A stretch of DNA of 62,381 bases, from positions 1 through 62,381 of the forward strand of contig CALMJS010000003.1 of the NCBI GenBank assembly GCA_937864535.1, given 5' to 3'. Shown piece by piece: positions 1 through 62,381 of the stretch. A model generated the notes under the pieces. That model was not told the DNA's origin, ran no database searches, and was given only the letters and a program-made list of their open reading frames with translations. The translations under genes and the position numbers were made by a program. Numbering within the stretch: the first letter of the stretch is position 1; each line of letters begins with the position of its first letter. Source of the DNA: an uncultured Paracoccaceae bacterium. GTDB lineage: Bacteria > Pseudomonadota > Alphaproteobacteria > Rhodobacterales > Rhodobacteraceae.

Positions 1-1133
1 TGCGTCAGTGCCAGTCGAACACCTGCCCGGTCGGCGTTTGTACCCAGAACCCCGATCTGCGGGCCAAGTTCACCGGTACGGCGGATAAGGTTGTGAACCT
101 GATCACCTTCTACGCCACCGAAGTGCGCGAAATCCTCGCCAGCATCGGCGCCCGTAGTCTGGACGAAGTGATCGGCCGTGCGGACCTGCTGACGCAGGTA
201 TCGCGTGGGTCGGCGCATCTCGACGATCTGGACCTCAATCCGCTGCTGATCACGGTCGATGGTGCGGACAAGATCCGCTACGACCGCAACAAGCCGCGCA
301 ACGAAGTGCCGGATACGCTGGACGCTGAAATCGTCAAGGACGCTGCCCGCTTCCTGAACGATGGCGAAAAGATGCAGCTGGAATATGCGGTGCAGAACAC
401 GCTTCGTACCATCGGCACCCGCACCTCGAGCCACATCGTCAAGAACTTTGGCATGCGTAACAGCCTCCAGCCGGATCACCTGACGATCAAGCTGAAGGGT
501 TCGGCGGGTCAGTCCTTGGGTGCCTTTGGCGCTCCGGGTCTCAAGATCGAAGTGGCCGGCGATGCCAACGACTATGTCGGCAAGGGGTTGTCTGGTGCGA
601 CCATCGTGGTCCGTCCGCCGATGAACACACCGCTGATCGCGTCCGAGAATACGATCATTGGCAACACTGTGCTCTATGGTGCGACCGATGGCTATCTGTT
701 CGCGGCCGGTCGGGCGGGTGAACGCTTTGCGGTTCGTAACTCGGGTGCCAAGGTTGTCGTCGAAGGCTGCGGCTCTAACGGCTGTGAATACATGACCGGC
801 GGCGTCGCGGTGATCCTTGGCGAAATCGGTGCGAACTTTGGGGCCGGTATGACGGGTGGTATGGCCTATATCTATGATCCCAAAGGCGAAAACGCCTCGA
901 TGATGAACATGGATACCCTTGTGACCTGCCCTGTGACTGTCGCCCATTGGGAGGACCAGTTGAAGGGTCTGATCGAACGCCACGCCAAGGAAACCGGCAG
1001 CCGCAAAGCCGCCGACATTCTGCAGGCATGGGACAGCGAAAAGGCCAACTTTGTCCAGGTCTGCCCGAAAGAGATGCTGGTCCATATCCCGCATCCGCTG
1101 TCGGTCGAGGAAAAGGCGATCCCGGCTGAATAA
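1..1133 (+). CDS. gltB: Glutamate synthase (NADPH) large subunit, C-terminal part
   Basis: The reading frame is open from the left edge; the first full codon is at 3, giving RQCQSNTCPVGVC. This is the end of the FMN-binding synthase domain with the cysteines of the 3Fe-4S cluster. The remaining ~340 residues form the C-terminal GXGXG-rich beta-helix domain (for example GFGAPGLKIEVAGDANDYVGKG, read in parts, and GSNGCEYMTGGVAVILG). GltB transfers the glutamine amide to 2-oxoglutarate in the cytoplasm, with GltD as partner. The 5' two thirds lie outside the window. A hairpin followed by T residues ends the unit just downstream. Family assignment is secure; only the start is missing. Confidence 0.95.
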   Translation, partial: RQCQSNTCPVGVCTQNPDLRAKFTGTADKVVNLITFYATEVREILASIGARSLDEVIGRADLLTQVSRGSAHLDDLDLNPLLITVDGADKIRYDRNKPRNEVPDTLDAEIVKDAARFLNDGEKMQLEYAVQNTLRTIGTRTSSHIVKNFGMRNSLQPDHLTIKLKGSAGQSLGAFGAPGLKIEVAGDANDYVGKGLSGATIVVRPPMNTPLIASENTIIGNTVLYGATDGYLFAAGRAGERFAVRNSGAKVVVEGCGSNGCEYMTGGVAVILGEIGANFGAGMTGGMAYIYDPKGENASMMNMDTLVTCPVTVAHWEDQLKGLIERHAKETGSRKAADILQAWDSEKANFVQVCPKEMLVHIPHPLSVEEKAIPAE

Positions 1134-1152
1134 GCGAACGGGCTAAACATCA

Positions 1153-1189
1153 GGGGGCGTCGCGGTGTCGAACTGCGGCGCCCCTTTTT
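1153..1189 (+). terminator. Rho-independent terminator after gltB
   Basis: GGGGCG and CGC arms pair with GCG and CGCCCC around an 11-base loop and are followed by TTTTT. The hairpin lies 20 bases after the gltB stop. It shows that the open frame extending upstream of mtgA is not used as its start. Confidence 0.8.
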
Positions 1190-1251
1190 CTTTGGCGTCT
1201 ATCACCCAGCCAAGGCTAGGCAGGTGCTTTGGCTATCGGTATACCTTTGGC

Positions 1252-1980
1252 ATGGCGCGCAAAAAACCGATCCCAGACCCTGAACCGACCCGGCTTGAAC
1301 GGCTCCGCGCGTGGCTGTGGCATTGGGCCCGTTGGAGTCTCGTCCGGCTGATCGGGCTGGGCGCGGCGGCTGTGCTGCTGTTTTCGGTCGTGCCGCCGCT
1401 GTGGACCCCCTATCAAGTGTGGGAGGTCGCCCGCCTGTGGCATCTGGAAAAGGACTGGACCGGGATGGGCGATATCGCCCCGGTCATGGCCCGGTCCGCT
1501 GTTGCCGCGGAGGACGCCAATTTCTGTCTGCACTGGGGCCTGGACCTGGAGGCGATCCGCGCTGCGATGGCCGGGGGCGGCAATCGCGGGGCCTCGACCA
1601 TTTCGCAACAGGTCGTCAAGAACGTCTACCTCTGGCAAGGCCGGAGCTGGATTCGCAAGGCGATCGAGGCCGGGATGACTCCGGCGGTCGAACTCGTCTG
1701 GTCCAAGCGCCGGATACTCGAGGTCTATCTCAACGTTGCCGAGTTTGACGAAGGGGTGTTTGGCGTGCAGGCGGCGGCCCAGCATTACTTTGGCGTCGAT
1801 GCGATTGATCTGACGCCGACGCAGGCCGCGCGTCTGGCGGCGATCCTGCCGGACCCCAAGGGCCGGGATGCCGCAAACCCGTCCAGTTTTGTTCGGCAAA
1901 GGGCCGCGCAGATCATGGATGGGGCGGAAACGATCCGTGTGGATGGTCGTGCCGCCTGTTTTCAGGCCCCCGAAAGTTAA
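1252..1980 (+). CDS. mtgA: Monofunctional biosynthetic peptidoglycan transglycosylase
   Basis: A 242-residue GT51 glycosyltransferase that polymerises lipid II into glycan strands at the outer face of the inner membrane. An N-terminal basic stretch (MARKKP) precedes one membrane segment at about residues 25-45. Hallmark motifs follow: EDANFCLHWGLD with the catalytic glutamate, and GASTISQQVVKN. There is no transpeptidase domain, so it is the monofunctional form. The ATG at 1252 is chosen because longer starts would run through the gltB terminator and add residues foreign to the family. No strong Shine-Dalgarno sequence is seen. Confidence 0.93.
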   Translation: MARKKPIPDPEPTRLERLRAWLWHWARWSLVRLIGLGAAAVLLFSVVPPLWTPYQVWEVARLWHLEKDWTGMGDIAPVMARSAVAAEDANFCLHWGLDLEAIRAAMAGGGNRGASTISQQVVKNVYLWQGRSWIRKAIEAGMTPAVELVWSKRRILEVYLNVAEFDEGVFGVQAAAQHYFGVDAIDLTPTQAARLAAILPDPKGRDAANPSSFVRQRAAQIMDGAETIRVDGRAACFQAPES

Positions 1981-2061
1981 TTCACAGCGTGACCGCGTGC
2001 TGTCCCTTGCACCCCGGACTGCATTCCGGCAGTAACAAAAGACCACGAACCGGAGCTGGTG

Positions 2062-2727
2062 ATGAACGTTCTTTACCATTACCCCTTGTCCCCGTTTTCC
2101 CGGAAAGTTCGTCTTTGCCTTGGTGAGAAGAAGATCGAGGTAAAGTTGGAGGAAGAACGCTACTGGGAACAGGACGGCGAATTGCGCCGCCGCAATCCTG
2201 CTGGCAAGATCCCCGTACTCAAGCTGGGAAATCGCACCATGTCCGAGAGCATGGCGATCTGTGAATACCTCGAAGAGGCCTATCCGACGCCTGCCTTGAT
2301 GCCGCGCAGCGCCGATGCGCGCTACGAAGTGCGCCGTTTGGTGTCGTGGTTCGACGACAAATTCTATCACGAGGTTACGATCAAACTGGTTGGCGAACGC
2401 GTGTTCCGCAAGGTGATGGGGACCGGATATCCTGATAGTGGCAACGTGAAATCCGGTGCCAAGGCGATCAAGCACCATCTGGATTATATGGCGCATTTGC
2501 TGGAAAAACGTCGCTGGCTGGCGGGGGATGAAATGACGCTGGCGGATTTTGCCGCGGCGTCGCATCTGTCCTGCCTCGATTATATCTCTGATGTGGACTG
2601 GAACCGGAGTGACATCGTCAAGGATTGGTATGTCAAAATCAAATCCCGTCCGGCGTTCCGGTCTCTGCTCGCCGATCAGATCCCTGGTTTCCCGCCGCCG
2701 GTTCACTATGCCAACCTCGATTTCTGA
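2062..2727 (+). CDS. Glutathione S-transferase family protein
   Basis: 221 residues with an N-terminal thioredoxin-fold domain (residues 1-75: LYHYPLSPFSRKVRLCL, then NPAGKIPVL and the glutathione-binding SESMAICEYLEE) and an all-helical C-terminal domain containing the usual LADFAAASHLSCLDY segment. The serine in SPFSRKV is the likely catalytic position. GGAG at 2052-2055 sits six bases before the ATG; a GTG three bases upstream is an alternative. It lies directly before queG, with only six bases between, so they are probably co-transcribed. The substrate cannot be deduced. Confidence 0.9.
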   Translation: MNVLYHYPLSPFSRKVRLCLGEKKIEVKLEEERYWEQDGELRRRNPAGKIPVLKLGNRTMSESMAICEYLEEAYPTPALMPRSADARYEVRRLVSWFDDKFYHEVTIKLVGERVFRKVMGTGYPDSGNVKSGAKAIKHHLDYMAHLLEKRRWLAGDEMTLADFAAASHLSCLDYISDVDWNRSDIVKDWYVKIKSRPAFRSLLADQIPGFPPPVHYANLDF

Positions 2728-2733
2728 TTTGCT

Positions 2734-3774
2734 GTGCTAAAGCAGAGGCTGCAGGATTACGCCCTCTGGGCCGGTTTTGCTGCGATGGGTGTTTGCCGCC
2801 CTGATGCCGTTCCACAGATAGCCGAACGGTTGCAGGCCTTTGTCGATCAGGGTTTTCACGGCGACATGGCGTGGATGGCCGACAGGATGCATTGGCGGGG
2901 CAATCCGGCCGCGCTGTGGCCAGAGGCCAAGTCGGTGATCATGCTGGCCGAGCCCTATACGCCCGAAGTCGATCCGCTAGAGGTCGTTGGCCAACCCGAC
3001 CGCGCCGCCATCAGTGTTTATGCTCGAAACCGCGATTACCATGACATGGTGAAAAAGCGGCTGAAAAACGTGGGACGCTGGTTGATCGACCAGAGCCCCG
3101 GAGCGGAAATCAAGGTCTTTGTCGATACTGCGCCGGTGATGGAAAAGCCGCTGGGGCAGGCGGCGGGCCTAGGGTGGCAGGGCAAACATACTAATTTGCT
3201 GGGGCGCGGGCTGGGTAACTGGTTCTTTCTGGGTGCGATTTTCACAACCATCGACCTGCCGCCCGATCAGCCAGAGGTGTCACATTGTGGCAGTTGCACG
3301 GCCTGCCTGACGGCCTGCCCGACAGAGGCCTTTCCTGCGCCCTACCAGTTGGACGCGCGGCGGTGCATTTCCTATCTGACGATCGAATTTGGCGGCGCTG
3401 TGCCGTATGAGCTGCGAGAGCGGATGGGGAATCGCATCTACGGGTGTGATGACTGCCTCGCGGCCTGTCCATGGAATAAATTCGCGGCCGAGTCGCGGGA
3501 GATCCGCTATCACGCCCGCGATGACCTGAACGCGCCGCGTTTGGCCGATCTGGTTTTGCTGGACGATCCGGCGTTTCGTGCGCTGTTTTCTGGTAGCCCG
3601 ATCAAGCGGATCGGCCGCAACCGGTTTGTGCGTAACGTGCTCTACGCGATTGGAAATTCCGGAGACGCCACCCTGCTGGACGCGGCCAAAGCCTGTCTTT
3701 CCGATCCCGATCCCGTGGTGGCCGAGGCTGCCGACTGGGCAGTGGGTCGATTAAGGGCGATTTCTGTGCTATGA
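2734..3774 (+). CDS. queG: Epoxyqueuosine reductase
   Basis: 346 residues, GTG start. QueG performs the last step of queuosine synthesis, reducing the epoxide on tRNA using cobalamin and two 4Fe-4S clusters. The cysteine motifs are plain: [16 protein letters not shown] (about residues 188-203) and [13 protein letters not shown] (about 238-250). A C-terminal HEAT-like segment (residues ~285-340) contains [21 protein letters not shown], read in parts, typical of the family. It follows the GST gene closely. Confidence 0.95.
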
Positions 3775-3801
3775 TCTCCTCCCGGAAGGAGGGTTGATCC
3801 T

Positions 3802-3990
3802 ATGCAACGTCACATCACCGACCATTCTACCACGAACAATGAATCGTCACGTCTGCGTGCCTATTGGCAGGCAGAGCGCGAGGCACAATTGCATCCGGTC
3901 TATCGCCAGATGCACCGGCAGGCGCGGCCCGGCGATCCGTCGCAAAAGATGGCGCGCTATCTGCGGATCGAACGGGGCGACGTCGCCTAG
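3802..3990 (+). CDS. Small hypothetical protein (62 aa)
   Basis: A short basic, hydrophilic protein (MQRHITDHSTTNNESS at the start, then AYWQAEREAQLHPVYRQMHRQ). It has no membrane segment or recognisable domain. AAGGAGGG at 3786-3793 lies eight bases before the ATG, a near-perfect Shine-Dalgarno, which is the main reason to believe it is translated. It is 27 bases downstream of queG and its last four bases overlap the convergent kinase gene. Function unknown. Confidence 0.6.
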   Translation: MQRHITDHSTTNNESSRLRAYWQAEREAQLHPVYRQMHRQARPGDPSQKMARYLRIERGDVA

Positions 3991-6200
3991 GTCCGGCTCG
4001 CCGCGGTTTCGAGAAAGAGATGCAGCGAAATGGGGTCGATGGGCTTGTTCAGCACTTCGACCCCGATCTTGGCGCTGTTTGCCTGAACCTCGGGCGTTCG
4101 ATTGGCGGTGATCAGCCGTGTAGGAACAGGCCCGATCAGGTCGCGGATTCGGGTGATAACCTCGGTCCCCAATTCGCCGTCGTCCAACTGGAAATCGACC
4201 AGCATCGCATCGGGCGCGAGGTCGATTTCCGTGATCAGACGGACGGCTTCTTCGCCGCTGGACACATCGAGCACCTCGACATTCCATTTCTCCAGCAACA
4301 GGGTCAGGGCCCGCCGCATATCGAGGTCATTTTCGACCAAGAGCACGACCAAACCATCATGGCGCCATGTGGTATGCGCCGTTACGGTCAGTCGACCTTT
4401 GGGGAGAAGGGTGTTTTCATCAGCCAGCGGGACCGTGACCTTAAAGCAGGTGCCCTTGCCGACGGTCGATTCGACAGACAGCGGATGACGCAGCAGGGCG
4501 CAGGCCCGATCCACGATCGCCAGTCCGAGGCCCAAGCCCTCGGACGCGGAGGATCGCGCGTTGAGCCGGTGAAATTCGCGAAAGATGACCTCGTGTTCGG
4601 ATTGCGGGATGCCGGGGCCGGTATCCCACACCTCGATCCGGGCAGAGCGCCGCGTGAGACGGACACCGACCAGAACGCGCCCGGTTTGGGTATAGCGGAT
4701 CGCGTTTGAAATCAGGTTCTGCAAAATCCGCCGGATGTAGGTTGCATCGGATTTGATCCGCAAATTCGGCGCAATCACCCGCAATTCCAGTCCTTTGCGC
4801 TGGGCGAGAGGTTGGAATTCGTCCTCCAGCCGGCGCAGCAGCTTGCCTAGGTCGATCTGGTGAACGTCCACGGCGGCCCGCCCGGATTCCAGCTTGGAAA
4901 TGTCGAGCAAGGCTTCGATGATATCTTGGACCGAGGTTAGCGCGTTCTGCGCCTTATCCACCACCTCGCGGTGTCGCGCCTCGCCCAACTCTTCGGCGAT
5001 GGACGACAGATAAAGCGTCGCTGCCGACAGAGGTTGCAGCAGGTCATGCGATGCCGCGGCAACGAATCGCGACCGCGAGGCAATCGCCCGTTCAGCAACG
5101 GCCAGCGCGTCCTCTAGCTCTAGCGTGCGCTCTGTGACGCGTTGTTCGAGCAGTTCATTGGATTCGCTCAGCGTGCGTGCAGCGTCCTTTTCGGTGGTGA
5201 TATCGGTGATCGAAATCACAAAGCCCTTGTCCGGCATTTCTTCGGCAAAGAGGTCGAACCACCGGGTTTCTCCGCGCCGGAATTCAAACCGGATCGGCAT
5301 CCTGCGATCCGTTTTGCGGACCCAGCGCACCAAGCCGCCAGTCGGCGAAGGTCCCTCGATCGAAATGTCATTCTCGATGAGTTTGAGGATGATATCAAAG
5401 TCCAAGCCGATCCTGATCTGCGTCAGCGGGATCGACATCAGTTGCGCCAATCGCTGGTTAAAGCCGACCAACCGTCCATTGTGGTCGAAAATGCCGACGC
5501 CCTGATTGATGTGTTCCAACGTGGCGCGGATCAGCTTTGCCTGATCGTCCATCAGGCGCCCGCGCTCCATCCGCTCCATCCGGATGATGTCGGAAATGTC
5601 GGTTTGCATGATCACGGTCTGGCCGCCGGGCATCCGGTGTTCGGACACCTGAACCCAACGATCCCAAATCATGCGGACGTTGAACATCACGTGTTCTTCG
5701 CCGTGACGCTGCATGCGCTGGGCTGCCCACTGGGTCGAATCGGTCGAATCGGGCAGGTGCAGATAGCGGCTCTTGCTGACGATGCGGACGTAATCGTCGA
5801 ACAACAGGCCGGGCCGTAACTGGCTGCGAATATCCGGCATATGCATGCCAAACCGGCTATTGCACAGGATCAGGGTCTCATCGGCGTCAAAGAGAGCAAA
5901 TCCCTCTTGGATTGTTTCAATCGCGCTGGCGAGATCCGATCGCGCCTTTTCGGTTTCCTTGTTCGCTGTCGCGAGGCGGGCGTTGGATTCATTGAGCAAA
6001 TCCAGCGCATGTTCCAGATCCCGCGTCCGTTCGCGGACCTGTTCCTCTAGCAGAACGGCCCGCTGGAACTGGGTGTAGGCCGCGCCCCTGTCGTCGTCGA
6101 TCTGCTCTGTTCGCCGCATCAGGGCATCGCAGATCAGCATCAGTTTATCGCGCTGGCGTTCTATCGGGTCTGTAGGGTTGATCAGGGACTGGGAAATCAA
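3987..6200 (-). CDS. Hybrid sensor histidine kinase with PAS domains and receiver (ErcS'/NahK-like)
   Basis: 737 residues without membrane segments, so a cytoplasmic sensor. Order: coiled coil (~40-90), PAS (~90-205), PAS (~222-335), coiled coil, HisKA with H385 in AASHDLLQPL, HATPase with the N499 region and DTGPG at 526-530, then a receiver with phospho-acceptor D669 in LVDFQLDDGE and conserved K719. The layout matches ErcS'/NahK of Pseudomonas and FlhS-type kinases that control C1 or ethanol oxidation. The start is an unusual TTG at 6200, two bases past the FIST gene stop, with GGTGAG as ribosome site; the next ATG is 20 codons in. Third gene of the operon with the FIST protein and LuxR regulator. 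The signal is unknown; the FIST partner suggests heme or NO sensing. Confidence 0.9.
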   Translation of the reverse strand: MISQSLINPTDPIERQRDKLMLICDALMRRTEQIDDDRGAAYTQFQRAVLLEEQVRERTRDLEHALDLLNESNARLATANKETEKARSDLASAIETIQEGFALFDADETLILCNSRFGMHMPDIRSQLRPGLLFDDYVRIVSKSRYLHLPDSTDSTQWAAQRMQRHGEEHVMFNVRMIWDRWVQVSEHRMPGGQTVIMQTDISDIIRMERMERGRLMDDQAKLIRATLEHINQGVGIFDHNGRLVGFNQRLAQLMSIPLTQIRIGLDFDIILKLIENDISIEGPSPTGGLVRWVRKTDRRMPIRFEFRRGETRWFDLFAEEMPDKGFVISITDITTEKDAARTLSESNELLEQRVTERTLELEDALAVAERAIASRSRFVAAASHDLLQPLSAATLYLSSIAEELGEARHREVVDKAQNALTSVQDIIEALLDISKLESGRAAVDVHQIDLGKLLRRLEDEFQPLAQRKGLELRVIAPNLRIKSDATYIRRILQNLISNAIRYTQTGRVLVGVRLTRRSARIEVWDTGPGIPQSEHEVIFREFHRLNARSSASEGLGLGLAIVDRACALLRHPLSVESTVGKGTCFKVTVPLADENTLLPKGRLTVTAHTTWRHDGLVVLLVENDLDMRRALTLLLEKWNVEVLDVSSGEEAVRLITEIDLAPDAMLVDFQLDDGELGTEVITRIRDLIGPVPTRLITANRTPEVQANSAKIGVEVLNKPIDPISLHLFLETAASRT

Positions 6201-6202
6201 GA

Positions 6203-7375
6203 TTACTCACCATCTGGCGCAAAAATCGCCACCCCGGTCATCGTCTGGTTGACGTGCAGTCCGTTGAGCTGTTCGCCGTAGGTCGAAAAACCGACGACAC
6301 GGTTGGCCTTGAGGATGGAGGAGAGCGCGGTCACCGACTGGCTCTGTTCAGCTTCGATCCGGCGTAGCATACAGTCGCAGGCCAAAATCGCGTCGGGCGT
6401 CCTATGACGTCCGATTTGCCCCAGTTCGCGGGCGAGGTGGGCCGACATGTCCTCTGGCTGGGCCAAGGTGAGTACGACGCCTTCGTCGATTGCGGAAAAG
6501 AACACCAGATCCCCATTATCATGAACACGCTGGATGGCGCGCACATGGTGGGTCCCGCCAAGTCTGACAACGACGGGGTGTGAGGCAAAGGTAAAGGTAG
6601 ATAACTGTTCCGGGTCCTTGCCCAGAAGCCGCGCGTATTCCCGCGCCGCTGGTTCGGCATTGATTTTGCGCACGACGCGCCGTTTCGGGTCCGCATCTGT
6701 CACAACCATCCGCACATCGGTCGGTTTGAGGTGGTCTAGGCTGAACACCTTGACGTGGCAGGCGGTGCGCACAAAACACAGGACCGCCGCGTGGGTATGC
6801 ACCGTGCCGTTGAGCGACACATAGGCCTGTCCAAACCGGTCCCCGTCGCCTGCAGAGCCGCCGAACATCGGCACAGGTCCGAGCCCCGCCGAGATCGCGG
6901 CGGCAACCTCGTCTTCGCGCACGGAGAGGCCGTCAATCGCCAGAAACGCAAATTCACTGGTCCAGCCGGGACACTGCGCGGTCAGGAGCGTGCGTGTCCG
7001 GATCATCTGCCCGACGATATCCTGCTGGTCAAAAACCTCGAGGTCGGGGATCAGAATGGGTTCAACGCAGAAATGGCTGCTGGGCAGACCTATCGCGACG
7101 ATAGACCCCTCGGAATAACCGTCGCGTCCCAACTCTCCTGCGGTGGTGCAGCCGACGACCACGGCCTCGCCAAAGTAGCGATTCGCTTTGTTGACCAGAG
7201 ACGGGAAGTGCACGTCGGGGCTGGCAAACAGTGTGACGAACGCAAACGGGCCGGGGCCTAGGGCCTCGGCCAATACGGCAACGGGATCAGGACTGGTCGC
7301 CTGAACCTGCGCCGAACGCACAATGCCATCCAGATGTACCGCCGCCTCTCGCAGCGATAGTCCGCTTCCTCCCAT
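6203..7375 (-). CDS. FIST-domain sensory protein (NosP-like)
   Basis: 390 residues with FIST_N (about 35-215, including GCTTAGELGRDGYSEGSIV, read in parts) followed by FIST_C (about 220-380, including PAAREYARLLG and the C-terminal GFSTYGEQLNG). FIST proteins are cytoplasmic ligand-binding sensors. NosP, a heme protein that responds to nitric oxide, is encoded beside the NahK kinase in Pseudomonas. The same pairing occurs here: the kinase gene starts two bases after this stop. GGGAGGGGG just upstream of the ATG supports the start. Heme binding is inferred from the gene pairing only; no diagnostic ligand can be named from sequence alone. Confidence 0.88.
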   Translation of the reverse strand: MGGSGLSLREAAVHLDGIVRSAQVQATSPDPVAVLAEALGPGPFAFVTLFASPDVHFPSLVNKANRYFGEAVVVGCTTAGELGRDGYSEGSIVAIGLPSSHFCVEPILIPDLEVFDQQDIVGQMIRTRTLLTAQCPGWTSEFAFLAIDGLSVREDEVAAAISAGLGPVPMFGGSAGDGDRFGQAYVSLNGTVHTHAAVLCFVRTACHVKVFSLDHLKPTDVRMVVTDADPKRRVVRKINAEPAAREYARLLGKDPEQLSTFTFASHPVVVRLGGTHHVRAIQRVHDNGDLVFFSAIDEGVVLTLAQPEDMSAHLARELGQIGRHRTPDAILACDCMLRRIEAEQSQSVTALSSILKANRVVGFSTYGEQLNGLHVNQTMTGVAIFAPDGE

Positions 7376-7434
7376 CGCCCCCTCCCTTGGCTCTGGCGCA
7401 CCTTGCGGTCAGGTGCGGTCCAATCGTAAGGGCG

Positions 7435-8133
7435 CTAGGACATATCCTGCAAGACCGAAGCAAAGCTCGCCTCTTGGGCCATAAGAACAGCCTGAGTCCG
7501 GCTTTGGACTCCCAGCTTGCGCATGATGGCGGTGACGTGGGCCTTTACGGTGGTTTCCGCAATCGAAAGGTCATAGGCGATCTGCTTGTTCAGCTTGCCT
7601 TCGCAGATCAGTTGCAGGATTTTCGCCTGCTGCCGCGTTAGCTTGGACAGCCGGGAAATCGCCTCTTCCTGGTCGGTGACAGGGACGTTGATATCCACGT
7701 CCAGTGGCACCCCTTCGGGGACATAGCGTTCGCCCCGATTGATTTTCTCAAAGGCCATGCGGAACAGATCACGCTGGCTGTGTTTCGGAACAAAGCCCGT
7801 CGCCCCTGCGCGAATGGTTGACCCGATCATGCGGTGATCCGCCATGGACGACACGACCACGATCGGCGTCATCGCTACGGCGGTCCGCAGGCGGATCAGG
7901 CCATCCAGACCGCTTACATCCGGCAGGTCCAGATCCAGCACGATCACGTCTGGCCGCAGTCCGCTGGCAATGCGGGCCAGCGACGTTTCCAGACGGTCAG
8001 CCGTTTCGATGTCGCGGATCGCCGTTACCGCCCGGAGCGTCATGGACAACGCGTCCAGAAACAGCGGGTGATCGTCGATAATCAGGGCGGAGGTGAAAGC
8101 TGAGTACATGGTTTTGATCGGGCTTTGATACAT
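7435..8133 (-). CDS. LuxR/NarL-family response regulator (AgmR/ErbR/FlhR-like)
   Basis: 232 residues: receiver domain (residues ~14-130) with acidic pair DD20-21, phospho-acceptor D67 in VIVLDLDLP and a conserved lysine in GFVPK, then a LuxR-type helix-turn-helix (about 160-220; SKLTRQQAKILQLICEG, IAYDLSIAETTVKAHVT). It is the first gene of the operon with the FIST protein and hybrid kinase, and sits next to the PQQ dehydrogenase. This matches ErbR/AgmR and FlhR regulators of PQQ-alcohol oxidation genes. A second ATG at 8109 is possible. It is the natural candidate to bind the GGTCGTA repeats described in this locus. Confidence 0.9.
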   Translation of the reverse strand: MYQSPIKTMYSAFTSALIIDDHPLFLDALSMTLRAVTAIRDIETADRLETSLARIASGLRPDVIVLDLDLPDVSGLDGLIRLRTAVAMTPIVVVSSMADHRMIGSTIRAGATGFVPKHSQRDLFRMAFEKINRGERYVPEGVPLDVDINVPVTDQEEAISRLSKLTRQQAKILQLICEGKLNKQIAYDLSIAETTVKAHVTAIMRKLGVQSRTQAVLMAQEASFASVLQDMS

Positions 8134-8216
8134 GGCAATATCCGCGTGGTACGGATCTACAGGCTAGCAAGGAATGGCCGGACGTCCTACGCCACCAAGG
8201 TCTTATGCCTCAAATG

Positions 8217-8247
8217 CAAAAGGCGCGCCACGAGGGCGCGCCTTTCC
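8217..8247 (-). terminator. Terminator after the PQQ alcohol dehydrogenase
   Basis: Perfect 11-base arms (AAAGGCGCGCC / GGCGCGCCTTT) around a five-base loop, followed on the minus strand by a T-rich run. It lies 20 bases after the dehydrogenase stop and separates it from the regulator operon read in the same direction. Confidence 0.85.
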
Positions 8248-8265
8248 GGGAGGTCCCGTTTCGAC

Positions 8266-10020
8266 TTAGTTGGCCAGTTTGAAGGTCCAGACCATGCCGC
8301 CCTGATTCAGGTAGTTGACGCGGTTGGCAACCTCGCCACCCCAGAGCGGAACAGCGCCACCCCAGCCGGATACGACCGAAACATACTGCTGCCCGTCCAT
8401 TTCCCAGGTAACGGGCTGACCGACGATGCCCGAACCGGTCTGGAACGACCACAGTTCTTCGCCGGTTTCGTCGTCCAGCGCCTTGAACTCGCCCTCGGGG
8501 GTGCCAAAGAACACCAGACCGCCAGCGGTGGTCATCACGCCGCCCCAGAGCGGTGCGTCGTTCTTGTATTCCCACTTGATCTCGCCCGAATCCGGGTCGA
8601 TGGCCTTGAGCGAGCCGATGTAGTCTTCGAACAGCGGTTTGATGGTAAAGCCCGACCCCAGATAGGCCGCGCCTTCGCGGTAGGTGACGGGTTCGTTCCA
8701 GATATCCATGCCCCATTCGTTCGACGGCACGTAGAAGTTGCCGGTGTTCTGCGAATAGGCCATCGGCATCCAGTTTTTCCCGCCAAGGAAGGACGGAACC
8801 GCGAACACCATTTCGCCCTTGTCGCCATTGGCGGCTGCGCTGGGATCGCCCGGACGGTTGTCTTCGTTATAGATCGGACGGCCGTTTTCATCGATGCCCG
8901 AAGCCCACGAAATATCGCGCACGAACGGGGTGGCCGACACGAATGCACCGTCGTCGCGGTTCAGAACGTAGAAGAACCCGTTCCGGTCAGCGGTCGCAAA
9001 GCGGTTGTTGCCTTCGCGGTCGGTGTAGGCGACGACTTCGTTCACACCGTCAAAGTCCCAGCCTTCGCGCGGGGTGGTCTGGAAGTGCCACTTGATTTCG
9101 CCGGTCGCGGGGTCGATGCCCAGACGCGATGCGGCGTAGAGGTTGTCGCCCACGTTGCCTTCGGTCGGTTGACCGGCGTTGCGCAGGTGGCTGTTCCACG
9201 GAGCCGGGTTGCCCGTCCCAAAGACCAGCGTGTTGGTGTCGATGTCATAGGACCCGCCAAGCCACGTCGCGCCGCCGCCGGTTTTCCACAAATCGCCGGG
9301 CCAAGTGGCGTTCAGCGTGCCGGTCATGGTCGATTCTTGGCCATTCAGGGTGCCCATGTGGCCTTCGATCACCGGACGGGTCCAGACGATTTCACCGGTT
9401 TCGGTGTCGCGGGCCTGAACTTCGCCAACGATCCCGAATTCGCCACCCGAGTTGCCGGTGATGATCAGGCCGTTCACGATCAGCGGCGCAGCGGTGTAGG
9501 AATAGCCAGCGCGGTAGTCGGCAATTTTCTTGTTCCAGACAACGTCGCCGGTCTTCAGGTCCAGCGCGACCAGACGTGCGTCGAGTGTGCCAAAGAAGAT
9601 CTTGTCGCCATAGATGGCTGCACCGCGGTTGATCACGTCACAGCAGGGCAGGATGCCTTCGGGCAGGCGGGCGTCGTACTGCCACAGCTCTTTGCCGGTG
9701 TGGACGTCGATCGCGTAGAGACGGGAATAGGACCCGGTCACATACATGACGCCGTCATAGACCAGCGGCTGGGTTTCCTGACCGCGCTGCTTTTCGCCGC
9801 CCATCGAAAACGCCCACGCCGGAACCAGGCGGCTGACGGTTTCCTTGTTGACCTGCTCCAGCGGGCTAAAGCGCTGAAGATTGCGGCCCATGCCGTTGGT
9901 CACGACCTGATCGGTTGAGGCCTGATCGTTTGCCAGATCCTCTTCGGTGACCTGAGCTGTTACCTGCGTTGCGGCCAGTGCCATCAGACTGACTGACGCG
10001 GCCATGATGAAACGCTTCAT
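8266..10020 (-). CDS. PQQ-dependent alcohol dehydrogenase, probable lanthanide-dependent type (PedH/ExaF-like)
   Basis: 584 residues with a signal peptide ([19 protein letters not shown], cleaved after AQ) and an eight-bladed quinoprotein propeller with repeated [10 protein letters not shown] / [10 protein letters not shown] motifs. It oxidises primary alcohols in the periplasm and passes electrons to a c-type cytochrome, probably PedF encoded nearby. The vicinal cysteine pair C126-C127 is present. The catalytic aspartate lies in WDFDGVNE: D322 is followed two residues later by D324, the extra acidic ligand found in lanthanide-dependent XoxF, PedH and ExaF but replaced by Ala or Ser in calcium enzymes. 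GGGAGGAACAG precedes the ATG at 10020; the longer frame lacks a ribosome site. Substrate (methanol versus longer alcohols) is not resolved. Confidence 0.93.
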
Positions 10021-10128
10021 CTGTTCCTCCCGTTGACGAATTTCGATGGGTTTTGTCCCGGCGCTCCTCAGCACGCTTGGACCCCTCCGCAATTATGGGC
10101 CGCTCACGGGCTCGTGAAATTGCACAAT

Positions 10129-10193
10129 GGTCGTAACTGTGGTCGTAGATGCAGGTGCAGCAAAATCGAGGGTCTAGCCTTTGGTCGTATTGG
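10129..10193. promoter_or_regulatory. Three GGTCGTA motifs in the divergent promoter region
   Basis: GGTCGTA occurs at 10129-10135, 10141-10147 and 10183-10189 between the divergent PQQ dehydrogenase and importer genes. The last copy has the wider form CTTTGGTCGTATTGG, which recurs upstream of the NosR-like gene. They are candidate binding sites for the LuxR-type regulator; the role is inferred. Confidence 0.45.
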
Positions 10194-10240
10194 CTGAAAC
10201 AATCGGAATGCTAGGCTGCGCAGCATCAAGGGAGGACACT

Positions 10241-11215
10241 ATGAAATTCATCAAGACGCTGGCGGCAGCGGCGGTTTTTGTTGCATCATCAACATGTTAT
10301 ACGCTGGCAGAGACTCCGGTCCTGCGTGCCGCCGTCCAGGAATCCGGTACGGTCAATTGGGAACTGGACACGATCACCCATTACGAATTCGACGCGGCCC
10401 ACGGGTTTGATCTGCAAGTGACCGGTCTGGCAGGGGGTGATGCGGCGCAGATTGCGTTCCTTGGTGGCGAGGCTGATGTGATCGTGTCTGACTGGCTGTG
10501 GGTTGCCCGTCAGCGTGCCGCAGGCGAAGATCTGGTGTTCATTCCCTATTCCAAGGCTGTTGGCGGTCTGTTGGTTCCCGGTGACAGCTCTGCGCAGACG
10601 CTTGCTGATCTGGCGGGGGGCAAAATCGGGATTGCGGGTGGTCCGTTGGACAAAAGCTGGCTGATTTTGCGGGCTTATGCGCAGCAGGAATATGGCATGG
10701 ATCTGGTTGCGCAGACTGAACAGGTGTTTGGTGCCCCGCCGCTGATCGCAGAAACGGCGTTGTCGGGTGAAACGCAGGGTGCGATCAATTTCTGGCATTG
10801 GGCGGCGAAAATGCAGGCGGCAGGGATGCGCGAACTGGTTTCGGTGTCGGATGCTGCGGGGGCCCTTGGGCTGGATCCGGAAACGCCGCTGCTCGGTTAT
10901 GTCGTGCACGGTTCGCTGTTGGCCGAGCATCCCGATCTGGTGGCTGGTCTCGCCGCTGCGTCTGGCGATGCCAAGGCCCTGTTGGCCAGTGATGCCGCTG
11001 CATGGGACCGGCTGCGCGAGCGGATGAACGCCAAGGACGACGCGCAGTTCGAGGCGCTCAAGGCCGGCTTTGTGGCCGGTATTCCCACCGTTACCACGGT
11101 AGACGAGGCCGCGGCGGCCCGTATGATGTCGCTGATGATCGAACTTGGCGGGGCAGAGTTGGTGGGTGACATGACCGAATTGCCGCAGGGCGTGTTCTAT
11201 CGCCCGGGTGCCTGA
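10241..11215 (+). CDS. ABC transporter substrate-binding protein (SsuA/NMT1-like)
   Basis: 324 residues from the ATG at 10241, preceded by GGGAGGA. The signal peptide is MKFIKTLAAAAVFVASSTCYTLAE. The mature protein has the type II periplasmic-binding fold of the nitrate/sulfonate/thiamine-precursor group (LAGGDAAQIAFLGGEADVIVSDWLWVARQR in pieces, then LADLAGGKIGIAGG). It is translated together with the ATPase gene that follows after no gap. A matching permease gene is found only 14 kb away at 25385. The substrate is unknown; position beside PQQ dehydrogenase suggests a role in the same physiology. Confidence 0.85.
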   Translation: MKFIKTLAAAAVFVASSTCYTLAETPVLRAAVQESGTVNWELDTITHYEFDAAHGFDLQVTGLAGGDAAQIAFLGGEADVIVSDWLWVARQRAAGEDLVFIPYSKAVGGLLVPGDSSAQTLADLAGGKIGIAGGPLDKSWLILRAYAQQEYGMDLVAQTEQVFGAPPLIAETALSGETQGAINFWHWAAKMQAAGMRELVSVSDAAGALGLDPETPLLGYVVHGSLLAEHPDLVAGLAAASGDAKALLASDAAAWDRLRERMNAKDDAQFEALKAGFVAGIPTVTTVDEAAAARMMSLMIELGGAELVGDMTELPQGVFYRPGA

Positions 11216-11857
11216 GTGGTGGCGCAGGCCAGCACCATCACGACGGGGTCCGCTTTGCCGGACCCCATTTTGCTGTCTGTTGATATTGCGGGATATTCTG
11301 TCGGGGGACAGGATATCCTCGGGTCGATCAAATTTGATCTGAGGCGAGGTGAAACCGTTGCACTGACGGGACCGTCGGGCATTGGAAAAACCACCCTGAT
11401 GCGGATTATCGCCGGGCTGGAGACCGGCCATCATGGGCGCATCGCGCGTAATGGTGTCCACGCCGTCGTGTTCCAAGAGCCGACATTGCTGCGCTGGCGG
11501 ACCTTGCGTCAGAACCTGACACTGGTTGCCAAAGTGTCGGATCCAGTAGCGCAAGATCATCTGGCCGAAGTCGGGCTAGGCAACAAGGCGGAGTTTTTTC
11601 CGGATCAGCTAAGTCTGGGGCAGCAGCGTCGGCTGGCGCTCGCGCGGGCCTTTGCGATCAAGCCGGATATTCTGTTGATGGACGAACCGTTTGTGTCGCT
11701 CGACCCTGCCTTGGCGGGGGAAATGATGGCGCTGTTTGAACGGCTGCGTGCGACCTATAATCCCGCGACCCTTCTGATCACGCATGACCGCCAAGAGGCA
11801 GAGCGCCTCGCCTCCCGCAGTTTGCGGTTGGACGGCAGGCCCGCAAGGCTGGTTTAG
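11216..11857 (+). CDS. ABC transporter ATP-binding protein (SsuB/TauB-like)
   Basis: 213 residues beginning with GTG at 11216, directly after the stop of the binding-protein gene. Walker A is GPSGIGKTT, the signature is LSLGQQRRLALARAFA, Walker B is ILLMDEPF and the switch histidine is in LLITHD. It is short for the family and has no C-terminal regulatory domain. It energises uptake with the upstream binding protein; no permease lies next to it, and the SsuC-like permease at 25385 is the likely partner. Confidence 0.88.
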   Translation: MVAQASTITTGSALPDPILLSVDIAGYSVGGQDILGSIKFDLRRGETVALTGPSGIGKTTLMRIIAGLETGHHGRIARNGVHAVVFQEPTLLRWRTLRQNLTLVAKVSDPVAQDHLAEVGLGNKAEFFPDQLSLGQQRRLALARAFAIKPDILLMDEPFVSLDPALAGEMMALFERLRATYNPATLLITHDRQEAERLASRSLRLDGRPARLV

Positions 11858-11866
11858 AATAGCATT

Positions 11867-12412
11867 TTAGAATAGTGGAGCGAATTTCCAGTTGTCCGCG
11901 TCTGGCGTGATTTCGTCTAGATCATAGTCCGCCCCAACCAGTCGCCGAGCGATGCCGACGCCCTGCTGTGCGGCGCGGTCGACAAATTGCCGGCCAGCCT
12001 GATCGTCCTGCTCGACGCCCCAGCCGCGCATCAAATCGATGCCATGATTGAACATACCAACGGGGTCGCCCGCCTCGGCGGCCCGCCGGTTCCATTCCGC
12101 TGACGCCGCAGGATCAATGCCGTCATCGCTGGCATAACCGTTGTCCTCGAGGTAGGACATCCACGCCATGGCGCGGCTGTAGCCATCCCCGGCACAGGTT
12201 TCAAAGGTACGACGCGCATCGGCATGGTCGCCCTTTTTCGTCATGTAATAGCCCGCCGCGCAGGAGGTCATCGAGGTTTCACCGCGCGCGATGTCCTCTA
12301 GGACCCGATTCAGGGTCAATTCTTCGCGGTTGAGGTCACCATATTGCGATAGATCTTCGTCCGCAAAAACCGGGGCGGCGCAGCAGATTATCGGCATAAC
12401 GAATTTCAGCAT
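11867..12412 (-). CDS. Exported Sel1/TPR-repeat protein
   Basis: 181 residues with signal peptide MLKFVMPIICCAAPVFADE and two or more Sel1-like repeats (GDHADARRTFETCAGDG; PAASAEWNRRAAEAGDPVGM; DQAGRQFVDRAAQQGVGIA). Such repeats are protein-interaction scaffolds in the periplasm. GGAGAGGACC precedes the ATG. It is the last gene on the strand after the pedA1A2BC-like genes, 71 bases from the permease, so it may belong to that operon. Precise role unknown. Confidence 0.75.
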   Translation of the reverse strand: MLKFVMPIICCAAPVFADEDLSQYGDLNREELTLNRVLEDIARGETSMTSCAAGYYMTKKGDHADARRTFETCAGDGYSRAMAWMSYLEDNGYASDDGIDPAASAEWNRRAAEAGDPVGMFNHGIDLMRGWGVEQDDQAGRQFVDRAAQQGVGIARRLVGADYDLDEITPDADNWKFAPLF

Positions 12413-12483
12413 GGTGGTCCTCTCCTCGGGCGAAATCTAGCAAATTTGACCCGCGCTGTCGTCCTGCTTGGGGTCGTAGATCG

Positions 12484-13272
12484 TCACCCCTGTTTGCGTG
12501 TCATGCCTCTGGCAGGGTCATAGCCCCAGATGGCCAGTGCCAGGAACACAGCGGTTGCCAAGACTGTCCATCCCAAGGCCGCAGGGTTCCCCGTCCGATA
12601 GAGTGAAAAGCGGATCAGTTCGACGGCCTGAGTGAACGGATTGGCGGCGCAAATGTCATGCAGAACGCGCCCGGCCTCTGCCATTTTCCACAGCGGGTAG
12701 AGCGCGGAGGACAAGAAAAACATCGGGAAAATAACGAAATTCATCACCCCGGCAAAGTTTTCCAACTGTTTGACAAAAGAGGACAAGGCCAGCCCCAGCG
12801 CCCCCAGCATCATGCCCGCGATCATCAGGGCGGGCAGCGCCGCCAGATAGCCAGTCCACGGCACTTTGATCCCATAGAGCCACGCAATCGCGAGAAACGT
12901 GTAGACCTGCAAAATGCTGATCACGGTCCCGCCGATCAGCTTGCAGATCAACAGCCACCATCGGGGCAATGGGGCGGTCAGCAGGACCTTCATCGACCCC
13001 ATTTCCCGGTCGTAGACCAATGACAGGGATGACTGCATGCCGTTGAACAGCAGGATCATCCCGCACAGGCCAGGTACGATGTAAACCTCGTAGGTGATGT
13101 AGGTTTGGTAGGGCGGTGTGATCGACAGGCCCAGCGCCGCGCGAAATCCGGCGGCAAAGACCAAGAGCCAAACCAATGGACGCACCAATGCGGCAATGAA
13201 CCGTTCCCGTTGATTGACGTATCGCAGGGCCTCTCTTTGGATGATCGCGACGAGGGAGGTCAGGTAGATCAT
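12484..13272 (-). CDS. pedC: ABC transporter permease, PQQ-alcohol-system type (PedC-like)
   Basis: 262 residues with six predicted membrane helices of the ABC-2 type (for example PLVWLLVFAAGFRAALGL, GMMLGALGLALSSFV, FVIFPMFFLSSALYP). Its ATG overlaps the stop of the ATPase gene (ATGA), so the two are co-translated. Order and type match pedC of Pseudomonas putida, where PedA1A2BC is required for growth on trace lanthanide. The direction of transport is not evident from the fold, since ABC-2 permeases are usually exporters. Confidence 0.85.
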   Translation of the reverse strand: MIYLTSLVAIIQREALRYVNQRERFIAALVRPLVWLLVFAAGFRAALGLSITPPYQTYITYEVYIVPGLCGMILLFNGMQSSLSLVYDREMGSMKVLLTAPLPRWWLLICKLIGGTVISILQVYTFLAIAWLYGIKVPWTGYLAALPALMIAGMMLGALGLALSSFVKQLENFAGVMNFVIFPMFFLSSALYPLWKMAEAGRVLHDICAANPFTQAVELIRFSLYRTGNPAALGWTVLATAVFLALAIWGYDPARGMTRKQG

Positions 13273-14039
13273 GATGACGCGCCGATCATGTCTAGAAAAA
13301 CGCCGTTCAGAGGTCGGGTTCCGGCGATTTGTCCAGCGAGGTCGTGAAGCAACACGGTCCCCCTATCGAGGATGATCAGGTCATCTGACATCCGCACTTC
13401 GTCGGTCAGATGGGTCGCCCACAGAACCGTAAGGTCGCCATTTCCGCAGAGCGAATGCACGTGGTCGGTGATCGCGGCGCGGGCAGGGGCATCCAGACCG
13501 ACGGTCGGTTCATCCAGCAGCATGACCTTGGGCTGGTGGAGCAGGGCGCGGGCAATCTCGACCCGCCTCTTATGGCCACCGTTCAAGGCCCTCGTTTTCT
13601 CGTGGGCCCGTTCGCGCATGGACATCCTGTCCAGCACATCGTCGATCCGTTTCGCCGCGGCACGGCCCGAAATACCATGCAGGGCAGCGAAATACGTCAG
13701 GTTTTGTGTCACCGTCAGGTCCAGATCCAGCGTTGTTTGCTGGAACACAACGCCCAGATCGCCCAGCGCGGAACGGGGACTGCGCCGCATATCATGCCCG
13801 TTGAGGGTGATCGTTCCGGCTTTGCTGACCAGTAGCCCGGTCAGTAGCGAAAACAGCGTTGATTTCCCGGCACCATTCGGGCCGAGCAGGGCGCAAAATC
13901 GACCCTCGGGAATGGAAAATGACACATCTTTCAGCGCGGTTTTCGCGCCAAAGTGATAGGTCAGTCCCGAAACGGTGAGGGCGGTCACCTGATCATGTTC
14001 TCCATACTGCGGCCGCCGCGTCAGAGAATTGCCTGACAC
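13269..14039 (-). CDS. pedB: ABC transporter ATP-binding protein, PQQ-alcohol-system type (PedB-like)
   Basis: 256 residues, GTG start at 14039 with CGGAAG six bases upstream. Walker A is GPNGAGKST, the signature region reads LNGGHKRRVEIARALLH (an H/K-rich variant of LSGGQ), Walker B is VMLLDEPTVGLD and the switch histidine is in LWATHL. It is the energising subunit for the overlapping permease. The altered signature (NGGHK) is shared within this ABC-2 subfamily as far as I recall. Confidence 0.87.
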   Translation of the reverse strand: MSGNSLTRRPQYGEHDQVTALTVSGLTYHFGAKTALKDVSFSIPEGRFCALLGPNGAGKSTLFSLLTGLLVSKAGTITLNGHDMRRSPRSALGDLGVVFQQTTLDLDLTVTQNLTYFAALHGISGRAAAKRIDDVLDRMSMRERAHEKTRALNGGHKRRVEIARALLHQPKVMLLDEPTVGLDAPARAAITDHVHSLCGNGDLTVLWATHLTDEVRMSDDLIILDRGTVLLHDLAGQIAGTRPLNGVFLDMIGASS

Positions 14040-14058
14040 AGCTTCCGGACCTCATGGT

Positions 14059-15018
14059 CTACTCGGTCGGTCTAAATGCGGCTGCCCAGGGGTAGCGACC
14101 GACCTTGATCGTTTTGATCGGTGTGCGGCTGGCCACATCGATCACGGTTACGTCGCCCGACACGCCGTTGGTGGTAAACAGCTGCGATTTGTCCGCGTCA
14201 AAGGCCATGTGCCAGACGCGGCGGCCGACCAGAATATAATCCTCGACCGCAAAGGTTTCGGCGTTGATCACCGCGATATGGTTCGACGGCCCCAAGGCGG
14301 CAAAGACGGTTTTCCCGTCGTCCGTAAATTCGAATCCGACCGGCTGGATCTTGTCGGCAAGGACGCCGGGAATCTCAAAGTGAATCTTGGCCAGCTCGGT
14401 TTGGTCCGAGACGTTAAAGGCCGTCACAGTGCCGCCGATTTCAGCGGAAACCCATAGCTGGCTGCCATCGGGGCTAAAGTTGGCATCGCGCGGGCGGCTG
14501 TCGACCAAGGTATTGGCAAACAGTTCGTGCGTCGTGGTGTCGATCCAATGCGCCATATTGGTGGTTTCGCTGGTCGTGATGGCGATTGTCCCGTCCGGAG
14601 AAACCGCCATCCCTTCGGGTTCGATCCCGACGTCGATCTGCGCGACAACGGTGCGCGTTTGCGTATCGACGACCGTGGCGATCGCATCGTCTTCGTTGGC
14701 GATATAGAGGTGGCGGTCGTCTGGGTGCAGGGCGAACTGTTCGGGGTCCTCGCCCGAGGGCAGTTCATGCAGAACCTCGCCAGTGACCGGATCGATGACC
14801 TGCACCGTATCGCTGTCAGAGGCACAGACATAAACCACCGAAAAATCGTGACTAAATGTGATGCCGCGTGGACGTTCGCCAACCTCGATGGTTCGAACGA
14901 CCTCGAGCGTGTCGATGTCGATCACGCTGATCGTATCGTCCTGTTCGTTCGTGACCCAGATTTCATCCGCAGCGGCGGGCAGGGCCAAAAGACTGGCAAA
15001 AAGGGCAAGGCGTAGCAT
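14059..15018 (-). CDS. pedA2: YVTN-type beta-propeller protein of PQQ-alcohol systems (PedA2-like)
   Basis: 319 residues with signal peptide MLRLALFASLLALPAAADE, then seven repeats of the form ISVIDIDTLEVVRTIEVGERPRG, AVINAETFAVEDYILVG, VTVIDVASRTPIKTIKVGRYPW (each a propeller blade). It is a periplasmic propeller with no PQQ ligand set or heme motif. Its stop is 19 bases before the ATPase start and its ATG is three bases after the pedA1-like stop, so it is part of the transporter operon. In P. putida this protein is a component of the lanthanide-related PedA1A2BC system. Confidence 0.87.
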   Translation of the reverse strand: MLRLALFASLLALPAAADEIWVTNEQDDTISVIDIDTLEVVRTIEVGERPRGITFSHDFSVVYVCASDSDTVQVIDPVTGEVLHELPSGEDPEQFALHPDDRHLYIANEDDAIATVVDTQTRTVVAQIDVGIEPEGMAVSPDGTIAITTSETTNMAHWIDTTTHELFANTLVDSRPRDANFSPDGSQLWVSAEIGGTVTAFNVSDQTELAKIHFEIPGVLADKIQPVGFEFTDDGKTVFAALGPSNHIAVINAETFAVEDYILVGRRVWHMAFDADKSQLFTTNGVSGDVTVIDVASRTPIKTIKVGRYPWAAAFRPTE

Positions 15019-15021
15019 GAC

Positions 15022-16194
15022 TTACTCCGTAAAGGCGTTGCAATGAGTTTCGGGTTCATCCAAACCCAAGGTGTCGAGGTCCGACCGCGGATGCAGAAAC
15101 CCTTCGAGGGGCGGCGTGGCGATCACGGCGTTGGCGTGCACCACCGGGATCGGCTGGCGCAACTGGCCGTTCCATGACCGGAACGACAGCGGCTGGCCCT
15201 TGAACCCGGCCAATTCGAACGAGTCGGACAGCAGATAGGACCGTAGCGTTTCCGGGTCGCTCGAAGAGGTCCGTGTCACTGCCTCGCCCAAGGCGCGGAC
15301 GGCGATAAAGGCGGCGTAGTCAATCGGGCGCATATTGCGCTGGGCGTGCTCTTCGAACCGATTTTGCAGCTGCACGCCGCCCCATTGCTCCATCACCGGG
15401 GACCACGCGACCGGGCGCGCGCCCTCTGACCCGGCGATCACATCGGGCTCCCACGTGTTATAGGGGATATAGCGGGCGAAATCGCCGACCTCATCCGCGA
15501 TCAGCATCACATCGTGACGCGGGAACTCTTGGGTAAAGAGCGGGACCTCCGCGCTCGCGGCACGGCGCATATTGGCATCGAACAGCCATTCCTTTTCAGC
15601 CTTGAGTTTGAGGCCGAATTTACGCGCCGAGGTCCGCAGAGCCTGCGCAAAGGACAGATCGGCGGGATGGGGGCCGGTGATCATGACCAGTTCATCCCAG
15701 CGCCGCGATTGCAGGAATTGCATCAGTGCATCGGCCCGCATGTCATCGCTGGGCAGGGTATGCAGTACATTTCGACGGCAATCTGCATCCCGTAGACTGA
15801 CCTCCGGGGCAGCAATGTTCAACAGAATCGCTGACGTGGCCTGCGGCAGGTCGGCCACTTGCAGCACCTGCGCGGCCGGCGCGTCGATCACGATAAATTG
15901 GGACTGGCTCAGGGCCTGTTCTGCGGCAGCGACAAAGTCCCCCTCGGGGGCGACGTTGATTATCGACAGCTCATAGGTCTGGCCCAGAAATTTTCCGGTG
16001 GTCTGATTGTCGTCGAGCCCGACCTCTGCGCCAGCAATCCCTTCATCTTCTGGAATGGCGTCCAAATTCGACAGGACCGGGGGCCGCTCGACCTCTTGGC
16101 GCAGATAGACGATCGACACCGCTGTTTGCCCAGCGGCGCTGATTGCACCAATCCCCCAAAGAGTGGCGCCCATTACGGCAGACCAAACACGCAT
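15022..16194 (-). CDS. pedA1: Periplasmic substrate-binding protein of PQQ-alcohol ABC system (PedA1-like)
   Basis: 390 residues with signal peptide ending at ISAAGQ and a type I periplasmic-binding (branched-chain amino-acid receptor-like) fold: TAVSIVYLRQEVERPP, SILL-type strands such as ATSAILLNIAAPEVSLRD, and RPVAWSPVMEQWGGVQLQ. GGGAGG precedes the ATG. It is the first gene of the operon reading to pedA2, pedB, pedC and the Sel1 protein. Family members accompany PQQ alcohol dehydrogenases; in P. putida the system supports growth at low lanthanide. Whether it binds a metal chelate, an alcohol or something else is not known from sequence. Confidence 0.86.
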   Translation of the reverse strand: MRVWSAVMGATLWGIGAISAAGQTAVSIVYLRQEVERPPVLSNLDAIPEDEGIAGAEVGLDDNQTTGKFLGQTYELSIINVAPEGDFVAAAEQALSQSQFIVIDAPAAQVLQVADLPQATSAILLNIAAPEVSLRDADCRRNVLHTLPSDDMRADALMQFLQSRRWDELVMITGPHPADLSFAQALRTSARKFGLKLKAEKEWLFDANMRRAASAEVPLFTQEFPRHDVMLIADEVGDFARYIPYNTWEPDVIAGSEGARPVAWSPVMEQWGGVQLQNRFEEHAQRNMRPIDYAAFIAVRALGEAVTRTSSSDPETLRSYLLSDSFELAGFKGQPLSFRSWNGQLRQPIPVVHANAVIATPPLEGFLHPRSDLDTLGLDEPETHCNAFTE

Positions 16195-16243
16195 CTCAAT
16201 CCTCCCTCGGACTACCTTATCGCGGGCATCAAAGCGGTCGGAA

Positions 16244-16283
16244 TACGACCATCGTCGGGCCTAGGGACTCAACGAAGGTCGCA
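16244..16283. promoter_or_regulatory. Paired GGTCGTA-like motifs between pedA1-like gene and pedF
   Basis: TACGACC at 16244-16250 reads GGTCGTATTC on the strand of the pedA1-like gene. GGTCGCATAG at 16277-16286 reads toward pedF. Both resemble the repeats near the PQQ dehydrogenase. The intergenic region serves divergent operons. Confidence 0.4.
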
Positions 16284-16343
16284 TAGATTGATCGGGGGTG
16301 AGGTGGTTATCAAACGCCATGCTGCAAAGGAGGAGACTTTCTC

Positions 16344-17036
16344 ATGACTAAGACGCGCAAGACGTCACTTGTGACCGCTGGTTTTGTCGCGATTGCCGGG
16401 ATGGTGTACGCACACGGCGACGTGGCCCCGCAACCGATCAATACCGATGCCCTGCCCGATGTTGGCGAGGAGTGGCTGATCGAGAACCCCTATCGCGCCG
16501 AAGCTGTGGGCGAGGAGGTCTGGCTCAAGGCTGTTGAGATTGGGTCCTCTGGTTTTAACCAGAACTGCGCACGCTGTCACGGTTTGGGCGCTATTTCTGG
16601 CGGCTTGGCGCCTGATCTGCGTTTCCTCGAGGCCGAAGAATATGGCGACGACTGGTTCATGCAACGGTTCCAGCACGGCTATACCCAGAACGGGACGACC
16701 AAGATGCCGGCCTTCGGTGAAATCCTGGGTCAAAAGGCCGGTTGGGCGATCCGCACCTATATCGAAACCCGTCCCGATGACCAGATGGTCACTGATCGGG
16801 CGGCGCGGTTGACCGAGATTCGCGATGCTCTGGCCGCGATGTCGACGGGCGGCGCAGGGGACGAGGCCGCGCTTCAGTCCGACTTGCAGGCGATTGCCGA
16901 GGGGATCGAGACCCTCTCTGGTGCGCCGGTGGCCGTGTCGATCGCATGGGAGGCCGCACGTGCGCTAAACGGCGCGGCAGATGGCCAAAAGCACGCTGCC
17001 GAAATCCTGACGGTCGGTCTGTCGGCGGCGCACTGA
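16344..17036 (+). CDS. pedF: Cytochrome c-550 PedF
   Basis: 230 residues with signal peptide MTKTRKTSLVTAGFVAIAGMVYA, then HGDVAPQPINTDALP as in PedF proteins. A single c-type heme site is CARCHG (about residues 73-78), with the distal Met in TKMPAFGEILGQ. It is the periplasmic electron acceptor for PQQ alcohol dehydrogenases and passes electrons toward the terminal oxidase. AAAGGAGGAG precedes the ATG. The C-terminal 70 residues form an extra Ala-rich helical tail. The next gene starts three bases after its stop. Confidence 0.92.
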   Translation: MTKTRKTSLVTAGFVAIAGMVYAHGDVAPQPINTDALPDVGEEWLIENPYRAEAVGEEVWLKAVEIGSSGFNQNCARCHGLGAISGGLAPDLRFLEAEEYGDDWFMQRFQHGYTQNGTTKMPAFGEILGQKAGWAIRTYIETRPDDQMVTDRAARLTEIRDALAAMSTGGAGDEAALQSDLQAIAEGIETLSGAPVAVSIAWEAARALNGAADGQKHAAEILTVGLSAAH

Positions 17037-17038
17037 CG

Positions 17039-17947
17039 ATGTTCGGTCGGACCTCTCTTTCCTCGATCCTCCTCCTTGGGATTACCCTTTGGGGAGGTCC
17101 GGCGACGATGGCCTGGGCACTGTGCGACGACTATGTGCCCGGGCCAAAACCCCAAAACGCTGACCGTGATATCGTCGGTGCCGAATTCGACACTATCCTT
17201 GAACGCGGTTGGATCGAATTTGCGGTTTATGAACAGTTTGCGCCCTACAGTTGGCTCGAAGAGGGTCAACCTAAGGGTGTGGATATCGAAATCGGTCGGA
17301 TGATCGCCGCCTCACTGGGTGTCGAGGCGCGGTTCAAGTTCGTGCAATCGGCGGAAACGCTGGAGGGCGATCTGATGAACTGGGTCTGGAAGGGCCCGGT
17401 TGTCGGCGGATCAGTCGCGAATGTCATGCTGCACGTGCCCTATGATCCCAATTTTGCTTGCCGCGTCGAACAGGTGGTCTTTACCGGGCAGGCCTACAAA
17501 GAGGGCGTCGCCATCGCCTATGATCAGGCGTTTTACGAGGATGAAGCGCCTACGCCGCCGTTTTTCCGGTTTGACCCTGTCGGGGTCGAAAATGACACGA
17601 TTGCGGACTTCTACCTGTCGAATCTGCTCGGCGTCGGCGCGGCAGCAAATATCCACCGCTATACCGACATCAGCCAGGCGGTTCAGGCCATCGACACCCA
17701 AGAGGTCCGCGCCGCGATGGGTCCGCGGGGGCAACTGGAATATTGGGCAGGCGGCGGAACCGTCGTTCATCAACCGCCACTGGTAAATTTCGCCGTCGGC
17801 GATTGGACCGTTGGCGTAGCGGTACACATGGCCTATCGTCCACTCGCATACGCCGTAGATGATGCAATCTATGCGGGACTGGAGGACGGGACCATTGCGC
17901 AAATTTTCAATGACTACGGGCTGACCTTCGTTCCACCGGAACGATAA
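17039..17947 (+). CDS. Quinoprotein-dehydrogenase-associated periplasmic binding protein (MoxJ/XoxJ-like)
   Basis: 302 residues from ATG 17039. A signal peptide (MFGRTSLSSILLLGITLWG...AWA) is followed by a type II solute-binding domain: ILERGWIEFAVYEQFAPYSW, GVDIEIGRMIAASLGVEARF in pieces, and a C-terminal IYAGLEDGTIAQIFNDYGL. MxaJ/XoxJ proteins are encoded with PQQ dehydrogenases and cytochromes; XoxJ is thought to help assemble or activate the dehydrogenase. It forms a two-gene unit with pedF, three bases apart. Confidence 0.87.
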   Translation: MFGRTSLSSILLLGITLWGGPATMAWALCDDYVPGPKPQNADRDIVGAEFDTILERGWIEFAVYEQFAPYSWLEEGQPKGVDIEIGRMIAASLGVEARFKFVQSAETLEGDLMNWVWKGPVVGGSVANVMLHVPYDPNFACRVEQVVFTGQAYKEGVAIAYDQAFYEDEAPTPPFFRFDPVGVENDTIADFYLSNLLGVGAAANIHRYTDISQAVQAIDTQEVRAAMGPRGQLEYWAGGGTVVHQPPLVNFAVGDWTVGVAVHMAYRPLAYAVDDAIYAGLEDGTIAQIFNDYGLTFVPPER

Positions 17948-17956
17948 AGTTCGCCT

Positions 17957-17969
17957 TTGGTCTTATAGG
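17957..17969 (+). promoter_or_regulatory. CTTTGGTCTTATAGG-type motif upstream of coxG
   Basis: TTTGGTCTTATAGG just after the XoxJ-like stop differs by a few bases from CTTTGGTCGTATTGG upstream of the importer gene. It is a candidate site of the same regulator, about 60 bases before coxG. Confidence 0.35.
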
Positions 17970-18019
17970 CAATTTTGCAACCTACGCAGTAGCTTGGGTG
18001 CAATCATACGGAGGAAAAC

Positions 18020-18529
18020 GTGGAACTTTCCGATTCCCGCGTCATCAAAGCCAGCCCGGACGCCGTTTGGGCGGCCATTCTGGACCCCGAAGTTCTCAAG
18101 GCCTGTATTCCGGGCTGTCAGGAGATGGCCGGGTCTGTCGAACAAGGCTTCGAGGCGACAGTTGTTCAGAAAATTGGGCCGGTAAAGGCCACCTTCAAGG
18201 GTGCGGTTCAGCTGATGGACATCGTGCCGGGTCAAAGCTGCACCATCAGCGGTGAAGGTAAAGGCGGGCCCGCTGGCTTTGCCAAGGGCGACGCCAAGAT
18301 CAAATTGACCCCCCAAGAGGGCGGCACCCTGCTGGAATACGCTGTCGAAGCGAAAATTGGCGGTAAGATTGCCCAACTGGGCAGCCGAATCATCGACGGT
18401 GTAGCCCGCAAACTGGCCGACGAATTTTTCGCCAAGTTCCAGAGTGTTGTTGAAGGCCCTGCCGAGGAAACATCCGACGAAGGCGGCGAAGCGACTGAGA
18501 AAAAAGGTTGGCTCAAGCGCATCTTCTAA
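18020..18529 (+). CDS. coxG: CoxG-like SRPBCC protein (molybdenum hydroxylase accessory)
   Basis: 169 residues of the CoxG family: MELSDSRVIKASPDAVWAAI, DPEVLKACIPGC, then GEGKGGPAGFAKGDAKI and a C-terminal acidic/lysine tail ending KKGWLKRIF. The start codon is GTG at 18020 with GGAGG-type site upstream. CoxG of carboxydotrophs is proposed to anchor CO dehydrogenase at the membrane. Here it leads the coxSLM set, 31 bases before coxS, in one operon. Confidence 0.87.
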   Translation: MELSDSRVIKASPDAVWAAILDPEVLKACIPGCQEMAGSVEQGFEATVVQKIGPVKATFKGAVQLMDIVPGQSCTISGEGKGGPAGFAKGDAKIKLTPQEGGTLLEYAVEAKIGGKIAQLGSRIIDGVARKLADEFFAKFQSVVEGPAEETSDEGGEATEKKGWLKRIF

Positions 18530-18560
18530 GCGCTAGCCAGTGTATTACAGGGAGGAAACC

Positions 18561-19046
<486 letters not shown>

Positions 19047-19076
19047 GCCGGACATAATAATCTCAGGGAGGAAGAG

Positions 19077-21440
19077 ATGCCCAAGGATCACGGTATTGGC
19101 GCCAGCCAAAAACGGCGCGAAGACGTAAGGTTCCTGACCGGCCGCGGCCAGTATACCGACGACATCAACCTGCACGGCCAGACCTACGTTTATTTCCTGC
19201 GGTCGGACGTTGCGCACGGTAAAATCAACTCGATCGACACCTCTGCCGCCGAGGCAATGGAAGGCGTCGTTCGCATTTTCACCGGTGCAGATTTCGAAGG
19301 CATCGGCGGTCTGCCCTGCGGTTGGCAGGTAACGGACCGTTTCGGCCAGCCGATGCAGGAACCCGGCCACCCCGTTCTGGCGCGTGGCAAGGTGCGTCAC
19401 GTCGGTGACCCGATTGCCGCCATCGTCGCCGAAACCAAGGAACAGGCCCGCGACGCTGCCGAGGCCATCGTTCTGGACATCGAGGAACTGCCGGCTGTCG
19501 TCGACATGAAGGCCGCATTGGCCGAAGGTGCCGCCAAGGTGCATGACGAACTGTCATCGAACCTGTGCTACGACTGGGGCTTTGTCGAAGACAACAAGGC
19601 CGCCGTCGATGAGGCGATCAAGAACGCCGCCCACGTCACGACGCTGGAACTGGTAAACAACCGCCTGATCGCGAACCCGATGGAACCGCGCGTGGCTGTT
19701 GGCGATTACAACTTTGCCAACGATGAATCGACCCTCTACACCACCTCGCAAAACCCGCACGTGATCCGTCTGCTGATGGGCGCGTTCGTTCTGGGCATTC
19801 CGGAACACAAACTGCGCGTCGTGGCCCCCGACGTTGGCGGCGGTTTCGGCACCAAGATTTTCCACTACGCCGAAGAAGCATTTGTCACCTTTGCCGCGCG
19901 CCAGATCAAGCGTCCGGTCAAGTGGACCTCGACCCGCTCCGAAGCCTTTATGTCGGACGCTCATGGCCGCGATCACGTGACCAAGATCGAACTGGCGCTG
20001 GATGCGGACAACAACTTCACCGCGCTGCGCTGCGAAACCTATGCAAACATGGGCGCCTACCTGTCCACCTTTGCGCCGTCGGTTCCGACATGGCTGCACG
20101 GCACGCTGTTGGCAGGCAACTACCGCACGCCGCTGATCTATACCAACGTTAAGGCCGTGTTCACCAACACCGTGCCGGTTGACGCCTATCGCGGCGCTGG
20201 CCGTCCCGAGGCGACCTTCCAGATCGAACGTGTGGTGGATAAGGCTGCCCGTGAACTGGGCGTTGACCCGATCCAACTGCGCCGTCAGAACTTTATCACC
20301 CAATTCCCCTATTCGACCCCGGTTGCCGTACAGTACGACACCGGCGATTATGTTGCGACGATGGACAAGCTGGAAGAGATCATGGATATGTCCGGTTTCG
20401 CCGCCCGCCGCAAAGAGTCCGAGGCCAAGGGTAAATGGCGTGGTCTGGGTGTGAACTGCTACATCGAGGCGTGCGGTATTGCGCCGTCGAACCTCGTCGG
20501 TCAACTCGGCGCGCGTGCCGGTCTCTATGACGCCGCCACCGTCCGCGTGAACGCCACCGGATCGATCAGCGTCATGGTCGGGGCGCATAGCCACGGTCAG
20601 GGCCACGAAACGACCTTCCCGCAGGTGATCGCCGAGATGATCGGGATCGACGAAAGCCAGATCGACATCGTCCACGGCGATTCGTCCAAGATCCCGTTCG
20701 GGATGGGCACCTACGGGTCGCGTTCGCTGGCGGTGTGTGGTTCCGCCATGGTTCGCGCCACCGAAAAGGTGATCCGCAAGGCCAAGAAGATCGCCGCCCA
20801 CCTGCTTGAAGCGTCCGAGGCCGATATCGAACTGAAGAACGGCAAGTTCTCGGTTGCGGGCACGGATAAATCGGTGGATTGGGCTGGTGTGACGCTGGCC
20901 GCCTATGTGCCGCACAACTACCCGCTCGAGGATATCGAACCGGGTCTCGAGGAAACCGCCTTCTACGATCCGTCGAACTTTACCTACCCGTCGGGCGCCT
21001 ATGCCTGCGAAGTCGAAGTCGATCCGGAAACCGGCAAGGTTCAGATTCTCAAGTTTGCGGCTGCCGATGACTTTGGCAACGTGGTGAACCCGATGATCGT
21101 CGAAGGTCAGGTTCATGGCGGGATCGCACAGGGTATTGGTCAGGCCATGCTCGAAGCGGCGATCTACGATGAAAACGGTCAGCTGCAATCGGCGTCCTAT
21201 ATGGACTACGCGATGCCGCGTGCGGATGACGTACCGTTCTACATCGTCGATCATTCCTGCGCGACGCCCTGCACCCATAACCCGCTCGGGGTTAAGGGCT
21301 GCGGCGAGGCTGGTGCCATCGGTTCCCCGCCTGCTGTTGTGAACGCTGTCATCGACGCGCTTGCCTCTGGTGGCAAGAACGTTGGCCACATCAACATGCC
21401 CCTGACGCCCCACCGCGTCTGGAAGGCCATCAACAGCTAA
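19077..21440 (+). CDS. coxL: Molybdenum hydroxylase large subunit, form II CoxL-like
   Basis: 787 residues of the xanthine-oxidase family, carrying the molybdopterin-cytosine-dinucleotide cofactor. N-terminal [30 protein letters not shown], in pieces, is typical. The active-site loop reads AYRGAGR (residues 370-376), which marks form II proteins, not the AYxCSFR of true form I CO dehydrogenases that bears the copper-binding cysteine. The C-terminal [20 protein letters not shown] contains the catalytic glutamate. GGGAGGAAGAG precedes the ATG. CO oxidation is therefore doubtful; an aldehyde or other small carbonyl is a reasonable alternative, given the adjoining alcohol dehydrogenase. Confidence 0.93.
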
Positions 21441-21491
21441 AGGACGGCGTCCCCGGTCAGCCGGGGACAGCCCCCCACAGAGGAGGAAAAC

Positions 21492-22280
21492 ATGTACGCA
21501 TTTGACGTAACCCGTCCGAAAACCGTGGCCGAAGCTGTCGAAGCGCTAGGCGCCGAAGAGGCGCAGGCGCTGGGCGGCGGCCAGACCCTGATCCCGACGC
21601 TGAAACAGCGTCTGGCATCCCCGTCCGTGCTGGTGAGCCTCGCCAGCATCGACGAGATCAAGGGTGTCTGCGCCGATGGTGACACGCTGACCATTGGCGG
21701 TGGCACCACCCACGCCACCGTTGCCCAAGAGGCCGCAGCGACCTATCCGGCACTGGCTGCTCTGGCCGCCAACATCGGTGATCCGGCTGTCCGCAACCGT
21801 GGCACCATTGGCGGTTCGCTGGCCAACAATGACCCTTCGGCCTGCTATCCGTCGGCTGCTCTGGCGTCGAACGCGACGATCGTGACCAACACCCGCGAAA
21901 TCGCTGCCGACGACTATTTCCAGGGTCTGTTCACCACGGCACTGGAACCCGGCGAGATCATCACCGGCGTTAAATTCCCGGTGCCGCAGGCAGCAAACTA
22001 TCAAAAGTTCGTCCAGCCCGCGTCGCGCTTTAGCTTGGTCGGTGTGTTTGTTGCCAAATACGCAGACGGCGTGCGCGTGGCGGTCACTGGCGCCTCCGAA
22101 GGCGGTGTGTTCCGCTGGACCGAGGCCGAAGCGGCGCTGTCCGCGGACTTTAGCCCGGCGGCTCTTGATGGTCTGACCGCTTCGGCTGATGGCCTGATCA
22201 ACGACCTGCACGGTGACGCGGAATACCGCGCCCATCTGATCAAGGTCATGACCAAGCGCGCCGTGGCTGCGGCGAACTAA
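21492..22280 (+). CDS. coxM: Molybdenum hydroxylase medium (FAD) subunit, CoxM-like
   Basis: 262 residues of the FAD-binding CoxM family. FAD-binding motifs are LGGGQTLIPTLK (about 32-43) and TIGGSLANNDPSACYP (about 111-126). AGGAGGAAAAC precedes the ATG. It is the electron exit of the heterotrimer with CoxS and CoxL. A strong hairpin ends the operon immediately downstream. Confidence 0.93.
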   Translation: MYAFDVTRPKTVAEAVEALGAEEAQALGGGQTLIPTLKQRLASPSVLVSLASIDEIKGVCADGDTLTIGGGTTHATVAQEAAATYPALAALAANIGDPAVRNRGTIGGSLANNDPSACYPSAALASNATIVTNTREIAADDYFQGLFTTALEPGEIITGVKFPVPQAANYQKFVQPASRFSLVGVFVAKYADGVRVAVTGASEGGVFRWTEAEAALSADFSPAALDGLTASADGLINDLHGDAEYRAHLIKVMTKRAVAAAN

Positions 22281-22296
22281 GCGATCGAAACAAGCG

Positions 22297-22326
22297 AAAA
22301 GGCCCCCGGTTTCGGGGGCCTTTTTG
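22297..22326 (+). terminator. Terminator after coxM
   Basis: AAAAGGCCCCCG pairs with CGGGGGCCTTTTT around a short loop; a classic hairpin with T-tract. It is nearly symmetrical and could also serve the convergent ApbE gene, whose stop is at 22332. Confidence 0.88.
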
Positions 22327-22331
22327 TATTT

Positions 22332-23216
22332 TCAGAGTGTTGTGAGATTTCCCTGAGGATCGATGAGGCGGACAGATACAGGTTGGCCAAATCTGTTAAC
22401 GATCTCTTGGCACGTGATCGGCGCCGCGTGGCAGAGCGCCGTTGACAGCCCGTCTGCCAAAGCGGCAGAGGCCGCCGTCACGGCGACAGTTGACCAATAG
22501 GGTGCCGCGATGCGCCCTGTCGGATCAACGATGTGGGTCGATCCATCGGCTAGCTGCATTGCCGCTGGACTTGAGGTCGCAACCGCGCGGTCAGTCAGCG
22601 TGATCTGCCCGATCTGGCCCAGAACAGGGTCCTCGATGCCCAGCCTCCATGGCCCTGACAGTCCCCGATATTCGCCGATGTTGACCAGAGCATGTGTCAG
22701 GCCGTGCTGTCGCAGAACCTCTGTTACCCGGTCGGTGATATAGCCCTGTGCGATGCCGTTCAGGGTCAGCGCCTGACCGGTGCCGAGTCTGATTTCCCGA
22801 TCCGACATCGTGACGCGGTCGAACCCGACAAGGGCCAGAGCGGCCTCGATAGAGGTTCCGTTGGCATGGGCCTGCCAGAGCGGCTGAACCGTAGGGTCGA
22901 ATAAACCGTCTGTTGCAGAATGAATTTCTGCACACAGGCGCAGCAAGTCGATCATTTCGGGCCTAGGGCTGCTGATCGACCCATTCGCATTGAGGCGCGA
23001 CAGATCGGACCGCGGGTCATAGAGGCTAAAGACCGCCTCGAGCCGCTCAATCTCTTGCCATGCGGCTAGACGCGCGGGGCCTGTCACCTCGGCCGCGCCA
23101 GAGAGCGTCATCGCCACATCAGCACCCAGTGCGTAGCGGCGATCGACGCTTTGGGCGGCGCTGGGCATCAGGCTGGTAGCCGCGAATATTTGCAGCGCGC
23201 GACGGCGGGTGATCAT
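22332..23216 (-). CDS. apbE: FAD:protein FMN transferase (ApbE/NosX family)
   Basis: 294 residues from ATG 23216 with an N-terminal twin-arginine-like MITRRRALQIFAATSLMPSAA export signal. ApbE motifs: GADVAMTLSGAAE, LYDPRSDLSRLNANG, then ALTLNGIAQGYITDRVTE and LVNIGEYRGLSG. ApbE attaches FMN covalently to a threonine of partner proteins in the periplasm. Its ATG overlaps the stop of the NosR-like gene (ATGA), so the FMN-binding NosR-like protein is its probable substrate, as NosX serves NosR. A longer frame to 23258 would overlap the partner further and is not preferred. Confidence 0.92.
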   Translation of the reverse strand: MITRRRALQIFAATSLMPSAAQSVDRRYALGADVAMTLSGAAEVTGPARLAAWQEIERLEAVFSLYDPRSDLSRLNANGSISSPRPEMIDLLRLCAEIHSATDGLFDPTVQPLWQAHANGTSIEAALALVGFDRVTMSDREIRLGTGQALTLNGIAQGYITDRVTEVLRQHGLTHALVNIGEYRGLSGPWRLGIEDPVLGQIGQITLTDRAVATSSPAAMQLADGSTHIVDPTGRIAAPYWSTVAVTAASAALADGLSTALCHAAPITCQEIVNRFGQPVSVRLIDPQGNLTTL

Positions 23217-25273
23217 AGGCGGAGGCCTTTCTTGTCCTGAAGGATCAGCGGAACACATTGTTTGCGGTCTTCATGGATTTGCACGCAGTCCATGCAGGCA
23301 AAACATTCCGAATAATCGATTGCCCCTTTGGCTTTGATGGCGCCGTAGTTGCAGCGAACCTTGCACAATTGGCAGGGTGATCCGCATTCGACGCGGCGTT
23401 CGATCCAGCCGCGCCCGCGCAGCAGGCCCCCAATTGCCATGAATGCGCCCAAGGGGCAGACATAGCGGCAGTATCCTTTGTACAGGACAGCGCTAAGAAC
23501 AATCCAGAACACCGCATAGGCACCATAGTACCATTTTCGCACAAAAAACACAGAAATTGCGGTCTTGAACGGTTCGACCTCCGATGCGGTGACACTATAG
23601 TCGGGCGCGAAAATTGCGGTGCCGATCAGACCAAAGAGGACCAGATACTTCACGGCTTTGAGCCGACGGTCCCAGCGGTCAGAAACCCTGACCTGCGGCA
23701 GCCGTAGCAATCGGCCGGCATGATGGGCGAACTCTTGTATCGCGCCAAACGGACAGAGCCAGCCGCAGAACAGGCCGCGACCCCAGAAGACAAATCCGAC
23801 GACAGCGGCGCCCCAGATCAACAGTGAAAACGGGTCGTAGAGCAGGAAGTCCAGCGCCTGACCGGCGACAAGTGCCTGAATCACGCCGGTGACAGTGACG
23901 ATGGACAATTGCCCCTGTCCCCACCAGCCGACAAAGCCCAAGACGATCGCCAAAACGCCAAGCCGGATCGGCAGCAGGCGACCGCGCACCGATAACCAGC
24001 GCATTGCGGGGCCAGTGAGCAGGAGGATTGCTGCGACCAACACCCCGCCGAGGATCAAATCCATCTGGCGGTTTCGCAGCGCTTCCCTGAGCGGTGACGT
24101 TTGGATCGGTTCGCCGCTGGCGGTGACAAAGAACCGTGGGGCGGCTGTGTAGGGGGCATCCAGCGTCACCTTGCCGATTTCCGGTTGGAACATCCCGCGT
24201 TCGCGTACCGCATCGATGTGCAGCATCCAGTCGCGGGACGGATCAAAGCCCATCCGCCGGTCGGTCCTTAAAATCATGGCGGTGCCGTCCGGACCGCCCG
24301 AAGTCAGATCGACGGTGATATCCGCGTCCCGTAGCGCCACCGGTAGTCCATCCTGCGTGGCGCTGATCCAGTCCGGCGCGGTGTTGCGCACAAAATCTGG
24401 GCCGACCAGCCCGTGACGTCCTGCCTCGATCAGCAGGATAAACTCGGACGATGGAACCAGCCTGCCCAAGGTGTCCAACTGCCGCAGGGTTTCTGCCCCT
24501 AGCGCGGCCTTCGCAATAGACGGTGGCCCGATGTCCAGCATCCACAGGTCCAGATAGGGCGCCTCTGGATCGTCCAATGCCTCGCGATCGGCAGCCGCGA
24601 ACCGGGTTGCGGCAAAGGCCTGTTCGACCTCTCCATTACTGACGACGACCCGCTGCGCCAGACCAGAGGCGATCAGCGCGGGCCAATCCAGGTCTTCGTG
24701 ATAGGCGGCATTGGGCGTGGCGGGCGGCGCGGCGGCGATGCCCTGCATTTTCTCCTGCGCGACGGCCCGCGTTGCGGCAAGGATCGACTCGTGGGCGATC
24801 CTGACGCTGGCGGTGGCCTTGGTCACGCCATCCAGATAGACCAGCGCGCTACCATCGCTGGCCCCGCCATAGGGCGTTCCCACAACGATCGGCTGAGAGA
24901 TCGACAGGCCGCGATATTGCTCCAGAAACCCGCGCAAGGGGGCCTCGCCCAGACCGGACACAAAGATCGGTTCCCGATGATGGATCAGCCGGACGTCGAT
25001 AAACCGGCCTTCCAGATCCAGCGCCACAAACAGGTTGATCGGCTCGCCGGCAAAGCCGGGAATGGGAGCAAGCGTGCCGGTTTCGAACAGATAGCCCGCC
25101 AGAGAGCCGCCAGAATTTAGCAGCTCCCAAACCCCTTTGTCATTCACTGGTTCCCCGACGTCCATCGGTGCGGTGACAAAGGTCCGCAGGTCGTCCCGCG
25201 ACAACAGATCGGCCCTTGCCATCAGGGGCAGGGCAACGACAGTGATGCAAATGAAAATAAGGGTGCGCAGCAT
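23213..25273 (-). CDS. NosR/NirI-like FMN-binding iron-sulfur membrane protein
   Basis: 686 residues with signal segment MLRTLIFICITVVALPLMARA, a periplasmic FMN-binding domain (~75-175; flavinylation-type DGVTKATAS), a second periplasmic domain (~200-400), then about five to six membrane helices (~405-625). Two membrane-proximal motifs are CGWLCPFG (~508) and CRYVCPLGAF (~608), and a cytoplasmic ferredoxin-type end has CGSPCQLCKVRC and CFACMDC. This is the NosR/NirI layout, which moves electrons across the membrane. nosZ and the rest of the nos operon are absent; the only partner is ApbE. A GGTCGTAT motif lies 35 bases upstream of its start, linking it to the PQQ locus. Confidence 0.88.
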   Translation of the reverse strand: MLRTLIFICITVVALPLMARADLLSRDDLRTFVTAPMDVGEPVNDKGVWELLNSGGSLAGYLFETGTLAPIPGFAGEPINLFVALDLEGRFIDVRLIHHREPIFVSGLGEAPLRGFLEQYRGLSISQPIVVGTPYGGASDGSALVYLDGVTKATASVRIAHESILAATRAVAQEKMQGIAAAPPATPNAAYHEDLDWPALIASGLAQRVVVSNGEVEQAFAATRFAAADREALDDPEAPYLDLWMLDIGPPSIAKAALGAETLRQLDTLGRLVPSSEFILLIEAGRHGLVGPDFVRNTAPDWISATQDGLPVALRDADITVDLTSGGPDGTAMILRTDRRMGFDPSRDWMLHIDAVRERGMFQPEIGKVTLDAPYTAAPRFFVTASGEPIQTSPLREALRNRQMDLILGGVLVAAILLLTGPAMRWLSVRGRLLPIRLGVLAIVLGFVGWWGQGQLSIVTVTGVIQALVAGQALDFLLYDPFSLLIWGAAVVGFVFWGRGLFCGWLCPFGAIQEFAHHAGRLLRLPQVRVSDRWDRRLKAVKYLVLFGLIGTAIFAPDYSVTASEVEPFKTAISVFFVRKWYYGAYAVFWIVLSAVLYKGYCRYVCPLGAFMAIGGLLRGRGWIERRVECGSPCQLCKVRCNYGAIKAKGAIDYSECFACMDCVQIHEDRKQCVPLILQDKKGLRL

Positions 25274-25303
25274 GGCCAGAGCCTAGGCTCGCGCCAAAAA
25301 TTC

Positions 25304-25318
25304 ACCATACGACCAAAG
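25304..25318 (-). promoter_or_regulatory. CTTTGGTCGTATGG motif upstream of the NosR-like gene
   Basis: On the minus strand this reads CTTTGGTCGTATGG, matching CTTTGGTCGTATTGG at 10179-10193 in 13 of the first 14 positions allowing one change. It lies between the divergent NosR-like and permease genes. Confidence 0.45.
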
Positions 25319-25384
25319 TCCAAACGCCCGCAGCGGACATTGACTTGTGTGACTTGGACCGGAATCTAGCGAGAGGAGGACCCC

Positions 25385-26173
25385 ATGGCAGCTAGATATC
25401 GCGAACCGAGTTCCGCAAAACGGGCGATGGTCCTGTGCCTGTCATTGGTCGGGATGGTCGCGCTTTGGTGGGCGGCGAGTTGGATCTACGCCACGCCAAG
25501 GATATTTCCCGATCCGGCGCGGGTCGCAGGGGCGATGTGGTCCGAAATTCAGTCGGGCAAATTGCCCAGACATCTTTGGGCGACGCTGTGGCGGGTGATC
25601 GCGGCCTTTGGGATCGCGATGGTTCTAGGCAGCGTGATCGGCGTCCTGCTGGGGCTGTGGCCCCGCCTCAATCGTTGGGTCGATGCGTGGATCGTGATGG
25701 CGCTGAAACTGCCGGCGTTGGTGGTCATCGTCCTGTGTTATCTGTGGTTCGGTCTGAATGATCTGTCGGCCATTGTCGCAGTGTCGTTCAACAAAACCGC
25801 CCTCGTCGTGGTTACGATGCGCGAAGGGGCGCGGTCGCTGGATCACAAGGTCAGTGAAATGGCGCAGGTGTTTGGCATGTCACGCTGGTCGCGGCTGCGA
25901 CATGTGATCGTGCCGCAGCTTGCGCCTTTCGTGGCGGCCAGCGCCAGAAACGGGTTGGCGATCATCTGGAAACTGGTTCTGGTGGTCGAGTTCATGGGCC
26001 GCAGTAACGGGATCGGATTTCAGATCCACCTTTATTTCCAGATGTTCGACGTGACCAAGGTGATGGCCTATTCCGGCAGCTTTATCATTGTGATGCTGGT
26101 CATCGAATACGGGCTGATCCAGCCGATCGAGCAGCGGGCCCAGAAATGGCGTTTGCAGAAATCATCAAAATAG
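25385..26173 (+). CDS. ABC transporter permease (SsuC/TauC-like)
   Basis: 262 residues with about six membrane helices and the permease EAA-type loop (EMAQVFGMSRWSRLRHVIVPQLAPF in pieces, ending in a conserved G). GAGAGGAGG lies before the ATG. It is of the nitrate/sulfonate/taurine class, the same class as the binding protein at 10241 and ATPase at 11216, and no other subunits lie beside it. It is divergent from the NosR-like gene. The link to the distant subunits is inferred from class and from the shared upstream motif. Confidence 0.88.
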   Translation: MAARYREPSSAKRAMVLCLSLVGMVALWWAASWIYATPRIFPDPARVAGAMWSEIQSGKLPRHLWATLWRVIAAFGIAMVLGSVIGVLLGLWPRLNRWVDAWIVMALKLPALVVIVLCYLWFGLNDLSAIVAVSFNKTALVVVTMREGARSLDHKVSEMAQVFGMSRWSRLRHVIVPQLAPFVAASARNGLAIIWKLVLVVEFMGRSNGIGFQIHLYFQMFDVTKVMAYSGSFIIVMLVIEYGLIQPIEQRAQKWRLQKSSK

Positions 26174-26299
26174 AACTTAAAAATGCGCAATACGACATAG
26201 GTATATCAATCTTAGGTACAATTTCCCGCGTTGTTTGCCCCTCTAGAGTGTCGGTGTTCCCCCGGGGAGAGGGGACATCAACAAGGGAAGGAAAAACAC

Positions 26300-26797
26300 A
26301 TGTCTCTGATTAACGCTTTGGCGATTTCGATTGGTCTGCTGGCTGCTGTGGCGACTTGGGTCTGTCTCGGCAACGGCTTTGGGCTTCAGGTCTGGGCGCT
26401 GTTTATCGGTTGGGGTGCTTATTATCACACCGGCGGGCAGCCTGCCTCGCTGGGGAAAAATGCGATTAACCATGCTTGGGGCGTCGTGGTTGCCGCGGTG
26501 ACCCTGTTCCTCGTCGGCAGCGTTGCCGGTTCGGTCATCGTCACCTCTGTGATCGTCGGTGTGTCGGTTGTCGTTCTGGTGCTGGGCGCACATATTCCCG
26601 CACTCGCCACGATTCCGGCAGCGGTCTATGGCTATGCCTCTACGGCGGCGGGCACCCTGCTGACAGGCGTTGCGCTGACGGATACTGCCGCGCTGGGCAA
26701 GGCGGCCGTGATGATCCTGATCTCGCTAGTGCTGGGCAACCTGTTTGGCTTGGTTTCCGAAAAACTTGCCGGTGGTCTGACCAAAAAGGCGGCATAA
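26300..26797 (+). CDS. DUF1097-family membrane protein
   Basis: 165 residues with four to five membrane helices (LINALAISIGLLAAVATWVCL; VVVAAVTLFLVGSVAGSVIV; ALATIPAAVYGYAS; MILISLVLGNLFGL). The residues GWGAYYHTGG between helices one and two are the conserved DUF1097 segment. GGGAAGGAA precedes the ATG. The family is thought to be transport-related, but no substrate is established. The upstream ~125 bases are AT-rich and contain TACGACATAGG at 26191-26201, similar to the locus motif. Confidence 0.82.
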   Translation: MSLINALAISIGLLAAVATWVCLGNGFGLQVWALFIGWGAYYHTGGQPASLGKNAINHAWGVVVAAVTLFLVGSVAGSVIVTSVIVGVSVVVLVLGAHIPALATIPAAVYGYASTAAGTLLTGVALTDTAALGKAAVMILISLVLGNLFGLVSEKLAGGLTKKAA

Positions 26798-26827
26798 TCC
26801 ACTCGGGCGGCGGGTCGTTTGCCTGCC

Positions 26828-26851
26828 GCCTGTCAGACATGTCTGACAGGC
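26828..26851. repeat. 24-bp perfect palindrome
   Basis: The arms GCCTGTCAGACA and TGTCTGACAGGC are exact inverted complements with no loop. It lies 31 bases after the DUF1097 stop and 48 before the EamA gene. Followed by TGGTGTTTTCTG, it has only a weak T-run. It may be a terminator or an operator; which one is undecided. Confidence 0.7.
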
Positions 26852-26898
26852 ATGGTGTTTTCTGAATGGCGGACTTAGGGTGCGCCGCAGGGGGTCCC

Positions 26899-27822
26899 AT
26901 GCAACCACTCAGAGCCATTACGTTCAAGATCATTTCGGTCGCGGTTTTCGTGACCATGCAGTCGCTGATCAAGGCGACCGCCGATTCCATTCCGCCCGGT
27001 GAGGCGATGTTTTTCAGGTCGTTCTTTGCCTTGCCGATTATCGTCGGCTGGCTGGCCCTGAGGCGCGAACTGGCCACAGGGTTCCGGACCCAAGATCCGA
27101 TGGGCCATGTCTGGCGCGGGATCGTCGGATCGACCTCCATGGGGCTGGGCTTTGCCGCGCTGGGGTATTTGCCACTGCCCGAGGTCACCGCGCTGGGCTA
27201 TGCGACGCCGATCTTTGTCGTGATTTTTGCGGCGATGTTCCTGAATGAACGTATACGCCTGTTTCGGCTGGGGATGGTGGCCCTTGGGCTGGTCGGGGTG
27301 ATGGTCGTGGTGTCGCCCCGTTTGTCTGTCGCTGCTTCGGGGGTGAGCACGGAACAGACTCTTGGCGCGGTTCTGGTGCTGGCTTCGGCGGTTGCAGCGG
27401 CGCAGGCGCAGGTGTTCATCCGCAAATTGACCGCGACTGAAACCACGTCTTCGATCGTGTTCTGGTTTTCGATCACGGCGACCCTGCTGTCACTCATAAC
27501 CCTTTATTGGGGCTGGGAATTGCCGACGCCCAAACAGGCGATCCTCTTGGTCAGCGCAGGTCTGCTGGGCGGGGTCGGTCAGATTCTGCTGACCACAAGC
27601 TATCGGCTGGGCGATGCGTCGCTGGTCGCACCGTTCGACTATGTCTCGATGATTTTCGCGGTGACCATCGGCATGGTATTTTTTGATGAATGGCCGCAGA
27701 AAACCACGTTGATCGGGGCGGCGATCGTGATCAGCGCGGGCGTAATGATCATCCTCAGGGAACGTAAACTGGGACTGGAACGCGCCAGCCAACGCAAGGC
27801 AATGGCGCCCGGCGGAAAATAA
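26899..27822 (+). CDS. EamA/DMT-family transporter
   Basis: 307 residues from ATG 26899 with ten predicted membrane helices in two EamA repeats (first MQPLRAITFKIISVAVFVTMQ onward; second starting near residue 155, TLGAVLVLASAVAAAQAQVF in pieces). GGGGG precedes this ATG; an upstream ATG at 26866 would add eleven residues unlike the family. It is an inner-membrane drug/metabolite-type exporter with undetermined substrate. It converges on ilvE. Confidence 0.88.
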   Translation: MQPLRAITFKIISVAVFVTMQSLIKATADSIPPGEAMFFRSFFALPIIVGWLALRRELATGFRTQDPMGHVWRGIVGSTSMGLGFAALGYLPLPEVTALGYATPIFVVIFAAMFLNERIRLFRLGMVALGLVGVMVVVSPRLSVAASGVSTEQTLGAVLVLASAVAAAQAQVFIRKLTATETTSSIVFWFSITATLLSLITLYWGWELPTPKQAILLVSAGLLGGVGQILLTTSYRLGDASLVAPFDYVSMIFAVTIGMVFFDEWPQKTTLIGAAIVISAGVMIILRERKLGLERASQRKAMAPGGK

Positions 27823-27824
27823 AA

Positions 27825-27843
27825 GGGCGCCCGGAGGCGCCCG
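27825..27843. terminator. Bidirectional terminator between EamA and ilvE
   Basis: GGGCGCC / GGCGCCC arms around a four-base CGGA loop, with A-rich sequence on one side and T-rich on the other. It sits between two converging genes. Confidence 0.75.
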
Positions 27844-27848
27844 ATTCC

Positions 27849-28715
27849 TTAGCTGCGGACCAGCTTTTCATAATCCTCGGCGATGCTGCGTGTGATGTCG
27901 CCCACCTCAAAGGTGTAATCGCCGATCTGGCCGACCGGGGTGACCTCGGCGGCGGTGCCGGTCAACCAGCATTGTTCGAACCCTTCCAACTCTTCGAGCT
28001 GAATGCGGCGTTCGTGCACGGTGATGCCCTTGGCCTGCAACATGCCGATGATGGTCTGACGGGTGATGCCGTTCAGGATCGCGTCCGGCAGCGGCGTGTG
28101 CACTTCGCCATCCTTGACGAAAAAGATGTTCGCGCCGGTCGCTTCGGCGACATAGCCGCGATAGTCGAGGAACAGCGCATCCGAACAGCCTTTGGCTTCG
28201 GCGGCGTGTTTGGACATGGTGCAGATCATATAGAGACCGGCGGCCTTGGCTGCGGTGGGAATGGTTTCGGGGCTGGGACGCTTCCACTTGGCGATGTCCA
28301 GCTTGGCGCCCTTCATCTTGGCGTCGCCATAGTAGGCGCCCCATGTCCATGCCGCGACCGCCATCCGGACCGGATTGCGGGCCGAGGCAACGCCCATATC
28401 TTCGCCAGCGCCACGCCATGCGACCACGCGGACATAGGCGTCTGTCAAACCGTTGGCGGCCAGAACGGCGGTTTTGGCCTCTTCGATCTGGTCGACGGTA
28501 TAGGGGATCGGCATGTCCAGCAGGTCGCCCGACTTGAGCAGGCGGGCCGAATGTTCGCGGCTCTTAAAGATTTTGCCGTTGTAGGCGCGCTCGCCCTCAA
28601 AAACGGAGCTGGCATAGTGCATGGCGTGGGTCAGGATGTGGACCTTGGCGTCGCGCCATTCAACCAACTGACCGTCCATCCAAATTTTGCCGTCGCGATC
28701 ATCATAAGCGGCCAT
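27849..28715 (-). CDS. ilvE: Branched-chain amino-acid aminotransferase
   Basis: 288 residues of fold-type IV PLP enzymes. The N-terminus reads MAAYDDRDGKIWMDGQLVEWRDAKVH, in pieces, typical of alphaproteobacterial IlvE. Later motifs are HYASSVFEGERAY, the PLP-lysine region ICTMSKHAAEAKG, and ATGANIFFVKDG and LNGITRQTII. CGGAGGG lies before ATG 28715; longer starts lack a ribosome site. It interconverts branched-chain amino acids and their 2-oxo acids in the cytoplasm. Confidence 0.95.
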   Translation of the reverse strand: MAAYDDRDGKIWMDGQLVEWRDAKVHILTHAMHYASSVFEGERAYNGKIFKSREHSARLLKSGDLLDMPIPYTVDQIEEAKTAVLAANGLTDAYVRVVAWRGAGEDMGVASARNPVRMAVAAWTWGAYYGDAKMKGAKLDIAKWKRPSPETIPTAAKAAGLYMICTMSKHAAEAKGCSDALFLDYRGYVAEATGANIFFVKDGEVHTPLPDAILNGITRQTIIGMLQAKGITVHERRIQLEELEGFEQCWLTGTAAEVTPVGQIGDYTFEVGDITRSIAEDYEKLVRS

Positions 28716-28858
28716 TCTGCCCTCCGTGTTTTCGTTTCTTTCGTGTGCGCGCCCTAAATGAGTCATAAAGTTGCGCGAAATCGTGAAAGCGCTAACAGTT
28801 GAGGCTTGGAGTGTCAACAAGGCTGACATATCCTAGGCGCAATCAAAAAGGCGTGGAC

Positions 28859-29356
28859 ATGAACGACACTTCGCACAGTCAATCACTCTTGTTCCTGACG
28901 GATGAACAGCTCCGCAAAGGGATCGAGGCGATGTACTTTGCCTATCGCGGGTTTACGGCGGACCCAGATCGCATCCTCGAGGAAAAAGGATATGGCCGCG
29001 CTCACCATCGCGCCATCCACTTTATCCACCGCAGTCCGGGTACGACCGTGAACAATCTGCTGTCGATCCTCGGGGTGACGAAACAATCGTTGAATCGTGT
29101 GCTGCGCGGTTTGATCGAGGACGGTTTGGTCGAGAGCCGGATTGGCCGCGAGGACAAGCGTGAACGCCATCTGTTTCTGACGCCGACCGGAGCGGCATTG
29201 GAGCGGGAGTTATCGGATGCGCAGCGTGACCGGATGCGCGGTGCCTATCGCGCTGCCGGTCCCGCAGCGGTCGCCGGGTTTCGCCAAGTGCTAGAGGCGA
29301 TGATGGATGACGACATCCGTCGCCAATTCGAAGCCCTAAGGGACAAGTCGATATGA
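28859..29356 (+). CDS. petP: MarR-family transcriptional regulator PetP
   Basis: 165 residues with a MarR-type winged helix (GYGRAHHRAIHFIHRSPG, VNNLLSILGVTKQSLNRVLRGLIEDGLVESR in pieces). It overlaps the next gene by ATGA. A MarR protein followed by an OmpR-type regulator is the petP-petR pair of Rhodobacter capsulatus, there found next to petABC; here petABC is 15 kb away. The start at ATG 28859 avoids leader sequence unlike the family. Confidence 0.86.
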   Translation: MNDTSHSQSLLFLTDEQLRKGIEAMYFAYRGFTADPDRILEEKGYGRAHHRAIHFIHRSPGTTVNNLLSILGVTKQSLNRVLRGLIEDGLVESRIGREDKRERHLFLTPTGAALERELSDAQRDRMRGAYRAAGPAAVAGFRQVLEAMMDDDIRRQFEALRDKSI

Positions 29357-30054
29357 GCGCCGATGACGTACATCTGTTGATCGTCGACGACGATGAACGC
29401 ATCCGTAGCCTGTTGCAGAAATTTCTGATCCGTAACGGTTTTCTGGTGACAACGGCACGGGATGCCGCCCATGCGCGTCGTCTGATCGCGGGACTGGATT
29501 TTGATCTGATCGTGCTGGACGTCATGATGCCGGGCGAGGATGGCATCAGTTTTTGCCGGGACCTGCGGCGCACGCTGGCGACCCCTGTGATGTTGCTGAC
29601 GGCCAAGGGCGAGACGAGCGACCGCATTGCCGGACTAGAGGCGGGTGCGGACGATTATTTGTCTAAACCGTTCGAGCCGAAGGAACTGTTGCTGCGGATC
29701 AATGCGATCCTGCGCCGGGTTCCGCAGGTCGCCCCGGCGGTCGTTCTGCCCAAAACGCTGGTTCTGGGGCCCCTAAGGTATGACGTGGACCGGGGCGAGC
29801 TATGGGAGGGGGATCAACTGGTGCGCCTGACCGCGACCGAGAGCCAGTTGATGAAAATCTTTAGCGCCCGCCCCGGCGAAACCGTGACCCGAACCGATCT
29901 GGTCGAAGAGCTGAGCCGCAGCGGCGGACAGACCCAAGAGCGTGCCGTCGACGTTCAAATCACCCGCCTGCGACGCAAGTTGGAGGGCGATCCGAAACAA
30001 CCGCGCTACCTGCAAACCGTGCGCGGGTCGGGTTATATGTTGCAACCGGACTAG
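29353..30054 (+). CDS. petR: OmpR-family response regulator PetR
   Basis: 233 residues: receiver with DDD at 11-13, phospho-acceptor D56 in LIVLDVMMPGEDG and conserved lysine in YLSKPFEPKELL, then an OmpR-type winged helix (QERAVDVQITRLRRKLEGDP, in pieces, and TVRGSGYML). No partner kinase gene is adjacent. It is translationally coupled to petP. In R. capsulatus petR is essential and not confined to bc1 control. Confidence 0.88.
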   Translation: MSADDVHLLIVDDDERIRSLLQKFLIRNGFLVTTARDAAHARRLIAGLDFDLIVLDVMMPGEDGISFCRDLRRTLATPVMLLTAKGETSDRIAGLEAGADDYLSKPFEPKELLLRINAILRRVPQVAPAVVLPKTLVLGPLRYDVDRGELWEGDQLVRLTATESQLMKIFSARPGETVTRTDLVEELSRSGGQTQERAVDVQITRLRRKLEGDPKQPRYLQTVRGSGYMLQPD

Positions 30055-30057
30055 GCC

Positions 30058-30984
30058 ATGACGACAGCATTGATCACCCATCCAGACTGTTTGACGCATG
30101 TCACCCCCGATGGTCACCCTGAACAGGTCGCCCGGCTTCGGGTGATTTTAGCGGCGTTAGAGGGTGTTAATTTGACCCGGACTCTGGCGCCTATGGCGGC
30201 TGACGATGATATTTTGCGGTGCCATCCACAGAGCTACGTCGATGAAATCCGGGCCAAGTCACCCAGCAGCGGGTTTCGCCAGTTGGACGAGGATACGCAT
30301 ATGTCCTCCGGAACGGTTGCTGCGGCATGGCGGGCGGCGGGCGGCGCTGTGCGCGCGGTGGATATGGTGCTGGGTGGTGAGGCGCAGAATGCCTTTGTCG
30401 CGACGCGCCCGCCGGGGCATCATGCCCTAGCCGATGCGCCGATGGGGTTCTGCATCTTTGGCAATGTGGCCATCGCCGCCAAACATGCGCTGGATTTCCA
30501 CGGTCTGAACCGGGTCGCCATCGTCGATTTTGATGTACACCATGGCAACGGTACGCAGGCGCTGTGTCAGGATGATCCGCGGATTCTGACCATCACGTCG
30601 CAGCAGATGCCGCTGTGGCCCGGTTCGGGCGATCCGGTCGATACCGGCGAATTCGACAACGTGGTGAATATTGCGTTCCCGCCCGGTGCCGATTCCGATG
30701 AGTTCCGGCAAGTCTATGAAAATCAGGTGTTCCCGAGGGTTCAGGCATTCCGTCCGCAACTGCTGCTGATATCGGCAGGATTTGATGCACATCGGGATGA
30801 TCCACTGGCGCAGCTGAACTTTGAAACACAGGATTACGATTGGGTCACAAAACGCCTATGTGATGTGGCGGACGAGTGTTGCAAAGGCCGCGTGGTGTCC
30901 GTGCTCGAAGGGGGATATAACCTCGACGCATTGGCGGCCTCGGCGGCTGCGCATGTGAAGGTACTAGAGGAAAGAGGCCGATGA
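30058..30984 (+). CDS. Histone-deacetylase-family amidohydrolase
   Basis: 308 residues of the HDAC/AcuC/AphA zinc hydrolase family: HPEQVARL near the N-terminus, RPPGHHALADAPMGFC with the tandem catalytic histidines, VDFDVHHGNGTQ with zinc ligands, SAGFDAHRDDPL and the C-terminal EGGYNLDALA. The bacterial members deacetylate acetylpolyamines, acetoin-related compounds or other amides. It starts three bases after petR and overlaps xseB (ATGA). Substrate not assignable. Confidence 0.93.
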   Translation: MTTALITHPDCLTHVTPDGHPEQVARLRVILAALEGVNLTRTLAPMAADDDILRCHPQSYVDEIRAKSPSSGFRQLDEDTHMSSGTVAAAWRAAGGAVRAVDMVLGGEAQNAFVATRPPGHHALADAPMGFCIFGNVAIAAKHALDFHGLNRVAIVDFDVHHGNGTQALCQDDPRILTITSQQMPLWPGSGDPVDTGEFDNVVNIAFPPGADSDEFRQVYENQVFPRVQAFRPQLLLISAGFDAHRDDPLAQLNFETQDYDWVTKRLCDVADECCKGRVVSVLEGGYNLDALAASAAAHVKVLEERGR

Positions 30985-31223
30985 CCGATAAACCTGTCAA
31001 CGACATGACCTTTGAAGAGGCCATGAAAGAGCTTGAGACCGTGGTCAATCGGTTGGAACGCGGCGATGTTGCGCTAGAGGAGTCCATCTCCCTTTACGAA
31101 CGCGGTGCTGCCCTGAAATCCCGCTGCGAAGAAAAGCTGAAAGAGGCCGAGGCCAAGGTCGCCAAGATCACCTTTGGCGCGGATGGTGCGCCTGCCGGTA
31201 CGGCTCCGCTGGACGCTGGCTAA
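30981..31223 (+). CDS. xseB: Exodeoxyribonuclease VII small subunit
   Basis: 80 residues with the XseB core: FEEAMKELETVVNRLERGDVALEESISLYERG in pieces, then CEEKLKEAEAKV. It assembles with XseA to degrade single-stranded DNA. Its ATG overlaps the HDAC stop and its stop overlaps the ispA start (TAATG). The xseB-ispA-dxs order is common in proteobacteria. Confidence 0.95.
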   Translation: MTDKPVNDMTFEEAMKELETVVNRLERGDVALEESISLYERGAALKSRCEEKLKEAEAKVAKITFGADGAPAGTAPLDAG

Positions 31224-32080
31224 TGTCGTTTCCCGATGCGTTGACCCGTGCGCGTGATCTGGCCGAGGCGCAGATCGCGGCTGCCTTGACCGACGTCGAT
31301 CTGCCCGTGGCCGAGGCCATGCGGTACGCCGTGCGTGGCGGCAAGGGCCTGCGCGCGTTTCTGGTGATCGAGAGCGCATCGCTCTATGGTATCGAGACTG
31401 CGGCCAGCGTCGCGGCGGCGATTGAATGTGTCCACGCCTATTCGCTGGTACATGATGACCTGCCCTGCATGGACGACGACGATTTGCGTCGTGGTCTGCC
31501 GACGGTTCACCGTAAATGGGACGAGGCGACCGCCGTTCTGGCGGGCGATGCGCTGCAATCGCTGGGCTTTGGCCTGTTGGTGGATGCCGATTGCCCGGCC
31601 GAATATCGGCTGGACCTGATCCGCAGCTTTGCGCTGGCTGGCGGGGTGCGGGGTATGGTCGGCGGGCAGGCGCTGGATATCATGGCGGAAACGGCGGATG
31701 TGCCACTGACGCTGGAACAGGTCATCCGGTTGCAGGCGGGCAAGACGGGCGCGTTGATCACGTGGTCGGCCACCGCAGGTGCGCGGATGGCAGGTGCCGA
31801 TATCACGGCGCTGCAAACCTATGGCGATGCTCTCGGCCTCGCGTTCCAGATCTGGGACGACGTGCTGGATGTGACAGGTGATGCCGCGACGGTTGGCAAG
31901 GCAGTTGGCAAGGATGCCAGCGCGGGCAAGGCCACCTTTGTATCGCTCCTCGGGCTGGATGAGGCCAAGCGCCGCGCTGACGAATTGGTGACGAAGGCTT
32001 GCGATGCGCTAGCTGTTTATGGTCAAAGCGCCGAAACGCTCCGCGAGGCTGCCCGTTTTGTTATTTCGCGCGACAGGTAG
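31223..32080 (+). CDS. ispA: Farnesyl-diphosphate synthase (polyprenyl synthetase)
   Basis: 285 residues, all-helical trans-prenyltransferase. The first aspartate-rich motif lies in HDDLPCMDDDDLRRG and the second in IWDDVLDVTG; GGKGLRAFLV and the substrate loop GGQALDI are also present. It condenses IPP with DMAPP and GPP to FPP. It starts on the last base of xseB and precedes dxs by six bases, forming an isoprenoid operon. Confidence 0.95.
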   Translation: MSFPDALTRARDLAEAQIAAALTDVDLPVAEAMRYAVRGGKGLRAFLVIESASLYGIETAASVAAAIECVHAYSLVHDDLPCMDDDDLRRGLPTVHRKWDEATAVLAGDALQSLGFGLLVDADCPAEYRLDLIRSFALAGGVRGMVGGQALDIMAETADVPLTLEQVIRLQAGKTGALITWSATAGARMAGADITALQTYGDALGLAFQIWDDVLDVTGDAATVGKAVGKDASAGKATFVSLLGLDEAKRRADELVTKACDALAVYGQSAETLREAARFVISRDR

Positions 32081-32086
32081 GTAAAT

Positions 32087-34012
32087 ATGAACGACCGACC
32101 CAACACACCGCTCTTGGACCGCGTTCAGAGCCCGGCTGACATGAAATCCATGTCGGATGCAGACCTGCGACGGCTGGCGGATGAACTGCGGGCCGAAACG
32201 ATCAGCGCGGTGTCTGTCACGGGCGGTCATTTGGGCGCCGGATTGGGCGTTGTCGAAATGACGGTCGCGCTGCATGCGGTGTTCGACACCCCCAAGGACA
32301 AGATCATCTGGGACGTGTCGCACCAGTCCTATCCGCACAAAATCCTGACCGGGCGCCGTGACCGTATCCGCACCCTGCGCACCAAGGACGGTCTGTCAGG
32401 GTTCACCAAGCGCAGCGAGAGCCCCTATGACGCGTTCGGCGCGGGGCATTCGTCCACTTCGATTTCGGCTGCACTGGGCTTTGCCGTGGCACGTGATCTG
32501 GGCGGCGTGACGCCCGAAGGTGTGGGCGATGCGATTGCCGTGATCGGTGACGGGTCGATGTCCGCGGGCATGGCGTTCGAGGCGATGAACAACGCCGGTC
32601 ACTTGAAAAAGCGGATGATCGTTATTTTGAACGACAACGAAATGTCGATTGCCGAACCTGTCGGTGCGCTGTCGTCCTATCTGTCGCGTCTCTATGCGGG
32701 CGAGCCGTTTCAAGAACTCCGCGCTGCCGCCAAGGGTGCGGTCAGCCTGCTGCCGCCGCCGTTCCGCGAAGGTGCCAAGCGCGCCAAGGAGATGGTCAAA
32801 CACATGACCGTTGGCGGCACGATGTTCGAGGAACTGGGGTTCAGCTACATCGGTCCGATCGACGGGCACGACATGGACCAACTGTTGTCTGTCCTGCGCA
32901 CGGTCAAGGCCCGCGCCAACGGGCCGGTCCTGATCCATGCGATCACCAAAAAGGGCAAGGGCTATGCCCCGGCTGAGGCCGCCCGCGACCGTGGCCACGC
33001 GACCGCCAAATTCGATGTGCCCAGCGGCAAACAGCACAAGTCACCGTCAAACGCGCCCAGCTATACCAATGTATTTGCCGAGGCTCTGCTCAAAGAGGCT
33101 GCCAAGGACCCCAAGATTTGCGCCATCACCGCGGCGATGCCGGACGGGACCGGACTGAACAAATTTATGGAACGCTATTCTAGTCGGTGTTTCGATGTCG
33201 GGATCGCCGAACAGCATGCCGTGACCTTTGCCGCCGGTTTGGCGGCTGGCGGGATGAAGCCGTTCTGTGCGCTCTATTCGACCTTCTTGCAGCGCGGTTA
33301 TGACCAGATCGTGCACGATGTGGCGATCCAGCGTCTGCCGGTGCGTTTCCCTATTGATCGCGCTGGCTTGGTCGGGGCGGATGGCGCGACGCATGCCGGG
33401 TCCTATGATGTGGCCTTTATGGCGAACCTGCCCGGCATGGTCGTGATGGCCGCCGCGGACGAGGCGGAACTGGTGCGCATGGTTGTGACCGCCGCCCGCT
33501 ATGACGACGGCCCCATCGCGTTCCGTTTCCCGCGCGGCGAAGGCGTCGGCGTCGAGATTCCCGAAAACGCAGAGCCGCTCGAAATCGGCAAGGGTCGCAT
33601 GATCCGCGAAGGCAAGGGCGTTGCGATCCTGTCATTCGGCACCCGCCTCCAAGAGGTCATGGTCGCAGTCGAGAGCCTGAACGCCAAGGGCATCAGTCCG
33701 ACCGTGGCGGATGCGCGCTTTGCAAAACCGCTGGACCGGGATTTGATCCTGAGGCTCGCTGCGGAACACGACGCGCTGATCACCATCGAAGAAGGCGCTG
33801 CCGGCGGCTTTGGTAGCCATGTCGCGCAACTGTTGTCCGACGAAGGCGTGTTCGATAAGGGCCTGAAATTCCGCAGCATGGTTCTGCCCGATACCTTTAT
33901 CGACCACGCAAATCCGCACGACATGTATGCCACCGCTGGTCTGAACGCCGAGGATATCGAGGCCAAGGTTCTGTCTGTGATGGGCATCGCCAGCATGGGG
34001 AAAACTGCCTGA
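32087..34012 (+). CDS. dxs: 1-deoxy-D-xylulose-5-phosphate synthase
   Basis: 641 residues, full length. Thiamine-diphosphate motif [18 protein letters not shown] is near 150-170, [17 protein letters not shown] near 70, and the transketolase pyrimidine domain has [17 protein letters not shown]. The C-terminal transketolase domain has [12 protein letters not shown]. It makes DXP from pyruvate and glyceraldehyde-3-phosphate, the entry to the MEP pathway, and is thiamine-diphosphate dependent. Confidence 0.97.
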
Positions 34013-34074
34013 CGCAAGGTTTCATTTGGCGCGGTGCCTGTCCCTCTGCAATCTACGCGGCGAGGGAGAGCACC

Positions 34075-34719
34075 ATGTCTAAAACCTTGATGTTTCGGAG
34101 TGTCGTCTTTGCGGCCGCGCTGTTTTACTGCCTGCGGTTCATCGTTGTTGGCGAGTTCGATCAATTTGCCGGACCGTTCCGGTATTTTACGGTCTGGGGT
34201 CTGTTTCTGGCCACCTTTGCCCATAGTCGCACCCTGCTGATCAGCCTTGGCCGGTCACGACGGCGCTGGGACGGGTTCATCGGCGCGGCCGCGGTTCAGA
34301 ACGCGATGGTCGTATTGCTCTATTGGCGGCTCTACTTTGCCGATCCAATGTCGGTGACCAGCGATGGCGCATTAGGACGATGGTGGCTTGAGTATTATCT
34401 GCACGGACTCGGGCCTGCGCTATTGTGGTTAGATGCGCTCCTGCTGCATCGCGGTTTCCGGCGACCCTTGGTGTCGGTAGGTTGGCTGGCCGGGATTATT
34501 GTCGCCTATATCGCGTGGATCGAATGGTTCGTGTCGCGACTTGCCACCGAACCCGTGGGCAAACTGGGCGCTGGGTTTCCCTATCGGTTCCTCAACGATC
34601 TGGACTTTGGTGGCCGTACCAATTTTTACATCAGCAACTTTGTCGTTGCCGTGATCCTGTTGGCGGTGTTTTCGGGTGTTGCCTGGGCTATTCGTCGCCT
34701 AGGGCCAGCAGCGCGTTGA
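34075..34719 (+). CDS. Pr6Pr / FAR-17a-AIG1-like membrane protein
   Basis: 214 residues with about six membrane helices. The pattern FRYFTVWGLFLAT, then YYLHGLGPALLWLDALLL and YRFLNDLD resembles Pr6Pr-type proteins and the AIG1/ADTRP family, in which a threonine and histidine act as the catalytic pair. The corresponding residues here would be T39 and H110. GGGAGAG precedes the ATG. Its 3' end overlaps the convergent epimerase gene by 32 bases. Function is not established. Confidence 0.6.
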   Translation: MSKTLMFRSVVFAAALFYCLRFIVVGEFDQFAGPFRYFTVWGLFLATFAHSRTLLISLGRSRRRWDGFIGAAAVQNAMVVLLYWRLYFADPMSVTSDGALGRWWLEYYLHGLGPALLWLDALLLHRGFRRPLVSVGWLAGIIVAYIAWIEWFVSRLATEPVGKLGAGFPYRFLNDLDFGGRTNFYISNFVVAVILLAVFSGVAWAIRRLGPAAR

Positions 34720-35536
34720 GACCTGCCCGATAGTCCGGGTATTTCAGCCGAACGCCCAGTTCGGTTTTGATCCGTTCGTTGCTGACCTTCTTGCTCTCGG
34801 CGTAAAAGGATCGCGCCATCGGCGTCATATCGGCGGTTTCAAAATCTTCGGCAGGTGGCACCGGCAGACCCAGCAGTTCGGCGGCATAGGCGATCACGTC
34901 TTCGGGCGGAGCGGGGTCGTTGTCGCAGACGTTATAGGCCGCGCCGGGGTTCGGACGGTTGATCGAGGCCAATAGGACCTGTGCGATATCGTCTACGTGG
35001 GTGCGGCTGAACACTTGGCCCTGCTTGATGATCCGGCGCGCGGTGCCATTTCGCACCTTGGCAAAGGGCCCACGTCCGGGGCCGTAAATCCCGGCGAGAC
35101 GGAAAATATGTAATGGCAGGTTCAAATCGCGCCATTGCTGTTCTGCTTTGACACGCAATTGTCCGCGTTTGGTCGCGGGGGTCAGTGGCGACTCCTCGTC
35201 CACCCAGTCACCGCTATGATCGCCATAGACCCCTGTGGTCGACAGATAGCCAACCCACTCAAACTGGCCTGAGCGGGCGCGGATTTCATTGGCGAGGTCG
35301 GCCAGAACCGGGTCGCCGTCCTCATTCGGCGCGGCGCTGATCAGCAGATGTGTCGCCGCATCCAGCGCGGGGATCATGTTGGCGCCGGGCCAGATGCGCG
35401 GTTCGACGCCTTCGGACATCAGGGTGGCAACTTTGTGCTCGGACCGGGTGGTGCCGATCACCCGCCAGTCCGGTGGCAAGATCCGGGTCAATGCCTGTGC
35501 CGAAAACCCGTGCCCAAAAGAGAGGAGTGTCTTCAT
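34688..35536 (-). CDS. NAD(P)-binding epimerase/SDR-like protein (YeeZ-type)
   Basis: 282 residues with an N-terminal Rossmann fold beginning MKTLLSFGHGFSAQAL. It shares YLSTTGVYGDHSGDWVDEESPL with sugar epimerases, where the Y of GVYGD is the usual active-site tyrosine, plus FRLAGIYGPGRGPF and YNVCDNDP. The glycine motif GHGFSAQ is a variant of GxGxxG. ATG 35536 is preferred over one five codons upstream. It overlaps the preceding gene's 3' end and lies three bases from the DUF4253 gene. Substrate unknown. Confidence 0.85.
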   Translation of the reverse strand: MKTLLSFGHGFSAQALTRILPPDWRVIGTTRSEHKVATLMSEGVEPRIWPGANMIPALDAATHLLISAAPNEDGDPVLADLANEIRARSGQFEWVGYLSTTGVYGDHSGDWVDEESPLTPATKRGQLRVKAEQQWRDLNLPLHIFRLAGIYGPGRGPFAKVRNGTARRIIKQGQVFSRTHVDDIAQVLLASINRPNPGAAYNVCDNDPAPPEDVIAYAAELLGLPVPPAEDFETADMTPMARSFYAESKKVSNERIKTELGVRLKYPDYRAGLNALLALGDE

Positions 35537-35538
35537 TC

Positions 35539-36309
35539 TCAGTCCCACCAAAAATGCCAGGTTGGTGCATTGCGCAGCGCAGCCGCGAGGGTGTCCAGAT
35601 TGCCAAATCCCTGATCGATGAGGTCAGGGCAGTAGGCATAGAACTCTTCGGCCAGATCCAGAGATCCGGCCAGATCGCGCGGCGGGCGCAGGACATGGAA
35701 CGTCATCGAATCATGTCCATGTCCGATCAGCCGCGCGCCATAGCGATCCCGCCAGCGGCGGTGCAGGGCGATGTGAACGCCGGCCTCGGGATAGCTATTC
35801 CAGCCGCCGCCGGTGATCAATCCCGGGATCTGGGTCACATCCGCTGTCGGAAACAGGCCGATATAGACCGTTTTGAACGGGGCTGAGGTCAGCGGATTCC
35901 AGACCGCCATATCGATTGCATCGCCATGGGGCGCATGGCTGTACACCGGGCCACGGGGCGGCATATCGGGTGCCTCTGCCCATTCTTCGTGGGCCTGCCG
36001 CATCCATGCATCAAAATCGAACAGGCTACTGCGCCTCAGTGCATTGGCGGGGTCGCTCGCCTGCTGCGCCTCGTGGATCAGTTCGAGAGACCGCATCGAC
36101 CCCAGAATGATCGGCGTGATGTCGCGGTTGTGCGCCTCTTGGGCGATGATTTTCTGCGCCATCCCGCTGGGGCATTCGATCACGGGCCAAACAGGGTCCA
36201 CGCTGCCAACCCTTTGGCCGGGTTGGTAGATCAGAACAGGCTGCGGTTTCGGGCCGAACAGGCGAGTGATCAATTTCATGTCGTCACGTAGTCGTTTCCA
36301 TTCCCGCAT
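35539..36309 (-). CDS. DUF4253 domain-containing protein
   Basis: 256 residues. The C-terminal ~110 residues resemble DUF4253, ending with the characteristic NAPTWHFWWD. The middle has LGSMRSLELIHEAQQ and GPVYSHAPHGDAIDMAVWNPLT, read in parts. No membrane segment or export signal. The ATG at 36279 is an alternative start. It probably forms an operon with the epimerase three bases downstream. The function of the family is unknown. Confidence 0.75.
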   Translation of the reverse strand: MREWKRLRDDMKLITRLFGPKPQPVLIYQPGQRVGSVDPVWPVIECPSGMAQKIIAQEAHNRDITPIILGSMRSLELIHEAQQASDPANALRRSSLFDFDAWMRQAHEEWAEAPDMPPRGPVYSHAPHGDAIDMAVWNPLTSAPFKTVYIGLFPTADVTQIPGLITGGGWNSYPEAGVHIALHRRWRDRYGARLIGHGHDSMTFHVLRPPRDLAGSLDLAEEFYAYCPDLIDQGFGNLDTLAAALRNAPTWHFWWD

Positions 36310-36477
36310 ATGTCACCGGTCAGAACGCTGCGACAAGGATGTTTTGTTCCGGCTTGAACACGATAGGCAGTTGGTATCATCATAGGCAATGGACCGGGTC
36401 ATGATCAAATCCAAGCCGCGTTTGCGCCCAAAGGTGCGTCCGGATGGCTGCGCCCGGTCAAATCCAAAGGACATTTC

Positions 36478-37950
36478 ATGACAACAAACGGGATGATGAC
36501 CCCCGCCGGCCGTGTGGCCGAATTTTTCGATGACGCGAATGCCGCTGTAGACCGGTTGATCGAGCTTTATGATGAGGCAGTTGATTTTCTGGCTGGTGGT
36601 TTCACCGAGGTTATCACCAAAGGCAAACCCGAGGGTCGGTATCGTGCCTTCTACCCGGAAATTCGGATCGTGACGACCAGCTACGCGGTGACGGATAGCC
36701 GTTTGTCGTTTGGCCACGTACCCGTGCCGGGGACCTATTCCACCACCGTCACGCGTCCGCGGCTGTTTGCCAACTATTTGCGCCAACAGATTGCGCTGTT
36801 GATCCAGAACCATGGCGTTTCCGTGCAGGTCGGGCCGTCGACCACGCCGATGCCGGTACACTTTGCGATGGCCAATGACTCGGCGGTGACAGTGCCCCAA
36901 GAGGGCGCGATGGAGTTCACCCTGCGCGACGTGTTCGACGTGCCTGATCTGTCGACGACACATGATGATATCGTCAACGGGACCGGCTCTACCTATCCTG
37001 ACGGGTCTCTGCCCCTCGCGCCGTTTACGGCGCAGCGGGTGGATTATTCTCTCGCGCGATTGGCGCATTACACGGCGACGGCACCGGATCATTTCCAGAA
37101 CCACGTGCTGTTCACAAACTACCAGTTTTACGTCGAAGAGTTCGAGGCCTACGCCCGTCACGTGCTGGCTGATCCGGATAGCGGCTATACCGCCTTTGTC
37201 GCGCCGGGCAATGTGGTGATTACCGACCCGGCGACGCCGCTGGGCACCCCGGCCAAGATGCCGCAAATGCCGACCTATCACCTGAAACGGGCAGATGGGT
37301 CCGGGATCACGCTGGTCAATATCGGCGTTGGTCCGTCGAACGCAAAAACCGCAACCGATCACATTGCAGTCCTGCGTCCTCATGCGTGGCTGATGGTCGG
37401 GCATTGCGCGGGGCTGCGCAATTCGCAGCGACTGGGCGATTTTGTGCTGGCCCACGCCTATCTGCGTGAAGACCATGTGCTTGATGATGACCTGCCCGTC
37501 TGGGTGCCGATCCCGGCGCTGGCGGAAATCCAGATCGCGCTGGAAAACGCGGTCGAAGAGGTCACAGAGCTATCCGGTTACGAGCTAAAGCGGATCATGC
37601 GGACAGGCACGGTTGCGACGATCGACAACCGCAACTGGGAACTGCGCGACCATTCCGGGCCGGTACAGCGGCTGTCACAGTCGCGGGCGGTCGCCCTAGA
37701 TATGGAGAGCGCGACAATCGCCGCCAACGGGTTCCGGTTCCGCGTGCCTTATGGCACCTTGCTGTGCGTGTCGGACAAGCCGCTGCATGGCGAGCTGAAA
37801 CTGCCGGGCATGGCATCCGATTTCTACAAGACACAGGTCGCCCGGCATCTGATGATCGGTGTCCGCGCGATGGAACGGCTGCGCGAAATGCCTCTCGAAC
37901 GGATACATAGCCGCAAACTTCGCAGCTTTGAGGAAACAGCCTTCCTTTGA
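36478..37950 (+). CDS. amn: AMP nucleosidase
   Basis: 490 residues, the usual length. The N-terminal regulatory domain (~1-170) is followed by a nucleoside-phosphorylase-like catalytic domain with ITLVNIGVGPSNAKTATDHIAVLRPHAWLMVGHCAG in pieces and ALDMESATIAANGFRFRVPYGTLLCVSDKPLHGE in pieces. It hydrolyses AMP to adenine and ribose 5-phosphate in the cytoplasm. Single gene; no neighbour of related function. Confidence 0.95.
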   Translation: MTTNGMMTPAGRVAEFFDDANAAVDRLIELYDEAVDFLAGGFTEVITKGKPEGRYRAFYPEIRIVTTSYAVTDSRLSFGHVPVPGTYSTTVTRPRLFANYLRQQIALLIQNHGVSVQVGPSTTPMPVHFAMANDSAVTVPQEGAMEFTLRDVFDVPDLSTTHDDIVNGTGSTYPDGSLPLAPFTAQRVDYSLARLAHYTATAPDHFQNHVLFTNYQFYVEEFEAYARHVLADPDSGYTAFVAPGNVVITDPATPLGTPAKMPQMPTYHLKRADGSGITLVNIGVGPSNAKTATDHIAVLRPHAWLMVGHCAGLRNSQRLGDFVLAHAYLREDHVLDDDLPVWVPIPALAEIQIALENAVEEVTELSGYELKRIMRTGTVATIDNRNWELRDHSGPVQRLSQSRAVALDMESATIAANGFRFRVPYGTLLCVSDKPLHGELKLPGMASDFYKTQVARHLMIGVRAMERLREMPLERIHSRKLRSFEETAFL

Positions 37951-38082
37951 TGTGACGTCAAACGATGAAAAAATGGCTTTTTTGGCTTGCAATGGGCTTT
38001 ATTTCGTTGTGGTGATCGGCAACGCACCGTTAAAAACAACGGACATGAGGCCCAGAGGGGCAGAACAAGGGAGACCATGTAA

Positions 38083-38370
38083 ATGGCAAAGCCGATGACC
38101 AAAGCGCAGCTCGTTGCTGCGATCGCCGAAAAAGCCGGCACCGACAAAAAGACCGCTGCCGCCGGTCTGGAAGCCCTGACCGACATCATCACCGCCGAGG
38201 TTGCTGGTGGTGGCGCCGTGACCCTGCCGGGCGTGGGCAAGATCTATTGCCGCGAACGCCCCGAGCGTATGGTTCGTAACCCGGCCACCGGCGACACGAT
38301 GAAGAAAGAAGCCGACAAGGTGGTCAAAGTCACCATCGCCAAGGCTCTGAAAGACAGCGTCAACGGCTAA
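38083..38370 (+). CDS. HU-family DNA-binding protein
   Basis: 95 residues of the HU/IHF fold: MTKAQLVAAIAEKAGTDKKTAAA, GGGAVTLPGVGKIYCRERPERMVRNPATGD in pieces, and VVKVTIAKALKDSV. The DNA-inserting arm carries RNPATGD. It binds and bends DNA in the nucleoid. The leader of ~130 bases upstream is AT-rich. A hairpin terminator follows. Confidence 0.93.
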   Translation: MAKPMTKAQLVAAIAEKAGTDKKTAAAGLEALTDIITAEVAGGGAVTLPGVGKIYCRERPERMVRNPATGDTMKKEADKVVKVTIAKALKDSVNG

Positions 38371-38403
38371 GTCGTTCCGGGGTTGCACCCGCTGTTCGAT
38401 TAG

Positions 38404-38434
38404 GAAAGGGTCGCCCGCAACGGCGGCCCTTTTG
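38404..38434 (+). terminator. Terminator after the HU gene
   Basis: AAAGGG and CGCC pair with GGCG and CCCTTT around a six-base loop, one mismatch in the stem, followed by TTTTG. It lies about 35 bases after the stop and just before the second EamA gene. Confidence 0.65.
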
Positions 38435-38448
38435 CATGAGAGGAACAG

Positions 38449-39312
38449 ATGGACATTCGCGCGATTTTTATGGGTATGGCTTTTGCCCTGATGTGGTCCT
38501 CTGCCTTTACCTCGGCCCGCGTAATTGTTCAGTATGCGCCGCCTATGACCTCGCTTGCGTTGCGGTTTCTGGTGTCTGGCCTGCTGGGGATCACGATCGC
38601 CTGGGCGATGGGGCAGCGGCCGAAACTGACCCCCGCGCAGTGGAAATCGACGGTGATTTTCGGGGTCTGCCAAAACGGTCTCTATCTGGGTCTGTTCTTT
38701 ATCGCCATGCAAACGATCGAGGCCTCTTTGGCGTCCATCATCGCCGCGACGATGCCGCTGATCGTGGCGCTGTTCGGCTGGGGCATGGGGAACCGTCCGC
38801 GCCCGCTGGGGATTGCCGGGCTGGTGGCCGGGTTCGCGGGCGTGGCGATCATCATGGGGGCCCGGATCGGCGGGGCCGTCGATACGCACGGGTTGATGCT
38901 CTGTGCAATTGGTGTGACGGCGTTGGCGATTGCGACGCTGTCGGTGCGCGGGGCCTCTTCAGGGGGCAACGTGCTGATGATCGTTGGTCTGCAAATGCTG
39001 ATTGGCGCGGCGACTCTGACAGGACCGGCGATCATTTTTGAAACCTTCGACATCCAGTGGAGCTGGCAACTAATCGTGGCCTTTGCCTATACGACGCTGG
39101 TTCCGGGGCTCTTGGCGACCTTGGTCTGGTTCCTGCTGGTCCAGCGCATCGGCGCGGTCAAGGCCGCGACCTTCCACTTTCTCAACCCGTTCTTTGGGGT
39201 CGCTATCGCGGCCATGCTCCTGGGCGAGGGGCTGGGGCTGGGCGATCTGATCGGCGTGGCCGTGATTGCCGCCGGGATTCTGGCGGTGCAGTTGTCGAAA
39301 CAGCCCGCCTGA
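38449..39312 (+). CDS. EamA/DMT-family transporter (second copy)
   Basis: 287 residues with ten membrane helices in two EamA repeats (MGMAFALMWSSAFTSARVIV in part; later AATFHFLNPFFGVAIAAMLLGEGL in parts). GAGGAACAG precedes the ATG. It shares little obvious identity with the EamA protein at 26899, so they are unlikely to be recent duplicates. It abuts the convergent AEC gene end to end with no gap. Confidence 0.9.
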   Translation: MDIRAIFMGMAFALMWSSAFTSARVIVQYAPPMTSLALRFLVSGLLGITIAWAMGQRPKLTPAQWKSTVIFGVCQNGLYLGLFFIAMQTIEASLASIIAATMPLIVALFGWGMGNRPRPLGIAGLVAGFAGVAIIMGARIGGAVDTHGLMLCAIGVTALAIATLSVRGASSGGNVLMIVGLQMLIGAATLTGPAIIFETFDIQWSWQLIVAFAYTTLVPGLLATLVWFLLVQRIGAVKAATFHFLNPFFGVAIAAMLLGEGLGLGDLIGVAVIAAGILAVQLSKQPA

Positions 39313-40257
39313 TCACATCAGCAAAAACAGCAGACCCGAATAGGTAAAAAAAGCGCCAACCGTCGCGATCAGCATCGCGATCGAGGCCATGCCTTCGTGG
39401 CCGTATTCCTGCGCGAGGATCGTATAAATCCCCATCATCGGGGTCGCGCAGGTGATCAGCAGGGCAGCGCGCAGATCGGGGCCCATCTGATCAATGCCCA
39501 GAGCAAAGGCGATCGTCACCATCGCGAGGCCAATCGCCGGATGCAGGAATAGCTTGGCGATGGCGACCTTGGCGGCGGCGGCGACATTCCCCCGCAGCCC
39601 GAGGCCGAACAGTGACCCGCCAATCACAAAGAGTGCTACCGCGGCCGTCGCATTGGCCAGCATGGACATGAACCTTTGTATCGGAGCCGGCAGGTGGATG
39701 CCAAACGCGGCCATCGCCATCCCCAGCAGCAGCGCGATGATCATCGGGCGTTTGATCACGCCCCAGAGGATCGGACCGATGATCTGGTAGAATTTTCGGT
39801 CCCGGTTGCCCGTCGCCAGATCGCTGATCACGATGGTCAGCGGCACGATAAAGAAATTCTCGACCACGACGGCCATGGCAAAGGTCTGACCGGCCACCGC
39901 AGGCAGTGCCAGCAGCAGGATCGGATAGGCGACATAGCCAGAATTCGGGCAGGCCGCGCCCATCGCTGCAATCGCGCGCCGCGTAGGTTCAGCGCCCATC
40001 GCAGTGAAGGCAAAATAGGTGATGGCCAGCGTGCAAACGCTGGTCAGGGCATAGATCAGCATCCAGTCTGGGCGCATCGCCTGTGATAGCTCGCTGCCCG
40101 CAACGGCGTTGAAAATCAGGCCGGGCAGAGCGATGTTGAGCACGAACCGGCCCAGAATCCGCAGGTCAGCTTGGCTGAACAGGCCACGCCACACCGTCGC
40201 GTAGCCTAGGCCGATTGCGGCAAAGACCGGAAAAATGATGCCGATGATGGCCAGCAT
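39313..40257 (-). CDS. AEC (auxin efflux carrier) family transporter
   Basis: 314 residues with about ten membrane helices and no signal for other domains: IIGIIFPVFAAIGLGYATVW, ACPNSGYVAYPILLLAL with the conserved N-x-G-x-x-x-P, and GSLFGLGLRGN. AEC proteins move organic anions or related solutes. Its ATG is directly next to the aroC stop on the same strand, so it may be read through from aroC. Confidence 0.9.
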   Translation of the reverse strand: MLAIIGIIFPVFAAIGLGYATVWRGLFSQADLRILGRFVLNIALPGLIFNAVAGSELSQAMRPDWMLIYALTSVCTLAITYFAFTAMGAEPTRRAIAAMGAACPNSGYVAYPILLLALPAVAGQTFAMAVVVENFFIVPLTIVISDLATGNRDRKFYQIIGPILWGVIKRPMIIALLLGMAMAAFGIHLPAPIQRFMSMLANATAAVALFVIGGSLFGLGLRGNVAAAAKVAIAKLFLHPAIGLAMVTIAFALGIDQMGPDLRAALLITCATPMMGIYTILAQEYGHEGMASIAMLIATVGAFFTYSGLLFLLM

Positions 40258-41361
40258 TTAGCCGATCTGTCCGCGCACGCCGCCGGTATGGGCGCGGTCC
40301 AGCAGCACGTGGTCAAGGATCACACAAGCGGCCATTGCTTCGCCGACGGGAACGGCACGGATGCCGACGCAGGGGTCATGACGGCCCTTGGTGATGACCT
40401 CGGTCGGGGTGCCGTCCATCAGGATCGACCGGCGGGGCGACAGGATCGACGAGGTCGGCTTGACCGCAAACCGCACCACGATGTCCTGTCCGGTGCTAAT
40501 GCCGCCCAGAATGCCGCCAGCGTGGTTCGACCCATAGCGGATTTTACCATCTTCAAAGAATATCTCGTCCGCGTTCTCACGACCCGTCAGCGCGGCGGCA
40601 GCCATGCCTTCGCCAATCTCGACCCCTTTGACGGCGTTGATCGACATCATCGCGGCTGCCAGATCGGTGTCCAGCTTCGCATAGATCGGTGCGCCGATGC
40701 CTGCGGGGACGTTGCGGGCCACGACCTCGATCACGGCGCCGACGCTGTTGTGGTCGTCTTTGCGCAGCCAGCCCAGGTAGTCTTCCCACTCTTGCGCCAT
40801 CTGCGCGTCGGGGCACCAGAAATCGTTCTGGTCAATCGTTGCCCAGTCAAACCGCACACGGTCGATTTTCTTGTCACCCATTTGGACCATATAGCCCTTG
40901 ATCTCGATCCCCGGCGCGACCTGTTTCAGGACTTCGCGGGCGATCCCGCCCGATGCGACGCGAGCAGCGGTTTCGCGAGCCGAAGACCGGCCACCGCCAC
41001 GATAGTCACGCAGGCCGTATTTCTGGTGGTAGGCCAGATCGGCATGGCCGGGGCGGAAGGTCTGGGCGATATTGCCGTAATCCTTGGACCGCTGGTCGGT
41101 GTTTTCGATCATCAACTGGACCGTGGTGCCGGTCGTCATGCCCTCGAATACACCAGACAGAATGCGGACCTCGTCCGGTTCATTGCGCTGGGTGGTATTC
41201 CTGTTCTGGCCCGGTTTGCGTTTGTCCAGCCAGACCTGGATCATCTCAGGGGTCAGCGGTACGCCGGGCGGTACGCCGTCAACAGTAGCGCCCAGCGCTG
41301 GGCCGTGGCTCTCGCCCCATGTGGTGGTGCGGTAGATATGACCAAAGGTATTGAACGACAT
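40258..41361 (-). CDS. aroC: Chorismate synthase
   Basis: 367 residues. Typical motifs are [19 protein letters not shown] in parts, [19 protein letters not shown] in parts, and [20 protein letters not shown] in parts with the FMN-binding region [21 protein letters not shown]. It makes chorismate from EPSP with reduced FMN in the last shikimate step. AGGAGGCGCCC precedes the ATG. Confidence 0.97.
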
Positions 41362-41461
41362 GGGCGCCTCCTGTTGCTGCGCGTTTAACGCGGGTTTGGG
41401 CGCAGTCCAAGGAGTTTTGCCGTAATTCCCTTGCGCGTGGCAAGGAGGACGCTATGTTCCG

Positions 41462-41552
41462 CCTCACCTCGGGGTGCCCGGAAACGGGCTGAGATGCTGC
41501 AAGGCGGACCCGTTGAACCTGAACCGGTTAGGACCGGCGGAGGGAAGGTCGA
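41462..41552 (+). promoter_or_regulatory. TPP riboswitch (THI element)
   Basis: The conserved blocks are all present: CTCGGGGTGCC at the 5' side, GGGCTGAGATGCTG in the pyrimidine-sensor helix, and GACCCGTTGAACCTGAACCGG, read in parts, with GTTAGGACCGGCGGAGGGAAG at the 3' end. It lies about 50 bases before thiB. TPP binding would block expression of the thiamine importer. A possible promoter (TTGCGC at 41431, TATGTT at 41453, 16-base spacing) lies just before it. Confidence 0.93.
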
Positions 41553-41602
41553 GAGTTTTCCTCAAAGCCCCCATCCGTCCGGCGCATGAGAGGATGAAAC
41601 CG

Positions 41603-42583
41603 ATGAAAACTCTTTCCCATGTCGCAGGACTTTGTCTGATTGCCACTGGCGCTCTGGCCGAGACCCCTGTTTTGACAGTCTACACCTACGACGGCTTTAA
41701 TAGCGAATGGGGGCCGGGCCCCCAGATCGAGACCAATTTCGAGGCCGAATGCGGCTGCGACCTGCAATTTGTCGGCGCAGGCGATGGTGCCGCCGTTCTG
41801 TCGCGGCTCAAGCTGGAGGGCGCAAATACCGACGCCGATATCGTGCTGGGGCTGGATACCAACCTGACCGCTGACGCCGCAGCGACGGGCCTGTTTGCGC
41901 CGTCGGGCGTATCGGTTGCCTACGACCTGCCGATCGCATGGTCGGATGAGGTGTTCGTTCCGTTCGACTGGGGCTATTTCGCCTTTGTCGCAGGCAAGGA
42001 TGTTGCCGCACCTGCCAACTTCCGCGATTTGGCCGCCAGCGATCTGAAGATCGTGATTCAGGATCCGCGGTCCTCGACGCCCGGTCTGGGTCTGCTCCTG
42101 TGGATCAAGGCCGCCTACGGCGACGAATCAGCGCAAATCTGGGCGGATCTGGCCGACAACATCGTCACCGTCACCCCCGGCTGGTCAGAGGCTTATGGTC
42201 TGTTCCTCGAAGGCGAGGCCGACGCCGTGCTGTCCTATACCACCTCGCCCGCGTATCATTTGATCGCGGAATCCGATGACACCAAGACCGCTTGGGTCTT
42301 TGACGAGGGGCACTACATGCAGGTCGAGGTTGCGGGCAAAATTGCGGGAACCGATGTGCCCGATCTGGCCGACGCGTTTCTGGCGTTTATCGCAACCGAA
42401 GGGTTCCAAGGCGTGATTCCGACGACCAACTGGATGTACCCTGCCGTCATGCCCGCTGCGGGTCTACCTGCCGGGTTTGAGACACTGGTCCAGCCTGCGA
42501 CGGCACTGCTGCTCTCGGCCGAGGATGCGCAGGCGGCTACGGCTCCGGCTATCGAAGAATGGCGCGCAGCCCTGTCGCAATAA
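41603..42583 (+). CDS. thiB: Thiamine ABC transporter substrate-binding protein
   Basis: 326 residues from ATG 41603, with signal peptide MKTLSHVAGLCLIATGALA. Type II binding-protein fold of the ThiB family: TPVLTVYTYDGFNSEWGPGP in parts, DADIVLGLDTNL, PFDWGYFAFV, DPRSSTPGLGLLLWI, and TTNWMYPAVMP. AGAGGA lies eight bases upstream; ATG 41594 is an alternative. The frame is open through the riboswitch, but that portion is not coding. First gene of thiBPQ. Confidence 0.94.
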   Translation: MKTLSHVAGLCLIATGALAETPVLTVYTYDGFNSEWGPGPQIETNFEAECGCDLQFVGAGDGAAVLSRLKLEGANTDADIVLGLDTNLTADAAATGLFAPSGVSVAYDLPIAWSDEVFVPFDWGYFAFVAGKDVAAPANFRDLAASDLKIVIQDPRSSTPGLGLLLWIKAAYGDESAQIWADLADNIVTVTPGWSEAYGLFLEGEADAVLSYTTSPAYHLIAESDDTKTAWVFDEGHYMQVEVAGKIAGTDVPDLADAFLAFIATEGFQGVIPTTNWMYPAVMPAAGLPAGFETLVQPATALLLSAEDAQAATAPAIEEWRAALSQ

Positions 42584-44100
42584 TCGCGCCACGCTGGCCG
42601 GGGGCGGTTGTTGTCGCCCTCGTGCTGGCGCTGACGCTTGGCACTTTGGCGTCGGTCCTGTTTCGGGCCGGCGCTATAGGAACGCTGACCTCTGCGGATT
42701 GGTCCGCCGTCCGGTTCACTGTCGCTCAGGCGTTTGTCTCTGCGGCAGTCAGTGTCGTTTTGGCGGTTCCTGTTGCCCGTGCGCTTGCTCGGCGGCAGTT
42801 CCGGGGACGATCCGCCCTGATCACCCTTTTGGGGGCGCCGTTCATTCTGCCGGTCATCGTCGCTGTGCTGGGACTGTTGGCGATTTTCGGTCGGAACGGC
42901 ATTCTAAATTCAGTATTGAAGTCGTTTGATCTGCCGACACTGTTCATCTACGGCTTTACGGGGGTGGTGCTGGCGCATGTGTTTTTCAACCTGCCCTTGG
43001 CTATCCGGATTCTGGTCCAAGGTCACTTATCGGTCCCGGTTGAACGCTATCGTTTGACGGCCTCCTTGGGCGGGTCGGTGCTCCGGCTGATTGAGGTGCC
43101 GATGCTGAAACGCCTGCTGCCGGGTGCATTTTTATCCATATTTTTAATATGCTTGACCAGTTTCACCGTCGCTCTGATCCTTGGCGGCGGACCGTCGGCG
43201 ACCACGGTCGAGCTGGCGATTTATCAAGCCGTCCGTTTTGATTTTTCCTTGGATCGCGCTGCGGTTCTGGCGGCGGTGCAAATGGCGATCGGGGCCTGCT
43301 CTGCACTCTTGGTCTGGAGATTTGATTTACCGCAACCGGTCGAGGGAGGGTTAGATCGTCATTCTATGCGATGGGACGGCCAAAGCCTTTGGGCCCGGGT
43401 GCTTGATGGTACGGCGATACTGCTGACGGCTCTATTTCTGGTCCTGCCGCTGGGAATGGTGATCTGGCGCGGTGTCGCGGGGCTAGGCGATTTGCCGGAT
43501 GTGATCTGGCCCGCAATTGGCAGGTCCATGACGGTGAGCCTGGTCGCGACAGCCCTCACGTCATGCGCTGCTGTTGCGATGGCCCTGCGGGGCGGACGTG
43601 CGGTCGCGATCGCGATGGCGCTACCCTTGGTGGCGTCCTCGCTGGTTGCGGGGGTCGGGCTGTTTCTGTTGCTGCATCCTGTGACAAACCCGGCGCACTG
43701 GGCCTTGCCCGTGGCAATCTTGATGAACACTCTCATGGCGCTGCCCTTCGCCACCCGCATTCTGCAACCCTCGGTCGAGGCGGTGCAGCGGGACTATGGT
43801 CGACTGGCCGTGGCCCTCGGGCTGTCACGCTGGACCTATGTGCGATTGATTGTCCTGCCGCGTATTCGCAGGCCGCTCGGCTTTGCGGCCGGATTGACCG
43901 CTGCGCTGTCGATGGGAGATTTGGGCGTCATTGCTCTCTTTGCGACGGAACAGCAGCAAACGCTGCCGCTGTTGATGTATCAGCTTATGGGCAGCTATCG
44001 AACAGACGCGGCGTGGGGGGCTGCACTCGTTCTCTTGGGGCTGTGTCTGGTCCTATTTATCATCATGGACAGAGGAGGCAGGATCGATGCTGACCTGTGA
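42559..44100 (+). CDS. thiP: Thiamine ABC transporter permease
   Basis: 513 residues with about twelve membrane helices in two fused permease halves, as in ThiP. EAA-type loops lie near residue ~165 (RYRLTASLGGSVLRLIEVPMLKRLLPG, in parts) and near ~430 (LAVALGLSRWTYVRLIVLPRIRRP, in parts). The start overlaps thiB by 25 bases and the end overlaps thiQ by 14, so the three are co-translated. Confidence 0.94.
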   Translation: MARSPVAIIAPRWPGAVVVALVLALTLGTLASVLFRAGAIGTLTSADWSAVRFTVAQAFVSAAVSVVLAVPVARALARRQFRGRSALITLLGAPFILPVIVAVLGLLAIFGRNGILNSVLKSFDLPTLFIYGFTGVVLAHVFFNLPLAIRILVQGHLSVPVERYRLTASLGGSVLRLIEVPMLKRLLPGAFLSIFLICLTSFTVALILGGGPSATTVELAIYQAVRFDFSLDRAAVLAAVQMAIGACSALLVWRFDLPQPVEGGLDRHSMRWDGQSLWARVLDGTAILLTALFLVLPLGMVIWRGVAGLGDLPDVIWPAIGRSMTVSLVATALTSCAAVAMALRGGRAVAIAMALPLVASSLVAGVGLFLLLHPVTNPAHWALPVAILMNTLMALPFATRILQPSVEAVQRDYGRLAVALGLSRWTYVRLIVLPRIRRPLGFAAGLTAALSMGDLGVIALFATEQQQTLPLLMYQLMGSYRTDAAWGAALVLLGLCLVLFIIMDRGGRIDADL

Positions 44101-44782
44101 CGCCATTCGGCTAGAGAGGGACGGATTCGCCCTGTCGGCGGATGTTTCTTTTCAGGCGGGTGCGCTGACTGCCTTGGTCGGTCCGTCAGGGGCGGGTAAG
44201 TCCAGCTTTCTGGGGCTGGTCGCCGGTTTTGATATACCAGAGTCAGGGGATATCATTTGGAACGGCCAGCCCTTGGTACCTATTCCCCCGAACCAGCGTC
44301 CGGTTGCGACGCTGTTTCAGGACAACAACCTGTTTCCCCATCTGACGGTCGAGCAGAATATCGGTCTGGGACTGTCTCCACGATTGAAGTTGACACCTGC
44401 GCAGAGAGTGCAGGTTCAAGAGGTGTTGGATCAGGTCGGATTGTCAGGGCTACAGGACCGCAAACCGGGGACCCTCTCCGGCGGCCAGCAGAGCAGGGTT
44501 GCATTGGCGAGGGTGCTATTGATGAACCGTCCAATTGTCCTGCTGGATGAACCATTTGCGGCACTGGGGCCCGGTTTGCGGGCGGAAATGCTGGATCTGG
44601 TGCGCACCCGTCTGATTGCGCCGGATCGCGTGATCCTCTTGGTCACCCATGATCCCCAAGACGCCCGCAGGGCCGCCGATTATATCGCTGTCGTGGCAGA
44701 GGGAACGATTGGCGCGCCGCAGCCAACCGCCGAGGTTTTCGCGTCGCCATCAGAGGCACTCCGCGCCTACTTGGGGCAGTGA
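44087..44782 (+). CDS. thiQ: Thiamine ABC transporter ATP-binding protein
   Basis: 231 residues. Walker A is GPSGAGKSS, signature LSGGQQSRVALARVLL, Walker B IVLLDEPFAALGP, and the switch histidine is in LLVTHDPQDARR. It powers thiamine/TPP import with ThiB and ThiP. Its ATG lies inside the thiP 3' end. Regulated by the upstream riboswitch. Confidence 0.95.
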   Translation: MLTCDAIRLERDGFALSADVSFQAGALTALVGPSGAGKSSFLGLVAGFDIPESGDIIWNGQPLVPIPPNQRPVATLFQDNNLFPHLTVEQNIGLGLSPRLKLTPAQRVQVQEVLDQVGLSGLQDRKPGTLSGGQQSRVALARVLLMNRPIVLLDEPFAALGPGLRAEMLDLVRTRLIAPDRVILLVTHDPQDARRAADYIAVVAEGTIGAPQPTAEVFASPSEALRAYLGQ

Positions 44783-44808
44783 CCGAATCGCGTGGTTTCT
44801 GAAACGAA

Positions 44809-44833
44809 AAGGCCCGCCAAAATGGCGGGCCGT
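44809..44833. terminator. Terminator between thiQ and petC
   Basis: GGCCCGCC / GGCGGGCC arms around an AAAAT loop, with A-rich sequence to the left (T-rich on the minus strand). It lies between converging operons and best fits termination of petABC. Confidence 0.75.
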
Positions 44834-44853
44834 TCCAATTCTATAGGCAGCAC

Positions 44854-45714
44854 TTAGTGCTTTTTCTTGCCCTTGTGCGGGGCCCAGATGCGCTTGTTGG
44901 TTGCATAGAGCAGAACCGACAGGGCGATCAGGAAAATAACGCCAGTCAGGCCAGCTTCTTTGCGGGCGTTGAGCTTGGGTTCTGCGGCCCACATCAGGAA
45001 TGCAGCAACGTCCTGCACTTCATGGTGCAGTTCGTTGGAGTGACCATCAGCGAACTCGACATCTTCGCCCATCAGCGGCTGCGGCATGCCAATCCACGAA
45101 CCCGGAACCAGATGGTTGCCATGTTCGTCCTTACAGGAATCCGGGAAGCCACCAGCGGTGAACACCGTGTTATAGCTGCCTGCCATGTCTTCCGGAGCGC
45201 ACTCGGGTGCTTCTTCGTAGCCGTGCAGCAGCGACGCGATGTATTCGGCGCCGCCCATGCCCTGAACCAACTGAGCCAGACCGGTGCCGTAGGGGCCGTG
45301 GAAGCCAGCGCGTGCCTTGGCCATCAGCGACAGGTCCGGTGCGCCAGCCAGGGCCGATGCGGGGAACTTGTCAGCCGGGGTGGCGGGGCGGAAATCGCCT
45401 TCGCCGTCGGCCAGCGACTTGTCGAACACTTCGATGCGTTCGGCATAGGCAAACACCTGGTCTTCCGGGAGAGCCGGGCCACCTTCGTCAGCCAGGGTGC
45501 CGATGCGGACGAACTGCATGCCGTGACAGGCGGCGCAAATCTCGGTGTAGATTTGCAGACCGCGCTGAAGCTGCATCTGGTCGTAGGACCCAAACGGCCC
45601 TTCGAACGAGAAGGCATAATCCTCGACATGGCCCTCGGCCCCGCCGGCCGCCAGAGCGGCGCCGGAGGTCATACCCAGAGCGATTGCAGCGGAAAGGGTG
45701 ATCTTGCGGAACAT
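44854..45714 (-). CDS. petC: Cytochrome c1 of the bc1 complex
   Basis: 286 residues from ATG 45714 with signal peptide MFRKITLSAAIALGMTSGAALA. The heme c site is CAACHGM (about residue 52-58), and the distal methionine region is near WIGMPQPLMGED. A C-terminal membrane anchor is LTGVIFLIALSVLLYATNKRIW followed by a lysine-rich end. It transfers electrons from the Rieske centre to soluble cytochrome c. Last gene of petABC. Confidence 0.96.
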   Translation of the reverse strand: MFRKITLSAAIALGMTSGAALAAGGAEGHVEDYAFSFEGPFGSYDQMQLQRGLQIYTEICAACHGMQFVRIGTLADEGGPALPEDQVFAYAERIEVFDKSLADGEGDFRPATPADKFPASALAGAPDLSLMAKARAGFHGPYGTGLAQLVQGMGGAEYIASLLHGYEEAPECAPEDMAGSYNTVFTAGGFPDSCKDEHGNHLVPGSWIGMPQPLMGEDVEFADGHSNELHHEVQDVAAFLMWAAEPKLNARKEAGLTGVIFLIALSVLLYATNKRIWAPHKGKKKH

Positions 45715-45728
45715 TATCTTGTCCTTTC

Positions 45729-47042
45729 TCACTCGGCCGGGTTGCCGTAGTGGGCGTTGAAATCATCCTCGATGGTCGCGGGCTGGGCCAGCGGCTTTTC
45801 GATGACGCCGAGCAGCGGCAGGATGATCAGGAAGTACGAGAACCAGTAGGTCGCGGCGATCAACGAGATCCAGTCAAACGGGAAGTCGGTGGACTGAGCG
45901 CCAACCCACATCAGGACAAAGAAGTCGACGACCAGAACAGCGAACCATGCCTTGAACATCGGGCGGTAGCGGCCCGAACGAACCGACGAGGTATCCAGCC
46001 ACGGCGCCAGAGCCATCACAGCGATCGCGCCGAACATGGCCAACACACCAAAGAACTTGGCGTCGACGATGCCAGCGGTGATGAAGGACACGAACTTGAC
46101 CGCCCAAACGTCAGCGGTAAAGGCGCGCAGGATCGCGTAGAACGGCAGGAAGTACCATTCCGGAACGATGTGCGACGGGGTGACCAGCGGGTTTGCCTGA
46201 ACGTAGTTGTCCGGGTGGCCAAGGTAGTTCGGCATAAAGCCGACGATGGCAACAAAGACGACCAGAATTACGGCCAGAGCGAACAGGTCCTTGATCACAA
46301 AGTAGGGCCAGAACGGCAGGGTGTCTTTCTGAGCCTCTTCTTTGGAGCCGCGACGGACTTCGACGCCGGTCGGGTTGTTGTTGCCGGTCGAGTGGAACGC
46401 CCAGATGTGCACGATGGTCAGGCCGGCCAGAATGAACGGCAGCAGGTAGTGCAGCGAGAAGAAGCGGTTCAGAGCAGGCTGACCCACAGCGGTTGCGCCC
46501 AGCAGCCAGGTCTGGATCGCTTCGCCGATGAACGGGATAGCGCCGAACAGGCCGGTGATCACAGCGGTACCGTGGAACGACATCTGACCCCAAGGCAGAA
46601 CGTAGCCCATGAACGCAGTGCCCATCATGACCAGATACATCAGCATGCCGACGATCCACGTCACTTCGCGCGGGGCCTTGTACGAACCGTAGTAGAGGCC
46701 GCGGAAGATGTGCGCATAAACAGCTATAAAGAACAGCGACGCGCCGTTCATGTGGAAATAGCGGATCATATGGCCGCCATTCACGTCACGCATGATGTGT
46801 TCGATCGAGGCAAAGGCCATATCGACATGCGGGGTGTAATGCATCACCAGCACAACGCCGGTAATGATCTGCAGACCCAGCGTAAACGCAAGAACGATAC
46901 CCCAGATCCACATCCAGTTCAGGTTCTTGGGGGTCGGGATCATCAGGGTGTCATAGATCAGGCCGACGATGCCGAGACGGCTGTGAAGCCACTTCTCGCC
47001 GCGGGTCTTCGGCTCGTAATGATCGTGGGGAATTCCGGACAT
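45729..47042 (-). CDS. petB: Cytochrome b of the bc1 complex
   Basis: 437 residues, eight membrane helices. Heme-ligand histidines lie in [38 protein letters not shown] in parts, and later [20 protein letters not shown] in parts. The Qo-site [13 protein letters not shown] is intact. GGAGAGG precedes the ATG. It contains both quinone sites of the complex. Confidence 0.97.
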
Positions 47043-47054
47043 GCGTGCCTCTCC

Positions 47055-47615
47055 TTAGCCCAGCTGGATCGTGGTTTCGTCGATGAAGGCAGCGACGGGG
47101 ATATCCAAGTTACGCGGTGCCGGTCCTTTGCGGATGCGGCCGGCGGTGTCGTAGTGCGACCCGTGGCACGGGCAGTACCAGCCGCCGAAATCACCGGATT
47201 CGCCCAGCGGGACGCAGCCGAGGTGGGTACAAACGCCCATCTGGACCAGCCACTTGCCGTCTTCGGACAGGGCGCGGTTGGCGTCCGATGCATCAGCATC
47301 AGCAGCGAGGTTGGCGTTCTCGGCCGATTGGTCCGGCAGCGAGCCGAGATCGACTTCGCGAGCGGCCGCAATCTCGTCTTCTGTGCGGGCGCGGATGAAG
47401 ACCGGCTTGCCCTGCCACAGAACGGTCAACTGGGTGCCGACTTCGATGGCGCTGATATCAACGCGGATCGAGGCGAGAGCCTGGACGTCAGCCGAGGGGT
47501 TCATCTGATTGACAAGCGGCCAGACGGCGGCGCCGGTCACAACTGCGCCGGCCCCAGCGGTGGCGTAGTAGATGAAATCGCGGCGGGTGCCCTGGTGTTC
47601 TTCGTGGTTTGACAC
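47055..47615 (-). CDS. petA: Ubiquinol-cytochrome c reductase Rieske iron-sulfur subunit
   Basis: 186 residues starting at GTG 47615. The N-terminus [25 protein letters not shown], in parts, aligns with the R. capsulatus Rieske start, with a twin-arginine signal/anchor. The cluster motifs are CTHLGC and [13 protein letters not shown] lies nine bases before the GTG, whereas it directly touches an ATG at 47624, so the GTG is preferred. First gene of petABC. Confidence 0.95.
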
Positions 47616-47783
47616 GGGGTGCATCTCCGATTGTTCCGGGCCGGCGGCCCATACGAATGGGACAGAAGGCAGTTTCCCACCCTCCGTTCGGGCGCTGTTT
47701 ATCCAGCAAAACCTCTTACGTCTAGCGGACAATCGGGCGCAGGGTATCATTACAAGGTCGGTAAGGTCGGAAAAGGCACAATT

Positions 47784-48134
47784 ATGATCAGAGGTTCCTG
47801 TCTATGTGGGGCTGTCACGTTCGAATATCCTAATCGTCCGGACAAGCTGACCAGTTGCAATTGCACCGCCTGTCGCCGCTACGCGACGTGGTGGGCCTAT
47901 GGCACTGATCAGGAAATTACGCTGACCGGTGACACCACTGGCTACACGAGGGAGAATGGAAAACTGGTGTTTCATAGCTGCCGCCGCTGTGGCTGTCCCA
48001 CCCATTGGAGCAGCATTGACCTCGATTATCCGGGGCGGATGGCGGTCAATATGCGTCTGGCCGAGCCCGCCGATCTGGAGGGTATCCCCATTCGCCATTT
48101 CGACGGGTTGGTCAGCTGGACCTATCTGGATTAG
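47784..48134 (+). CDS. GFA-fold (CENP-V/GFA) zinc protein
   Basis: 116 residues of the glutathione-dependent formaldehyde-activating fold: [16 protein letters not shown] and [10 protein letters not shown], giving the two zinc-binding cysteine sets. The family name comes from Gfa of Paracoccus, but most members have other or unknown functions. It is divergent from petABC, with no formaldehyde genes adjacent, so no catalytic claim is made. ATG 47784 chosen to match the conserved start. Confidence 0.88.
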
Positions 48135-48203
48135 GACACTTAGCCGCCTTGCAGGGGCGGTAATATGATACATAGTGTTGCGCGACTGGAACAGGAAACC
48201 GCT

Positions 48204-48866
48204 ATGTCTGCTAAAATCTTGATGATCGCCGCCTTTGTCGTCGCGCCGCTTGCCGCCTCGGCAGAGGTTGAACTGAGCGTCTTTACAGGTATCCAAGAGG
48301 CCCCGCATTCCAAGGTGACAGGGACAGACCCGAGCAACCCTGTGAATACGGTCTTGGCCTTTACGGCTGGCTGGGAAGGGAAATCGAACGCCATGCCGCC
48401 CTATTACGGGGCCCGTGTGACGTGGTGGCGGAACGACAGCTTTGGCTGGGGGCTCGAATACACCCACGACAAGGTCTACGCCGATGCGGATACGCTGGCG
48501 ACCAACGGCTTTAACCGTCTGGAATTCACCGACGGTCTGAATATCGCGACGCTGAACGCCAACTATCGTTGGAAGAATCGCCTGATGGGTGGCACAGTGA
48601 CGCCCTATGTCGGCGGTGGGCTTGGATTCGCGTTTCCGCATGTGGATATCGAATCAGGCGGGCCGCACACCTGGGAATACCAGCTGACAGGCGGGGCGAT
48701 GCGGGCGTTCGCAGGGGCCAAATATCAGGTCAACGACCGTTGGGCCGTCATAGGGGAATATCAGTTCACCTATTCGATCAACGATGTCGATCTGGATGAC
48801 GGCGGTACCCTCAAAACCAATGTGGTGACGAACGCGCTGAACATTGGTGTCAGCTATTCGTTCTAA
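48204..48866 (+). CDS. Outer-membrane beta-barrel protein (possible lipid-A oxidase type)
   Basis: 220 residues with signal peptide MSAKILMIAAFVVAPLAASA, then an alternating-residue barrel (YGARVTWWRNDSFGWGLEYTHDK in parts; TPYVGGGLGFAFPHVDIE) ending NIGVSYSF with the terminal phenylalanine used by outer-membrane assembly. It resembles small OmpW/LpxQ-like barrels annotated in roseobacters. The enzymatic suggestion is a weak recollection; the barrel itself is well supported. Confidence 0.8.
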   Translation: MSAKILMIAAFVVAPLAASAEVELSVFTGIQEAPHSKVTGTDPSNPVNTVLAFTAGWEGKSNAMPPYYGARVTWWRNDSFGWGLEYTHDKVYADADTLATNGFNRLEFTDGLNIATLNANYRWKNRLMGGTVTPYVGGGLGFAFPHVDIESGGPHTWEYQLTGGAMRAFAGAKYQVNDRWAVIGEYQFTYSINDVDLDDGGTLKTNVVTNALNIGVSYSF

Positions 48867-48904
48867 GGTCAGGCGGGCGCTGGCGCGCCCGCGCTGTACC
48901 CAGC

Positions 48905-49507
48905 TCAGCTAGGCGTGGTCAGCTGCATTGATTCGCGATCGGCCCAGACGGCGTGCCACGCCGCCAGGTCCGGTCTTGCAGCGCGCCACGCCCGATCGGC
49001 ATGCCGAAAATCAATATAGGACAGCGCACAGCCAACCGCGATATGGGCGGCGGTGGTCGGTCCGGACAGATGATCCATCCACGTCGCCTCGAGAGCATCG
49101 AGGGCGCGTGAAACCTTGCCCCACTGCGCCTCGACCCACGGCGCATAGGCCAAATCCTGAGGCCGGACGCGCGATTCGTAGACCATCAGAACCGCTGCCT
49201 CCATCATGGCGTCTGCGGTCGCCTCGAGCGTCAGGGTGTCCCAGATCGTTGCCTCTGGATAAAGCCCGAGCGACCACAGGGTATCGAGATAGCGCGTGAT
49301 CACCCGGCTATCGTAGAGCGCGGACCCCTCAGGGCGGATCAGCGCAGGTATTTTCCCCAAGGGGTTTGCGGGCAAAATACGCGGGTCTGTACTGACGGGG
49401 GTGGTCGAGACATTCACCAGCTCGACAGTGTCGGTTTTGCCAGCTTCGTGGATGAGAACTCTGACTTTGCGCACAAATGGCGAGGTCGGCGACGAGATAA
49501 GTTGCAT
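48905..49507 (-). CDS. Glutathione S-transferase family protein
   Basis: 200 residues; thioredoxin-like N-terminal domain (MQLISSPTSPFVRKVRVLIHE, in parts, and NPLGKIPALIRPEGSALYDSRVI, in parts) and helical C-terminal domain. The active serine region is TSPFVRKV. Start codon overlaps the preceding PaiB-like stop by one base (TGATG), so the two are co-translated. Not closely similar to the GST at 2062. Confidence 0.9.
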   Translation of the reverse strand: MQLISSPTSPFVRKVRVLIHEAGKTDTVELVNVSTTPVSTDPRILPANPLGKIPALIRPEGSALYDSRVITRYLDTLWSLGLYPEATIWDTLTLEATADAMMEAAVLMVYESRVRPQDLAYAPWVEAQWGKVSRALDALEATWMDHLSGPTTAAHIAVGCALSYIDFRHADRAWRAARPDLAAWHAVWADRESMQLTTPS

Positions 49508-50133
49508 CAGGCTTCCTTGGCTGTGGCAGCGTGCATCAGGGCGGCTATCCGGGCGGTATCGGACCCGATCCCGTGGGCCTCTACTCCATCCGCTGCGGCG
49601 TGGCGGGCGTGATCGGGTTTATTCTGACCTAGTTTCCACGTGCCGTCGACAGAGGTGATCGTCAGCCGTAGCGGCACAATCATTCGCATAAAACGATCCA
49701 TCGTTTCGGCCGACACTTTGTCCGTTTTCCAAATCGGTTTTGGCAAAAGTCGCTGTTCGAATGCGTCCGACAGATCATCGAGCATCGGGCGCAATGCATC
49801 CTGTGGCAGGAGTTCTAACATGCCGCGAAGATGCACCGCGATATAGTTCCATGTCGGCACCTGATCGTCGAGGCCATACCAATCGGGCGAAATATAGCTG
49901 TCCGCGCCAGTCACAGCCAAAAGGGCAGGCTGCGGAGAGCCGAGGGTGCGGGCAATCGGGTTTGATCGGACCAAGTGCAGTTCAACCGTTTGCGCGTCTT
50001 TGACGACAAAGGGGATATGTGCGGCCAGAGGGCCCTCGGGTCCATTGACGCTCAGCACACCGAAACCGCGGTCCGCGGCAAATGACAGGTTTTGGTCCGT
50101 CGCGGCCTGACGGTAGATCGGATTGGGATGCAT
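49507..50133 (-). CDS. FMN-binding negative transcriptional regulator (PaiB-like)
   Basis: 208 residues of the PaiB split-barrel flavin-binding family: MHPNPIYRQ at the start, GPLAAHIPFVV, YISPDWYG and VPTWNYIAVHLRG, ending WKLGQNKPDHAR. AAGGACGAG precedes the ATG. PaiB of Bacillus affects protease and sporulation genes, but in proteobacteria the role is uncertain. Forms an operon with the GST. Confidence 0.9.
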   Translation of the reverse strand: MHPNPIYRQAATDQNLSFAADRGFGVLSVNGPEGPLAAHIPFVVKDAQTVELHLVRSNPIARTLGSPQPALLAVTGADSYISPDWYGLDDQVPTWNYIAVHLRGMLELLPQDALRPMLDDLSDAFEQRLLPKPIWKTDKVSAETMDRFMRMIVPLRLTITSVDGTWKLGQNKPDHARHAAADGVEAHGIGSDTARIAALMHAATAKEA

Positions 50134-50190
50134 CTCGTCCTTTCGACAGCGTCGAAGCCTCCGGCGGAGGTATTTAGGGAAAGATGAAGA

Positions 50191-51450
50191 TCAGGCGCGA
50201 AGCCGGTTTCCGTCAATCCCAAGGATTGTAGCTGTTACAATTTGCGATTCCGGCTGGTCCGTGCCGAAAACAACCTCGGTGAATTGGGTGGTGCGACCCA
50301 TCCGCGGGTTTTCCATCAAAATGTGATGGGTTTTGCCGACTTGCGCGGTCAGGTGCGCCGAGAGAGCCGCATCGCCCTTGGCACGCAGGCGCGCGGCGCG
50401 GTCCTTGATCGCCTTGCCATTCACCTGCGGCATTTTGGCGGCCGGGGTGCCGGGGCGGGCCGAGTAGGGGAAGACATGAAGGAACGTCAGGTTGCAGTCA
50501 TCGACGAGGCGCAGCGAATTTTCGAAATGCGCTTCGGTCTCGGTCGGAAATCCCGCAATGATGTCGGCACCAAACGTCATATCGGGACGCAAGCGAATCG
50601 CCTCTTGGGCAAAGCGGATGGCGTCATCGCGTAGGTGGCGGCGCTTCATCCGTTTCAGAATCAGGTCGTCGCCGTGCTGGAGCGACAGGTGCAGGTGCGG
50701 CATCAGACGCGGTTCGGTCGCGATGGCCTGCATGAGGTTTTCATCGACCTCGATGGAATCAATCGACGAAATACGCAGGCGTGGCAGATCCGGCACCAGT
50801 TTCAGGATGCGCATCACCAGATCGCCAAGCTTTGGCATGGCGGGCAGGTCGGCCCCCCAGGAGGTCAGGTCGACGCCGGTCAGCACGACCTCGTTATAGC
50901 CCTTGTCCACTAGGCGTTTGATCTGATCGACCACCACGCCGGCAGGGACGGATCGCGAATTGCCGCGGCCAAACGGAATGATGCAAAAGGTACAGCGATG
51001 ATCACAGCCGTTCTGGACTTGCACATAGGCGCGCGACCGGGTGCCAAAACCGTCGATCAGGTGGCCTGCGGTTTCGGTCACGGACATGATGTCGTTGACC
51101 TGAACCGGTTCCGTCTCGCCGATCAGGTTCGGGGCCATGCCCTGCCACGTCGCCGGGTTCATTTTTTCTGTGTTGCCGATGACCTTGTTCACCTCGGGCA
51201 TGGCGGCAAAGGTTTCGGGTTCGACCTGTGCGGCGCAGCCGGTGACGATCAAGATTGCGTCGGGATTCTCGCGGCGCAATTTGCGGATTTCCTGCTTGGC
51301 TTTGCGCACAGCCTCGGAGGTGACGGCGCAGGTATTCACCACGACAGCGTTTTCGACCCCTGCCTTGGCGGCGAGATCCTTCATGGCCTCGGTCTCATAG
51401 GCGTTCAGACGACAGCCGAGGGTCGAAAAGACAGGGGGCTTCACTTCCAT
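50191..51450 (-). CDS. mtaB: tRNA (N6-threonylcarbamoyladenosine-C2)-methylthiotransferase
   Basis: 419 residues. N-terminal domain cysteines include TLGCRLNAYETEAM, NTCAVTSEA and TGCAAQ; the radical-SAM site is CDHRCTFCIIP (about 150-160). A TRAM-like domain lies at the C-terminus. It makes ms2t6A at position 37 of ANN-decoding tRNAs. It overlaps the dapF stop by ten bases and is probably co-transcribed with it. Confidence 0.95.
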   Translation of the reverse strand: MEVKPPVFSTLGCRLNAYETEAMKDLAAKAGVENAVVVNTCAVTSEAVRKAKQEIRKLRRENPDAILIVTGCAAQVEPETFAAMPEVNKVIGNTEKMNPATWQGMAPNLIGETEPVQVNDIMSVTETAGHLIDGFGTRSRAYVQVQNGCDHRCTFCIIPFGRGNSRSVPAGVVVDQIKRLVDKGYNEVVLTGVDLTSWGADLPAMPKLGDLVMRILKLVPDLPRLRISSIDSIEVDENLMQAIATEPRLMPHLHLSLQHGDDLILKRMKRRHLRDDAIRFAQEAIRLRPDMTFGADIIAGFPTETEAHFENSLRLVDDCNLTFLHVFPYSARPGTPAAKMPQVNGKAIKDRAARLRAKGDAALSAHLTAQVGKTHHILMENPRMGRTTQFTEVVFGTDQPESQIVTATILGIDGNRLRA

Positions 51451-52253
51451 ACTCCGTCGAACACATGCGCCGTCGGGCCGGTCATCCAGACGCCATCCTC
51501 ACGCCAGTCTATGTGCAGCGTTCCGCCGTCCAGATCGATGCGGACCTTGCGTCCTGTGAGGCCGCGACGGGCCGCTGCAACGGCTGTCGCGCAGGAGGAA
51601 GAGCCAGAGGCCAACGTCAGGCCAGCGCCGCGCTCCCAGACGCGCATGCGGATGTGGTCCGAACCGACGAGCGTGGCGAACTGGACGTTCGTGCGCTGCG
51701 GATAGAGCGGGTGGTGTTCGATTTGCGGGCCGACGGTGGTCAGGTCGATGGCTTCGGCATCGTCGACAAAGAACGTGCAATGCGGATTGCCCATCCCGGT
51801 GGCTGTCGGTGCACCGTCAATCGGTAGCTCGAGCGTGTCCATGTCGTAGGCCAGCGGAATTTCGTCCCAGCGCAACTGGGGCAGGCCCATGTTGACCGAG
51901 GTCAGGCCATTTCCGGCATCGGCGGCAAAGAGTGTGCCGCGATCGGTGGTGATGGTCAGAGCGGATTTGCCGGTTCTGTCCATTTCCCAGCGCGCGATAC
52001 AGCGGGTGGCATTGCCACAGGCGGCGGACTGGCTGCCGTCACTGTTCCAGAACACCAGATGAAAATCAGAATTCCGACCGTGGTGAATCGTTGCCAGCTG
52101 GTCATATCCGATACCGCGATGGCGGTCGGCCATAGCGATCGCCAGGTCCTTGGTCACGACGGATCCAAGGACGCGTTCATCGATGACTACGAAATCGTTG
52201 CCTAGCCCGTGCATTTTCATGAACGGCAGGTCGGAGTTTTGTTCTGCGCACAT
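51441..52253 (-). CDS. dapF: Diaminopimelate epimerase
   Basis: 270 residues from ATG 52253. The two catalytic cysteines lie in AACGNATRC and SGSSSCATAVAA; FMKMHGLGNDFVVID and MGNPHCTFFVDD are also present. It interconverts LL- and meso-diaminopimelate for lysine and peptidoglycan. The frame runs upstream to 52343 but lacks family residues. dapF-mtaB is a common roseobacter order. Confidence 0.95.
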   Translation of the reverse strand: MCAEQNSDLPFMKMHGLGNDFVVIDERVLGSVVTKDLAIAMADRHRGIGYDQLATIHHGRNSDFHLVFWNSDGSQSAACGNATRCIARWEMDRTGKSALTITTDRGTLFAADAGNGLTSVNMGLPQLRWDEIPLAYDMDTLELPIDGAPTATGMGNPHCTFFVDDAEAIDLTTVGPQIEHHPLYPQRTNVQFATLVGSDHIRMRVWERGAGLTLASGSSSCATAVAAARRGLTGRKVRIDLDGGTLHIDWREDGVWMTGPTAHVFDGVWK

Positions 52254-52346
52254 GGGTCCCATATAGGCCCGGCAAAAAAAAACTTCCAGATGGTCGAATT
52301 CACGCTTGACCCCATCCGCCACTGACCATAGAAGCCCCCCCACAGT

Positions 52347-52422
52347 GGGCCGCTAGCTCAGTTGGTAGAGCAACTGACTTTTAATCAGTGGGTCACAGGT
52401 TCGAATCCTGTGCGGCTCACCA
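52347..52422 (+). tRNA. tRNA-Lys (anticodon UUU)
   Basis: 76 bases with complete cloverleaf: acceptor GGGCCGC/GCGGCTC (one G-U), D-arm GCTCAGTTGGTAGAGC, anticodon stem ACTGA/TCAGT with loop CTTTTAA, T-arm ACAGG TTCGAAT CCTGT and encoded ACCA end. Reads toward a strong terminator. Confidence 0.96.
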
Positions 52423-52426
52423 CTTC

Positions 52427-52457
52427 AAAAAGGACGTTCTTCGGGACGTCCTTTTTT
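52427..52457. terminator. Terminator between tRNA-Lys and the Anbu operon
   Basis: AAAAAGGACGTTC and GGGACGTCCTTTTTT pair in a hairpin with A and T tracts on both sides. It can serve tRNA-Lys and the converging Anbu operon. Confidence 0.85.
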
Positions 52458-52514
52458 GTTTCTCCAGAGAGGCTTATGGAAAAGGCGGCCCGAAGGACCG
52501 CCTCTGTGATTCGA

Positions 52515-53246
52515 TTACAGATTGATGTCTGGCAGACTGTCGAAGGCCGATTTGAGCGCCAATCCCCAGCCCGACGATATTGTCTGAAAGTAGGGATCGT
52601 CCGCGACGATACGGCGGCGGATTCCCGGCTCGAAGGAGTCAGAATCGTAGGTCTGCAAATCCAATGGCAGTCCGACGGACAGGTTCGCCTTGATCGTCGA
52701 ATCAAAGCTGACCAACAGCAGTTTGACCGCTGCCTCCCAGGACATCGATTTTTCGTAGGCCCGCACCAGAATCGGTCGGCCGTATTTGGTCTCGCCGATC
52801 TGGAAATAGGGGGTGTCGTCGCCCGCTTCGATAAAGTTGCCTTCGGGATAGATCATGAACAGACGCGGCTCGCTGCCCTTGATCTGACCGCCAACGATGA
52901 TGTTGGCGTTAAAGGTGGTATCTGCCCGCTGACCGGTGAGGGCGTTTTCCGCGATGGTTTCCTTGAGCGTTTCGCCGATCAGGCGGGCGACCTGAAACAT
53001 GGTCGGGGCGCGCATGATCGAGGGAGCGCGGTCCTCCGGGGCCTTGGTGCGTTCTTCCAGCTTGGAAATGACCGCCTGAGTCGTCGCCAGGTTGCCCGCC
53101 GTCATCAGGGTGATGAAGCGTTCGCCCGGTTCGGAAAAGGTCGTCATCTTGCGAAAGGTGGAAATGTTGTCGACACCCGCATTGGTGCGGGTGTCGGACA
53201 TGAAGATCAGGCCGCGGTCGATCCGCATCCCGACACAATAGGTCAT
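52515..53246 (-). CDS. Anbu: proteasome-like peptidase (ancestral beta subunit)
   Basis: 243 residues of the 20S-proteasome-type Ntn hydrolase fold. The N-terminus MTYCVGMRIDRGLIFMSDTRTNAG, in parts, places Thr2 as the nucleophile once Met is removed, as in Anbu (also called BPH-like). Downstream SFDSTIKANLSVGLPLDLQTYD, in parts, is also typical. Anbu subunits form a helical or lock-washer assembly, not a standard ring. It is the last gene of an operon with transglutaminase, alpha-E and ATP-grasp genes. Substrate and function are unknown. Confidence 0.92.
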   Translation of the reverse strand: MTYCVGMRIDRGLIFMSDTRTNAGVDNISTFRKMTTFSEPGERFITLMTAGNLATTQAVISKLEERTKAPEDRAPSIMRAPTMFQVARLIGETLKETIAENALTGQRADTTFNANIIVGGQIKGSEPRLFMIYPEGNFIEAGDDTPYFQIGETKYGRPILVRAYEKSMSWEAAVKLLLVSFDSTIKANLSVGLPLDLQTYDSDSFEPGIRRRIVADDPYFQTISSGWGLALKSAFDSLPDINL

Positions 53247-53258
53247 AGCTGGCGCCCT

Positions 53259-54062
53259 TTATTGCTGAACTTGCAGTTGCACCGACAGAACCTCTCCGGC
53301 GGTGCCCAATCGCGTGCCGGATATAGGGGCTGCGTCTGCATAGTCTAGTCCAGTCGCGACGCGGACATAGCGCGAATCCGGTGACATGCCGTTCGAAACG
53401 TCAAATCCAACCCATCCAAGTCCATCAACCAGCACCTCTGCCCAGGCGTGAGTGGCGTTCTGATGTGTCCGGTCATCCATCATCAGATAGCCGGATACAT
53501 ACCGCGCCGCGAGGCCGGCGTGGCGGCAACAGGCGATAAAGATATGGGCGTGATCCTGACAGACACCATATCCTGTGGCGACTGCCTCTTCGGCGGTGGT
53601 ACCGGTGTCCGATTCGCCGGCGCGATATTCCACCATTTCCAGAATGTTGGCAGAGAGACCATGCAGCCAGGCCAGACTGCCGGTCTCTCCCTCGGTCCGA
53701 TTCGAGAGTGCGCGCACGCCGGGGCCAATTTTCGTCAGAGGGGTCGGCTGCTTGTACAGCCAACCGGGGACGAAACCGCTGTGGTTGCCGACAATCCCGT
53801 GGGTGTCCTCGACGATGACGGTCCCTTCGCAGGTGATCGTGACCTCGGTTGTGCCCGGTTCAAAGCTGATCAGCGTCACATGGTTCATATGGGGATCGTC
53901 GTAGGACAGCTCTACCTTCCCGCCGTCCACCGAGATGGACCAGTCGCGGATGGTCTGGCCGCCGTTCTGCTTGGGCGTCAGTCTCACCTGCTGGAGCCCG
54001 AACGGAACGGGGTCATTGTACCGATAGGTGGTGACGTGGCGGATGGACAGGGCCTTGGTCAT
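53259..54062 (-). CDS. Transglutaminase-like cysteine peptidase family protein
   Basis: 267 residues. N-terminal beta domain (TTYRYNDPVPFGLQQVRLTPKQ in parts) and a transglutaminase core with catalytic Cys in GYGVCQDHAHIFIACCR (~160), His in ATHAWAEVLVDG (~205) and Asp in WVGFDVSNG (~221). The ATG overlaps the alpha-E stop (ATGA). In these operons it is predicted to act as a peptidase or transpeptidase on the peptide made by the ATP-grasp enzyme. Confidence 0.92.
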   Translation of the reverse strand: MTKALSIRHVTTYRYNDPVPFGLQQVRLTPKQNGGQTIRDWSISVDGGKVELSYDDPHMNHVTLISFEPGTTEVTITCEGTVIVEDTHGIVGNHSGFVPGWLYKQPTPLTKIGPGVRALSNRTEGETGSLAWLHGLSANILEMVEYRAGESDTGTTAEEAVATGYGVCQDHAHIFIACCRHAGLAARYVSGYLMMDDRTHQNATHAWAEVLVDGLGWVGFDVSNGMSPDSRYVRVATGLDYADAAPISGTRLGTAGEVLSVQLQVQQ

Positions 54063-55000
54063 TGGTAGAACCTGTAGTCTATTTCGATCTGGGCACCGAC
54101 AGCCGCCAGATCCTCTAGAAACTCTTGGATAAATTCGTGCAGACCGTTGTCGAAAATCTCATCGACATTGCGTTGCATGGACTTGAGAGCGAGGCGGTCC
54201 ACCAGATCATGACAGGGTAATCTGGTGCCATAATCCCCGGTCAAATGGCCAAGGTTGCTGCGAATTTTGTCGGTACAGGACGCCAGACTGCGCGGCATCC
54301 GGCGATCAAGGATCAGGAACTGTGCAATCTCGCGCGGTCTGGGGTCGGACCCATAGGCCATCTGGAATCCCCCTTCGGCAGAGACCGACCGGAGAATAGA
54401 CTGCCACTGCACGTTATCCAGAGAGGACCCCATCGCCGTCGCCGAGGGGAGCAACACATGGTATTTCGCATCCAGAATACGCGCCGTGTTGTCTGCCCGT
54501 TCGACAAAGGTCCCGATCCGGGAAAAGTTATAGATATCGTTGCGCAACATGGTCCCGTGCAACGCACCGCGTACAAAGGCACTGCGCTGCCGGATGGTTT
54601 GCAGAACCTCTGGCAGGTCCCTCTCGGCGATCTTGCGGGCCAATTGGGTTTTGAGCGACATCCAGCATTCGTTGACGCCCTCCCAGACCTCGCGCGTCAG
54701 GGCGGTGCGAACCGTCTTGGCATTGTTGCGCGCAGCCTCGATCACGGACAGGACGCTGGACGGATTGTCCTTGTCGCGAAGCATCCAGTCGATGGCGGTA
54801 TCGCGGCTGACCTCGCCTTCATAGGCGGCCAGATAGCCCGGCAATACCCCGGAGGTTTGCAGGATACTGGTCCATTCCTCGTCGCCGCCCGTCCGGGTCA
54901 GGGCGATGCGTTGACCGGCCTCGATCATACGTGCGGTGTTTTCGGACCGTTCCAGATAGCGGAACATCCAATAGAGCCCGCCGGCAGTTTTCCCCAGCAT
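54059..55000 (-). CDS. Alpha-E domain protein (DUF403)
   Basis: 313 residues, mostly helical, beginning MLGKTAGGLYWMFRYLERSENTARMIEAG in parts, with the second conserved stretch ERADNTARILDAKYH near 185-200. GGAGGAATAGGTC precedes the ATG. The alpha-E domain always travels with circularly permuted ATP-grasp enzymes; its role is unknown, possibly substrate carriage. Confidence 0.92.
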   Translation of the reverse strand: MLGKTAGGLYWMFRYLERSENTARMIEAGQRIALTRTGGDEEWTSILQTSGVLPGYLAAYEGEVSRDTAIDWMLRDKDNPSSVLSVIEAARNNAKTVRTALTREVWEGVNECWMSLKTQLARKIAERDLPEVLQTIRQRSAFVRGALHGTMLRNDIYNFSRIGTFVERADNTARILDAKYHVLLPSATAMGSSLDNVQWQSILRSVSAEGGFQMAYGSDPRPREIAQFLILDRRMPRSLASCTDKIRSNLGHLTGDYGTRLPCHDLVDRLALKSMQRNVDEIFDNGLHEFIQEFLEDLAAVGAQIEIDYRFYQ

Positions 55001-55003
55001 GAC

Positions 55004-56431
55004 CTATTCCTCCAGAACCCAAGTGTCTTTGGTCCCGCCACCTTGGGACGAGTTCACCACCAGACTGCCTTTTTTCAGCGCCACGCGGGTCAGACCGCCG
55101 GGCGTGATGTCGATCTTGTTCGGAGAGACCAGCACAAAGGGCCGCAGATCAACGTGCCGCGGCGCGAGACCGGCACGGGTAAAGATCGGTACGGTCGACA
55201 GCGATAGAGTCGGCTGCGCGATGTAGTTGCCGGGTCGATTGGTCAGTTTCTTGCGGAACTCGTTCAGTTCCTTTTTCGTGGCGGTGGGGCCGATCAGCAT
55301 GCCGTAACCGCCCGAACCATGGACCTCTTTGACCACCAGATCGGCCAGATTGTCGAGCACATAGGCAAGGCTGTCAGGTTCGTTACAACGCCATGTCGGA
55401 ACGTTCTGCAAGATCGCCTTTTCGCCGGTATAGAACTCGACGATGTCAGGCATATAGCTGTAGATCGCCTTGTCGTCCGCAATGCCGGTGCCTGGCGCGT
55501 TGGCGATGGTGATACCGCCGGCCTTGTACACGTCCATGATGCCCGGAATGCCCAGCGCGGATTCAGGATTGAAATTCAGCGGATCGAGGAAATTATCGTC
55601 CACGCGGCGATAGAGCACGTCCACGGGTTTATACCCTTCGGTCGTGCGCATCTGGACGCGGCCATCGACGACACGCAGATCGTGCCCTTCGACCAGTTCG
55701 ACACCCATCTTGTCGGCCAGGAAACTGTGTTCGTAATAGGCCGAGTTATAGATCCCCGGCGTCAGGACCGCGACCGTCGGATTGCCGTTGGCGCAGGAGG
55801 GTGCGCAGGCCGCCAGCGACCGGCGCAGCATCTTGGGGTAGTTCGATACGGGCTGCACCCGGTTCTGGCTGAACAACTCGGGGAACATGTGCAGCATGGT
55901 TTCCCGGTTTTCCAGCATGTAGCTGACGCCGGACGGGGTCCGGGCGTTGTCCTCCAGCACGTAGAATTCATCGGGTCCGGTGCGCACCAGATCGACGCCG
56001 ACAATATGCGTGTATACGCTGCCCGGAGGAGAAACGCCGATCATCTGCGGTTCAAAGGCAACGTTCCGAGAGATCATCTCGACCGGAATACGGCCCGCGC
56101 GTATGATTTCCTGCCGATGGTAGATATCATACAAAAACGCGTTGATTGCTCTGACACGTTGTTCGATGCCACGGGCGAGGCGCGACCATTCGCGTCCCGA
56201 AATGATCCGCGGAATGATATCGAACGGGATCAGACGCTCGGCTGCCTCTGCACGACCGTAGACGTTAAATGTGATGCCGGTAAGCCGGAACAGGTCTTCC
56301 GCCTCACGCTGTTTTTTACGCAACCGGGCGGGGTCTTCACCGTCGAACCAGTTGCTGAAATGGGCGTAGGGATCGCGGATCGCGTCGCCGTTCATGCCCT
56401 TCATTTCGTCGAATATAACTCGGTCTTGCAT
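55004..56431 (-). CDS. Circularly permuted ATP-grasp protein (COG2308 type)
   Basis: 475 residues from ATG 56431; a GTG at 56464 would add eleven. Family motifs: FDEMKGMNGDAIRDPYAHF in parts, IPFDIIPRIISGREW, VLEDNARTPSGVSYM, and VVKEVHGSGGYGMLIGP. It is predicted to form amide bonds with ATP. It leads the operon that continues to alpha-E, transglutaminase and Anbu. Product unknown. No clear ribosome site decides between the two starts. Confidence 0.9.
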   Translation of the reverse strand: MQDRVIFDEMKGMNGDAIRDPYAHFSNWFDGEDPARLRKKQREAEDLFRLTGITFNVYGRAEAAERLIPFDIIPRIISGREWSRLARGIEQRVRAINAFLYDIYHRQEIIRAGRIPVEMISRNVAFEPQMIGVSPPGSVYTHIVGVDLVRTGPDEFYVLEDNARTPSGVSYMLENRETMLHMFPELFSQNRVQPVSNYPKMLRRSLAACAPSCANGNPTVAVLTPGIYNSAYYEHSFLADKMGVELVEGHDLRVVDGRVQMRTTEGYKPVDVLYRRVDDNFLDPLNFNPESALGIPGIMDVYKAGGITIANAPGTGIADDKAIYSYMPDIVEFYTGEKAILQNVPTWRCNEPDSLAYVLDNLADLVVKEVHGSGGYGMLIGPTATKKELNEFRKKLTNRPGNYIAQPTLSLSTVPIFTRAGLAPRHVDLRPFVLVSPNKIDITPGGLTRVALKKGSLVVNSSQGGGTKDTWVLEE

Positions 56432-56530
56432 AAGGTTGATCTTATGTCCGGGGCGGATAGGCACAATGGTTCACGTGCCTTTATTGCGAATAATTCGGCT
56501 GACTGCTCAACTTTTGGTCGCAAAATGAAA

Positions 56531-56552
56531 TGGGGGCGGAAATCCGCCCCCA
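56531..56552. terminator. Hairpin after the BKACE gene
   Basis: GGGGGCGGA and TCCGCCCCC form a nine-base stem with a two-base AA between, followed on the minus strand by ATTTCATTTT. The closing loop is tight, so pairing near the top may open. Placed between the end of the pca operon and the Anbu operon start. Confidence 0.6.
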
Positions 56553-56582
56553 AGTCCAACAAAAATAGCTGATTCTGCTGCC

Positions 56583-57416
56583 TTAGGCAGGCCGCAATCC
56601 CAGCATTTCACGGGCCTGCGCAATGGTCGCGACGGGGCGTTCGTACTTTTCGCACAAATCTGCGGCACGTTTGATCAATGCCGCATTCGACGGAGCCAGG
56701 CGGTCCCGATCCAGCCGGACGTTATCCTCTAGACCGGCGCGGGTATGGCCACCGGCGGCGATCGCCCACTCGTTCACCAAGAGCTGCGTCGGGCCGATAC
56801 CAGCGGCGCACCATTGGGCCTGCGGTGCGCGCCGCGTCATGGTCTGCACGTAATAATCAAAGACCTCTTTGTCGGCGGGCATCGCATTTTTGACGCCCAT
56901 GACAAATTGCACATACAGGTTACCATACAAATGGCCGGCCTTGTGCATCTCGATGGCCTTAAGGATGTGGCTGAGGTCAAAGGCCTCTACCTCGGCTGTG
57001 ATGTCGTACTTGACCATCTCGGATGCCAGCCATGCGACCAGATCGGGCGGGTTTTCGTAGACCCGCGTGGGAAAGTTGTTCGACCCGACCGACAAAGAGG
57101 CCATGTCGGGGCGAAGCGGCAGCATACCACCGCGGGTTTGCCCTGCACCCGACCGTCCCCCTGTCGAAAACTGGATGATCACGCCGGGGCAGTGCTTTTC
57201 CAGACCCTCTTTGAGCAGGGCGAATTTTTCAGGGTCCGAGGAGGGCGTTTGATCGTCGTTGCGGACATGCGCGTGGATGATCGTCGCGCCTGCCTCGACG
57301 GCTTCGTGGCTGCTCTCGACCTGTTCAGAGATCGAGATTGGAACCGCCGGGTTATTTGCCTTGGTCGGCAAGGACCCGGTGATCGCGCAGCATAGGATGC
57401 AGGGTTTTCCGGTCAT
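56583..57416 (-). CDS. BKACE-family beta-keto acid cleavage enzyme (DUF849)
   Basis: 277 residues of the 3-keto-5-aminohexanoate cleavage (Kce-like) family: PCILCCAITGSLPTKA at the start, ATIIHAHVRNDDQTPSSDPEKF in parts with the metal-binding His-x-His (HAHVR), QFSTGGRSG, and GSNNFPTRVYENPP. These enzymes cleave a beta-keto acid using acetyl-CoA. It begins three bases after pcaG, so it is the last gene of the pca operon. The substrate may be a beta-keto acid of the protocatechuate path; unproved. Confidence 0.9.
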   Translation of the reverse strand: MTGKPCILCCAITGSLPTKANNPAVPISISEQVESSHEAVEAGATIIHAHVRNDDQTPSSDPEKFALLKEGLEKHCPGVIIQFSTGGRSGAGQTRGGMLPLRPDMASLSVGSNNFPTRVYENPPDLVAWLASEMVKYDITAEVEAFDLSHILKAIEMHKAGHLYGNLYVQFVMGVKNAMPADKEVFDYYVQTMTRRAPQAQWCAAGIGPTQLLVNEWAIAAGGHTRAGLEDNVRLDRDRLAPSNAALIKRAADLCEKYERPVATIAQAREMLGLRPA

Positions 57417-57419
57417 GGC

Positions 57420-58025
57420 TTAGAGATCAAAGAAGATGGTTTCGTTGTCGCCCTGAAGATAGATTTCATGGCGATACGTATTGCCGTCCCGTTTCGCGAT
57501 CAGCGAGGGGACGCGAACCTTGAGCTCGATTCTGCTCAGGAAGGGATCGGCAGCATTGGCCTCGGTTTCGTCATCGAAATAGATGCGCGTGGCCAGACCA
57601 AGGTTGATCCCGCGAGCGGTGATCCAGACCAGAACATGCGGGGCCTGAGTGACGCCGTTATAGGTCACAGCGCCCGGTTTGACCGTTTCAAAGGTAAATA
57701 CGCCGGTGTCGTGATCCGCGTGCTGACGGCCCCAGCCGGTGAAATGCGGGTCAGAGGGGCGGCCATCTTCGGGCGAGTTGTAGACGCCGTTGGCATCGGC
57801 CTGCCAGATTTCGACCATGGCATCCTTGAGCGGGGTGCCGCTGCCGTCATAAACGATCGCCTCGAGCTTGATGCGTTCACCCTGTGCGTCGCCGGTGATC
57901 ATCTCGTGGCCGAGATCGTGGTCATACACGCCGTGGATCCCAACGGTATTGGGCATACAGCCGATGTGGACGTAAGGACCAGCGGTCTGCGATGCGCTTT
58001 CCTGAAGTTTGGGTGCGTAGGGCAT
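57420..58025 (-). CDS. pcaG: Protocatechuate 3,4-dioxygenase alpha subunit
   Basis: 201 residues: QESASQTAGPYVHIGCMP, DAMVEIWQADANGVYN, and VTQAPHVLVWITARGINLGLATRIYF in parts. It pairs with PcaH to cleave protocatechuate between its hydroxyls. The alpha subunit lacks the iron ligands. Four bases separate it from pcaH and three from the BKACE gene. Confidence 0.95.
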   Translation of the reverse strand: MPYAPKLQESASQTAGPYVHIGCMPNTVGIHGVYDHDLGHEMITGDAQGERIKLEAIVYDGSGTPLKDAMVEIWQADANGVYNSPEDGRPSDPHFTGWGRQHADHDTGVFTFETVKPGAVTYNGVTQAPHVLVWITARGINLGLATRIYFDDETEANAADPFLSRIELKVRVPSLIAKRDGNTYRHEIYLQGDNETIFFDL

Positions 58026-58028
58026 GGC

Positions 58029-58751
58029 TTAGTTCCCTTCTTTGCGGTTTTCGAACATGGTCGAACGCTTGCCACGCAGGACGATGTCAAAACGATAGGC
58101 GCGCATGTCGTGCGGGCGGCTGTTGTGCATGTCCAGACGGGCGGTCAGGCGATCAATCGCGCTCTTGTCGGTGATGGTATTCACGATCGGGCAGATTGCG
58201 ATGTTCGGATCGCCTTCGAAATACATCTGGGTGATCAGGCGCTGCGCAAAGGCCGTGCCGAACACCGAAAAGTGGATGTGGGCCGGACGCCAGTCATTTT
58301 TGCCGTTCGGCCACGGGTAGGCACCGGGGCGAATGGTGAAGAACTGGAAATAGCCGTCATCGCGGGTCATCGTGCGGCCGCACCCGCCAAAGTTCGGGTC
58401 CAGCGGCGCGAGATAGGTGTCTTTCTTGTGGCGGTAGCGGCCACCGGCGTTCGCCTGCCAGAATTCCACCAGCGTGTTGCGGACCGGGCGGGCCTCTTCG
58501 TCCAGAACGTAGCCGTGGACCATGATACGTTCGCCAATCGCGCTCTCGCCGGGTTTGGCGTAGTTGACGATCAGGTTGTTATCGAATTCGCCGATCGTGT
58601 TGTGCCCAAAGGTCGGGCCGGTGAATTCGGTGATAGACCCGTCAAACCCGATCAGGGCCTTTTGCGGGGAACGTAGAACGGTGGTCCGATACCCGGGCGT
58701 ATAGGCCTTGGGGTGCAGATCCAGATCGCGGGGATAATACCCTGAACTCAT
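58029..58751 (-). CDS. pcaH: Protocatechuate 3,4-dioxygenase beta subunit
   Basis: 240 residues. The non-heme iron ligands, two tyrosines and the HxH pair, are represented by AGGRYRHKKDTY, and DWRPAHIHFSVFG. The N-terminal DLDLHPKAYTPGYRTTVLRSP, in parts, is typical. It carries the catalytic Fe(III) of the PcaGH complex. Confidence 0.96.
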   Translation of the reverse strand: MSSGYYPRDLDLHPKAYTPGYRTTVLRSPQKALIGFDGSITEFTGPTFGHNTIGEFDNNLIVNYAKPGESAIGERIMVHGYVLDEEARPVRNTLVEFWQANAGGRYRHKKDTYLAPLDPNFGGCGRTMTRDDGYFQFFTIRPGAYPWPNGKNDWRPAHIHFSVFGTAFAQRLITQMYFEGDPNIAICPIVNTITDKSAIDRLTARLDMHNSRPHDMRAYRFDIVLRGKRSTMFENRKEGN

Positions 58752-58773
58752 GTCTTTCCTCCTCTCGGACGCC

Positions 58774-59154
58774 TCAGGCGTCCTGCTCCATTTCGGCGTA
58801 GGTTTGTTTTGCCAGTTTCAGCGCATGGTTGGCACGGGGGACGCCCGCGTAAATGGCCACGTGTTGAAACGCCTCTAGCACGTCCTGTTTGCTGGCGCCG
58901 GTGCGGGCGGTGGCGTGGATGTGCATCGGGATTTCTTCGAAATTGCCAAGGGCGGCCAGCAGCGCCAGCGTGATCATCGACCGTTCGCGCAGCGAAATGC
59001 CCTCACTGGTCCAGACCGTTCCCCAAGCGGATTCCGTGATCAGAGTCTGAAACGGTTCATCAAAGGCGGTTTTGTTCGCTTCTGCCCGGTCTACATGGGC
59101 ATCCCCCAGCACCCGGCGGCGAGTTTTCATTCCGTCTTCAAACCGTTTCGTCAT
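58774..59154 (-). CDS. pcaC: 4-carboxymuconolactone decarboxylase
   Basis: 126 residues from ATG 59154, preceded by GAGGACAG. The core of the family is present: ITESAWGTVWTSEGISLRERSMI in parts, with HIHATARTGASKQDVLEAFQH, in parts. It decarboxylates 4-carboxymuconolactone. First gene of the operon pcaC-pcaH-pcaG-BKACE. Confidence 0.95.
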   Translation of the reverse strand: MTKRFEDGMKTRRRVLGDAHVDRAEANKTAFDEPFQTLITESAWGTVWTSEGISLRERSMITLALLAALGNFEEIPMHIHATARTGASKQDVLEAFQHVAIYAGVPRANHALKLAKQTYAEMEQDA

Positions 59155-59216
59155 CTTTTCTGTCCTCTGTTCGCGTGATTTGAGCGTGACTGATTGCATT
59201 TGGAAAGTAAAATGAT

Positions 59217-59246
59217 GATATGGGCGCGTTAGTTTCCGATATGGGC
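59217..59246. repeat. Two GATATGGGC direct repeats 21 bases apart
   Basis: GATATGGGC at 59217-59225 and again at 59238-59246, spaced exactly two helical turns, in the pcaC-pcaQ divergent region. It is a possible PcaQ site, though it does not resemble the ATAACC-N4-GGTTAA box known from rhizobia. Confidence 0.45.
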
Positions 59247-59252
59247 AAGTAA

Positions 59253-60170
59253 ATGATCGACCGCCGCATCAAGTTCCGCCATGTCCAATGCTTTGTCGAA
59301 ATTGCCCGAGTGCGTAGTTTGAAACGGGCGGCAGATCGTCTTTGCCTGACACAGCCTGCAATTTCTAAGACGCTGAAAGAGCTCGAGGATATTCTGGGAA
59401 CGGAACTGCTGACCCGCAGCCGCGCGGGCGTTGCGCTGACCCGTCAGGGCGAGATTTTCCTGCACTTTGCGGAAATGAGCGTCGGTGCCCTGCAACAGGG
59501 AATCGACGGCGTGTCACAGAGCGGAGAGGGCGGGCGGCAGGTTCTGAACGTCGGGTCGCTGCCATCCGTGGCGGCTTGGCTCATGCCTGTGGTGGTCCAA
59601 GAGTTTGCCACCCTCGCGCCGGACGTTGTTTTGCGAATCATCGACGGTCCGCACGCCTATCTGGTGGATCGCCTGCGGCAGGGGGCGCTGGATCTGGTGA
59701 TCGGGCGTCTCGGTGCGCCCGAAACAATGGCGCGGGTGTCGTTTACCCAGCTCTACAACGAACATGTGGAATTCGTTGTCCGTCCGGGCCATCCGATCCT
59801 CGAAGACCCGCGGCTGGAACGGATCGTCGCGTGGCCTGTGGTCTATCCGTCGCCCGGTTCGGCAATTCTGCCCTTGGTGCAGCGGCTGCTGATCGCCCAT
59901 GGCGTGGGCGAACCAGAGCGTCGCCTGGAAACCGTTTCGGGCGCGTTTGGCCGGGTTTACGTGCGAAAATCCGATGCCGTCTGGATTATCTCCGCCGGTG
60001 TGGTCGCCAATGAAATCGCCGAAGGCCGGCTGGTCCGTTTGCCGATCGACACAGCCCTGACGATGGGGCCGGTCGGCCTGATGGCGCGGCCAGAATCGGA
60101 AACGACGCCTCCAGAACGCATGTTCCGGCTGGCGGTCAATCGCGCCCTGGATGCGCTCGGGATTGGTTAA
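59253..60170 (+). CDS. pcaQ: LysR-family regulator PcaQ
   Basis: 305 residues. The N-terminal helix-turn-helix reads FVEIARVRSLKRAADRLCLTQPAISKTLKELEDILGTELLTRSR, in parts, followed by a LysR substrate-binding domain. It is divergent from pcaCHG, the usual position for the activator of protocatechuate catabolism. The 3' end overlaps the convergent LacI gene by four bases. Confidence 0.93.
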   Translation: MIDRRIKFRHVQCFVEIARVRSLKRAADRLCLTQPAISKTLKELEDILGTELLTRSRAGVALTRQGEIFLHFAEMSVGALQQGIDGVSQSGEGGRQVLNVGSLPSVAAWLMPVVVQEFATLAPDVVLRIIDGPHAYLVDRLRQGALDLVIGRLGAPETMARVSFTQLYNEHVEFVVRPGHPILEDPRLERIVAWPVVYPSPGSAILPLVQRLLIAHGVGEPERRLETVSGAFGRVYVRKSDAVWIISAGVVANEIAEGRLVRLPIDTALTMGPVGLMARPESETTPPERMFRLAVNRALDALGIG

Positions 60171-61192
60171 ATCCGGTTCAGCGTTTGGCCGGGATTGAGT
60201 TTCGGCGTCAGTTCGACGACCAGACCTTCGTCCAGATCAGGGTTGGCCACCCGGTCCGCGATGATCTGCGCGGCGCGCTGGCCCACCTCGCGGCGGCAGG
60301 CGTCCATAGAGGCCAGTTTGCGCGGCAAACCGTCCAGCAGTTCGACCCCGTTGAATCCTGCCAGACCAATCCGGCCGGGGATGTCATAGCCCTTTTCCAA
60401 GAGGTAGAGCAAACCGCCTGCGCCGATCATGTCATTGGAATAATACATGAAATCGATGTCAGGTGTGCGCCGCAGCATGTTTTCTGTCATCTCGCGCCCC
60501 TTGGCGAGGGCCGAGCCGCCGGAATAAAATTCCTGATCCACGATCTCCAGTCCCGCCTTGGCAAGAGTTTGCGTAAACCCTTCGAACCGTTTGCGGGCGC
60601 GGTGGTCGAGCGGCATTTTCGTGCCGAGGAACCCGATCTTTTTGTACCCGTTTTGCAAAATCGCTTCGGCCATTTTGCGGCCTGCGCGGCGGTGGGAAAT
60701 GCCGACGCAGGCATCGACAGGTTCGCCGTCCACGTCCATGATTTCAACGACGGGACAACCAGCCTGACGCAGCATAGCGCGTGACGCCTCTGAGTGTTCG
60801 AGACCGGCGATGATCACGCCGGAAGGCCGCCACGACAGCATTTCGAACAGCACACGCTCTTCGTGTTCGGGCAGGTAGTCGGTCACGCCGACCACCGGCT
60901 GGAGGTCGGTGCCGCCCAGAATTTCGGAAATGCCGGACAGGACTTCGGGAAACACCATGTTGCCGAGGCTGGGAATGATCACCGCAACCAGATTGACCCG
61001 CTGAGAGGCCAGCGCGCCGGCGATCTTGTTCGGCACATAGCCCAGTTGCTTGGCGGCATCCTGTACCCGTTTGCGGGTTGCTTCGCTCACGTCACCCTTG
61101 TTGCGCAGGACCCGGCTGACAGTCATCTCACTCACGCCCGATGCTTCTGAAACGTCACGAAGGGTCAGCGGGCGTTTTTGTGTGGGTTTCAC
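60167..61192 (-). CDS. LacI-family transcriptional repressor
   Basis: 341 residues. The LacI helix-turn-helix is LTLRDVSEASGVSEMTVSRVLRNKGDV in parts, with hinge NKIAGALASQR. The effector domain has sugar-type features (GVIIAGLEHSE, GRIGLAGFNGVELLDGL in parts) resembling GntR-like gluconate repressors. No sugar catabolic genes lie within the window beside it, so its target is unknown. Confidence 0.9.
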   Translation of the reverse strand: MKPTQKRPLTLRDVSEASGVSEMTVSRVLRNKGDVSEATRKRVQDAAKQLGYVPNKIAGALASQRVNLVAVIIPSLGNMVFPEVLSGISEILGGTDLQPVVGVTDYLPEHEERVLFEMLSWRPSGVIIAGLEHSEASRAMLRQAGCPVVEIMDVDGEPVDACVGISHRRAGRKMAEAILQNGYKKIGFLGTKMPLDHRARKRFEGFTQTLAKAGLEIVDQEFYSGGSALAKGREMTENMLRRTPDIDFMYYSNDMIGAGGLLYLLEKGYDIPGRIGLAGFNGVELLDGLPRKLASMDACRREVGQRAAQIIADRVANPDLDEGLVVELTPKLNPGQTLNRI

Positions 61193-61310
61193 GTCGGTCT
61201 TCCTGTCACGGGTCTGTCATGTTCAATTATCCACAGAACGCGCCCGTGTCCAAGCCCGCTTTGGCGCAAGTTGACGCGGGCCGCAAACAAAGGCATTCAG
61301 GGGCGTGGCT

Positions 61311-61387
61311 GGCCTCGTGGCTCAATTGGATAGAGCAGTCCCCTCCTAAGGGACAGGTTACAGGTTCGAATCCTGTCGGGGTCACCA
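61311..61387 (+). tRNA. tRNA-Arg (anticodon CCU)
   Basis: 77 bases: acceptor GGCCTCG/CGGGGTC with two G-U pairs, D-arm GGCTCAATTGGATAGAGC, anticodon stem GTCCC/GGGAC with loop CTCCTAA, T-arm ACAGG TTCGAAT CCTGT, encoded ACCA. Often an integration target for islands; integrase remnant follows. Confidence 0.95.
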
Positions 61388-61422
61388 AAAAACCGTTTAT
61401 TGTCAATGATATACGGTTTTTG
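61388..61422 (+). terminator. Terminator after tRNA-Arg
   Basis: AAAAACCGT and ACGGTTTTT form nine perfect pairs with a 16-base loop, ending in T residues, directly after the tRNA. Confidence 0.65.
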
Positions 61423-61539
61423 ATCTTTCCGGAATCGGTCGAAAAACACCCCCAAAGTCATGCACAAATGATGCACAAAATGGTGTCTCCGGGCGTAACG
61501 TCTTGATATTCTTGATCTATGGTCGGTCGAGGTTTCGGC

Positions 61540-61815
61540 ATGGAAAAGCAGAAGTATGAAGACATCCGGGGCGATGGCAGACTCATGCTGTGGCAACGGG
61601 GCGGTCCAGATCAGAATTTTTCGGTTCGGATCACTGTACCGGGATCAAAGTCCTACAGACGATTGTCGACCAAGACGTCAGATCTGAAAGAGGCAATCAA
61701 AGTTGCCCTCGCCCTCTATGACGACCTCTATCATCAGGTCAGGACGACCGGGTCGATCCACTCGAAGACCTACAGTGATGTGTTCGAGAAGTGGTGGCGG
61801 TCGAAAGAGAAGTAA
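61540..61815 (+). pseudogene. Tyrosine recombinase (integrase) N-terminal fragment cut by an insertion sequence
   Basis: Only ~91 residues remain: MEKQKYEDIRGDGRLMLWQ and a SAM-like/arm-binding segment (FSVRITVPGSKSYRRLSTKT, DLKEAIKVALALYDDLYHQ, ending SDVFEKWWRSKEK). This matches the N-terminal part of phage-type integrases, whose normal size is ~350-450. The stop codon arises inside GTAACCGCC, the first bases of an IS66-type end at 61812. The Arg-His-Tyr catalytic part is absent here. It lies ~150 bases past the tRNA-Arg end, the classic location of an island integrase. Confidence 0.75.
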
Positions 61816-62381
61816 CCGCCCCGTTGGTACCGCAGCTTATGCGGCTTGACTGTCGGTGACGGAGGTCATCGGCGCCCAATTCCAGGGCAGCAGTTCATCC
61901 ATCCTGTTAATCCTGTGATCGTGGATGCGGCCGAGAATGTCGGCGAGGTAAGCCTGAGGGTCGAGGCTGTTGAGCTTGGCGGTCTCGATGATGGTCATGG
62001 CGCGGGCCAGGGTTTCGGCACCTGTGTCTGCCCCTGCAAATAACCAATTCTTCCGCCCTATGCCGATGGGGCGCAGGGCGCGTTCGGCAGGGTTGTTGTC
62101 GATGGCCACGCGACCGTCGGTCAGGAACAGGCTGAAGGCTTCCCGCCGCGCGAGGCCATAGCGGAAGGCCTTGGCCAGATCGCTTTTGCCTGGAATGCGC
62201 AGGAGTTGCTGTTCGGACCAGGCAAAGAAGGCCTCAACCTTTGGTTTGCTCTGTTTTTGACGCGCCACATACCGGACATCAGCGGGCTGACCGATGATGT
62301 CGCGCTCAATATCGTAGAACTTACCAATCCGGTCGAGCGCCTCGCGAGCGATCTCGGATTTGGTCGACACCCAAAAGTCGT
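61812..62381. mobile_element. IS66-family insertion sequence, partial
   Basis: One end is seen: GTAACCGCCCCGTTGGTACC begins at 61812 and has the GTAA start of IS66 terminal repeats. The rest, including the other transposase genes and the far end, lies outside the window. It interrupts the integrase gene. Confidence 0.8.
61837..62381 (-). CDS. tnpC: IS66-family transposase (TnpC), C-terminal part
   Basis: The frame is open to the right edge (reads DFWVSTKSEIAREALDRIGKFYDIE in parts). Motifs include VAIDNNPAERALRPIGIGRKNWLFAGA in parts and the usual IS66 end MDELLPWNW. The apparent GTG start at 62370 is internal. It is the DDE transposase of the insertion element; it stops 25 bases from the left end. 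Confidence 0.95.
   Translation of the reverse strand, partial: DFWVSTKSEIAREALDRIGKFYDIERDIIGQPADVRYVARQKQSKPKVEAFFAWSEQQLLRIPGKSDLAKAFRYGLARREAFSLFLTDGRVAIDNNPAERALRPIGIGRKNWLFAGADTGAETLARAMTIIETAKLNSLDPQAYLADILGRIHDHRINRMDELLPWNWAPMTSVTDSQAA

Follow-up and report, generated by a model that had tools for sequence, protein, structure and literature searches.

The alcohol dehydrogenase and its neighborhood

The window, by which we mean the whole stretch of 62,381 nucleotides analyzed here, derives from an uncultured, marine-type Paracoccaceae bacterium. On its minus strand an open reading frame extends from 8266 to 10092; translation probably begins with the ATG at 10020, which on this strand is preceded by GGGAGGAACAG. 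The encoded protein (8266..10020, 584 aa) is a PedH-type PQQ alcohol dehydrogenase with an adjacent cysteine pair (PCCD) and the motif WDFDGVNE, in which the positions D322 and D324 given in the original prediction hold for the protein counted from this ATG. The enzyme matches the profile TIGR03075 with 767.8 bits (cut-off 480). Its best matches in the PDB are the structures 6zcv and 6zcw of PedH (824 and 822 bits), followed by the Ca enzyme ExaA with 686 bits and by XoxF with at most 326 bits; PedH of Pseudomonas putida KT2440 also shares the D-x-D motif. In ExaA the motif reads WDFSGNNE, with a serine at position +2 where the alignment places D324 of the window enzyme. E194, N271, D322, D324 and the cysteine pair all fall into columns that agree with PedH, the metal-site columns among them.

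All 29 PedH-type dehydrogenases that occur in the window or in 60 same-family regions have the second aspartate. Of the 63 at 80 named loci it is present in 62, the last being either cut or without a match; at least six records belong to both sets. Every dehydrogenase whose fetched region also holds PedA1 has an aspartate at +2. Between the window and the same-genus genome G108 the PedH genes differ with a dN of 0.048 and a dS of 0.840. With PedH as nearest solved relative and the second aspartate retained, the predicted assignment to the lanthanide-type enzymes is supported at the sequence level, and the dehydrogenase is probably rare-earth dependent.

A complete PedA1A2BC operon accompanies the enzyme on the minus strand. 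It encodes a PedA1/LutA-type periplasmic binding protein (15022..16194; TIGR03863, 475 bits, cut-off 414), a PedA2/LutB-type YVTN beta-propeller (14059..15018; TIGR03866, 506 bits, cut-off 287), a PedB/LutE-type ABC ATPase (13269..14039; TIGR03864, 333 bits, cut-off 302) and a PedC/LutF-type ABC-2 permease (12484..13272; TIGR03861, 436 bits, cut-off 241). All four proteins exceed the curated cut-offs, their order is A1-A2-B-C as had been predicted, and the distance from the end of PedC to the start of PedH is 2.46 kb, in agreement with the 2.5 kb claimed. The same four proteins form PedA1A2BC of P. putida and LutABEF of Methylorubrum extorquens; unlike in these operons, a PqqT-type ABC system is interleaved with PedA1A2BC in the window. 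Cytochrome c-550 PedF (16344..17036, plus strand), the likely electron acceptor, could be confirmed as well (TIGR04494, 188 bits, curated cut-off 122).

At coordinates below 8266 the minus strand encodes a NahK/ErcS'-like hybrid kinase, a NosP-like FIST protein and an ErdR-like response regulator (3987..8133), assigned by NCBIfam models below their cut-offs. The ped cluster of P. putida is reported to contain NosP- and NahK-type regulators in addition to PedA1A2BC (PMC12997753). Between the two ABC systems lies a gene for a Sel1-like protein (11867..12412, minus strand; weak Sel1 match below the cut-off), relatives of which occur at many of the compared loci. The protein encoded at 17033..17947 (plus strand) had been labeled XoxJ-like. 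A MoxJ/XoxJ profile model and a XoxJ structure exist; the protein, however, matched no MoxJ/XoxJ model at E ≤ 0.01, and none of the five PDB hits obtained at E ≤ 0.1 carries the name XoxJ. We therefore dropped the XoxJ label as unsupported and regard the protein as a family-3 solute-binding protein (PF00497, E 7e-9). It is followed on the plus strand by a CoxG-S-L-M-like molybdo-flavo-iron-sulfur dehydrogenase (18020..22280) with COXG and FAD-binding matches. For the S, L and M subunits the best NCBIfam matches are subunits of glyceraldehyde dehydrogenase, all below the cut-offs, and this Cox-like enzyme is possibly an aldehyde dehydrogenase.

A PqqT-like ABC system

Divergently from pedH, the plus strand encodes a PqqT-like periplasmic binding protein (10241..11215) and, beginning directly after it, an ABC ATPase (11216..11857), its probable partner. 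The ATPase family occurs within intact binding protein-permease-ATPase modules of relatives. A permease which probably belongs to this system as a detached partner is found about 14 kb away (25385..26173, plus strand); it is 49-56% identical to the permeases of eight intact modules compared to 26% and 32% for TauC and SsuC of Escherichia coli.

The binding protein is 40% identical over 291 residues to PqqT of M. extorquens AM1 (9b1u, 9b1v, 9ooz) and has the same fold. It shares with PqqT 46 of 62 invariant columns but only 71 of 229 other columns. A PDB sequence search at E ≤ 0.001 returned only 9b1u/9b1v and 9ooz, all of them PqqT. The structural model (pLDDT 92) has 9b1u, PqqT with bound PQQ, as top fold match; in the Foldseek search ranks 1-3 are all PqqT with a best E value of 1.5e-32, the next best being 1.8e-15. 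Both on the sequence and on the fold level the kinship to PqqT therefore exceeds that to other NMT1-like proteins. K142 of PqqT presumably contacts PQQ. In the alignment with the PqqT PDB chain, K138 of the window protein stands opposite Lys 115, which equals K142 only if an offset of 27 is assumed; Y161 of 9ooz, however, fits the chain numbering without an offset, and chain residue 142 is not a lysine. PqqT was reportedly dealt with by Ho and Cotruvo in 2019.

Judged from sequence and predicted fold, 10241-11857 is a PqqT-type system, which the original prediction had overlooked. PqqT is reported to bind PQQ with a Kd of 50 nM (PMC12124388), and we infer PQQ as ligand of the window protein as well as the direction of transport. 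PedH and the PqqT-like gene are divergent and at most 3 kb apart in 15 of the 17 same-family loci and in 62 of the 63 named loci holding both, the two sets overlapping in part. M. extorquens is reported to have pqq genes (PMC7391723), whereas here the relative of PqqT is found in genomes that lack both pqqC and pqqE.

Missing PQQ biosynthesis genes and co-occurrence

The genome to which the window belongs (99.97% complete, 35 contigs, 4.89% contamination) contains one TIGR03075 match over the cut-off; three others are weak, overlap and lie at one place on contig C32. A Ca-type counterpart as in the PedE/PedH pair was not found over this cut-off, and with a single PQQ alcohol dehydrogenase a rare-earth switch between two enzymes is not expected. 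A genome-wide search covering pqqC and pqqE gave no match to pqqC at E ≤ 0.001 and none to pqqE over the cut-off. The pqqC search works, since it found matches in 31 of 150 same-family genomes. The same-genus genome G108 (99% complete, 0% contamination) likewise lacks pqqC and pqqE. In these respects, and in the PqqT-like gene divergent from pedH, the window genome differs from P. putida. It appears unable to make PQQ itself, and PQQ would therefore have to be obtained externally. A PQQ enzyme without PQQ synthesis genes is also found in E. coli, which scavenges PQQ by means of PqqU. However, no PqqU homologue was detected in the window's own genome at E ≤ 0.001, and among all 15 pqqC-minus PedA1 genomes 13 have no PqqU-like match and two (G002 and G037) only short and weak ones. 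Our literature search found no paper joining PQQ, NMT1, ABC transporter and xoxF, and for missing PQQ biosynthesis together with Rhodobacteraceae the sole match concerns Gluconobacter.

PedA1 exceeds its cut-off in 43 of the 150 same-family genomes, and all 43 have a PQQ alcohol dehydrogenase. Conversely, 43 of the 44 genomes with such a dehydrogenase over the cut-off have PedA1; the full-length enzyme of the exception (G076) is of the MxaF type (WDYAGVN), two further partial matches there being left unread. Both pqqC and pqqE are missing in 15 of the 43, and each of these 15 has kept a PQQ alcohol dehydrogenase with the D-x-D motif and no internal stop. pqqE over the cut-off was found in none of the 15 and in six of seven comparison genomes. 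On a PedH gene tree of 29 rows (13 pqq-minus, 16 pqq-plus) the label requires seven changes (5-8 over the bootstrap trees), the starred branches force only three changes, and as this is a gene tree gain and loss of pqq are not told apart.

Within the PedA1 genomes of the family the PqqT-like protein is present in 15/15 pqqC-minus genomes, one of which (G095) has a stop inside the match, versus 18/28 pqqC-plus genomes (Fisher p 0.008). Pooling of the family and class surveys gave 23/23 versus 44/59 (p 0.008), and the class survey by itself 9/9 versus 26/31 (p 0.57, not significant). These tests leave kinship in; the starred branches yield three pairs that are independent of each other (p 1 in a sign test). 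In the class survey 35 of 36 carriers of the PqqT-like protein have PedA1, and the protein occurs in just one of 52 PQQ dehydrogenase genomes without PedA1. We therefore abandoned the idea, favored by the family survey and weakened by the class survey, that the system marks PQQ auxotrophy alone. Since its distribution follows PedA1 and not PQQ enzymes at large, plain PQQ salvage alone is an insufficient explanation.

Proposed module and alternative explanations

The best reading is that of a known lanthanide alcohol dehydrogenase system in a lineage which would have to get its PQQ from outside, lanthanide use and PQQ need being deduced from genes. The original prediction of a PedH-type dehydrogenase with its own PedA1A2BC stands, although it missed the pqq absence. 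We consider it likely that the locus forms a PedH-centered module for lanthanide-dependent alcohol oxidation, in which PedA1A2BC moves the lanthanide and a PqqT-type system captures external PQQ. The PedH-type enzyme would oxidize alcohol in the periplasm with PQQ and a lanthanide bound at the D-x-D site. Electrons would probably be handed on to PedF, and the neighboring Cox-like dehydrogenase would probably take over the aldehyde. PedA1A2BC would transport lanthanide, in line with reports on the related systems of P. putida and M. extorquens. The PqqT-type protein would capture PQQ in the periplasm, probably working with its ATPase and the permease now 14 kb away.

Besides the class-survey distribution, the stop in the G095 match and the failure to find a PqqU-like receptor, two further observations count against this module: the dehydrogenase is periplasmic, so that a reason for cytoplasmic entry of either cofactor is not evident, and PedC is of the ABC-2 type.

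It is unlikely, though worth weighing, that the cargo of the PqqT-like importer is a lanthanide chelate or a PQQ-lanthanide complex instead of free PQQ. The coincidence of its carriers with PedA1 at the class level would agree with such a cargo, as would the position of the module, which often adjoins PedC-PedB at the compared loci, and the PqqT structure 9b1v, which contains PQQ and Gd3+. However, the nearest solved relative binds PQQ, and at locus L210 the module abuts pqqBCDE. The module at locus L204 comes after two genes assigned by eye to PQQ-type sugar dehydrogenases, and the genome there has no PedA1 match; this last argument is weak, because the membrane glucose dehydrogenase is predicted to be facultatively lanthanide dependent (PMC11996626). 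We are slightly more doubtful about a marine alphaproteobacterial guild whose lanthanide-dependent alcohol oxidation runs on two scavenged cofactors, the PqqT-type ABC system importing a PQQ-lanthanide complex, even though such import would explain an importer confined almost entirely to PedA1 genomes and scarce in the remaining PQQ-enzyme genomes.

Alternatively PedA1A2BC could export or handle something else needed by the lanthanide enzyme instead of importing lanthanide. ABC-2 type permeases are common in exporters; PedC belongs to ABC2_membrane (PF01061), and the efflux models DrrA and DrrB also match PedB and PedC, below their cut-offs. We judge this improbable in view of the reports that P. 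putida without PedA1A2BC needs about 100-fold more La, PedE-dependent growth being unaffected (PMC6839425), and that La deposits occur in the periplasm of M. extorquens lutA, lutE and lutF mutants (PMC7391723). By analogy, PedA1A2BC is likely a lanthanide transporter with import as the presumed direction. We rejected the idea that its main role is to export home-made PQQ: all 15 pqqC-minus genomes, which belong to the 43 defined by PedA1, have PedA1, and PedE-dependent growth of P. putida is independent of PedABC.

That PQQ is made after all, by overlooked pqq genes or an unrecognized route, seems quite improbable to us: the search was restricted to pqqC and pqqE, and the assembly is fragmented and partly contaminated, but the same absence recurs in 15 PedA1 genomes including the uncontaminated G108, and we know of no other PQQ pathway. 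Use of Ca2+ despite D324 is very improbable. Membrane glucose dehydrogenase, which has a D-x-D motif, reportedly functions with Ca, Mg, Zn or Sr (PMC11996626), and one same-family dehydrogenase (G043, locus L121) has the aspartate at +2 although its region contains no PedA1; but PedH and not ExaA is the closest solved enzyme, the metal-site columns match, and PedA1A2BC accompanies the window enzyme.

If growth tests agree with the PedH-centered module supplied with external PQQ, PQQ would serve some of these alcohol oxidizers as a shared vitamin which they need in addition to trace lanthanide, and PQQ uptake without PqqU would become testable in cultured strains.

The dehydrogenase and its neighbours

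The open reading frame of the alcohol dehydrogenase (8266-10092, minus strand) likely starts with the ATG at 10020, which has GGGAGGAACAG upstream and gives a protein of 584 amino acids. This protein matches TIGR03075 with 767.8 bits in the profile search (cut-off 480) and its best PDB matches are PedH (6zcv/6zcw, 824/822 bits), followed by ExaA (1flg, 686 bits), with the best XoxF-type entries near 326 bits. The original prediction had placed D322 and D324 in WDFDGVNE, and both are indeed present; ExaA has Ser two residues after the catalytic Asp (position +2, WDFSGNNE). The E194 and N271 columns and the Cys pair are conserved in the alignment. Comparison with PedH of G108, a genome of the same genus, gave a dN of 0.048 and a dS of 0.840, which argues against a relic gene.

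As predicted, PedA1, PedA2, PedB and PedC (12484-16194) and PedF accompany the enzyme, all five exceeding the curated cut-offs in the profile search. The supposed XoxJ-like protein, however, is a family-3 solute-binding protein, for which neither profile models nor PDB sequences gave a MoxJ/XoxJ match. Regulators similar to NahK/ErcS', NosP and ErdR (3987-8133) adjoin the dehydrogenase gene, every match being below its curated cut-off; they hint at nitric oxide control. Downstream we find a Cox-like molybdo-dehydrogenase (18020-22280) and profile matches to an ApbE-like flavin transferase and a NosR-like membrane iron-sulfur protein (22332-25273), the latter with 432 bits against a NosR cut-off of 1000. 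Both genes are found again near PedF at many PedH loci and are possibly a membrane electron-transfer partner. A TPP riboswitch followed by ThiB-like and ThiP-like thiamine transporter genes is located at 41460-44100.

Among 150 evenly drawn genomes of the family (at least 90% complete) PedA1 was over the cut-off in 43 and a PQQ alcohol dehydrogenase in 44, including all of these 43. The remaining genome, G076, has a full-length enzyme with WDYAGVN (MxaF type), a typing that refers to this enzyme and leaves two partial matches unread. In 60 fetched same-family regions every dehydrogenase found together with PedA1 has Asp at +2, also the odd FDYDATNE and YxDYDEVG types. Odd PQQ-dehydrogenases with D-x-D in altered surroundings occur together with PedA1 in L101, L118, L122 and L123; the YMDYDEVG/YLDYDEVG types are without the Cys pair. 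PedA1 is absent from the regions of four Ca-type enzymes (L068, L117, L119, L120). Two cases speak against a strict rule: region L121 (G043), with Asp at +2 and no PedA1, and membrane glucose dehydrogenase, which also has D-x-D according to an excerpt of PMC11996626. The dehydrogenase of G101 contains an internal stop. The link itself is already known, since Wehrmann et al. 2019 (PMC6839425, in the part available) state that all reported producers of lanthanide-dependent alcohol dehydrogenases carry the transporter.

A probable split PqqT-type importer

Divergent from pedH lies the gene of an NMT1-like binding protein related to PqqT (10241-11215). Its only PDB matches at E ≤ 0.001 are all titled PqqT, namely 9b1u (with PQQ), 9b1v (with PQQ and Gd3+) and 9ooz (Y161W variant); over 291 aligned residues the protein shares 40% identity with PqqT. 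It keeps 46 of the 62 columns invariant in 18 relatives, compared with 71 of the 229 other columns, and its predicted structure (pLDDT 92) matches the fold of 9b1u, 9ooz and 9b1v, with the next entry far behind. Of the relatives read, 24 of 25 and 76 of 80 have the Lys of the GGxxDKxW motif, a candidate counterpart of PqqT K142; the remaining ones are cut or unmatched.

An ATPase gene follows directly, with no permease alongside; binding protein, permease and ATPase are contiguous in 9 of the 60 regions (L067, L073, L082, L088, L089, L097, L100, L102, L123). Eight of these nine modules have permeases sharing 49-56% identity with the one at 25385-26173, compared with 26% for TauC and 32% for SsuC of E. 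coli. L081, L092, L094, L095, L108, L125, L135 and L190 likewise have a detached permease close to a NosR-like gene. Because of this sequence kinship and the detached permeases elsewhere, the window probably carries a complete but split PqqT-type importer, an arrangement beside PedH for which we found no report in the open-licence literature. PedH and the PqqT-like protein are encoded divergently within 3 kb at 15/17 same-family and 62/63 named loci having both, these sets sharing at least six records.

PQQ synthesis and the distribution of the importer

The window's own genome (G000) has a single PQQ alcohol dehydrogenase over the cut-off and no pqqC match. Synthesis was scored by pqqC and pqqE. 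The pqqC search works, as it gave matches in 31 of the 150 family genomes (30 over the cut-off). A match was found in 28 of the 43 PedA1 genomes (that of G101 below the cut-off and split) and none in the other 15 (G000, G108, G002, G006, G015, G037, G048, G089, G090, G095, G102, G109, G113, G120, G137). In none of these was pqqE over the cut-off, compared with 6 of 7 comparison genomes (exception G146). In a class survey of 289 genomes, 40 have PedA1 at E ≤ 1e-60 (31 over the cut-off) and pqqC is absent from nine of them, four being 93-96% complete. The PedH-type enzyme, PedABC and PqqT are already known kinds; 15 of 43 related lineages are likely PQQ-dependent, for which we found no report in the open-licence literature.

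The PqqT-like profile was matched in 39 of the 150 family genomes, among them all 15 PedA1 genomes without pqqC and 18 of the 28 with it (Fisher p 0.008); the match of G095 contains a stop and that of G004 is weaker. Further carriers are G019, G042, G045, G076, G087 and G146. G087, with neither a pqqC nor a PedA1 match, has two PQQ-type sugar dehydrogenases, by eye membrane glucose dehydrogenase-like and sorbosone dehydrogenase-like, followed by an intact PqqT-type importer (all within L204:6739-12791), and in G049 (L210) the module adjoins pqqBCDE. In the class survey 35 of 36 genomes with the PqqT-like protein have PedA1; the exception, G173, is the only carrier among 52 PQQ-dehydrogenase genomes without PedA1. 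Absence of pqqC was not significantly linked in this survey (9/9 vs 26/31, p 0.57); pooling both surveys gave 23/23 vs 44/59 (p 0.008). Seven changes of the pqq label are needed on the PedH tree, of which starred branches force three; a comparison of independent pairs showed no significant link. The PedA1-bound distribution indicates that the importer tracks the lanthanide enzyme more than missing PQQ synthesis.

Proposed mechanism and the route of PQQ

PedH with lanthanide and PQQ would oxidise alcohol in the periplasm, passing its electrons to PedF and the aldehyde to the Cox-like enzyme; PedA1A2BC would handle the lanthanide, and PQQ would come from outside and be held by the PqqT-like protein. 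The signal peptide of the dehydrogenase looks Sec-type by eye, so that cofactor loading before export is not suggested.

A search with E. coli PqqU at E ≤ 0.001 found nothing in G000; of the 15 pqqC-minus genomes only G002 and G037 had matches, both short and weak, and 7 of 15 pqqC-plus genomes had weak ones. These results are in line with those of Munder et al. 2025: PqqU was present in a single alphaproteobacterium, and PQQ production was inferred to be the main pattern in the class. In E. coli (L222:1964-5369) pqqU, the PQQ receptor gene, adjoins yncE, which encodes a beta-propeller; PedA2 is also a beta-propeller and matches the YncE model below the cut-off. Our data argue for part of the Alphaproteobacteria scavenging PQQ by a route other than PqqU, possibly by diffusion and periplasmic capture, as described for PqqT in the available parts of PMC12124388 and PMC12828617.
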